Shown: positions 1 to 64,000 of the stretch, one piece after another
Numbering within the stretch: position 1 is the stretch's first letter
How the letters are laid out: every line of letters starts with the position of its first letter
Assembly (NCBI RefSeq): GCF_021155765.1
Contig: NC_060111.1
Location: 9,795,981 to 9,859,980 of the forward strand
Direction of reading: 5' to 3'
DNA from: Diprion similis
Taxonomy: Eukaryota > Arthropoda > Insecta > Hymenoptera > Diprionidae
DNA length: 64,000 nt
The notes under the pieces: generated by a model
What the model was told of the DNA's origin: nothing
The model's input: the letters and a program-made list of their open reading frames with translations, nothing else
Databases searched by the model: none
Made by a program: the position numbers and the translations under genes

Positions 1-54
1 TGATGGCGAGAGCATCTTTTGCATACGAATTTATTTTATTTACTGGTTTTCATT

Positions 55-376
55 GCCTGGCCTCAGTACTGCATGAAAACAGTCTCATGATGGCTCATTT
101 TACTCCTTATTTTTCCGCGAATGACAGAAGGTACCTGAACTATGCGTTTTTTTTTGGTCCCTGAAATGCGGGAGTTATGGAAATAGTAACACGTGTCAAA
201 AAACTATAATTTTTCTTGACGATTTCCGGGAAATGAGTAACCTTCCTCGATTCCGCTGCGAAAGAGTTATGCGCCGTCCAAATTTCAACACTTTATGTTT
301 GTTTGATTATTAATTATAGAAAGAAAAAAAATAAGTTTGCTTGGTCGGTAAAGGGAGGACTGCTACATGCCGTTAA
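55..376 (+). repeat. Direct repeat, copy 1
   Basis: This stretch matches 1386-1672 over nearly its whole length, starting at GCCTGGCCTCA and ending at CTACATGCCGTTAA, with scattered substitutions and small indels. The two copies lie about 1.3 kb apart in the same orientation. They could be parts of one older element or a segmental duplication. No coding potential is visible. Confidence 0.75.
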
Positions 377-419
377 AATATTATCTGCCTACATTGATAG
401 GTGAAGTCAAGCGAACATT

Positions 420-568
420 TTAGTTCTTCACTATCGAAAGTAGATAAATTTTCGTGGACCCCCGCTTACGAATTGTGAACCCCCATTTTTTTGTCACGCC
501 AACGTAGACCCCCGCCGAGTCTCCCGTGGACCCCTGGGGGTCCACCTGGACCACTTTGGGAACTACTG
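420..568 (-). mobile_element. hAT-like terminal fragment
   Basis: Read on the minus strand, this segment starts with CAGTAGTTCCCAAAGTGGTC and continues with several GGGGGTCCAC blocks. CAGTGGTTCCCAAA-type ends are typical of many hAT elements and their MITEs. I see no matching second end nearby, so it looks like a truncated or solo end. Family assignment rests only on the terminal motif. Confidence 0.35.
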
Positions 569-1385
569 TTCTAGATGATAGATAGATATAGCTCAAAACA
601 CCCCATAACTTGCACATGATTTTATGACTCTCATATTTTTAAATTACAACTCATACGATCGAGATGTTGGTAAGCAATTTTCGGAATAATCAATTCTTAT
701 TTTACAGGGCCTGCGACGTTAAAGGTCGATTGATGTATTTAGTACACACTTGATTTTAAGAGGGCTTTCAGCTTCACAGTACAAAAAGCAAAGTATGTAG
801 CATTGTTTGGTATACTTAATAGAGTAGTCCCTTAAAAGGTCATTTTTAGATTTGAACCGGCTCTACACCCTGCGGATCGGTTTCAAGAAAATGAGAAAAA
901 ATTGGTAAAAAATTTCAGCGTCTAGTTCAACTAGTAAGGGTGCCAGGAATTATTTATCTGGCGAACGCTACCCCGCTCCAGGATTGCCAGATGGGGCTAT
1001 TTTTCTTACCAAGCGACGATAATATTTTATTCGTCGGCTACAGGTAGGCAACTTGGCTACAACTTTTTTTGTCAAGCATATATTAATTGACCTACTTACT
1101 CTTTATATCGAAAAAATATGATACAATAACGAGAATTTATTTCAATTTTTTTTTAATTTATGTATGTCGATGTTAGTACGAATTTTCAAGGTGTAACAAT
1201 CATTGGTATGTGACTGTGTATAGGAATAAGACCGACATTATTTTTTCTTTCTTTTACCGGCCTGGTCAGTTACTTGGTCGATAATACGTGAAACTGCTAA
1301 TACCCCCGGGCCCACCCAGGACCGCCGAACTGTTACGAAAAATAACCCAGGGTTATAAAAGTCTTTACATATCCTCAGTCAACGT

Positions 1386-1672
1386 TGCCTGGCCTCAATA
1401 TTGCATGAAAACAGTCTCACGATGGCTCATTTTACTCCTTATTTTTCCCCGATTGGTGGAAAGTACCTCAGCGTGGGAACAGTAACACGTGTCAAAAAAT
1501 CACTATTTATTTTGACGATTTCCGGGATATGAGTAACCTTTCTCGATTCCGCGCAGAAAAAGCTATGGGCGGTCCAAATTTCAATCCTTTCAGTTTGTTT
1601 GTTCATTAATTATAGAAAGAAAAAGAATGAGTTTGCTCGATCGGTAAAGGTACGACTGCTACATGCCGTTAA
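1386..1672 (+). repeat. Direct repeat, copy 2
   Basis: Second copy of the repeat at 55-376. It ends exactly at the TTAA (1669-1672) that forms the left target site of the palindromic element beginning at 1673. The first copy has the same CCGTTAA without an insertion, so the palindrome jumped into this copy. Confidence 0.75.
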
Positions 1673-2442
1673 GGTGCATATAAAGACCCGTTGTACACCT
1701 CGAAAACGCGGGGATGCAAAACTCCTGTACCGCTCAAGCGATCAGAGTGAAACTTGGGCAGTTAATGCCTTATTTTGGCAAAAAGTGGAGCGTCTTTTTA
1801 ATTTTTCAAAATTTTGAAAAAAAATTTACAGATTAGTTACCACCCACAGAAATTGACCAAATTTTCACAGTTACACTGAATTGATCGAACTATCCGGTAT
1901 GATGCCACTCGGCGGTGATGAAACACACATTTTGAGCCCAGTCCCATGAGATTTTGATGGTGAATTGACGAAATGGCAGCTGATCTGGTTTTCGATTACG
2001 AAGTACACCGAAATCTCATTTTGGCGACATTTGTTACCGACCTTTCACGCATACATTACCGGCATGCGCATACTGTCGGTAACAAATGTTGCCAAAATGA
2101 GATTTCGGTATACTTCGTGGTCGAAAACCAGATCAGATGCCATTTCGTCATTTCACCATCAAATCTCATGGGACTGGGCTCAAAATGTGTGTTTCATCAC
2201 CGCCGAGTGGCATCATACCGGATAGTTCGATCAATTCAGTGTAACTGTGAAAATTTGGTCAATTTCTGTGGGTGGTAACTAATCTGTAAATTTTTTTTCA
2301 AAATTTTGAAAAATTAAAAAGACGCTCCACTTTTTGCCAAAATAAGGCATTAACTGCCCAAGTTTCACTCTGATCGCTTGAGCGGTACAGGAGTTTTGCA
2401 TCCCCGCGTTTTCGAGGTGTACAACGGGTCTTTATATGCACC
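1673..2442. mobile_element. TTAA-flanked palindromic (foldback) MITE
   Basis: The left arm (1673-2041) is repeated almost perfectly in reverse complement as the right arm (2075-2442), with a spacer of about 33 bp around 2042-2074. The outer ends read GGTGCATATAAAGACCC. TTAA sits immediately outside both ends (1669-1672 and 2443-2446). The paired direct repeat at 55-376 has an undisturbed TTAA at the equivalent place. The element encodes nothing; two open frames inside are by-products. A TTAA target suggests mobilisation by a piggyBac- or Kolobok-type transposase. Confidence 0.85.
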
Positions 2443-2945
2443 TTAAGCCGCAACTCAAGTTAACCCGTTTTGGGACATCGAGTTAACCCGTCACTACTAG
2501 GCATCCTACTGGGGCCCAGTAAGGCCCACTTACCCGTTAACATCAGGTCGTGGAAATTTGCCCTCCCTAAGTTCTTCCGTCAATGCCGTGGATTAGTGTA
2601 AATAACGGGATGCAGATAGCTTGAAAGCGATAGAAGTGATTCTTTTTTAGATGTTGACACTGGTAATATCAGTTATAGTTAGCTTTGCGTGGTAACATAT
2701 GTAAGTGCATGCACAACTAATGTTAGAATTTATTCTGTTGTTTTTATTCAGTTCTTTTCATAATCACATGTATATATCGGAGTATTACTTTCTGGCATGC
2801 AGTTACTCATACTGAACAGCAAAAATATAGTGAACCGAATCGTAGATGATACGTGATTTCAGGGCTTGTTGTGTATGATTCGCGACATACTCTTGTAGAA
2901 TTTTCATCACTATCCACGCATTCCATACACTGATTGAGCTCGGCG

Positions 2946-19864
<16,919 letters not shown>

Positions 19865-20683
19865 TTCATACTATAAGTCTTCACATAACAACCTGACTTA
19901 TTACATAGTCAAGGTCTCGTAAAGGCTGATATTTACAGTGTCAAGTAAATTATATTTTTTATGTACGCAATTTTGATACTATATATTTTATTGTGTTGAT
20001 ATGTACGTATTATATGTTGAAGAAATGTCATATTTATAATATTGCAAAATAAGTTATAGATTGTATGTGAGCAAGTATGCGGTCAACAAAAAAAAAAAAA
20101 AATATCATTAAACGCATAAAATGAATTGAATATTTTCTTGATTGTTTTTTAATAATTCATTTCGCATGTGTTAATCGAGATCCCACCTCAAAAATTACGG
20201 GTATTAAGTAAAATTTTCTCAGTTTTTCGAAAAAAATATTTAAAAAACGTTCATAATTTGGACGACGGCATAAAAACAGCTTTTCAGATTTTAAGGCCAA
20301 TTTTAAGAGCTTTTCACACGTATAAAGGGAAAATGTTTTTTTTTTTAAACAGACTTTTTTACACAACAAACCTATTCTAAAAAATTTTTATAGTGGCAAA
20401 GGAATCCTAAAAAAATGTTTAAAACAGAAATTATAAAACTATATAATAACATCGAAAATAAAAAACAAAAAATATTGATTATTTTTTATTTTTAAATCGT
20501 AAATGAACTTTGATTATGTTCTATTGAAAAATTATTTCTTGTGCTAATATTTAATTTGATTGTGACAGCAATTAATTCAATCCTCTCGCCAAGAAATTTT
20601 CAACCCTTGTCAAATTTTTTTTTTCTCATTCTAGAATAAAGTGTATTGAATTAGATTAACTCGTGACAATGATATTGTACATA
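19865..20683. other. POMT2 3' flank, no gene seen
   Basis: Follows the POMT2 stop codon. It is AT-rich with an A14 run near 20088. A canonical AATAAA was not found close to the stop; an ATTAAA lies at about 20107. Short open frames around 20160-20380 occur on both strands over the same AT-rich bases and have no recognisable product. Confidence 0.5.
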
Positions 20684-21010
20684 TCTCCAAATATCGAAGC
20701 CCACATATCACGAAAACAAAAAAGGGTTTCACAGCGCCATTCTATACGCAATTCTGAACGAAAGGACTCCAACACATTTTCAGTTGATGCGGAAATAAAG
20801 AAAGGGTACAGCAACCACGAAATCGGAATAGTAAATTGGTAGTTTTTGTGTCATTTCTTTATTTTTGCATGAAATGAAAATGTCTTGGAGTTTTGTAGTT
20901 CAGAATTGCGTATCGAATGGCATTGTTGAGCCCTTTTTCATTTTTGAGATTCGTAAACTCCGATGTTTGGAGATACATGTGTATGTCAACGTCGAAATCG
21001 AGTCCCTGGT
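20684..21010. mobile_element. MITE, copy B (imperfect inverted repeat)
   Basis: The left arm (20684-20785) contains TATCTCCAAATATCGAAGCC and ATACGCAATTCTGAACGAAA. The right arm (20870-20976) is its imperfect reverse complement, and the right end GACTCGATTTCGACGTTGAC (minus strand) matches the left end of copy A at 13912. Open frames across it are artefacts of the inverted structure. Confidence 0.65.
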
Positions 21011-21978
21011 CGCGCCGCGCCTCTGCATGGTCGTGTTGATGGCACATTCGCGCCTTCCCGTTTGCTCGACATGCCGCCCTCCAAATTCGAGCGCCCTAGG
21101 CCATCGCCTAGTTCGCCTATACGGTCGGGCCGGCCCTGCACGGCTGGCAGCTATGTCCGGACTCGCGGTATATAATTGTGTATGTAAGCCCCATACTTAT
21201 GCAGCACGCAATGAAGGACCAAGAAAAAAAAGGATTTTGCGCTGGCGAGTAAGTACTATATTTCCAACCAGTAGCAAAACATACAAAGATTATCAATTAA
21301 AATTACCCTCGTTTAGCTAATAGTAATAAACTATACGAGACGATTTCGCGCTATTTCGTTACTGCAACAAAATTTTAAAACAATGCGTATGCGCAAACTC
21401 GTGCCGCCAGCCACACCATAGTGGACTGAAAACTCATAACTCAATCACGGTTTGTGCCTACACTTCTTCAATATCCCAGTCAACGCTTCAGCAACGCACA
21501 TTCTAAACCTCGGCGTCGTTGACTGAGGCGTTGACTGAAGAATCAGAATACCTGCGGAATCTCTACAGTTTTGAATTGACCGCTTGTTGTGACGTCAACT
21601 GACGGAGCTTTTCTATTGGTTCGTCCGAAAAGCTGCGCTATAGCGCACCGTACTCCTTATTAAGCAGGGCATTAAAAGGTACCGCTTCTTCTTGGTTTTC
21701 GCAGATCAGTTATGCGGGAATGAACTGGACTCAATTTAAAGAACTTTTTTTGGCCCGATATGACTCGGTTGAGACTCCAGCCGCGGTGATAATCCGTGTG
21801 AATAATGGAAAACCCAAGGAAGTACACTATGAGCCACGCCACGTGTGTCGACTGTCGTCTGTCGGCATATTCGCGGTTTCCTTCTCAGGTCTCATGTATA
21901 CTACTTTTTTCTTTATCATATTAAAATTGTTGTGTCATCTAGTCATCCATCGGTGTAATCTAGTATCGTAAACTTAAA
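21011..21978. other. GC-rich block and unassigned sequence
   Basis: 21000-21180 is markedly GC-richer than its surroundings (GGGCCGGCCCTGCACGGCTG). At 21473-21545 there is a local inverted repeat (CAGTCAACGCTTCAG against CTGAGGCGTTGACTG). An open frame at 21720-21971 has no recognisable product and no clear splice partner. This could be the promoter and 5' leader of the small gene that starts at 21979, but nothing proves it. Confidence 0.3.
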
Positions 21979-23515
21979 ATGGCAGATGTGAAAACTGCTG
22001 TGTTCCTAGAATCTTGGGGATTTGGCGAGACCACGTTTGAAGGTTAGACACAATTTTTCGATCCATGGAAACTGTTTGCTATTCATAGTCGATTTGCTGA
22101 TAAATATTCCTTCACGTCTTGTACGTTTTACTTATTTTTATGGTTTATGATAAATTTTGTAGAAGATATTCTCTTACGGTTTTTGTTACTCTCATTTATT
22201 ACATAGAAAACGATTTAGTAGAATTTGAACCTACAAAAAAAATCTATTTGTCACAAGTAACATTTGTTTGTATCAAGTAAATTTTTATTCTTTATTGTCA
22301 ACCAAATTTAATTTACAACAATCAATCTCATAACCATTACGTTTCAAAGAATACCAAAAATCAGGATCTGAAGTTGGCGTTATTTTTGAGCAATTAGCAT
22401 TACTGGTAAAATTGCTTACTCATTGTCATTACTTTATTTGTACACTTGGCAAGGTTTACTATGAGACGGCAGCTATAAATTGTGTACGAGCTCAAATGTA
22501 CTCGGACTATAGCTTGGCTTCTTAAAATCAACCTTGCCCAGTGTATAGGACAAAGAAGCAAATCTTTGTAAACAATAATTGCAATAAATGTTCTTTGGTT
22601 TTGACTTATAGCTGGTACAAGATTTCTCGAGAATGATTAATGATAATCTATCAATGTATGTTGAATGGTCGGCAACATCGAGATCTCTTTGCACTGTTGA
22701 ATGACGATACAGTATCCCAGGGTATGTATCTAACTCCATCGATATATGTTTCGACTGTATCATAATTTTGACCACTGCAAAAACTGATTTTGTCAATCAA
22801 GACTTTTATGGTATTGCATAGATTTGGCTAACTTGTAGAGCATGCTTAATCATTTGCAATTTAAACCTGTTGTTGCGTGAAGCATAATCTCATTCAGCTG
22901 CTGGCAAATGCTGCAGTTCGAACAATTATTCATTATGTTAACTACTCTTTTTCCTATTTCTTATCGTGTTCCTATTTCCAATAAAATGTGTTATAGGTGT
23001 ACGGGATGTCTTAATATTGACATTGCTGCCTGCTCTTCATCCACCAGTGGCACGTGTCAAAAAAGGAAAAGGTTTTTGGAGGCCTACTATTGTAGAATCG
23101 ATGAATGGATTCATCCGTCATATGAAGGTAAAAAATTACTATTTACGTATATGCTGTTTGCTCTAATTTTCTCATATATAATTTGTCATGGATATAAATC
23201 ATTGAATAATGATGGTTGCTTATTCTAAAACAGACTCTGAGCGATTTGCAACCAGAAATCGATCGTCGAATAGAACAGATGAATCAGCTGAAACAACGAG
23301 TGCAAACGTACATTATCATTGTGGGTCCTGAACTGATGTCTATCCAGAATTTGTATGTAATCATTGACAACACAATATATTACATGGAAAGCATTTTAAA
23401 GGCAGTCAATATCTGCTTCAAAATATGTCATGCTTTACACGCACGATACCCAGTGAAATCTGAGCAAATTTGGCTTCTGTTGCAAAAATGCATCTACAAT
23501 ATGAAAACCACATAG
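21979..23515 (+). CDS. Hypothetical three-exon protein, possibly SAM-domain related
   Basis: Three exons splice in phase with GT-AG borders: 21979-22042, 22997-23127 and 23234-23515, giving about 158 residues. Exon 1 begins MADVKTAVFLESWGFGE, which resembles the start of a SAM domain, but the rest of such a domain is missing, so an intervening exon may be lost or overlooked. Exon 2 reads LPALHPPVARVKKGKGFWRP. Exon 3 contains YIIIVGPELMSI and a helical C-terminal part (ICHALHARYPVKSEQIWLLL). I have an impression that this C-terminal block recurs in insect and fish proteins of unknown function linked to transposons, but I cannot confirm that here. The next downstream coding remnant, same strand, is transposase-like and could be a partner. 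Function unknown. Confidence 0.5.
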
Positions 23516-24149
23516 GATAAGGAAATATCATCCACATTAGCTCTAATTGCTCAGATCAAAGCTAAATAAGGTGTTTGATAGTACATACCAGAATTAAAGC
23601 TAATTCAAGAGTCGACTTTTCGACTCATACATCCACAATGGAAACTAAAGAAAAATTTAATTTGAATTTACAACTATTACTCATGATGTTCCTATAAAAC
23701 ATATTTCTATTTACGATATACCTATGTTGAATACTAACTTTTCATATTTTTTGAGCTGAAACTTTAATCAGATTTAAGTGATACGTATATGATTGTTTAT
23801 TCGGACATTTATAGTGATTCCTAGTAGAACATACTCAAGGAAAACTTTCCGTATTATTGTTTTTTAAGTATATAGATTTTATTCAAAACTGTAGCGATAC
23901 ATTTGGTAGCTGTGTATCCTAGGGCGTATGAGTTTTTACTTTAATATTAGTGTAGTTTTATCGCTATTGTACCCAAGTGCAACTTACAGCTTTAATATTT
24001 TTCAAGCACAGACTGTATCGTGATATCAAGAAATACTCTTTTCTTTATATAAATATTTTAATATATAATTAATAATTTGCGATTATATTAGTAAAAGATG
24101 ATAATCCTACCAAAGAGTTAATATAGTTGATATTGAGTATAAAACAAAA
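23516..24149. other. AT-rich spacer, no feature seen
   Basis: Sequence between the hypothetical gene and the zinc-finger/transposase pseudogene. AT-rich, no long frame, no repeat structure noticed. Confidence 0.5.
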
Positions 24150-26415
24150 ATGAATCGTTGTATAATTGAAATAATTTTCAAAGTTAATATCTGCCTCAGC
24201 ATGGTTATAATATGCTATATTTGTGTAGAACAATTTGCTCGGATGAATATTTTTATACGGCATTTTAGGGTTAAACATAATTTGGGATCTAATGCGCGAT
24301 TTATTTGCAGGCAACACCAATGTGTTCGCGAATTTCAAACCGTTTTTTCATTTAAAAGACATCTGTTACAAAAACTTAAATGTGATGTAAATGACGCAAC
24401 CTGTAAGGAAAGTAATCATCAAACCACTGTTGTAGACTTACCAATAGAATCTCTCAATGATGAAGATTTAAACTTATGTGTCGACTCGTCTAGCAATGAA
24501 AAAACATACAAATTACATAACATTGTTATGGAAATAACTAACATTCAAATTCAAATTAAACATCCGGCAGCAATATTTGTGGCAGATCTATAGATAAAGT
24601 TTCTCTGACTCGTCAGCATGTTCAAGATATTATGGTAAACACTTAAGAATTTATCTCGAGTACTGTGTTAGACTTAGTGAAAACTGAAGTATTGAAGACT
24701 TTGGATCAAGTGCCTGCTAGTGAAACTAATCTGTCACAAAAAATAAAACAATTGTTTCAAGGTTGTGAACATCCATTTGAAAATTTAGAGACTGAGTACA
24801 AAAAACTGAAATTTTTTTCAGGGCTGGACTGATTTATAGAGCCACAATCATATGTCATTGGTCAAGTCATGCAAAGCAAGTACGTTAAGGGTGTTCTAAC
24901 ATAATTATCAACAAACGTTACCGGACAATGTGTTTCAGTCTCAAGCGTTTTGCAGAAGATTTTTGAACGGCCTAGTGCTTTATCAAATATATTAACAAAC
25001 ATGGATAACTTATCTCGTGATACAAAGTTGATCACTCACATATTTCAAGGTAGTCTTTGGAAAAATATCAGACATAAATTTGGATCTAAAACAGTTTTAT
25101 CAATAATTATTTACTTCGATGAGTTTGAAAATAATAATGCCTTAGGTGGTCATGCAGGTGCTCATAAATTAGGAGGAGTGTATTTTTCTATTCCATGTAT
25201 ACCTGCGGAGTGCCAGGCAAAACTAGAGAACATATTCACAATCTTACTGTTTCGTTATTCTGACCGATTCGAATTTGGAAATCAATCTACATTTTCACCA
25301 CTTCTGAATGAACTTACAGAACTAGGAGTTTTAAGATTAGTCACTGGTACAGGTGATAAAATATTTATTGCATGTACTTTAGTGATAGGAGATAATTTGG
25401 GTATACACGAGATTTGCGGTTTCGTTCAAAGCTTTTCTGCTAATTATCCATGTAGAATTTGCAAAGTTCCATATGAAACTATGCAAACTCAAACAATTGA
25501 GGATGAAGTAATTTTATGAACTGTTGACGAGTACGAGAGCGACCTTGAACTTAATGATGTTTCTTTCACGGGATTGACTGAGAAATGCATTTGGAATATG
25601 TTAATGACCTTCCATATCTTAATAAATCTATACGCTGAGACTATGCATATTTATGAAGGTGTTCGCCTATACAACATGACCAAATTGATCAAATACTTTA
25701 TTAAGCGTAAGTTCTTTACCTTAAATCTTTTAAATGCAAGGATAGGAGGGTCCGATTTCGGTTCTGTGAATGCTGACAATCGGCCACCATTCGTTGAAAA
25801 GGAAGAACTGAATAACGGATGGTTAGGGTTATAGTTATATGCGAGATATTACCAATATCATATCGATACGCTCCATTATGATAGAAGATACTGTAGTACT
25901 TGAAACATTGGTTAGTGAACACAATGAAATGTACATCAAATTATTCTCCGATTCTCTGAAATTAACATCACATTTTATTATATTACCCGCGGATAATAAG
26001 CTTAGTTGGGCCACTCATACATATTTGGTGTATGCGATACGAAGCCAAACACAAACCATCGAAAATAGCATGAAGCGTCAACTTCAGTTGTGTAGAAGGC
26101 TGTTCAAAAAAGTTGGTTTCATGTGTGAAACTTCATATGACTGTAAACTGCCAAGAAATGCTGTTCAAAACCTACCGCACTAGCAAAAATTCAAACATTT
26201 TTTACCTGAATCCAATTTCGGCTTCAAGTGGGTGAATACAAATAACATTCTGTATAAGGCTAAAAATGATTTTATGTATTGCTGGTGGTGATATGTTACC
26301 AATGTGGGGTTTTATAAATTTCCTTTTCATAGACGACCTAAAACATGTATTTTTTATTTTGCAACCTCTAGAAGCAATTGGATTAAATGCACACGTTGCT
26401 GCATACGAAGTCTAA
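24150..26415 (+). pseudogene. Degenerate C2H2 zinc-finger transposase-like gene
   Basis: Coding remnants on the plus strand lie in several frames. 24198-24593 has a C2H2 finger (CYICVEQFARM, ending HFRVKH) and a second Cys/His cluster (CRQHQCVREF, ending KRH). 24950-25519 has GGHAGAHKLGGVYFSIPCIP then GDNLGIHEICGFVQSFSANY and CRICK. 25574-25690 has ETMHIYEGV. 25839-26183 and a stretch to about 26415 (LPMWGFINFLF, then LEAIGLNAHVAAYEV) continue it. The order matches large animal DNA-transposon proteins with a CRxC motif and a downstream MH..EGV motif. I cannot place it firmly in a named superfamily. Stops at 24591, 25517 and 25832 plus frame changes make it non-functional. Confidence 0.6.
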
Positions 26416-29400
26416 TTCTTAGGTGAGTGGTCATGTATTCCTTTCGCTTCGATACAATACATTCCATTCCCATCAAACATTTAAAATCTGCCGTTTGTCT
26501 GAAATATGTATTGTCTACCATACAAGCTCTCTTGTCAATTAGTTTAAGTATAATACAGCTGTATTCTTTTGTGTCGCAATATATTATCATATATATGTAT
26601 CGTTTTGATTATATACAACTGAATATATGTATATCTGTTAATAAATGGGTGGATAACATTTCGCTGAATTTCTTACGTTTTTATTTGAATAACTATGCTA
26701 TTGTAACTTTTTGATTTATGTTTTCAAGGTCGATAAAATGGTTTATTAATTTGTAGTAAATATTCTCTGCGTTAATAAATCATTTTTTTCCACTTACAGA
26801 AATGGACATGTAATCTGAAAAAGAGAATTGGTGATCCCAACCAAATACTTCGAATTGCAAATATAAGTTTGGCCAATGCAACCAATTGCTGCGGCAATTT
26901 CAACTAAACAATTTAGAGACCTTAACAATAGATGTATTTAATTGAAATAAGAATTGGTAAATATAACACGATCGTTTTGCTATTATCAAACAATCATGAA
27001 GTATTCTGAATCAAATAACTGGAATCATGTAATACTAGTTTAATGAATTTCAAACAAACAATTCGGTAGCTGCAACCAAAGAGGGGTGCAGCTATGAATC
27101 CGTTTTCCCACCGCAATGCTATATTCTAGTCATGTCTATATTATAATTTAATAACTGCGGAAATTATTTTATAATTAATTATTATTTTGACAACATTAAG
27201 CAAATTGTTTGATATTCTGTAACAAGAGGTGTAATACTCTCAATGAAATCATTTTATTTTTTGCGCACCATGAGTCAACTAAACTTTTTAATCGATTGAA
27301 AATAATGTTTGGAGGGATGTATATTCACCCTGAAATTACGTTATCATAATGAAAATTTGGTCACTACACTAAACTTTTTTCTGAACGGGGTTTACAGGAG
27401 TCCACAATCACGATACTGGCTAGGTAAAACCCAAGCTTACAAGTTACATTGACAGTGAACTGTTGTCCATAGTCCAACGTAATTTGACTGGCGTATAATG
27501 GTTAAACTACGAGTAGAATTGAATACAATTGATGCTACCGTACCATGGCATTCGCTCGCATATAATGGGCCGACTGTATAGGTTGAGATTAGTATATCCG
27601 CTCATGCCGGTTGGATGATGCACTAGGAAAGCAGTCCAGCCACGCTGTAGCACGAGACAGTAGCAGTATCTACTTTATTGCCGATGCAGTTCTTGCTGGA
27701 GTTTGTTTCTGAAACGGCAGGTTCACAATGGGTCGCTAGAGACTAGTGGATCAATAAATTGCGGGGAAGGTCAGTGGAGTGTCCCAGATTCCAAAGTATT
27801 CTTAATCTGTTCGATCTGTCGTGATATTTTTTGTTTCTTCATTGGTGTTATTTGTCAAATTCGGAAAGTGCCTAATTTAGCCCACAGCTTCGATTATAGT
27901 CGGTAAGACGGTCGTTTGAATATTAACCGTATACCCAAAAATACGATATTTAACACTCAACCAACATTGGAGGTCAATTTCAGTAAGTCAGTAATCTACA
28001 ATTATTAAATTTTTGGCAGCTATACGTTCATTATTAGTGTGTCATGTGCGTTTACGTCCACGTTAAATTGTTCACGATCAAATTATTACGACCTTGTTGT
28101 AAAGTGTGCGCAGTATTCTGGGTAGATATAGTCACACGGATAAGGTGATTTCGAACAGGCACTTGCATACGTTCAACCATACTAAGAACTGAATTTCTTC
28201 CGCTGCAAAGAAAGAAAACTCAAAATGGTAGATCCACACAGGGTAAAACGCAAACTGACAGTAGACTGGCTCCGGTCGTGCTGCCGCCGCGCCGCCGACA
28301 GATATATTACCGAGTGAACACTAACGGCATCGATTAGATACTTCGAATTAGGTATCCAATTAACACTAACTGTACCGGTACTTTACACATACGTATTTTT
28401 ACTGTAGTGCAACCGGTCATTTGACCGGGCCTGGTAAGGTTAGTGTTAATTCAGCGTCATTTAAGTAGGCAAATTGTAATGTGCGTAAATTGCTAATCAG
28501 TAACAGATATTATAAGCTCTAGTTTTATCGCTATCGCTAACTGATACCCCACTATGACCGTATCCCAGACTCTGTCTCTATATAATAGGTCCCAAGTTCA
28601 ACGACTTCGTAGTTCATTTTGAGACCACATCTTGTATTATGCGTATACTGCAACTAAAAAGCTGAGTTACCTGCAACTGACAATGAGGAAACCTGGATTG
28701 CATGTGCGCTGGGTTATACACCTTGCCGAGGTAACTGATTCGTTTATGTGTTACTAGGCTCATTCAGTTTTACCGATGGATTCCACACTTAAAAGCGAGA
28801 AACACGTGTTCTATTCCATCCTGCAACATGATTATCATCTCCTAATCATGATTGCATCTCCTAATTATCTATTTATTTTTTTCATGAAACACCCAATATT
28901 ATTACAGTAGAAATGACCACAGCTTAGCAGCATTAGCTGAGCACTGTTTTCCCGTACTAATCGTAAGGTGAGAGAATATTTTGTTACCCTGATGAAACGA
29001 CTCTCTTGAAATTGTTGTAAGGGATTAACATAATGCATACGCATGCAGGGATCTCCCGTCTTAAGTTGACATAGGAAATGATCGAGAGAAAAAAGATATA
29101 CATATAAGATCAGATATATATTTTTTCATTTTATTATTTATGTAATGATAAAGGTAATTGAAGTTTTATTGATTTTAACATTTTTTAATTCTAGATATAT
29201 TATTTTATTATCGATTGATTTCTTTTTTTTATTCACTCTTGAATTTCTGTAAAATAAGTATGCCGTGTTATGTTCTTCTTTTACAAATTCAACATTCAAA
29301 TCTTTGCATGGTAATTCTTACTTTTGATGAATCACCGGAAGTAGGATGAGATTGTTTGCGTTTCGGTATTTTTGTAGCATGGCAGTCATTTTTTTTTGTC

Positions 29401-30965
29401 GCTCAGAATTTTATCACCTATTTGTTTTATTTTTAAATATTTAGCTACCAGTAGGTAAGGACGCAGTTCGTTTTGTATTCTCATTGTCCCAATTATTCGT
29501 TGGAATATTCTTTTTTCTTTTTTCTATCTTTTGTCGATCTGATGCGTACTCCAATTTTGTTTTCATTTTGTGCGATGCAACCAGTTTCGTATGAATGAGC
29601 ATTAACGGTGAACATATTTCTCTATATTGTGCCTTTAGAAAGGCTTCTATTTTTATGTAAAACATATCAATGTGAGTATACGTATATTTTTTTATGTTCT
29701 CAATAAGGGGGCATTCTATGCAAACTCGAATATTGAGTTTCCCTAACTACAATCAATATTTTGAATAAACAAAATACTAGTAAAAATAATCTGAAAGATC
29801 AGTCAACTCAAAAATGTCGAATAAAAATTATTGGTCGACTTGGCATGAAATACGTCATGAAGCATGTAGTTGTTCAAGAAAATAATATTTATTCACTTAC
29901 CAATCCTTGTTCAGTCCAGACATCATCTATTTGAATTACTTCGGTTGTTTTACCTGTTGATGTCCATTATATATTTTTGATACTGTATTTATCATGGTGT
30001 TATTTCTGATTGTCAGGTCCACAATTGTGTTTCCGTTGCTGAGTCTCTGTTTTAGTATGTGCAAGCATTTGCTCCATTGAGATTTATGATCTGAACTGAT
30101 ATAAAAATAAATTTTTATTTATATTAGAAAGTGTTAAAATATTACTGAGAAGTTGCAAATGAAATCGTTAAACTCAAATTATTATGTTGAATAAATGGAA
30201 ATACTGTGGTTGCCTGTTTATTCTATGCGTATATACTTGTGTATGTTGCCCACTATGATTTTCTATTATAAATTTTAATATTAACATGTCTTGATTACCT
30301 TCTTCATAAGACGGTGCTTCCACATCTGTTACAATTTCAACTACATGTCTGTAACGGAAAAGTTTAAATTCAATGAATAATAGTCTAATCAAATTCCCTT
30401 TTTTATTGAAAATTCGTCAATCGCTGCTGTACTTTTGACTTCAGACTTATGTATTGTTTTGTTTCTTCAAATATCAGGTCATGTTTTCTTAATTTTTAAA
30501 TAGTAAAATTATGTTGATTTTTTATTTGTAAATAAAATTTTCTACCAATTTTTGAACTTTATAAATCCAAATTCACGGAATGTTCTCTAAAACATTGATT
30601 ATGGGATGGATTACTGTGATCACGACGAGCGGTTATCGATTACCGCCAGCCTCATCCGTGATGTTATTACAGCCTATTTCGGGTTCGTAACCCATGGACT
30701 TTGCGCACGTTCGCAGGATAAACGGAAATGCGAGGAGATTGTATGGAGAAGTTGAGTGTTTCACTATATGATTGATTTATTGTCAAAGATATGGAGAGTA
30801 CAATGATAATATGTAACGGAGGAACAAGGGAAGAGGGGTGAATTTAGATGTTGGCCGAATGGAAGATGACTTGAAAGTGACTATATGGAGGGAAGAATGC
30901 AAGAGACTGGCTAGTAGTCCAGTCAAATTAACAACAATAGAAAAATTAATCGGTAACGGGCTATA
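26416..30965. other. Long stretch without a recognisable gene
   Basis: AT-rich intergenic DNA. Contains one 82-bp TTAA MITE (28364-28445). Short open frames (for example 27703-27906, 29441-29665 minus, 30174-30392 minus) have no recognisable product. No tRNA, rRNA or tandem array was seen. Confidence 0.5.
28364..28445. mobile_element. 82-bp TTAA-flanked MITE
   Basis: Ends CACTAAC and GTTAGTG are reverse complements. TTAA lies immediately outside both (28360-28363 and 28446-28449). Further inward the arms match imperfectly (TGTACCGGTAC against GGCCTGGTAAG). Fits a very short piggyBac-like MITE. Confidence 0.6.
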
Positions 30966-31091
30966 AATTGGTGGAGACCTTCACTTTGGCGATACTTAAA
31001 AGATAGTAAAAGTCCTGACCTTTACCTCCAAGGCTGGATCCGCCATCTTGAAAAAAGGTGCTGCAATTCAGTTTTTTCGTCATGTCTCAGT

Positions 31092-32299
31092 TGTTACGTT
31101 CTGAGAGGAACGCCACGAGTCGATTATGATTCACTGCGTGATTTTGGTTAATCTCTTGACTTACGTAGTTGATGTTCGGAAATCTGCTGATCAGCTCCTC
31201 AGCTCTTCTCGTTCGGCTCAATTAATTCTGAGAGTTTGTAAGGTAATTAGGCTCGTGCCAACCATCACTATGCGTGATTGAAATAATTCTCTTTACACAA
31301 CTCTTTAATTTAGAATAAACATTTATTAATAATCAACAATCTTCTTCAACTTCTGAGTTGTCGAATTTACAATGGTTTATAAACTGGTGTTTTGCTTATC
31401 ACAATCACAACTAGGCTGTTATTAAATCTTCGAGGTTCTGAGTTTGACTTTATTCACTGAGTCTAAACTTGTCTATGATTTCTGGATTAACTCCGTTCTG
31501 TTCTCATCTCTATGATGTCTGAAGTTATTCTGCTTTCTATGACGTCTAAAACTGTTATGATTTTATTTGTATTAGGGTTGAGAAAAGAGGTGGAAAAAGT
31601 AGGAGGAGTTCGAAAGGGTTACAGTTTCTCGCGGGTCTTGGATGATTGGATGAGGATATTAATTAATATGGGGGTAAGTTTTCTGATTAGTGCGTAGGAT
31701 CTTGGCGGGGAATTAGCGTGAGGTGGTTGGTTTAGAAAGCAAGCGGCGATACGCTAATTGGCCGCGTGATCATTAAATAAGGGCTCTATTCCTAATTCTG
31801 AGAATAAAGGCTTCTTTATCTGAGAGCTATTCATGACTTCTCTTCCCACGTTTCCTCTGTTTAGTCTACTCGACTATCTTTATTGAGTGATAGTTGCAAG
31901 TGATTATTGACTTGAATTATTGCAGGTGTTTATTACTTTGAGTTATTGCAAATGTTTATTGCCCTGAATTATTGCAAGTGTTTATTACTTTGAAGCATTG
32001 CAGCTGCGATCGTAAATTAAGGGATTTATTTGAAAGCTAACGTTGAAAAATATAACGGTCAAATGTGAGAAAAATATATATACCATATATGTATATAAGT
32101 TTAGCTGATGAAATAACGGTTAATATAGCGTAGAGAACTATCGATATAAGAATATTGCACGTTATGATTATAATTGTGCATGTCGGTATTAGTCTAAGAA
32201 CTACGGGTAAGAGCTCCTAAAGCTCTCCTATGGTAACTGCACATCGGTAATGTAGGATACAGAGAGGGTGCCCCCGTGGATACCGGCTGGCACGTAACA
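31092..32299 (+). mobile_element. Solo LTR (1,208 bp), TSD CAGT
   Basis: Starts TGTTACGTTCTGAGAGG and ends GGCACGTAACA, so it has the TG...CA ends and the inverted TGTTACG/CGTAACA of an LTR. The 4-bp sequence CAGT flanks it (31088-31091 and 32300-32303). Removing it with one CAGT joins the left arm of the surrounding inverted repeat exactly as in the uninterrupted right arm. An AATAAA polyadenylation-like signal lies near 31802. A short tandem array of about 30-bp units (GAATTATTGCARGTGTTTAT) spans roughly 31905-32005. No internal retroelement sequence or second LTR is in the window. Strand is inferred from the AATAAA. Confidence 0.85.
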
Positions 32300-32430
32300 C
32301 AGTAACCGTTGATCCGGTCGTGACGTAAGTTATTATAAGAAGTGAAGCTCACCAAATTTTCTGTAAAAAAGGTATGACTAATTTTATTCATAAATTCCAT
32401 AGTATCTCAGTAATATATCGGTAAACACAG

Positions 32431-34249
32431 TGTGACGAGGTTTTTCGCTGCTCTTGTTCACCCGGAGAAGTTCCCAAGAGTTAACCTGGTGCACAATGAT
32501 TCGGCAACCCGCGATGCAATCTGCAGCTTACCAAAGCTATCGCGAAATTTTGTTGGGCGCCTGGCGTGATAAACACGCCTCGAATCTTTACCTTCGCAAT
32601 TCCTCGGCTATCCTTCTCTATGCCAGGTGGCTCAGTACCGCGGAGAGGGGGTGGGTAGTTTTGCGGAGAGAAAGAACGGACACTCGACACGATACAGAAT
32701 TTAACAAAATAAAATAATATATTCAAAAAAAAAATTCGAAGCGATACAAAACAAAAGGAAAAAGAAACAGATACTCAATTCGCCTCCCGCGATTCCACAA
32801 ACAAAATAGAAAGAAAATCAAATCTTAACTAGACCTTAAATCTACGTGCGCTAGTCGCGTTCCTCGTCTCAACGAGATCAACAAAACAAAAATCAAAATA
32901 CAGAAAATCGACAACGATACGAACACGCTACTCGTGATCGTCCTTCCCTTAATTATAAATATCGGCGCTATTCGCCAAATCCTAACAGAATTATCGCGCT
33001 AATCGCACAACATACCCTACAAGTACTCGACAGTAATTCTTACTTAACAACTTAAATCGAAGCGATTAATCGCGACGCATCCGAAACTTCACTATCTTCA
33101 GAAACAAATCAAACAAGGAAACTAGAAATAATAACCCAGCCAAACAGAGCGCTCACACTTAGCGATACGCGACCTACACGAGAGGTGACACTTTCTGAAC
33201 ACGCGAACGCGACTTGACCCTGTGCAGCGGAATTTGGGCTGCTCGCAAATAACGAAACGAATGACTCTACTCAACATGTACAATAGCCAGAATTGACCCG
33301 ATACGTTATCGCAAAAACAAACAAAATAAAAATCAAGCTCCGGCCACCAAACAAGCAAGTCGGCAAACGAATTTCGAGTAATTTCGCAATACAGTCTCAC
33401 AATGGCCAACCGTTACTCGGTGCGCCGTTCTAAATCGTTCTCGAAATTAGTCCGCAGAAATTTATAAGTGCTTACCACTACGAAGCCATGTCAAAAAGGC
33501 CCCGACGCGATAGTTGGACATCTCCCGGGTTTTCTCTTTTTCTTTTTGCAACTCGCTCAATTTTCTTGGCTCGGAATTTACGTTACTTTGCTTTCGCCAC
33601 CAGGACTCACGTGTCATGCTTCCGCCACGCGGAGCCGGAATTCCAGCTTAGCCTCCTCGTTTTCGAAATTCCTCGCATTCCATTGGGTGTTCGGTTACGC
33701 AATTCTTAAATCTAGCTTATCGCTAACGTAGGTTTCCGCTGTCGCGGGTCGCTGATTGGCCGTCCGTCTCCCAGGTTCTCCGCCGTCGCCAATGACGTGT
33801 GGATCGTGCGGTTGTCGACGGGATGGTGTGTCGCAAGGAAGGTAGGCTACGGTTCGCTGGCCAACAGCGGGAATCTCGTCCGCCTCGGTTTCCCTCGGGG
33901 CAGAGCTCTACGTTGGCGCTCCCTCCGTAGCCTCGTGTGAGACCCTCCGCTCGCGATGTACCCTCCGTCGAGGTCCTCCGTCGTGACGGTCTCGAGGTGG
34001 TCGGATTCGTCGTCCATTTCCCTGTTTGGTGTCGTATATGCTCGAAAAAAAAATAAACAAAAGAACCTGTAATACTTAACTCGCTAGCCTGTAAAGTGTC
34101 CTCTCTCAGAGTTTCGGATGCGTGACCCTTGTCCTGGCGCTCTTTACGAATTAGATAATCATTCTTGTCGCGAAATCCCTTGTTAGAGTCCCGCCTAAGG
34201 TTCGGGGAATTACTGGTAACGAGCATCACAAAAAAAATGCCACGTTACA
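32431..34249. mobile_element. LTR-like insertion (1,819 bp), TSD ACAG
   Basis: Starts TGTGACGAGGTTTTTCGC and ends AATGCCACGTTACA, with ACAG on both sides (32427-32430 and 34250-34253). Removal restores the surrounding arm. It is richer in CpG and GC than its surroundings. No reverse transcriptase, gag or internal LTR pair was seen. It is long for a solo LTR and could instead be a small non-autonomous LTR element. The open frame 33723-34229 (minus) is Arg/Ser/Thr-rich and unlike any protein I know. Confidence 0.75.
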
Positions 34250-36741
34250 ACAGAAACAATTTTTACTTGTGTGCTGTGCTCTCGTATTTATGCTTCTACG
34301 CGTTTAAAATATCAACAAAAGACTATTGGCATCATATTTCAATTCTTCATGCTGAATGTAATAATAACGTCCACAAAACAATGTATTATCATGGTCCCCT
34401 GCTATACCTGGGCCTGCTGCTTAGCGACAGAACGGAAGGCGGGAACGAAAGGCCGAGCCTTTTTTACTCTTTCAACATCGCTGATAATTGATTCAGAAGT
34501 CTGCCTAACCTCCAGTACTTCAGTACGTTACAATTACAACTTGTGGCGCAATCCTTATTTAAAAAACCCGACTCAATTACTCCCACACAACTATGGCTGG
34601 AAAGAAACGCAGGGAAAGTACGAAATACTTTGGTTCGAGAATGAAAAATTCCCACCCTTGGTCAATGACGTCATTATTCAAACCACAAATCAGTATGAAG
34701 ACATGAATGATAGATATTTATTTTATATGCTAGTACATACAGTCACCGCCGTATTTTCATTACCCTTTATTAACTTTAGTGACGACAAGAACGATGATGA
34801 TAATTTCGACTATTGATGATTTAGATCTTACTATTTTGAAAATCTATTTCAGAATAAAATTTTCAACTCTGATATTGAGATTATGACGTGACAATGTGAT
34901 GTGAGGATGAATATTGCTAAACAACACTAACAAATAGTGAATAAGAAGTAATTATAAATAATAATCATTTATACACAAGCTCACCCTGCTGTATAAAAAT
35001 ATAACGAAATAGAATTCTGGTAATCGAAAATAATCGTAGCGCCCGTCCTCTAATCTGTGCAGATTTTCGCTCTTTGTCGTTTTCTTCAAGGGTGTCCGGA
35101 TTAAGATTTTTGTCTGCCCTTTTGTACATAGAGTTTGGATGACTTTCTGCAAATATTTATTTTTGTTCCAACTCTAACGGTACGACTTAAGTTAGACACA
35201 TTTTCGCTTGTCTTTATTACTGTTACCTGTTTGTTGCTATTTTTCCAGCTACCAAAGTGGCTGTCATTTTCGCTATTCAACTCAAAATACAATTGCCTAC
35301 TACCACAACAAAAACTAGCGCTTGTGATATGACACTTTTCATTTGATTTTTTCAACCTTTTGCCCTCATCCCTCCACGCTCTCCAGTACTGGAGGCCAAG
35401 CACATTATGAGCAAGAAAATGCTATTTGTGAAATGACGTACCTAAAGTGGCCACCAGCTCTCAGACTATAGTAAGCCTAAGGCTCCCTTGACCCTCCAGC
35501 CCTCGGTTCCCACCTCCCATTCTGTCGCTTAGCAGCTGGCCCAGGTATATCTGGGGGCTATTTTAAGACACTATTTCGTGGTCACTACCATCACCTTCAG
35601 CATGAAGAATTTTAAAATGTAGTCAATAGTTTTCTGGCAATATTTTAAACGCGTGGAAACATAGATTCAAAGTCACAGCGTATAAATACAAATTGTTTCT
35701 GTGTTTACCGATACATTACAGAGATACTATTGAAGATATGAATAAAATCAGTTTCACTTTTTTCATAGAGAATTTGATAAGCTTTAAATTTTATACTCAC
35801 CTTCATTGTGATTGGAGCTTTGATTACCGAGATATGATGAAAAAACTGGATTGGAGTACCTTTTTCTCAAGATGGCGAATCGAGCCTTTGAGGTAAAGAT
35901 CACTTTAATTATCTTCAAAAGTATGCCGAAATAAAGTTCTCCATGAATTGTGTTAAAGATCGATCCCATCGATCTTTGTACGAGTATGTCTATGTTATGT
36001 GTTTGAGAGTGTGTATGTAGTATGTGTTCTTGAGTAGTGTGTGATAATCTGCGTGCGGTATGGACGACTGAACGGAACAAAAGGGATTAGGATGAGTGAA
36101 CAGCACGAGCGAAAGGAAAGACAGTATGTACGAAAGACCGAAAGTATAAGGACACGAAAGATAACCAGAGCGATACTTACGTATAATGCGCGAATATCAA
36201 TATAATTACTCATAGTTAATTAATTAAACGTTTCTTTTAAACTGTGTCCGGGTTCACTTAATTGTATTCCGTTTGATTGTTTAATATATTTATTATTATA
36301 TTCTGCCGGCACCCGCAGTATTAATATTATTAGTAAATTCACATTCCCCTTTCTTCCTCCCGTTAAATCTTGAATAATTCATAGCTTTTTACCGGTTTAT
36401 TTTTCTATTTGCCTCATTTTAATCTAATTTGACTAAACTATACAGGGCCGTTCCCAGCATATTGGACACCTGGGGGAGCGGAAACTTAAAGTCGCCCCCC
36501 CCCCCTCCCGCACACACACACATTTAATTTGCTCTTTGTAATAACCAGAATCAACGACGTGGATGTGGCGAATAACTGACTCCTTTTTTTGCATATTTTT
36601 TTTTTACGTTTTTTTCATTTTCTTTCCTCATCCAGTTCATTGCGAACTCCCCTTTCCGTCTTGAAAAATATATTTCATGGGTTTTTTGTCCTGCACTGTC
36701 AGCAGTTTCATATTAACAACAATAAGTCTCGCTAGGGGCCT

Positions 36742-39284
36742 CTAGATGAAATTAATTTTCCGGGCTTTAACTAGAGCAAAATCCTTAATCAATTCTGGAA
36801 AGCTTATTGAAGCACATAATTCATGTTCAATAGAGATGGTCATCAAACCAACAAATCGCTCTTGGCTCATGGTCGACCGTCAATAATTTTTTACCAGCTT
36901 CAATTTAGAAAAAGTGCGCTCCCCGGATGCCACGCTAACGGGTAGGGTTAGCCATATTCGCAATGCTACGATGACATTTGGAAAAATCGTTTGCAATTCG
37001 GTTCTTGCTATAAAGTTTAAAACTCCAATGGGTGTCAGTTTCGAAGGCAAGATAGCAGCCAAGTTAATCAGTTCATCGCAAAGATCGATTCCATCCACAT
37101 CCATGTTTTCTCCCTGAGTTAATGCTCATTGTAAGTTCATACAATTTGTAAGGACTTGATCTTTAGAGAGGGACTTCAACTCGTGGATGTTGTAGATAAA
37201 TATGAATTTGTTGCCATGCGCTTCTAAAGGCTGAAATCTTTCCTGCATTGAAGTTACTGTAGTATCGAGTATATGGAAAAAAAATTCCGTCTTGAATTTC
37301 TGTTTTGGATCTGTAATTGGTTCATCTGTAGTTTCATAATCAAATAGACGTTTTTTACGTCGAACTCGCACTGTATTTTCTGCCGGAAATAGAGGTTCAA
37401 TTTCTAAATCAGCTGCCAGTTTCGTTGCTTCCTGCAGTACTACAGAGAAGCTTTCCTCAGTTCGATATTGTTTGAAAGTCTCAATAGTTTTCTGAAGCAT
37501 CTGGCAGCAATCAAAAATGTTCAATGAAGGATCCTGCATCATTTTTGAAGCAGTGTTTATTTTATCAAGAACATTATACCAGATGATCAAACTGCATATG
37601 AATTTGAAATTTTGTAAAGATTGGGCTAAGCACTTAGCTTCGTGTTGCACTTGAACAGCTCTATCTGTATCCATAGATATTTCCAGAAGCGCATCATAAA
37701 TTTCCGCAACATTATTACGTAATGGTTTTATTGCGTCAATCCTGCTTTCCCAACGGGTATCACTAACAGCCTTCAAAGTAAGTGATGAGGTATGGTTTTT
37801 TAATACATCCCATCGACCAGGCGAGCTGGAGAAGAAAACATAAACCTTCTGAATAACATTAAAAAAGCCGGTGATTTCTTCAGTGGCAGAAGCAGCATCA
37901 CAAACCACGAGGTTTAATGTATGAGCCGAACACTGTACGAAAAACGCGCGGGGATTTATATCCAAAATTCTGCGTTGAACACCCGAGTGTTTTCCCCTCA
38001 TATTTGCCCCGTTATCATATCCTTGACCACGCATATCTGAAATCGGAATGCTCAAAGATTCTAACTCGCTAATTATGCGCTCAGTTAAACCTTTGCCTGT
38101 GGTATCAGTGACAAGAATGAATCCCAAAAAATGCTCCCGGATTTCAAATTTCTTCACTTCATCGTCATATTCCACAATTCGTACGATAATAGATATTTGC
38201 TCAATATGACTTTTATCAGGGGTACAGTGTAATATGATCGAGTAATACTTTGCGCACTGAATTTTTTTAATCAAGATTTCTCGTATCTTTGACGAAATTA
38301 ATAAAATTATTTCGTTTTGGATAGTATTACTTAAGTAATGGTATCGGGATTCCTCATTGCGAATGCGTGCGAGATGATTAGCCATGACTGGATCAAACTT
38401 GGAGAATAATTCAATGAGTTTCAGAAAATTACCATTGTCTCGATCGTACGAACGATCTGAGCTACCTCGCAGGGCAAGGGATTGTCCGGCTAGGTACTGT
38501 ATAATGCTTGCGATTCGATGCAAAACGTTTTGCCAGTGCGCAGCCTCTTGGTTTATGATACGTTGATGATGCGCATCAATGGCTGTCCCTACTTTTAAAC
38601 GATGGTCAAACTCCTTCCAATCTTTGAAAGCAGTAATATGTCTGGCTGACTTCTCGTGAGCAACTAAATCCCGCGACAAATGTTTCCAATTGCACGAGCC
38701 CATAGTTGGCCATTGGGTTAAAATCATCTTGGAAAATAATAGACAACACAAGCAATATATTTTATTTGTATCTTTCGAATAAATTAACCAGGGTCTGGTT
38801 GTTTTTTCACCGTTATTTAGCGTGCGAGTATAATAATTGGGGTTAAAACGTCTCCCATTTTCTACTGGAAAATCATAGTCTGTGATTTGTTCGACGCCCT
38901 TTTCCAGAATTAACTGTCGCATAGTTGGATCAGTAACTGATACCCAAGTCACCGGATCAGACAAAATACGCTTACATATTTGATTTGTGGACTCAGATTG
39001 TTCTGGTCGTTCAAAATTTGCAGGATTTATGTCTAATTTCCGAAGTTTTCGTATCGGTTGTTCGTCGGCGTCGCCATTGGTAGTGGAGGAGTTTCCTGGT
39101 ACAATAGTACCGGTTATAGGATTTGATTCAGAAGAGGTAGAGGAGGAGGGTACATCAGTTTCACCTCTTGATGAGTTGCTATTTAAAAAAAAAAGGCATC
39201 AATATTTTTATTCTTGTTCAATTCATTTTATTTTGCAATTCTTAGTTTTTTGTACTACCACCCGGATTTTTTTTTACGTTCCAT
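36742..39284 (-). pseudogene. hAT transposase, ZMYM1/TTF-type, two internal stops
   Basis: Cut-and-paste transposase with an RNase H-like core. The main exon is 36742-39178. A short first exon at 39259-39284 (MERKKKSG) splices in phase to it, which is plausible but not certain. Seen in order: TTF-type zinc-finger region RPWLIYSKDTNKIYCLCCLL; RGQGYDNGANMRGKHSGVQR; HTLNLVVCDA; DTRWESRIDAI; and the C-terminal hAT dimerisation motif LPVSVASGERTFSKLKLVK. TGA at 37126-37128 and TGA at 36880-36882 are in frame, and coding similarity continues past both to the natural end at 36742. Everything else is open, so the gene died recently. Total about 820 codons, normal for this group. Confidence 0.9.
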
Positions 39285-39574
39285 TTCCTTTGGCCAACAG
39301 TTGTAAGATTTATAAGAGTGCAGAAAACCGAAATAATCTATTGATGGATTTGCGAAGGAACACACGTCGGAAAGTATGCTAACGCAGTTTAGCCTCGCAA
39401 TTGCTGCGAACGGACGGAATGAAGCAAGCTAGTGCGCTTCTTAGACTTACGACAGCGCTGAGAGAGTACAGACTATAGCGCGTTTTGGGTGTGGGATGCG
39501 AACGCAAGGATCGCTAGAATAGCAGTAGGGTAGCGTATTGTAACGAATTTAATAAATAAATAATGAGGTTGAAA

Positions 39575-39835
39575 TTATAAAATATGTTGTCTCAAATTAA
39601 TAATGAAATAAAATAAACATAGGAAAAGAAATGGATATATATATAAATAAAAATACAAATAAATATAAATAAAAGTATATATAAGTATAAATAAAAGTAT
39701 AAAGAAGTATAAATAAAAAAGACAGCAACACAAAATTAAGGGCAATAGCCAAAATCTATAAAATATGTATAAAAAAAAAAGATAAAAAATAGATATATAT
39801 CTAAAAGAAAAATCATTCACACATGCACACAAAAC
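39575..39835. repeat. AT-rich simple-sequence tract
   Basis: Repeats of ATAAATA, AAATAT and AAGTATAAATAAA inside the hAT element. An open frame across it on the minus strand codes only for Tyr/Phe/Leu/Ile-rich low-complexity sequence and is not a gene. Confidence 0.75.
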
Positions 39836-40556
39836 AACACCAAATAATAATAAATAAATAAAAAGAACGACAAAATTCTGAATAAAAATCCCTTTTTGGT
39901 GATAACTTATCTTTGTGATTTTGATCTGGGCTTTTTTGTTTGGCTGTCGTCGTAGAGTCGGTCCTTGATTCTCTATTCAATAATATATATATATGTAGCC
40001 CAACAGGGTCGTCGAAAGGAATAGATAACTTAAATAATTATTAAAAGCACAGCAAAATGAATATAGAGAAACTTGCTTGGCCAAGCCTACATATGCTGTC
40101 TTATTGCAATCACGTTTGCGGACCGACTGACTGATAGCGCGAATCTTAACGCCTCGCCAGTGCCGCACACATACACCTCAAAATCAGTGTCATGTATATA
40201 CATACAGGTTCTTACAGTATACAGAGAGTCTCTGGCGTATATTGAGCTCCCCTCTCTGCCTGTTTCGATGTTCAGCGTGAGACCACGTGCGTCGCTTGCC
40301 CTGCCGGCGGCATGGGGAGGGGGATCAAGGGAGGCGCTACGTGCGCCTCACATCACTGTACAGGCGCTGTATGCGTCAAATTCGGTTCTGCTGAGTTTTA
40401 TTAATTACAGTGCCAAAAATCGAAAACATGGCTGAATTTTCTCTTGAAAATATCGATCTGATATTTCGAATGCCGTCTCAAAATGCCGCCTCTTCCAAAT
40501 GGCGCCTGGAGCACTTGCCCCTTTTGCCCATGCCTGGACACGGCCCTGAAACTATA

Positions 40557-41597
40557 GTTGCAGTGCAGGAGTAGAGGAAGCAAAGTGCTGACTAGGTGAA
40601 GATAAGGAGAGGCTGCAAGGTGAATAGTGACTATAAGACTATGGGAAAAGAATGCGATGTTTGAAGAACGTAAGACGCTCTTTGTTGGACAAAAATATTC
40701 GGTGAGGGAACGAAATCGAATGTTTGAAAGCAGAAGAAATGTTAGGGAAATGTACCGACTCACTTATAAAATTTTACAATGGATGTGTCTCAAAAATCTG
40801 GCGCCTGGATGTTAATGCGCGTTTAAGCAGGATGAATTTGTTCGAGATGGATCAAAACAACTTGTTTCCAGTGCTCAAAAGCTATAAGAAATAATTAGCG
40901 GCTGGGGAGGGGTGGCGGGGGGCCTAACATGCCCAATGTTCCCCTATATCAATTCTAAAATTATTGGAGCACTTCTCAATATTTTTACAACCCTTGGTCG
41001 TGCTGTCGGTGCCATGGTGTCACGGATACCTTATCAGACTACGGATAGGTAGGTCCTGTACCGGTCGCGTGTCCAAACTCCCCAGCAGGCGTGCATTTTT
41101 CGAAAATATTTAAATTAGTTTGGATACGAATGTATCATTTCTAGGTGCGTTGTTCATAAGTAGCAATACAATTTTATGAGTAATACCGAACCACGTGGCC
41201 GAAAACACGCTCTAATTTTTTCAAACTTAGCTTTGATTCGTTGATCTTCTACGCATTTGTGTCAATTTGTTACATTTCTATGTGATAACTCAGATCTGTG
41301 AGTTTGACATATCAGTAAAAGCAACCTGTGGTGGACATTATGTAATTTCTGTATTATACGGGTATTCTGTATGACACGGATATAAACTTTTGTTCGCTGG
41401 GTACTGATCGAGATTATACAGTTCACCCTATATTCGCTGTAAAAAGCATCACAGCAAACTCTGATTCCGCACCTGTTTAAAAAAAACTTTAAACAGCTAA
41501 CGAGAGGGTCGAAGATCATAAGGTAATTAACTATTTCTCGCAGGTGAAGGATCGCCGCTTGCAGATTTACTTTGTTGTATATTCACAAAGTTTCAAC
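40557..41597. other. No gene recognised
   Basis: Lies between the hAT element and the signal-peptide exon. Moderately AT-rich. The part just upstream of 41598 is presumably promoter and 5' UTR of that exon, but no clear TATA box was seen. Confidence 0.4.
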
Positions 41598-41782
41598 ATG
41601 GAGGTCCAGACGCTAACTTGTTTGCTGGTTGTTATGGTACTGGCACTCTTGCATATGAGTAGTAGCGAGCTCGAAAAAATTGGGAGGCTTCCAGCCACGA
41701 CTCTAGTCAAATTTCACGCATATAGACACGTGTCAATCATTCACTTCAAGATACCACTGGACATTGCTCTAGCAAGATGGAA
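41598..41782 (+). CDS. First coding exon of a secreted or membrane protein
   Basis: The ATG at 41598 opens a frame starting MEVQTLTCLLVVMVLALL, a typical signal peptide (residues 1-~22). It continues with FHAYRHVSIIHFKIP to LARWK, then a GTGAGT donor at 41783. The frame is open upstream to 41544, but the ATG gives a clean signal sequence. The mature start has a weak likeness to TMEM8/PGAP6 ectodomains, which have HF.VP....W near the N-terminus. I could not find following exons in the window, so either the intron is very long and TE-filled or the gene is broken. Confidence 0.45.
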
Positions 41783-41979
41783 GTGAGTATAAACATTTAA
41801 TTCGATTACATTTTTGTTTCATCCATCTGTGGTAGCGTGATGATCTTGGGTTAGTTGGTTCGCTTTAACATTACGGGAATAACTGAAAAGTCGAAGAGTA
41901 CGATTAAATAAATGGGGGTATGGTTAGAATATCAGTTTAATGTTTATTGTGAAGTGATATTTTTGAAAGATGGATGAAG

Positions 41980-42002
41980 TATGGATGGATGGATGGATGG
42001 AT
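41980..42002. repeat. (ATGG)n microsatellite
   Basis: About five to six uninterrupted ATGG units, flanked on both sides by GATGAAGTAT. Confidence 0.8.
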
Positions 42003-42793
42003 GAAGTATACATTTTACATCGTAGATGAGAAGTGACTTGGGATAAGCAGAGCGAAGAGTTAACAGTGGTAATCATTTTTTGGAATCATAATTACTCGCC
42101 TGTAATACTTTTTGTACGATTTTTTTTCAGAAAATTTATTTATTTAATTTTTAGGCGAGCATGAAAGTACAAATTTTTTAGAACACAAGTGCAGTGCATC
42201 GTGCCACATTGATAAAATAGAATAAATATAAATTATTTTAGGAATTATATTCCAAAGTTAAAGTTTGAGATTCAGTAAGATTATAAGTAAGCAGCCCGGA
42301 TGTGTGAAGTTAGCACCCCAAATTCAAAATTCAATAAAAATTGCAAGTGTTTTTTTTTTTCCGAAAGAGTCCGGAAGTTCTCAACTATTTTCAAAAATAG
42401 TTCTGTGGAATCACTACTGAAAAACCAATTTCAGCTTGTGGGGAAATCAATTTCACGAAGCACTCCATTACCGAACAAACGCATTTTTGATTAGAGTACT
42501 TGACATTTCCATCAAAGTGCTTTAGTACTTAACAAGTCTTATAAGCACCCCATTGTCCACGGGCAAATTTTCCTTGCAACCACGTACTCAGGACTAATAC
42601 TTCTAGAATTTCCGATAGTTATTCAGCCGCCAAAATCTGCTACACGTTGCATAAAAAACACTTTGAATGTTGGTTGTTTTTGTTGAATATTACCATGTCA
42701 ATGTTGCAAAACAGAATTAGAGAAAAACGAAGAGATACAATATTTTACGAAAGTGTAACTTATCAGTTGAATGTTTTATCGACCTTATCCTGT

Positions 42794-43835
42794 ATCATGT
42801 GCATGGTTCTCGATGTTGAGGTCGAATGAATAAAAGTCAAAATTGACGTTTCGGACCTCAGGGTGGGCCCTCCTCAGAAAACTATAATTTATTTTTTTTA
42901 TTATTAACGAAAACATCATTAAAAATAGCAAGGAAAAATTCGGTAATAGAATAAAGTATCACTGACAATTAAATACTTATAATCTCATGTATAAGGTAAA
43001 ACCGTCAATATGAAAGAATTCAAAAAAAAAAAAAACGAAAAAAAAACAGAGACCTTACATTACATCCATATCGTCGGTATTATCTATTAATCTCTCACAT
43101 TCTGGTAATCGCCAGCTATGATTTAAAAAGCTTTCCAAAGATGACCGAACGGCTACGCTTCTTCATTGGGCTCTTTTGGTAACACTATTTGAGAGATACT
43201 ATCGGTAAATAAACAAAAGTCGGTGTAAATAAAATCGTGCGTCTTGTTACTAATTCAACCGAAGAATCAGAGACTCATGTATCACATTACAAATAGGTGT
43301 GAGCGAAAACTTAGCACTGCATTAAAATCTAGGGATAAACGTGGTGTTAATGGTCGTGGTGTCAACAAATCTAACTATTTGTAGAGTTATAATCATAGAC
43401 ATATAAGAATAGACCGGGGGAGTTCAGATCTGGCCCGTGAGTGAACCCCATAGACATATGTTATATTCCTTGCCGCGAGAAGGACTAATTTGAATTTTTA
43501 TAGGTAATCAACTTATAATATAAACTGCTCAAATTTTCGGTGTCAGATCTAAGATTGACAGAGTTTTTTTCTCCAACGATGTTACACATTTCCAAAACTA
43601 ATCTTTTCCTATATCCCTTTTCGCAGCAAAGGATGTGAGCCTGATCGAAATTAAAATTATGATCAACTTATGACCTATGTTTTATCACTGCTGTTTTCCT
43701 TGCTATTTTTAATAATGTTTTCGTCGATAATGAACAAATAAATTATAGCTTACTGAGGATGGCCCCCCTCAGCACCGAAACCTCAATTTTGACTTTCATT
43801 CATTCAACCGGGCACCAAGAACCATGCACATAATA
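42794..43835. mobile_element. Penelope-like inverted repeat with hammerhead-like cores
   Basis: Left arm 42794-42945 and right arm 43690-43835 are reverse complements with moderate divergence. Both contain the Penelope-type signature: on the minus strand at 42848-42877, CTGAGGA then a 5-bp stem then GAAAC; on the plus strand at 43753-43781, CTGAGGA then GAAAC again. These are the conserved core boxes of a hammerhead ribozyme, which Penelope-like pseudo-LTRs are known to carry. The left copy can form stem II (GGGCC with GGUCC); the right copy pairs poorly. The interior is non-coding. Confidence 0.55.
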
Positions 43836-44956
43836 CAGTATAACTCATCCGCCCAAAAAGCATCTCTGGTGCAAAAACGTTTCCCCACGTACATTAAATG
43901 TGGTCATTACCCACAAAAATACCTTCTTTGATAAACAATGTAAGCATCACTTTATGCAAAAAATTCTTTTCACTAGGTCAGCGTACACAAATATTTATAA
44001 TAACCTCATCTTTTATCGAGAAAGATTAAAATCACATATTATTACCAAGTACATGTCTGTCACTTGCAATGAAAGCATGATTGAAACTCAATATAACTTC
44101 CCAAGCGATACACAAGCGGTGCATATTATCTATGCCTTTGATGGATAACTATATGTGTGCTACCGAATCTTGCTGCCGCTGCGTCATTGCAATCGAATGA
44201 TTGAATGATTTCTGTGTATAATCCGTTATGGCCTTTAGGCATGGTTAAACAAGAGAATAGGTTACCTAAAATGGAGCCTTATACATTTTACACATGTTTT
44301 CACTCAGAGTCATGACTCGAAGAATATGTCAAACCATGAACAGTGTTGAAGTAATTATTCGCTAACCTCACAGTTCACACCATGTGGCACGAAATTTCCA
44401 ACATATATGATGACAAACAAATAAACAAAAATTGTAGGAATAACAGAGCTAGATATGATACTTGCTTGCCAATCGGCGTGCCAGATTGAGGTACATGTGT
44501 ATCTGAAATCTGATTGGAATCTTACATACAACTGTACGATCTCTTGCCAATATTTAATACAGCTCCCTAAATGTATTCACAAATAGACGTTGAGATTGAG
44601 TTCGATGTAATGAAACTGCTTTTCAAATAATCACGTGGCGGTTGAACTCACTAGTATATACAATCATTTTTGATGATTTTCTAATAGGCAACTCTTCTTC
44701 CGTGTGATATATACTTCATAAATTTCTCACACGTTCAAATGCTTTTTTATTCATTATTCAGATTATCTCAACAACTTATGTCCCACAATCTTACACATGA
44801 AGGCATAATTGTTCAAGAAAGCGAAGCCACACTCGGTGCATTTGCACGCCTCAATATTATTGTAGATGAAAAAATCGAAGTCAATGATATTTACTGATTT
44901 ATTCCATACATTTACAAACTTTTCAACACTGGCTTATATATATTTCTTCGGTAAAG
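43836..44956. other. No supported gene
   Basis: AT-rich sequence after the Penelope-like repeat. A frame at 43900-44148 (plus) is open for 82 codons but matches nothing I recognise and lacks obvious splice partners. Confidence 0.35.
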
Positions 44957-45244
44957 CTACATAAGCGAGGTTACGGCATTTTTGGAACTACCTGTCAAAC
45001 AAGATACTAAATTGTTGGTAGTTGAAGCATGCGATTGGTTACCTCCTTGTGTAGATGGAGTATGATTCACTCTGAGACCAACTGCTGACCAAAAAGTATT
45101 AGGTAGAGTGGAAGGTCCCATAAGGCGCCCATGTAAAATTTCGTAGCCAGTTTCGCAGCGCCTCTGGTGAGTTGGGTGACGAGTTATTGACTCCCCACTC
45201 TCCAATTTAGCAGTAGCGGTAGATTTAAATTCGAATATTGCAAT
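44957..45244 (-). CDS. Possible exon of unknown gene
   Basis: Open on the minus strand from a potential AG acceptor at about 45245 to a stop at 44957. It contains RRCETGYEILHGRLMGPSTL and a Ser/Thr/Asn-rich end. The composition looks like natural protein rather than random sequence. It lies downstream of, and on the same strand as, the THAP gene split by the Kolobok element, so it could be a later exon of that gene. No catalytic motif. Confidence 0.3.
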   Translation of the reverse strand: MAIFEFKSTATAKLESGESITRHPTHQRRCETGYEILHGRLMGPSTLPNTFWSAVGLRVNHTPSTQGGNQSHASTTNNLVSCLTGSSKNAVTSLM

Positions 45245-45673
45245 CTTGGATATTTATACAAGTGAAAAAATACAAACACAAATATAAAATCATAGTAATA
45301 CGTGTATTAATAATCACAGTTTATTTCGAAGCGTGAGTCCGTTTCAATATCTACACTATTTATACTATTTACTGTTTTGGTATTCACAATATTTACAGTA
45401 ATAACCTTTTCTTTTCGTTAACCTCTATTTATTATTATTTTTTCTTTGTTCGAAATTTTCTAATTTTTTCACCTCCTTTCTCAGCCTGGGCTGCAGTTTG
45501 TATTTTACTTTCTTCTTTTAATTCCGGCCGCAAGAACCTAGCTTCCCAATGACATCTGACTCGTATGAAAAGTATCATAAAAGCCATACTGCTTTCTGCG
45601 CTGCATAAATGTAAAGGAGTGCACGTCTCTATGAGTATTCGTTCCACCACTATGGTGATGTTAATTGTGTGCA

Positions 45674-45777
45674 TTATGCTTCGTATAATTGCCTTGTAAT
45701 GGTGTTCCCAAGCAAGTATGGTTTTAAATATATTTTCTGCAGTGTGAATGAGCCCATTGGTATCAAGGTGGGCTTAA
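45674..45777 (-). pseudogene. THAP gene, 3' part beyond the transposon insertion
   Basis: Starting in the TTAA at 45774-45777 and reading leftward on the minus strand, the frame continues the THAP exon at 62773-62956 without a shift. It begins PTLIPMGSFTLQK and ends at TAA 45674-45676. A further open stretch to 45435 in another frame includes LRKEVKKLE-like coiled-coil sequence, so more of the gene may continue through a frameshift or a splice. Confidence 0.55.
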
Positions 45778-45898
45778 GGGACAACACCACTATGACCCCC
45801 TGTTTTTTTGCCGTTTTTCATGAATTTAAAAAAATTTTTCACGCCCCATGGTCGCGCTGGGGAAGCTCCCGCGTCAGGTGCTGTTGCCTCTGCAGTGA

Positions 45899-46215
45899 TC
45901 CGCGGCACGCAGCAGAACTGTCTTCAAAGTCGATCTGAAGAAAAATAACGAGTGTTTTCGTTAATAATATGATATTTTGAAGAGAAGTACATAGGGATTT
46001 GAAAAAATATTGATTTTTAAAAAATAGACACGCTTTTGAAATTTAAGGTCGATTTTCGAGCAAAATTTCTCGTCGAAAAAAGGCTGTAATTTTTTTTTTT
46101 ATTGACATATCGAAAAAATCCTATGTACTTCTTTAGATAATCTAGTTTTATTGATGCAGTCCAAATTTGAAGTCGATCGGATAAAAATTGCTCGAGTTCT
46201 GCTGCGTGCCGCACT
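45899..46215. repeat. Subterminal inverted repeats of the Kolobok-like element
   Basis: GCGGCACGCAGCAGAACTG near 45900 pairs with AGTTCTGCTGCGTGCCGC ending near 46213. Inside, GAAGTACATAGGGATTT pairs with AAATCCTATGTACTTC. The two nested inverted pairs would make a cruciform next to the left terminus and may be transposase-binding or stabilising sequence. The right end has no obvious counterpart. Confidence 0.6.
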
Positions 46216-46296
46216 CAAAAAAGTGGTTTTGAGAAAAACGCGTTCAAAGTTTTAAGTTTGTTAATTTATGTGATAAATTGGAAATTTTTTTTTTAC

Positions 46297-47455
46297 CTAA
46301 TCAGCGATTCCGGCACCATACAGCTGGCCTTCAAGAAGCAAATCAAGGTCCCCAGCATCTTTTCTCGAACTTGTAGAGGCTCTTCTTGTCTCTTTTGCAG
46401 CATCCGTGAGCGAGCGCTCCGCCTGCTCGATCCGCGCTGCGTCGGTTTCAACGCTAAAATTGAAATAATTTGGGCCGATGGTTACCCCCAACGTCTCCAT
46501 AACTTTCATGAGGCTTCTCAGGCCATCGTTGAATAATAATACCGCGATATCAGCGGCAATATCGACGATTTTTTTGCTCCCGGACTGACACTTGGGGGCT
46601 ATTGCCCAAACTGATTTGTTGTAGCTTTCGTTATTGTTTTGCGTAAAGCCGCCCAAACAACGCTGCAGCAAATCGTCTCTGCTCAAATTTTCATACACTG
46701 GCGTAATTGCCTCCAATACTACCTTAGGAAGAGGCGGCTTATGGCGATATTCAGAAATATTACCGCTTGCGACCGCTCGCTGCCACGAACACCACGACTC
46801 GGCTCCCTTTGGGCAATCGTCATGTTGCGGCTCACTATCTGTGGATATTTTATGCTTGATAGTTGCCCAAATTTCCCTCCTCATTTTTTTAACATCATCG
46901 CTGTTCCTCCGAATAGCCAAGCCGTAATATGTGCTCAACTCGTCGATCAATTTTCCAGTGAGCTTTCCTCTGCCAGACAATCCTTTTTGTTTTTTCACGA
47001 TTTCATGGAGGCGCGTCCCAATACGTTTTTGGACATGAGCGATGCACTCTTTTTTTTTTATCTCGGAACCGTCGTATGGATCGCTATTCGATATGCCCAG
47101 AAACGTTTTAGAATCGCCGTCACCAATATAATATTTATATTTTATGCCATAGAGCTCTTCAGAACGTTGAAACATTTCGACAGCTGAGTCGACTTCCATT
47201 TTTCCGGAGGAGCCGCTATGGTTCGCCTAGCACACATCGTCGTGGGTACTTTTCCATTCCCAGTACTCTGCGGTGCTTTCTTTTGCTTCCCAATGCTGGC
47301 AAGCTTTGCAATATTTCGATTTCACCATAACGTCGATCACTTTTTTAGTGTACCAGCCGATAAGCGATGTTATGTCGAATAGCGAACTGAAACCGCGCTT
47401 TCGCCACGATCCGTCGCCTGAAACGATAATCCCATTTTCCAACGAAATTCTCTTC
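46297..47455 (-). pseudogene. Kolobok/Mutator-like transposase, C-terminal part
   Basis: Carries the catalytic part of the transposase: VSGDGSWRKRGFSSLF (first acidic residue), a Cys pair in YCKACQHWE, YIGDGDSKTF (second acidic motif), SWCSWQRA, and CLGGFTQNNNESYN (candidate third acidic residue). It ends at 46297. TAG at 47227-47229 is in frame, and similarity continues on both sides of it. The N-terminal part is 14.8 kb away at 62221-62543, on the other side of the Polinton, and the frame is continuous once the Polinton and one CTCTTC copy are removed. Confidence 0.85.
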
Positions 47456-48415
47456 AGTAGTAATACAAGGGGCATTCTGCGTATAGATTCCTGTTACCGA
47501 CACTTACCGACATTTTCTCCAGACTCAAACCCTTCTCCGCGATGACGTCACAGTCTACTGTACCGACCGTCGATCAAAATGGCGCTACCTATTTATCGAC
47601 CGAAGGTTCAACTTTACCGACAGTGTTATCAGCCGAGGCTCAAAATCTTGCTGCTTTACCGACTGTTTCATCGACCGAAGGTCTAAATCAAGCGGCTTTA
47701 CCATCGGTCTCGCTGTTATTCCCCCCTATCGACGGTCGAGGTGTAGCGGTAAATATAATAAAATAAAAGCGGTAATACAAGGGGCATTCTGCGTATAGAT
47801 TCCTGTTACCGGCACTTGCCGACATTTTCCCCACTCTCAAACCCTTCTCCGCGATGACGTCACAGTCTACTGTACCGACCGTCGATCAAAATGGCGCTAC
47901 CTATTCATCGACCGAAGGTTTAACCTTACCGACAGTGTTATCCGACTGTACCGACAGTGTTATCCGACAGTACCGACTGTTTCATCGACCGAAGATCTAA
48001 ATCAAGCGGCTTTACCATCGGTCTCGCTGTTATTCTCCCTATCGACGGTCGAGGTGTAGCGGAGACGCAAACCCTTCTGTTCCCAACGTACCCATCTCAT
48101 GAATGTTTCGGTTAACTTTGAGCGGCTTGCGGTGTGATATTTGAGACCCCACATTCCGCAATTAACAGTTCCGAGAATTGTTTTCGTTAACCCGATATCA
48201 ATTACGTGACATTCTTTTCTCGAAAACTGCTTGTGTGGTCGAAAGACCAGTATGATATCAGCCACGTAACATTCGACAATTAATAGTTCTGAGAATGGCT
48301 GAGGTGAACCACGTGACATTCCGTTCCCACGATATCGAACCACGTGTCATTCTTATAAAAATTCCAAAGTCTGAAGTGATTTTAACCATGTGACATTCTT
48401 TTCCCCTTCCCACCA
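47456..48415. repeat. Polinton left terminal inverted repeat, partly duplicated
   Basis: The outer ~300 bp of the terminal repeat occurs twice in tandem (47456-47752 and 47774-48060), separated by about 20 bp of A/T-rich filler. The inner part (48060-48415) is single and matches the right terminus. Features repeated in each outer copy: a TGACGTCA palindrome (near 47543 and 47856) and imperfect repeats of CATCGACCGAAGGT. The inner part holds five copies of a GATATCAACCACGTGACATT-like motif, at about 48194, 48254, 48303, 48331 and 48375. Confidence 0.85.
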
Positions 48416-48494
48416 AATTTCAAAACGCAAGTGGGAGAGCAGTGTTATAAAAGTTGGAACCGCAAAGGTCAGCGTCAGTTTGAGGCTGTTCTTC

Positions 48495-48677
48495 ATGAAA
48501 AGTACTCCGCATCAACAACAACGTGAATTCAAGAAGCGTCGACAACTTTTATTCAAGAATATCGAAAAAGTAAAACAACTTCTAAAAATCAGATCCGAAC
48601 TGTATCAACTCACAAGAAGATTTGAGGAAATACGACTCAACAGTAACCATCATCATGGACTTCACAAAATTAAATGA
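48495..48677 (+). CDS. Small basic Polinton protein
   Basis: 60 residues starting MKSTPHQQQREFKKRRQLL; Lys/Arg-rich and probably helical throughout. A TATAAAAG box at about 48446 lies some 45 nt upstream of the ATG. The end overlaps the start region of the next gene. No known domain; a nucleic-acid-binding role is conceivable from charge only. Confidence 0.5.
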   Translation: MKSTPHQQQREFKKRRQLLFKNIEKVKQLLKIRSELYQLTRRFEEIRLNSNHHHGLHKIK

Positions 48678-48901
48678 AACGCTTGGAGACTTTCTTGCCA
48701 TTGAAAAAGCTGGCAGACCTTGACGAATACTACGAGTACAGAGTAAGCAGTGTTCGTCGAGTAAAAACGAAGTTCGGCGACAAAGTGGTTGCAGACTTGG
48801 AGGATTCCTTTACCATTTTTCTTCCAAATCGGTTGAATAAAGCCCTCCAAGAAGACGAAGAGCTGTTCCAGAAGGTGACCACAGCCAGTAAGGATGCATG
48901 A
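48655..48901 (+). pseudogene. Small OB-fold-like protein of Polinton, frameshifted
   Basis: An N-terminal piece from the ATG at 48655 (MDFTKLNETLGDFL) and a C-terminal piece in a second frame (LADLDEYYEYRVSSVRRVKT, then FGDKVVADLEDSFTIFLPNR) meet near 48700-48720, indicating a one-base frameshift. An alternative ATG at 48674 keeps only the second frame (75 residues). The pattern of a short beta-rich protein with TKFG...FLP.R resembles small ssDNA-binding-type proteins carried by insect Polintons; the function is inferred. AATAAA signals follow near 49020-49027. Confidence 0.55.
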
Positions 48902-49231
48902 TTGCGCATACGCTACCTTGGTGGACCGTATGGCCAACTTGAATTTATTTATGTATGATCTACACATCACGTATATCCACTACCTTGTAAAAGTCATGCG
49001 TTCAATAGAAAAAAAAATAATAAATAAATGAAATTATTATGCGTTTATCATTTAGCGTAAAACCTTCCTCCTCCTGATAATGATATTAGTATGGGAGAAA
49101 TTATACTCTCAACAGCGAAAGGTGAGGTATCAAATTAATGCCTAAATATTCTAAAAAAAGTTTTATTGAAATTACTTTATAACGTTAGTACAATAATTTT
49201 ATTCAACAGTATCATAACCAGGATGATATTT
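48902..49231. other. Convergent 3' ends, no gene
   Basis: Spacer between the plus-strand small genes and the minus-strand capsid cluster. It contains plus-strand AATAAATAAA near 49020 and minus-strand AATAAA-type signals (TTTTATT near 49161 and 49197), as expected for two convergent transcripts. Confidence 0.6.
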
Positions 49232-49795
49232 TCACCAGGAATGCGGGATCGTTCTTGTAGATGCTTCTGCGCAGTAGCACAAATCGCTCACCGCCGCCAT
49301 CCGTACAACATGGTGATTCAGTAACCAATTTTGGAGTACCATGACGTTTCGAGCTGCACAGTTAGCGTTGGGTATTGTGTGCTCGTCACATCGTACATGT
49401 ACAGCCGAAGTTTTTTGAATGGTTTGAAGCGATGGACAGCTCAAGTCCAGCAAATCGATGAGTTGAACTTTGGGGACAATTTTGAGCAGCCAATCTTGTT
49501 TTTCTTCTTCCTTCACGTACACCCTGCGAGCTTTGCTCAGCTCGTCTTCAATTGTCCATTCCACTTTCTGGAACGGTACATTTCCACAGCTACAAGGTAG
49601 ACCGTGAAAATTGCGTTGCAACCATGAATTTTGGCTTTTATATTTGACGTGTGGACAGTCCCATTCGTAAGGTGGCTTGAAGAGATACGTCGATGGAGGT
49701 GCTCCCGAGTAGATTGAAATTACAGCCAATTCTTTCAACGTAAAGGTGTTGTCGCAAGGTCTACGGAAGCCTTGTATGTCAACGATGAGCTCCAT
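49232..49795 (-). CDS. Conserved Polinton protein of unknown function
   Basis: 187 residues, intact. Begins MELIVDIQGFRRPCDNTFTL and contains KELAVISIYSG, SWLQRNFHGLPCSCG and a Cys/His-rich C-terminal half (VRCDEHTIPNANCAARNV). The opening D.QGF pattern is reminiscent of an RNase H or exonuclease-like fold, but this is only an impression. I recall similar proteins among insect uncharacterised genes, which could be Polinton relics. A TATAAAA box lies about 36 nt upstream (49831-49837, minus). Last gene of the minus-strand capsid cluster. Confidence 0.7.
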   Translation of the reverse strand: MELIVDIQGFRRPCDNTFTLKELAVISIYSGAPPSTYLFKPPYEWDCPHVKYKSQNSWLQRNFHGLPCSCGNVPFQKVEWTIEDELSKARRVYVKEEEKQDWLLKIVPKVQLIDLLDLSCPSLQTIQKTSAVHVRCDEHTIPNANCAARNVMVLQNWLLNHHVVRMAAVSDLCYCAEASTRTIPHSW

Positions 49796-49832
49796 GTTTT
49801 TACTGTGAGAGGTGGTGGGAATTGGTCAGCTT

Positions 49833-51050
49833 TTATATCAACTTTTTCACCCCACCACTGAGTGAGTTGTATTCAACGATTCGATCGTGAACAATCAAGC
49901 AGTACGCCGATGTTTCAGCGGGAAAGTTGGCCTTAGCTTCAAATTCAAGGCGGATGTCAACGGGTCCGTACTTCAAGGATTTGTTTTGTTTTGAACAGTC
50001 AATAACGAATAAGGGAGCCTTCTGAAGAAATTCACTCCTTGTTAGCAACGGCTCGGGGTTCTTGTCGTAGTAGGTAGTTTGGAAGTTTGCGTACATCTCG
50101 TACAAGAGTGCGTACAGATTACGACTCATGTTTAGGTTCAGGTTACCGTACGGATAAGATTGTGAGTTTAAAAACAGCTTGACGTCCGTGACATTGCAGT
50201 GATCGAAATGACTTGCGTTCTTGCCGATCTTGTTCTTTCGACTTGTTTGGAAAGCCAAAATTACATATCGAGGTTTTTCAAGCTGAGTGGAAGTTTTCAC
50301 AGTCCAAACGTGTTTCGATGTAGTGGGAAGTAAAGGATATTCGTACCATTCCCAACTGCAGAAGCTCATCGAAATAGGCGGGTCTTTCTCAACGAAATTC
50401 AGCAGGTCAACTTTTTTCTAATCCGCAAGTTTCAAATACGGTACGAGCCATTCCACTGTATTGATCACGATTTTGTATTCCTCCTCTTGACTCTGCACAA
50501 TCGCGTTTACATCAGTTTTGGATCTCGTTAAAATCAACTCGTGTTTGGCATTGACAACGATCTTGCGGTAGTCTTCAGTGAAACCCAGTATCGTGCTGAG
50601 CGGTATCAATACGTCAAAATTACCCTCGGCATCGGTTAATTTTTTCTTCTCTTCCACGTCAAGTCATCCTGCGTTCTCCATCAGCCAACTCTGACCAGGG
50701 TTCAGAGAAGCGTAACCCTTCATTAGACTTGTCAAGCCAACATTCTTGCTTCTGTCGATCTCAACCGCATTAATTTCGTAGCGAATTTCTTCAAATAAAT
50801 GACAGATGGCGTGGTTTACGAGCTGCGTGTTCACAGTCGCTGTTCCAACAGCTTTTAAGAGTCGTCCGTGGATATGGACCGAACTTTTGCCGGATAATAT
50901 GCATGAATCCTGATGCTGAACGGTGATTCGAATTTCATCGCTGTTGTTGAAAGTTGACGAGGCGTAAGGTTTGTGAGCGTGAATTTCGTAATGCGCAATG
51001 GATTCGTCGAAGATGACCGGTGTTTGAATGTTTAAGATTTCTTCTTTCAT
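49833..51050 (-). pseudogene. MCP: Major capsid protein (double jelly-roll), two in-frame stops
   Basis: Builds the icosahedral shell in Polinton-type viruses. Three consecutive stretches lie in one frame: 50664-51050 (FDESIAHYEIHAHKPY, DEIRITVQHQD, EEIRYEINAVEIDRSKNVG), 50421-50657 (FDVLIPLSTILGFTEDYRKI), and 49833-50417 (EYPLLPTTSKHVWTVKTSTQ, FDHCNVTDVKLFLNSQSYPY, CLIVHDRIVEYNSLSG). TGA at 50664-50666 and TAG at 50418-50420 break it. Total about 405 codons from the ATG at 51050; the frame is open upstream to 51113, so a start there is possible. The motifs are those of the insect Polinton MCP family. Neighbours are the minor capsid gene upstream and the 187-residue protein downstream. Confidence 0.88.
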
Positions 51051-51264
51051 GGTACGTAGCAGACGATAAAACAGCAAAATCGGATTCTTATTTGCCGGAA
51101 TTTCCTCTTCCAAAAGGTGTCAGTTTCAAGCCCAGAGATATCAGGAACTCTACGTTCCGAGGTGTTGACGGTTCGTGAATCGATCGATGACTGACTTGAT
51201 CGGGACATGACGACTTACTGATATACATACTCTTTGGCTGTCTGTTATAAACGATACCCATCGT

Positions 51265-51950
51265 TTATTGCGATTTGATGTGTAGTCTCACAGTTATAAC
51301 TTCACCACAAAAATTAACCAAGTCTCCGTATTGATCTACTAACCGAAGCTGAACGTGATCTATGGTCCTGACGGTGATCGGAAAGTAAATGACGTGCGAC
51401 GGCACTTCCACGATCTTATATCCTTGTGGGACGGTTGGAAAAAATTCGTCAATAGTGTGTACTTTACGTCCGTTGATGTAGGCACCCGTGGTAATGCTGC
51501 ACTCAACTCGCAACGCGTTGACCTTGAGTATAGTTACAGGCATGTCTGATTCGTGAGCTCTATCAGCTTCCAATACACGAGGTGTGAATCCCAAAAGTTG
51601 AGCAATGGAATCGTCCGGTTCTAAGTTTAGAATGTGGTTGCATGTGATTTCGCTGCGTAATGTGTTATTGTTGGGCTTAATGTTGAGTCTGATGTTTGTA
51701 TTTCTTAGCACGTTTTGGGATACTTCTCTATGCCTTCAATCTCGTAGCTGCCGGTAGGTATGGTGATCACTCTATCAGCCACGTAAATTTTATTGTGACC
51801 AACATCAACGTTGGGGATCGAATTAAAGGTCAAAAATTCTACCAAGCCAAGAGCATAACTTTTATCACGAGCAAGTTCAATCGGTTGGATATATTGCGCT
51901 TCAAGAATCGAAGAGGTTCCCGAAATTGTTGACGTTAGTGAATCATCCAT
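51265..51950 (-). pseudogene. Minor capsid (penton-like) protein, frameshifted
   Basis: Vertex protein, expected single jelly-roll. N-terminal part 51705-51950 (ALGLVEFLTFNSIPNVDVGH, then IPTGSYEIEGIEKYP) and C-terminal part 51265-51711 (IKPNNNTLRSEITCNHILNL, GAYINGRKVHTIDEFFP, VPQGYKIVEVP) overlap in different frames around 51705-51711, so a single indel splits the gene. Together about 228 codons, usual for the family. A TATATAAG box at 51993-52000 (minus) lies about 43-50 nt upstream of the ATG. Confidence 0.85.
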
Positions 51951-51980
51951 GGTTGCGAGTGATAGACTGGCTGTGTTGAA

Positions 51981-52337
51981 TTATGCACCATACTTATATA
52001 GCTCACCGCTCAAAAATTTCAAGCACAAATGTCCGCATTCAAACGTATCATAATCCTGCTACCTTTCATGATTGTATTTAACGCTACCAACACCGAGATA
52101 TTTTATGAGGTCCGAGGGTGGTTGAAGGTTACCGAAACTGTCAAAGTAATCGATGTTACTGTCACGTTTCTTGTACGCAACCCAATGTGTTCCCGGACCG
52201 TCTTTTTCGTCGAGGTTGACTGTAGCTGACTTGTTTTTTCGTGGACCATTTTTGGGCATTTCCTTTCGCATGAGAACACCGCGGAAATAGGGAATCTTGA
52301 AGATTTTTGCATATTTCAACAAGTCCCAATCGGTCAA
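51981..52337 (-). pseudogene. PRO: Adenain-like cysteine protease, one in-frame stop
   Basis: Ulp1/adenain-type protease presumed to mature capsid proteins. Seen: GPGTHWVAYKK with the catalytic His, then IDYFDSFGNLQPP with the Asp of the triad. After TAG 52059-52061, still in frame, comes CGHLCLKFLSG with the nucleophile Cys. Ends at TAA 51981-51983. About 118 codons, which matches compact Polinton proteases. The gap to the upstream PLA2-domain gene is only 23 bp. Confidence 0.88.
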
Positions 52338-52360
52338 CGCTCGACGTGGTAGCTTTGCAT

Positions 52361-53152
52361 CTAGTTTTTTGGAAGATGGAGACCAAGACCAGTTCTGTAC
52401 GGTTTCAAATGCAAACCTTTGCCCAACGCCATAGCTTCCATAGTTTTTTTCTGTCGTTTGCTCTCTTCCAGTTTTCGTTTAGCAGCGCTCGCATCGTTCA
52501 CAGCTTTTGCTATACCTGCCGCACCGCCAGCCAACGCGCCTGTGGCACTCAGTCCAGCGAAAATGGGGATTAGAAACGGTAGAAATCCACCAACCTTCGA
52601 AGGTACTGGTAGAATGCGCGGTGTTCGCACTTTACATTTACCACCCGCTTTTTCAACAGCGTTTTCAGCCCCCTTGAGCGCAGACTCAATGGCTACTTTT
52701 GCATCGTTGCTTGGAACCATGGAGCGTTTGGCGGCATTTATAATTTTTCTCAAGGTCGCGTCCTTTTTAGGTTTTTGAATTCCCATCCCAAGTTTTGATT
52801 TCACTTTCATTGTATTGGCCACCGCCCAAGCCGCTGCTTTCTCGCTTAAATTGGCGTCCGGTGCGAAAACCCGTTTCCACGCTTTTTCAGCCAACACCCT
52901 ATCAGCCGCGTTCCTGACTTCAAGATTTTCACGATTCTGCGAGTAAGCAATGTCGTGGTTCTTGCAAGCTGCGTCGAGAGGATTGATTCGCGGATCACCT
53001 CGCGCGAGTCTCTTTGTCAACTTTGTACCAGGTCCACAGTATTGATAACCAGGTACGTGCAATTCGACTGGAAGACTGTTGATGATTTTATTCACCAGAC
53101 CTTTGCCGTGATGTTGCCGTTTGCTGCTTTGTTTACCTTTGTGCACGATCAT
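52361..53152 (-). CDS. Phospholipase A2-domain virion protein with hydrophobic segment
   Basis: 263 residues, intact. Residues ~35-70 carry a parvovirus-type PLA2 region: YCGPGTKL (calcium loop) and KNHDIAYSQ (His-Asp catalytic pair). Residues ~195-225 form a Gly/Ala-rich hydrophobic stretch (FLPFLIPIFAGLSATGALAG) followed by a basic tail, like small membrane-active core proteins of adenovirus-like particles. Such PLA2 domains are known in adintovirus and Polinton-like genomes, where they are thought to help particles leave endosomes. A TATAAATA box at 53191-53198 (minus) lies about 40 nt upstream. First gene of the minus-strand capsid cluster, divergent from the ATPase. Confidence 0.85.
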   Translation of the reverse strand: MIVHKGKQSSKRQHHGKGLVNKIINSLPVELHVPGYQYCGPGTKLTKRLARGDPRINPLDAACKNHDIAYSQNRENLEVRNAADRVLAEKAWKRVFAPDANLSEKAAAWAVANTMKVKSKLGMGIQKPKKDATLRKIINAAKRSMVPSNDAKVAIESALKGAENAVEKAGGKCKVRTPRILPVPSKVGGFLPFLIPIFAGLSATGALAGGAAGIAKAVNDASAAKRKLEESKRQKKTMEAMALGKGLHLKPYRTGLGLHLPKN

Positions 53153-53215
53153 CTTCAGGCTTTGACTGACGGGAAAGGTTTAAAACCGGGGTATTTATAG
53201 CAAATCTGGTCAGTC
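53153..53215. promoter_or_regulatory. Divergent promoter between PLA2-domain gene and ATPase
   Basis: Only 63 bp separate the two ATGs. On the minus strand GCTATAAATACC (53190-53201) is a good TATA box for the PLA2-domain gene. TTTAAAACC near 53180 may serve the plus-strand ATPase. Promoter activity is inferred from spacing and motif only. Confidence 0.5.
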
Positions 53216-53926
53216 ATGTCCAAGATGCGGTTTGAGGTACAACCTACTAAGCTTCCCGTGATAAATTTCGACAAACTTTCAGAGCAAAATGTGAAAAGAC
53301 AAAAACGGCATGGGGAATTACTTCCGAACAGTGTGCGTGCAATATTCTGCGGACCGTCGAATTGTGGTAAAACTAATGCGTTGCTCACACTTATAACCCA
53401 TCCCAATGGACTTAGATTTGAAAATATCTATATCTACTCAAAATCCCTTAACCAACCGAAGTACCAATTGTCGAAGCAATTGTTGGACAACGTTGAGAAT
53501 ATAAAGTATTTTCCTTATACCGAGCGTCAGCAAGTAATTACACCGGACGAAGCACGACCCAACTCGATAATCGTTTTTGATGATGTAGCGTGCGAGAAGC
53601 AGGACAATCTCAGAGCCTACTTCTGCATGGGCAGGCATGACGATGTTGATTGTTTCTATCTCTGTCAGACGTACGCATGTATTCCCAAACATCTCGTGCG
53701 CGACAATGTAAACTTACTCGTGTTATTTAAACAAGACGATATGAACCTGAGACATGTGTACAACGACCATGTGAACACCGATATGTCTTACACACAGTTT
53801 AAAGATGTGTGCTCCGCATGCTGGAACGGTGATAAGTACGGGTTTCTTGTGATCGACAAAGATAGCGAGCCCAACCAAGGACGTTATAGGAAGGGATTCG
53901 ATTCTTTCATTAGCCTGGAAAAGTAA
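53216..53926 (+). CDS. ATPase: FtsK/HerA-type DNA-packaging ATPase
   Basis: 236 residues, intact. Pumps DNA into capsids in related viruses. Walker A is IFCGPSNCGKT (residues ~43-53) and Walker B is SIIVFDDVAC (~118-127). DVDCFYLCQTYACIPKHLVR follows, then YGFLVIDKD near the end. Length and motif order match Polinton A32-like ATPases. Start at the ATG at 53216; a second in-frame ATG is at codon 4. Confidence 0.93.
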   Translation: MSKMRFEVQPTKLPVINFDKLSEQNVKRQKRHGELLPNSVRAIFCGPSNCGKTNALLTLITHPNGLRFENIYIYSKSLNQPKYQLSKQLLDNVENIKYFPYTERQQVITPDEARPNSIIVFDDVACEKQDNLRAYFCMGRHDDVDCFYLCQTYACIPKHLVRDNVNLLVLFKQDDMNLRHVYNDHVNTDMSYTQFKDVCSACWNGDKYGFLVIDKDSEPNQGRYRKGFDSFISLEK

Positions 53927-53987
53927 TAAAAATCTTGCGTTTCCAAGCAAGGAGACACAGTAGCGTTGCAGACTCAGTTGCGTCAAC

Positions 53988-54887
53988 ATGCAGAGCTCCA
54001 AAATTCCCGAGCAAAAAGAAGTCCTACATCAGATCGCTCAAGCGAGTGCTGCAATCCGTCGAAAACACAGATTACTCAAGTCGGGCAAGGAATCCACGGC
54101 TCGGAAATTGAGTGACGTTTTCAAACCGGTAGTGACTCCGTTGCGAGAACTGGTGAATGTTACAAAAGAGACGAAACCTGTGTAACAAGAAGTGGAAGAA
54201 ATCAAACAAGAAATAAAGGAGATGAAAAATGAAACTAACAATGAAACAGTCTCGGAAATGGATGATTCCTTTGCTTCGGCAGGCGATGAAACAATCGTAG
54301 AAACATCTGTTGATGAAACCGAGAATGAGTATTTTGAAATGATGAGAGATGAGACGAGAAAAAGTGAATTGGACAACGTGTACGGTGTACGCAACCTCTC
54401 AACCGGACTAATGATTGGTGATTCGTTAATGAGTTTTGAGAGTGACCAGATCCGTATTAGGAATACGCTTTACCCAAAAACGAAGGGGTTACTGGAGCTT
54501 TTGTTCAAAAAGAAGCCGGACAGGTCCTATGTGAGTGACGGAGATCGGGAGAATTATAGAAACATAATCCTTAAAACGAACGCACATAAAAAGTATTACT
54601 CATCTCACGGAGCTGTTCGAAGCGATAACAGTTACAAATTGAAAAATGTCATTGCCGAATTGTTGGATTATTCACCATCGCCTCAGCGAAAGGGTAAAGG
54701 TCTATTTCCGCAAGCTATGATTACACGACAAGGTGTTCAAACGGAATACGTTTTCTGGGATGATCCAAACGAGTTAGTGGAGCATCTTCGTCTACTCCTA
54801 GCATCCCAGGCGGCGGGAAATCCGAGTCACAACTACGAAATAATGTCCATTATCGAAGAACTGCGCGAAGCAGAAATCATTTATTAA
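53988..54887 (+). pseudogene. Conserved Polinton protein, one in-frame stop
   Basis: The N-terminal 65 codons (53988-54185) start MQSSKIPEQKEVLHQ and end at TAA 54183-54185. The same frame continues through an acidic region (Glu/Asp/Met-rich) to a conserved C-terminal domain: LDNVYGVRNLSTGLMIGDSL, LYPKTKGLLELLFKKKPDR, ILKTNAHKKYY, and a Lys/Gly-rich SPSPQRKGKGL. About 300 codons in total. The C-terminal domain looks like one I know from uncharacterised insect proteins (possibly the family catalogued as DUF8207). Function unknown; its place beside the ATPase is typical of Polintons. Confidence 0.7.
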
Positions 54888-54920
54888 GCAGCTCCTATCG
54901 CTTGTGCATTCATTTCCAAG

Positions 54921-55208
54921 ATGGGCGTCGATGTGTTCGGACGGCACCTGGATAAAAACACAGCTGCGGGTAATCGCGGCCCTCCTGGTGTCGGATTTCA
55001 AATCACTGCGGACGGACATTACGATCTACAGAATAAAAGACTGTGCAATATCGCAGAACCTATTGAGCATAACAATGCTGTAACTTTGAAAATCTTACGA
55101 CGAAAATTCAACGTGCTGCAAAAACAAATCGACAATCTCGATCAAATGATCAAAGCATTGGAGATTACCACGGGAAAAGCTTTGGATACCTTCTACGCAG
55201 ATTTTTAA
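54921..55208 (+). CDS. Small Polinton protein, possible structural/fibre-like
   Basis: 95 residues beginning MGVDVFGRHLDKN, with RGPPGVGFQITADGHYDLQN then NAVTLKILRRKF and a coiled-coil-like end (LQKQIDNLDQMIKALE). The GPPG-FxLTxDGxYDxxNKRL pattern recurs in small Polinton proteins. After the stop at 55206-55208 another frame continues with IRNAEIISKLDTRLRALEYE, so the original protein may have been longer and was truncated by a frameshift. Confidence 0.6.
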   Translation: MGVDVFGRHLDKNTAAGNRGPPGVGFQITADGHYDLQNKRLCNIAEPIEHNNAVTLKILRRKFNVLQKQIDNLDQMIKALEITTGKALDTFYADF

Positions 55209-55929
55209 ACAGGCAGAGACCTGTTGATTCGAAACGCTGAAATCATTTCCAAATTGGACACCAGACTAAGAGCATTGGAATATGAACGAGAAAAAGCTAA
55301 CGCTGGTGACGGAACTGCATAAGCCTGCAAGCCGGAATTACCCGCGTCGCCGTGTAGACGTGCGCGGCATCGACGAGACCTGACCGGCGGATCTTGTTGA
55401 TATGATGTCATACGCAGGACAAAACAAAGACTACAAGTATATGCTCACAGTCATTGATATCTTTTAAAGTATGCGTGGGCTGTACCGATAAGGAGCAAGT
55501 CCGGGGATGATGTTACAAAGGCCATGAAATCCGTGCTAACTCAAGGACGTGTACCGAAAAAATTACACGTGGATAGAGGAACGGAATTCTACAACTCAAA
55601 ATTTGAATCTCTTATGCCACGCTATGGAATCACACTCTACTCCACGTACATTAATTTGAAGGCTTCGATCTGTGAACGGTTTAATCGTACGCTGAAAAGT
55701 AAAATGTGGAAACGGTTCAGTATGCAAGGAAGCTACAAGTGGCTCGACATCTTATCTGATTTAGTATCGGCTTACAACAACATGAAACACCGAACCATAA
55801 GAATGAAACCATCGGATATCACCGTTGCGAGCGAAAGGCTGGTATTACGTCAGTCGTACGGAGGGCTTCGAGCGAAACCTTCCAAACCGGTAAAGTTCAA
55901 AACCGGTGACAAAGTTCGAATCAGTAAGT

Positions 55930-57280
55930 TGTTATGGGCTGGGTTGGTTGATGACCAAACCACTCCCAAAAATATAACGCTTGGCTCGGACTAGTTCTCC
56001 CGGATGGTGAATTATTTGAATTTTGATGTCGTTCTCCCTCTTGGTTGAACCGACTTTGATAATAAAATGGTCACTTACCTTTTGCTGGTGACCGTTGATT
56101 CGGGCTATGTGGGCGGCTCTGCGTGTTCGGCCGGTGGTGAGATTGGTTAAAGTTACTGATCGCTTAATTTATATTAGGCGTTAAAGGTAATAATTGTTCA
56201 ACTCGCGATGTAAGTTTAACACACGAATCTTTGTTTATTCAATTAAGGTTTAAAGAAAATTCTTATAATGATTTTAATTATAAAAGATGGAAGGTTTAAA
56301 AGTATAGTCACGGAATTCCCTTTTAGCGCTTTAGTTTGTTAAATTAAATAAAATAAAAGACCTTTTGAATTTCTAACAGATTCTCTGGTCTGATTGATCT
56401 GCCTAAAACTGAGAGAACGATTTCTGTTGAAGACTGTCTGACAACTATGTAACGACTGCTTGACGAAAAAAAATGTAACGACTGCTTGACGAAACAAAAT
56501 GTAACAACTGTGTGACGAAACAAAATGTAACAACTGTTTGACGAAACGGTAAGAACTGCTTGACGTCTATCCCACAACTAACTGACGACTATCTCACAAC
56601 TATGTCACGACTGACTGACGACTATCCCACAACTATGTCACGACTGACTGACGACTATCCCACAACTGACTGTTCAGAAAACTGAGAATTGAGAATTGAG
56701 AGAAACTACTTCCTGATTGGTTCCCAGCATCTTTGAGAGAGCTGCCCAATAAGGAAGTATTGATAAGATTTTGAGTTTCCCATTCGCCATTAACTACCCC
56801 CGCCCTTTGGGTACGGTGTAACATGCAAAACTATCTTAACTAATCCCGCCTCTTCCATGAGTGCGGGTGGGAATTGCCGTGCTTGTTTTGGTCCATGATA
56901 AAAAATATTCTACTGTATGTTCGGAATGACCCTGTCCAAACAGACACTCCAAAGATGGATATATGGATTTTAATCCGTTGCACGTGCGTGCCAGATTCTG
57001 CATACCTGGAAATATCGAGAAGCGATTTCCGGTCATCTGGTTACTCGTAGAGAGTTTGTATATTCTAGTCTGTTTAGGTAAGGATTATCCCGTAACATTA
57101 TTTAATGAGTAAGATTATTATAAGCTGGGGATGGTTATTTCCTAGAGCCGTAAAAAATGATAAAGAAAGCCGTATGCATACAATGCATACGGAGACTCAA
57201 AAATATAAGATGTAAATAAATTTAATCGAAAACTGAAATAAAACTAATGAGTAGGGGCAGAGGGCATCGAGGATGTGACA
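55930..57280 (+). mobile_element. Solo LTR (1,351 bp), TSD AAGT, inside integrase gene
   Basis: Starts TGTTATGGGCTGGGTTGG and ends CATCGAGGATGTGACA, flanked by AAGT (55926-55929 and 57281-57284). Removal with one AAGT rejoins the integrase frame exactly. It contains a tandem-repeat block (about 56440-56670). No retroelement coding sequence remains, so it is a recombination-derived solo LTR. Its sequence is unlike the other two LTR-like insertions in the window. The plus strand is nominal. Confidence 0.9.
56440..56670. repeat. Tandem repeats within the solo LTR
   Basis: Two unit types: GTAACGACTGCTTGACGAAA-like units of about 30 bp, then CTGACTGACGACTATCCCAC-like units of about 35 bp. Such arrays in LTR U3 regions often act as enhancers, but no function is shown here. 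Confidence 0.75.
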
Positions 57281-57567
57281 AAGTACAAAAACGTCTTTGA
57301 GAAAGGTTACACTCCCAATTGGACGACTGAAATATTCACAATAAGCCAAGTAGAAAATACCAATCCTGTGACGTACAAGCTCAAAGACTACCAAGGTCAA
57401 CCCATCGCTGGTGGTTTCTACGAACAGGAGCTCCTCAAGGTTGAGCATTCGGACATCTATCTCGTGGAGAAGGTGCTCCAGAAGCGGGGAAAAAAATTAT
57501 ACGTCAAGTGGCTAGGTTTTGATAATACACAAAACAGTTGGATAAATGAATCTGATATGTAATATTG

Positions 57568-57605
57568 AATAAACGAAATTATTTTTCAAGTATTTGTCTT
57601 TATTT
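57568..57605. terminator. Convergent polyadenylation signals of integrase and polymerase
   Basis: AATAAA (57568-57573, plus) lies just after the integrase stop. AATAAA on the minus strand (57599-57604) lies about 40 bp past the polymerase stop. The two transcripts would overlap by a few dozen bases at most. Confidence 0.6.
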
Positions 57606-57642
57606 TTACATTTGAGAGATACAATTCATACCGATGTTCAGT

Positions 57643-60600
57643 TCAACTGCAGGTCTTGTAGCCCCACGGCAGCGTATCGGTTGTCTTCCGAAATACGATA
57701 CGCTTATCGTCGTTCCAGCTCAGTGCTACTTTTTTCTGTTCAATGGTATAGACCTGATGCTTCTGACTTTGTATCAGACTCTGACGTTCGACTAAATTTT
57801 CGTGTTCTAAGGCACACTTCAAGTAATCATTGAAGCTTATTATTTTTAACAGGGATCCTTTGACACCCTTGGCTCGTTTTTCATCCTTATCCTCCCCTAT
57901 CACTCTGAATGAGTACAACTTCGCTCTCAAGCCAATAAATTCCGCCATTATTTTTCCGTTACACTCATCTTTCATCAAACCCAGAACTTTTTTGTTAACC
58001 AACGGCATTTCGTAGACGTTGTCAGGTGGATAATCGGAGGTATCGAATTTATCCAAGTCCTGTTTGATGCATTCGTAAATGTTGGGCCCGGTGAAGTGAC
58101 ATATCAAACTATCCGAGTCAGTGTACATTAATTTTGCCTGATGCCCAAATTTCGTTTTAATATACTTGTAGTGAAAATCGTAGATGAAGGTCTTCGCAAG
58201 ATCTAAAATGGAGAAGCCTGCATACAATGGTTTGTTGAGTTTGACTGTCGTTCTACGCAATTCAACTATTATCATATCTTTATCAAAGATAGTACAACTG
58301 TGGAAATTTGGTTTGGGTATAGTAGCTCTAGCACCATATCTTCCATCCCATTTCGTGATAAGCCTGACATCTCTATACTTCCCAACATTTTCCATTGTCT
58401 CACCGAAAACTGCGTTGTTCATCAGTTTATAGAAGTTTTTTTCGAATTCATTGTTTGATTTTCTGCGTAAGTCTGTATTTAAATCTATGTACTTTTTGAG
58501 CTACGGTGTTTGTCTGAACTTTAAAACTCTATAAATTTTAGCTAGTTTTAAACCTAATTCTAAGCATTGTTTCAAGACGCGGTAATGAACAACGTAGTTT
58601 TGCTTGGAAAGGAGCGTGGTCGTCAATTTCGGTTGCTTACTTTCTGAGATGGGAGGTATGTAGTGTTCTGGACACAGTGGTAAATCTTTATGCATTTCAT
58701 GCAATTCCTCTGGATATTCCAAATCTACCTCTAATATGTAGCCAAACTCCGCCTCGTCTGTGATGGCAAAAACATCGAATTGTCTGAAATCTAATATCCA
58801 TTCGAAAGAACTGCATGGCAGAGCAAAGGTCACAGCCGCGCCGTACAAGTTGTTAACGTCGAAATACATGAGATAAGACTCTTCGAGCGCTGGATGGAAA
58901 GCATCTCCCATGTATCTATTATTAGCCTTTGCACATCGATTAGAGCATTGGGACACACCACCTCGAATACCTTTTTCTATAAACATAAGCATATCTATGT
59001 CAGTGAGAAGCTCGAGTTCGATACCGGTACAATTCAACATTGCGTCAAACAAAAGACCGGGCGCCGTGTAATCATGTAAAGGGTCCAGGTTGTACGTTTC
59101 ATAACAATTTTGTCGAAAGTTTTTAAAAATGTCAGCCAACAGAAAAACATCAGTTTGCAAATATAAGTCTGAATATTCCCCCAAAGTTTTGAGGTTAAAA
59201 GCTTGCCAAACTTGACACGCGTGTGCGTAATCGTTATCCGAAATATCTTGGTTGTTTAATTTTGAATAAAATCTTTCTTTAGGTGGTAACTTTACGTCCT
59301 CGAGCTTCTCCCAACCATCCATGTACTCATACGGAAAAACACCTTTCCTGGTTAATAACTCGAATTTTTCAGAGCTTGTGCAAAATTTACGTGTAATTGA
59401 TTTTTGATTATCATTCAAATATGTTGCCAATTTTTCGAGACTGCTGGGCATAAAACGGAACGAATCTAGAAATCTAAACTTTATATCTGTCACCTTGACA
59501 TATTTTGTAAATGAAATGTACTTTTCTTTGTTCACGGGTAGAAGCTGAATAGTACCCTGAACAGTTGTGGCCAATGCTTTAGTCGAACAATGCGAATCGT
59601 AACCCGACAGGTTGTGGAATATCACTGGGATAGTATGCGAGTTTTGATAATTGAGATTGCAGCTTTGATGCGCAGGACCACGGTACTTTCCTGCGAAATG
59701 ACAGTGATCACGGTGTTTCACGTCTTCGCGCGTGAACGGCTTTTCACAAATATGACATACCTTTGATAAATTAAATTCGTTAATTTGATTGAAGTTCAGC
59801 GACTCCATAGGTACAATAGTTTTGAAATACGTTTCCAACGAGTGTGCCAATTTCTCCAACTCGTTCACAAACCATTCGATGCAAGTCTCCCCGCGGTTAA
59901 TTTTGAACTTTGAAATGGAATTGTTAAAGGTGCAATGCAGGTAATACGCTATACTGTAAGGAATATGATTTTGGTAAATTGTTATATTTTCTGACACTTG
60001 AATGTTAGTAGCTTGCAACAAGCATTCTAGATCCGCGTAAATACAGAACGGAACGGTTTCTTTGTGCTTAAAATTTTTGAATTTCAGAATCTTTTCCTCT
60101 TCCTCCGGTAAAACAACTCTGGTCTCGTTTAAACTCATGCAATAAACTCTATGGTTTGCCAAACATCTTTCAGATTGGAAGTGCATCAGACATCTATCAC
60201 ACAACCAGATACGAGGATGGTGCTTAGAAATTTGAGAAATTGTAAACCGTGATAAATTGCGAATCCAAGCAAAATGAAAGATTCTATTTTTTTCACAATA
60301 TTCCGTATCAATATCATCGTCATCGTCTGTAATTTCGGTTTCCACTGCCAAGAGACGAATTACGGGTTTATCAGACTTATTCTGACTCAAGTGAATCGGT
60401 ACTATTTCACTTTTTTTCCCACCATCTTGGTCTATACGATCAACATTGATGGAAAGTCCGTTGAGTTTTTCAAATTTCGAAATAGTATTTTTATCTAGAG
60501 ACATAGGAAAGTTTATACTGTCATACCGTAGCACTGAGCTGAAATGTGGATACGAGCTGGTTATGTTGGGATTTCTGTTGTTGGCTGGGTACAGAGCTGC

Positions 60601-61350
60601 AGTGACCGACCAAAGGAAGCAATACGAGTCGTTGTTTGAGACGTTCACCACAGCCTTCTTATCTCTGATGTGCTTCGGTAACGGGGTATAGGTATACAGA
60701 CCACCTCTAAGTGGCATATAATTGTTAATGTTGACGGCAAGATTGATAATTTCTTAATCTTCCACCTTTGTTAACAAACGGTTTGTTACATTTTCGATGA
60801 ACCATTCGTTAATATCCGTTGTCTGGAGGATGATTTCATTTTTCGTATTAAAGAATTTGTTCTCTTCTACTGCGTGATCATCCTTATTTACTTCGAATTT
60901 ACAAGCCAGGATGGCGTTTACTTTTAGGCTTCCCGTTTTCCGCAGAGCGTTTTTCAGTTTTGTCATAGCAAGTAACTTTGCGTCTTCTAGAAACCTCTCC
61001 ACGTCTTTATGCTTCAAATTGGTGATGGATCCTGTTCGTATTCTTCCCTCGAAAGCAGACTCCAATTTCTCCCAGTGTACGCGATCGCTTCGTCTTCGTT
61101 TCCGCGTACCGTCACCCGTTCTCCGAAGCCGTTTGAATTTTTCCGCCAGCGACTTCAAGAGTCCGATCGTTGTGATAATTTTCGTTTTCTCGCCCATAGA
61201 TAAAGCCTTTTGCAGAATTTTGTTTATAAGCCGGATATTTTGCGTCCCAAATTTAATCCATTCCTGAATCTCCGTTGGTGATGATTTGATCAACATTTTG
61301 TACGCAGATTTCATAATGTTGATCAATTTCAAACATTTTGCGGATTCCAT
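57643..61350 (-). pseudogene. PolB: Protein-primed family B DNA polymerase, two in-frame stops
   Basis: Replicates the element DNA. About 1,235 codons from the ATG at 61350. Seen in order: N-terminal domain (WEKLESAFEGRIRTGSITNL, TDINEWFIENV); SYCFLWSVTAALYP; a C2H2-like finger (CDRCLMHFQSERCLANH); exonuclease motif I (YADLECLL); an endonuclease VII-like zinc insert (CHICEKPF, then HRDHCHFAGKYRGPAHQSCN); Exo II (NLSGYDSH); Exo III (YLQTDVFLLADIF); polymerase motif A (YFDVNNLYGAAV), motif B ([14 protein letters not shown]) and motif C ([12 protein letters not shown]). All catalytic residues are present. TAA at 60754-60756 and TAG at 58501-58503 break an otherwise open frame. A TATAAAAAGG box lies about 68-75 nt upstream (near 61418, minus). 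Confidence 0.93.
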
Positions 61351-61554
61351 CTTTCTTACTTCTCACGTGCTCTTGACAAGTTTAAACATGAATGATCGTT
61401 TGCTGTGATGGTAATCCTTTTTATAGAGCGAGCTATACGTGTGTCTATTACGCGTGGTGTCGTGTCATTCGGTGAACATGGGAGCCACCATACGATATCA
61501 TATTTCTTCGTTTGCAAAACATAAACACAAGGGTTCGTTACATTAGAGTCCTGG

Positions 61555-62220
61555 AGAGGTATTTGGTGGGGAGAAAGAACGTCACGTGGTTGATATCACT
61601 TCGGATTTGGAATTTTTGATAAGAATGTCACGCGGTTGATAACGCACCGAACCTTGGACTCGAACAGAACATCACGTGGTTCACCCCAGCCCTTCTCGGA
61701 ACTATTAATTGTCGAATGTTACGTGGTTGATATGATACTGGTCTTTCGACCACACAAGCAGTTTTCGAGAAAAGAATGTCACGTAATTGATATCGGGTTA
61801 ACGAAAACAATTCTCGGAACTGTTAATTGCGGAATGTAGGGTGTCAAATATCACACCGCAAGCCGTTCAAAGTTAACCGAAACATTCCTGAGATGGGTAC
61901 GTTGGGAACAGAAGAGCTTGCGTCTCCGCTACACCTCGACCGTCGGATAGGGGGGAATAACAGCGAGACCGATGGTAAAGCCGCTTGATTTTGACCTTCG
62001 GTCGATGAAACAGTCGGTAAAGCAGCAAGATTTTGACCCTCGGCTGATAACACTGTCGGTAAGGTTGAACCTTCGGTCAATAAATAGGTAGCGCCGTTTT
62101 GATTGACGGTCGGCACAGTAGACTGTGACGTCATCGCGGAGAAGGGTTTGAGTCTGGGGAAAATGGCGCTAAGTGTCGGTAACAGGAATCTATACGCAGA
62201 ATGCCCCTTGTATTACTACT
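61555..62220. repeat. Polinton right terminal inverted repeat
   Basis: About 665 bp, reverse complement of the left terminus from its second outer copy inward. It has a single outer unit, one TGACGTCA (near 62127), and five copies of the motif seen in the left repeat (minus strand CCACGTGAYRTTCT-like, at about 61580, 61630, 61672, 61715 and 61775). A small open frame (61844-62134, minus) starts at the same ATG as in the left repeat. Confidence 0.85.
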
Positions 62221-62543
62221 CTCTTCTCTTCAAGGGTAGCCTTTTGTTTGCTTACTGCGCTCACAGCTTGAGTGGCAATAGAAATCGAATTTACGATTCG
62301 ATCGTAGAAAGATTGAAATATGGGGCGCGGTAGGTCCATAAATGCACAAAACTTCATCAGGCCATTTAAACCGACGCCAAGAAGACGCATACTGAATACG
62401 ATCCGACGATTTATTTCGTATGCATTGTCAATCATAGGACACGAATTGATTTGCACTTTTTTACAATGGCCGCAATCAACCTCGATTTTGAATCCGAGTC
62501 CGCGCAAACTTTTTTCAGTAAACTTTATATCGCGAACACACAC
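62221..62543 (-). pseudogene. Kolobok/Mutator-like transposase, N-terminal part
   Basis: Open on the minus strand, with CGHCKKVQINSCPMIDNAYE (Cys/His zinc cluster) and MRLLGVGLNGLMKFCAFMDL, which precede the catalytic domain in this transposase family. It runs straight into the Polinton target site. An AG acceptor near 62560 could begin this exon; no start codon upstream was identified, so the 5' end of the gene is undefined. Confidence 0.8.
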
Positions 62544-62772
62544 AAAGGCCCGGTATACCTGCCGACCGGTTCAGACGCGCACCTGGCTGAGGCGGCGCGG
62601 GACCCCGACCGTCACGGAGCGCTGCACCGCTCCACAAAATATTTAATATCTCCGAAAATAATTATTTTTTCGACCTGAGACCAACGGCATTCTATTCCTA
62701 GATGTATTTTAGATTTTTCTAGATAGTTTTCAAAAAATCGATATTTTGAAGCCGTCACAGTGGTGTTGTCCC

Positions 62773-63116
62773 TTAATAGCGGGAACGCTGCTTCCAGTCA
62801 GTAAACAGGGTGGATACCGTTTGCATATAAACTTAGGATCAAAGTGATCTATGCAAATACGAAACTCTGATCCAGCTTTTTCAACACCAGCGAATGATAG
62901 CCATTTTGCACGTCCGTAATGAACACAAAAGAGATTACTGAGACAGTACATACTGCTGTATTGCGAAACAAAGCGCGATCAAGTGAACTGGACTAGATTA
63001 TGTTATTCGTCGTTGAATACTTACATTTTCGGATCTCGCGGAATAAGAAAATATGTGTGACGTGGGTGCATACGTGAGCTTTTCTTGCAGCCCTGTATCC
63101 CACATTCATGTACCAT
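62773..63116 (-). pseudogene. THAP-domain gene, 5' part (exons 1-2), interrupted by transposon
   Basis: THAP domains are C2CH zinc-dependent DNA-binding modules. Exon 1 is 63025-63116: MVHECGIQGCKKSSRMHPRH then TYFLIPRDPK, with the first Cys pair, then a GTAAGT donor. Exon 2 starts at 62956 and reads KWLSFAGVEKAG then FRICIDHFDPKFI (Cys-His pair), then LLTGSSVPAI (the AVP-like end of a THAP domain). The splice is in phase. Exon 2 is cut at the TTAA 62773-62776 and resumes at 45777. This may be a host gene or a THAP-type transposase gene; too little remains to tell. Confidence 0.7.
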
Positions 63117-63739
63117 TTTAGTTAGAGTTTTTTTAACCCGTTTTAATCGCTTTTTATGCAGCACACTGTAATCACCAAAGTTCGCACCTAATCTTCACCA
63201 CACACGTTAGTCGAATGGACGCAATGGACGCGCTTCACCCCTTTCCTTCACCCAGCAACTACGGGTGTTGTGACACCCAACTCGCCAGATGACGCTCACG
63301 GCGGCGGCTACGCGAACCTTTCACTCTACCTAATCCTCTTTGCTGCTGACAACCCGGTCGGATGATGAAAAAACATGAGTCGAGCAACTTTCTACGTAAT
63401 TTTTACTTCAAGAAAAAGTTCATGTCACGGGTCAAATATAGCGAGATGGACAACCGCATTTATCACTGATTTTATATTGATATACTGTAACGACCAGCTG
63501 GTCAGCACGCTCACGCTGGCAGCTGAGCAGCATGCATAAGGAGTTGCTACGAAGGCACTTGATTGTGAGTAAGACTGACGGTTTACGAATGCACTAGCGA
63601 GAGAGAGCATCGAGGGGGACCGAGACAGACGACTCGACCGCGACGACGACGAACGGTCAACCTTACCCGTGGACCGACGGCGGCGACGCCACTCTTGACC
63701 GGTCCGATTTCGTACAAATGGAGGTGTCTCGCTGGCACT
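63117..63739. other. THAP gene 5' flank, no gene recognised
   Basis: GC- and CpG-richer than the surrounding DNA around 63200-63360 and 63590-63700, compatible with a promoter region for the minus-strand THAP gene. TGTAACGACCAGCTGG at 63486 could start another LTR, but its other end is outside the window. A minus-strand frame at 63425-63778 is Arg/Ser-rich with no known match. Confidence 0.35.
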
Positions 63740-64000
63740 CATCACTAGTAGGCAGCACAGCGTGCCACTAAGTGACATTTACATAATTCACACCAGTAGG
63801 CAGTAAAGCACTCCACTGAGTTAGAACTGATTTTTGTAGGCCAGAAGGCAGCATAGCGTTCCTCTGTGTCTCTGATTTATTATTATAGACCCAGTAGGCG
63901 GTATAGCACCCCTTTGCGTCGCAGAGCAGTAAAGAGTATAGTACTCACCGTGTCGCAGATAAATAGGATAGGTAGTAGTAAGGAGTATAGCATTCCGCTG
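63740..64000. repeat. Irregular tandem repeats at window edge
   Basis: At least six degenerate units of the type AGTAGGCAGTATAGCRYTCC followed by an -CTG end, starting near 63748, 63793, 63842, 63892, 63930 and 63973, with spacing of about 40-50 bp. The array runs off the window. Could be a satellite, or the leader of an LTR element. Confidence 0.6.

Follow-up and report, generated by a model that had tools for sequence, protein, structure and literature searches.

Nested mobile elements in an 18.3-kb block of Diprion similis DNA

Layout of the block

The window analysed here is a stretch of 64,000 nucleotides from Diprion similis. An 18.3-kb block within it (45082-63350) contains four insertions, each inside the previous one, with target duplications of 8, 4, 6 and 4 bp from outermost to innermost, all exact in the window letters. 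The features are collected in Table 1, where levels are numbered from the outside inwards. A first-pass annotation made from the letters alone had described three inserts flanked by exact TTAA, CTCTTC and AAGT duplications within a THAP gene; all three duplications were found abutting the element ends, and THAP exon 2 and the transposase had been correctly named as reading frames hit by inserts. The window copies are damaged members of repeated families, with decayed THAP, transposase and polymerase genes, and no sign of function for the nest itself was seen in this analysis.

Table 1. Features of the nested block, in window positions
Feature	Position	Strand	Basis
8-bp target duplication CTGCTGAC, left	45082-45089		identical letters at 63343-63350
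Level 1, left part: 3' side of THAP gene, end of THAP exon 2	45090-45777	-	homology
TTAA target duplication, left	45774-45777		window letters
Level 2 (Kolobok-type), left part: C-terminal transposase, DGSW through NNNE; last 6 bases are the Polinton duplication	45778-47455	-	PF20700, 118.6 bits
CTCTTC target duplication, left	47450-47455		window letters
Level 3, Polinton with long terminal inverted repeats, interrupted by LTR	47456-62220		repeats, genes
Double jelly-roll capsid, two pieces	49833-50417; 50664-51119	-	PF21738, E 1.9e-73 and 1.5e-12
A32-type packaging ATPase	53201-53926	+	PF04665, 30.2 bits (cut-off 22.8)
Integrase piece left of LTR	55458-55929	+	partial rve, PF00665, 25.5 bits (below cut-off 32.6)
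AAGT target duplication, left	55926-55929		window letters
Level 4, solo LTR, TG...CA, 1351 bp	55930-57280	-	letters, relatives
AAGT target duplication, right	57281-57284
Integrase piece right of LTR, chromodomain-like end	57281-57562	+	PF00385, 21.5 bits (below cut-off 25.1)
DNA polymerase B gene, three open pieces	57643-58500; 58501-60753; 60754-61362	-	middle-piece homologues
CTCTTC target duplication, right	62221-62226
Level 2, right part: N-terminal transposase and right inverted end	62227-62772	-	PF20700
TTAA target duplication, right	62773-62776
Level 1, right part: THAP exon 1 (from 63116), intron, most of exon 2, right inverted end	62777-63342	-
8-bp target duplication CTGCTGAC, right	63343-63350

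The outer THAP-bearing element

With the window exons joined by hand, a THAP domain could be recognised (PF05485, 34.3 bits against a cut-off of 23.9), and the exon-2 frame, with one TTAA kept, stays open to a stop at 45674-45676. This layer had been taken for a THAP gene of the host. A host gene, duplicated or retroposed, would fit the recognisable THAP exon pair and its splice sites, the GTAAG donor and the CAG acceptor each being kept in 13 of 14 aligned rows (the exceptions are L005 and the window copy). The unit is, however, a dispersed repeat of ~1254 bp with its own inverted ends, which resemble CAAAGAGGATTAGGTAGAGTG, its own 8-bp duplication, and about a dozen other matches on six contigs. 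It ends sharply at the inverted repeats; the homology of most other copies stops at 45085-45092, and in the nine other copies for which both flanks were examined the 8-bp duplication was exact in four, agreed at 7 of 8 letters in three and did not match in two. Searches with the inverted-end pattern gave 24 matches, against 0 for a reversed-pattern control; with one mismatch allowed, nine facing pairs of ends lay 0.8-1.25 kb apart, and six ends, the window's included, were unpaired. Copies also sit inside other repeats, including a Polinton (L007/L017). Because the donor and acceptor regions are both present in the 14 rows, the unit was not retroposed. Given the 8-bp duplications, the inverted ends and the number of copies, a host THAP gene was rejected as highly improbable. 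The first description of the nest thus holds for the inner layers and not for the outermost one. The dispersal, inverted ends and 8-bp duplication of the THAP unit make it a transposon in its own right, so that four insertions are present, one layer more than reported.

The outer unit is probably a non-autonomous P-type DNA transposon that codes only a two-exon THAP region; the duplication, ends and family copies are observed directly, and the assignment to the P superfamily is what we infer. A P-type catalytic transposase is not coded within the 1.25-kb element, and no transposase-coding P element with the same inverted ends was found by end pairs or in the 6 of 41 PF12017 loci that were read. 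Among the copies seen, none provided a contiguous empty site for the outer 8-bp duplication, the flanks of which are diverged repeats themselves. When a THAP-bearing open frame is met in sawfly DNA, inverted ends and duplications should be checked before it is called a host gene.

The inner elements and their empty sites

The same-genome empty-site comparison proposed in the first-pass annotation was run for the three inner junctions, and copies without the insert could be found for each. At the TTAA site, the left flank has 12 matches outside the window, of which 11 pass within 1 base into a right-flank match. The element inserted here ends in inverted GGGACAACACCAC, abutting TTAA on both sides, and its termini in the window copy, GG...CC, agree with the 5'-RR and YY-3' termini by which Kolobok is defined in Kojima and Bao 2022 (PMC9587614). 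PF20700, which is named Mutator-like, was matched on both sides of the Polinton. The transposase motifs run in the order DGSW, GDGDS, CIDH (CIAH in the window) and NNNE, consistent with DDD/E with C/DxxH; the acidic residues presumed to be catalytic, including the Asp of DGSW, were chosen from the motif. Relatives are ~2.8 kb long. Among Kolobok-type relatives, TTAA lies beside 6 of the 10 ends located; in the four relatives with both ends located, it was seen on both sides in one (L057), on one side in two and on neither in one. The window copy lacks ~500 bp, known from relatives, between 62543 and 62552 at its 5' coding end.

Both halves of the transposase align to a single Neodiprion lecontei protein, at residues 1-61 and 56-444, with identities of 91.5% and 90.2%; in this alignment the window copy has a stop within the frame and a gap of 4 residues. 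In that protein's numbering, the Polinton insertion point lies ~15 residues before the Asp of DGSW. In all four near-full-length Kolobok-type copies, 47455 runs straight on into 62220/62221, overlapping as CTCTTC would predict. The Polinton ends are inverted AGTAGTAATACAAGG within long inverted repeats, abutting CTCTTC, and its left end holds a ~312-bp tandem duplication. Of the polymerase pieces, the middle one matched PF02945 (24.2 bits) and has homologues with PF03175 or PF02945; no Pfam match was obtained for the outer pieces.

The solo LTR runs from TGTTATGG to GATGTGACA, and PBS- and PPT-like stretches adjoining the LTRs of relatives point to the sense direction listed in Table 1. Polinton copies gave at least 39 non-window matches, from the 40 of 151 candidates that were scored. 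Nine were fetched: seven join 55930 to 57281 exactly, one (L063) lacks the LTR together with ~23 bp adjoining it, and one (L066) is rearranged. The scan for the left integrase piece used the open frame 55458-55991, which extends into the LTR. As the integrase flanks were compared apart, the integrase frame that presumably continues across the LTR site does so on the basis of DNA contiguity in relatives.

Elsewhere, the LTR family is represented by four LTR pairs, each with a 4-bp duplication; divergence between paired LTRs is 0-0.55%. One internal piece of one full-length copy contains RVT_1, RT_RNaseH and RT_RNaseH_2, and relatives have a Gypsy-type domain set; the gag-side piece gave no Pfam match. 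The pol also has a macro domain, and a Monjiviricetes-type fusion glycoprotein adjoins the 3' LTR, inside the LTR boundaries.

Chance matches as the source of the nest are ruled out by the empty-site copies. Every layer is multicopy, as might suit an assembler that had joined unrelated repeat copies, but four exact duplications precisely at element ends are unexpected from a misjoin, and three of the four junctions each read as a single insertion into a known relative; an assembly artefact is thus considered exceedingly improbable. We regard it as very likely that the block was built by four insertions: P-type element, Kolobok-type element, Polinton and Gypsy-type LTR retroelement.

Order of insertion and comparison with known elements

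In the proposed series, a ~1.25-kb P-type transposon would first have entered older, diverged repeat DNA, with an 8-bp duplication. The empty sites and window letters indicate that a Kolobok-type cut-and-paste element then inserted at TTAA within the 3' portion of THAP exon 2, and that its transposase gene was itself interrupted by a Polinton, with a 6-bp duplication. Last, the Polinton integrase gene would have been hit by a glycoprotein-bearing Gypsy-type LTR retroelement, which made a 4-bp duplication; its two LTRs may later have recombined, leaving the single LTR now seen between the duplicated letters.

A strict relative chronology had been claimed for the nest. Each container is older than its content, and that much stands; whether the Polinton entered before or after the Kolobok-type element landed is not fixed by sequence. 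Divergence from the closest copy fetched is 5.1% at level 1, 2.9% for the left piece of level 2, 3.7% for one flank of level 3 (gaps counted) and 0.76% at level 4, where values for the LTR copies span 0.76% to 8.19%. Ordering all four layers by divergence was uninformative for the two middle ones. In an alternative order, the Polinton, and perhaps the LTR, would have been inside the Kolobok-type element before it reached the P-type copy, and a ~17-kb unit would have jumped as a whole, with mobilisation in trans through the intact Kolobok-type inverted ends. The structure allows such a jump, since the unit is still bounded by undamaged Kolobok-type ends and a TTAA on either side. The share of changes private to the window copy is also the same at level 1 (2.42%, 8 relatives) and level 2 (2.47-2.55%, 4 relatives). 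The unit would, however, be about six times the length of the ~2.8-kb relatives, and the Polinton is present in none of the four near-full-length ones, so that such a composite was not seen a second time. We consider a composite jump unlikely and favour separate insertions.

Nested mobile elements are ordinary in repeat-rich insect DNA, and a literature search on Diprion similis and transposable elements found no paper. The nest adds another example of a familiar kind and leaves knowledge of nested insertion unchanged; its value is that four insertions can be read, and checked, cleanly within one 18-kb block, three of them with same-genome empty-site copies.

The outer unit resembles P elements in its 8-bp duplication, terminal inverted repeats and N-terminal THAP coding region, and differs from them in coding the THAP part alone in ~1.25 kb. 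Short, internally deleted, non-autonomous P copies are described in PMC7776569 and, as An. gambiae P-MITEs, in PMC1562414. One P derivative, KP, codes for a 207-aa repressor. Compared with the Kolobok superfamily as presented in PMC9587614, the window copy is missing ~500 bp at the 5' end of its coding region and carries an in-frame stop.

Polinton/Maverick elements with capsid genes are known. The level 3 element is like Polinton/Maverick in its 6-bp duplication (given for the group in PMC10045372), long inverted repeats, polymerase B, integrase, A32-type ATPase and double jelly-roll capsid; it is unlike them in being decayed, split by an LTR and partly duplicated in its left inverted repeat.

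The retroelement from which the solo LTR came could matter more than the nest. According to PMC10084718, the mosquito Pao-type Anakin is an LTR retroelement with a chuvirus-like glycoprotein, many Gypsy fragments lie beside such glycoproteins in Hymenoptera, and no clear evidence is given for their capture by Gypsy. It is plausible, and we put it forward tentatively, that the innermost LTR stems from an enveloped Gypsy-type lineage, with a macro domain in pol, that captured a Monjiviricetes-type (probably chuvirus-like) fusion glycoprotein independently of the mosquito Pao-type capture and, to judge from the 0-0.55% between paired LTRs, was very recently active in Diprion similis; if true, this would be a Gypsy-type glycoprotein capture inside intact LTR boundaries. 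The Diprion family is like Anakin-type elements in the Monjiviricetes-type fusion glycoprotein adjoining the 3' LTR of an LTR element, whereas its pol, unlike that of the Pao-type Anakin, is Gypsy-type with a macro domain.

Junctions and empty sites of the nest

Three target duplications, reported in the first-pass annotation, are present in the window letters, each adjoining the expected element ends: the TTAA copies adjoin inverted GGGACAACACCAC ends, the CTCTTC copies adjoin long inverted repeats starting AGTAGTAATACAAGG, and the AAGT copies adjoin an LTR running from TGTTATGG to GTGACA. Copies were sought in the 269-Mb assembly (60 contigs) of Diprion similis, the introduced pine sawfly, and same-genome empty sites were found for the Kolobok-type insert, the Polinton and the LTR.

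Features of the nest, its surroundings and related loci (window coordinates, unless a contig, C, or fetched locus, L, of the same genome is named)
Feature	Location	Remark
~780-bp repeat	1669-2447	self-matching in both orientations (long palindrome)
Old dispersed repeat outside nest	44100-45089; 63343-64000	~69-90% identical to many places
Level 1, inter-copy homology	~45090 to 63342	abrupt stop in most copies
THAP exon-2 stop	45674-45676
TTAA duplication	45774-45777; 62773-62776
Kolobok-type transposase, part compared with P0001	46300-47454
CTCTTC duplication	47450-47455; 62221-62226
Polinton left terminal inverted repeat	47456-48062	~312-bp tandem duplication, absent from right repeat
Polymerase B gene	Polinton	three open pieces
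Double jelly-roll capsid	Polinton	two pieces
A32-type ATPase	Polinton
Phospholipase A2-like piece	Polinton
Integrase and chromodomain pieces	Polinton, either side of LTR	both below Pfam cut-offs
AAGT duplication	55926-55929; 57281-57284
P-type copy inside different Polinton copy	C3:16458343-16461618	L007/L017
Macro-domain internal piece	C4:10762500-10765000	L073
PF24664 glycoprotein region	L041:305-1534

For the Kolobok-type insert, 11 of 12 non-window matches to the left flank (45500-45777) are followed within one base by sequence matching the right flank (from 62777), so the insert is absent there; the twelfth (C1:15249870) is without a right-flank match. The Polinton is missing from all four near-full-length Kolobok-type relatives, in which 47455 is joined to 62220/62221 with the overlap predicted for a 6-bp duplication; the others, either diverged or deletion derivatives, are uninformative on this site. 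Nine Polinton copies were taken from the 39 non-window matches listed (40 of 151 candidates scored). Seven join 55930 exactly to 57281 without the LTR, one (L063) lacks both the LTR and ~23 bp adjoining it, and one (L066) is rearranged.

The outermost element

The outermost level had been taken for a THAP host gene. Its ends form 40-nt inverted repeats with 78% complementarity, CAAAGAGGATTAGGTAGAGTG being their most frequent form, and an exact 8-bp repeat, CTGCTGAC, stands on both flanks of the window copy. Among nine other copies with both flanks examined, the 8-bp duplication was exact in four, matched at 7 of 8 positions in three and mismatched in two. Searching with the inverted-end pattern (one mismatch allowed) gave 24 ends, against none for a reversed-pattern control; these were read as nine facing pairs, 0.8-1.25 kb apart, and six unpaired ends, including the window's. 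The sharp homology stops, inverted ends and 8-bp duplications rule out a host gene for these copies, and this dispersed level, 1254 bp long without its insert, is a transposon in its own right.

A THAP domain is spread across two exons (PF05485, 34.3 bits; peptide spliced by hand), and the exon-2 frame runs through TTAA to its stop. Just 5' of exon 2 the window has CGG in place of the CAG of the 13 other aligned copies, so its copy is apparently defunct as a spliced gene; frame-breaking gaps were seen in several other copies. Together, the THAP domain, 8-bp duplication and inverted ends, all known from P elements (PMC7776569 and PMC1562414), fit a candidate non-autonomous P-type element. This membership is less firm because no transposase-coding partner with the same ends was found among facing end pairs or at the six P-transposase loci read. 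That transposase family has at least 41 matches in the genome, several in long open frames, and at the six of 41 read, no ends or DNA resembling level 1 were seen. Copies of the ~780-bp palindrome include one interrupted by a P-type element (L013), another adjoined by one (L015) and a third inside a Kolobok-type relative (L033/L056).

The middle levels and the order of events

PF20700 was matched on both sides of the Polinton, and by tblastn residues 1-61 of a Neodiprion lecontei protein, P0001, lie to its right and residues 56-444 to its left, so that the transposase halves adjoin in one protein. An in-frame stop and a 4-residue gap interrupt the window transposase, and the copy is without ~500 bp of 5' coding end present in relatives. 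Its motif order (DGSW, GDGDS, CxxH, NNNE), TTAA duplication and GG...CC termini are those of Kolobok as set out in PMC9587614. In relatives, TTAA stands beside 6 of 10 located ends, and at both ends only in L057 among the four with both located. The close relatives L052-L057 have perfect ends, yet TTAA is often missing on one or both sides, as if flanks had been lost or copies had moved by another route. The transposase is ~92% identical to P0001; between two sawfly genera this looks like a high value, and it could be due to recent spread or horizontal transfer. Within the Polinton, homologues of the middle polymerase B piece carry PF03175 or PF02945, and the two outer pieces gave no Pfam match.

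A strict chronology had also been claimed, of which one part stands: each container must be older than its content, the P-type copy preceding the Kolobok-type insert, the Kolobok-type copy the Polinton and the Polinton the LTR element, with the solo LTR last. Containment alone leaves two orders, with Polinton entry before or after the Kolobok-type arrival here. Divergence from fetched copies is 5.1-8.0% for level 1 (n = 8), 2.9-3.8% for level 2 (n = 4) and ~3.7-7.1% for Polinton flanks in 16 of 17 comparisons, gaps counted (the exception, a flank of L060, differs by 15%). These values agree with a nest that is older towards its outside and younger towards its centre, and leave the two middle levels unordered. 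Levels 1 and 2 of the window copy have equal shares of private changes (2.42% and 2.47-2.55%). The original observation is right and conservative; its reading needs one extra level and a less strict chronology. Nesting is common among mobile elements; in a fly region of 600 kb, for example, it involves 11 of 322 repeats (PMC3630058).

The solo LTR and its source family

With 40 of 105 candidates scored, matches covering all 1351 LTR positions number at least 23 beyond the window. Four pairs, whose LTRs lie 10-17 kb apart and have 4-bp duplications, differ within the pair by 0, 2, 2 and 7 bases; single LTRs with a 4-bp duplication occur at five other loci, and one locus (L037) has no such duplication. 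Fifteen copies differ from the window LTR by 0.76% to 8.19%, the nearest at 10 of 1314 sites. Because primer-binding-site-like and purine-tract-like stretches adjoin the LTRs of L038 and L041, the sense direction would, on our own reading, lie on the window's minus strand.

In one copy, a 2.5-kb internal piece carries Gypsy-type reverse transcriptase and RNase H, followed by a macro domain that scores 31.3 bits against a cut-off of 22. No macro domain stands among the precomputed domains of the 120 listed relatives (out of 7857), most of which align over only about half the piece. Two open pieces adjoining the 3' LTR of L041 matched PF24664 (Monjiviricetes_fusion; E 3.3e-71 and 1.1e-23), from which we infer a chuvirus-like donor. 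Identity to L041 over the same 1500 bp is 98.9-99.7% in L042, L048 and L050; L040 has only 673 bp in common with it. No Pfam match was obtained for the gag-side piece. The family (LTR loci L038-L050) is Gypsy-type and young, combines a macro domain with a Monjiviricetes-type fusion glycoprotein, and is a lead worth following. According to PMC10084718, Gypsy fragments are abundant beside such glycoproteins in Hymenoptera, with no clear capture by Gypsy.
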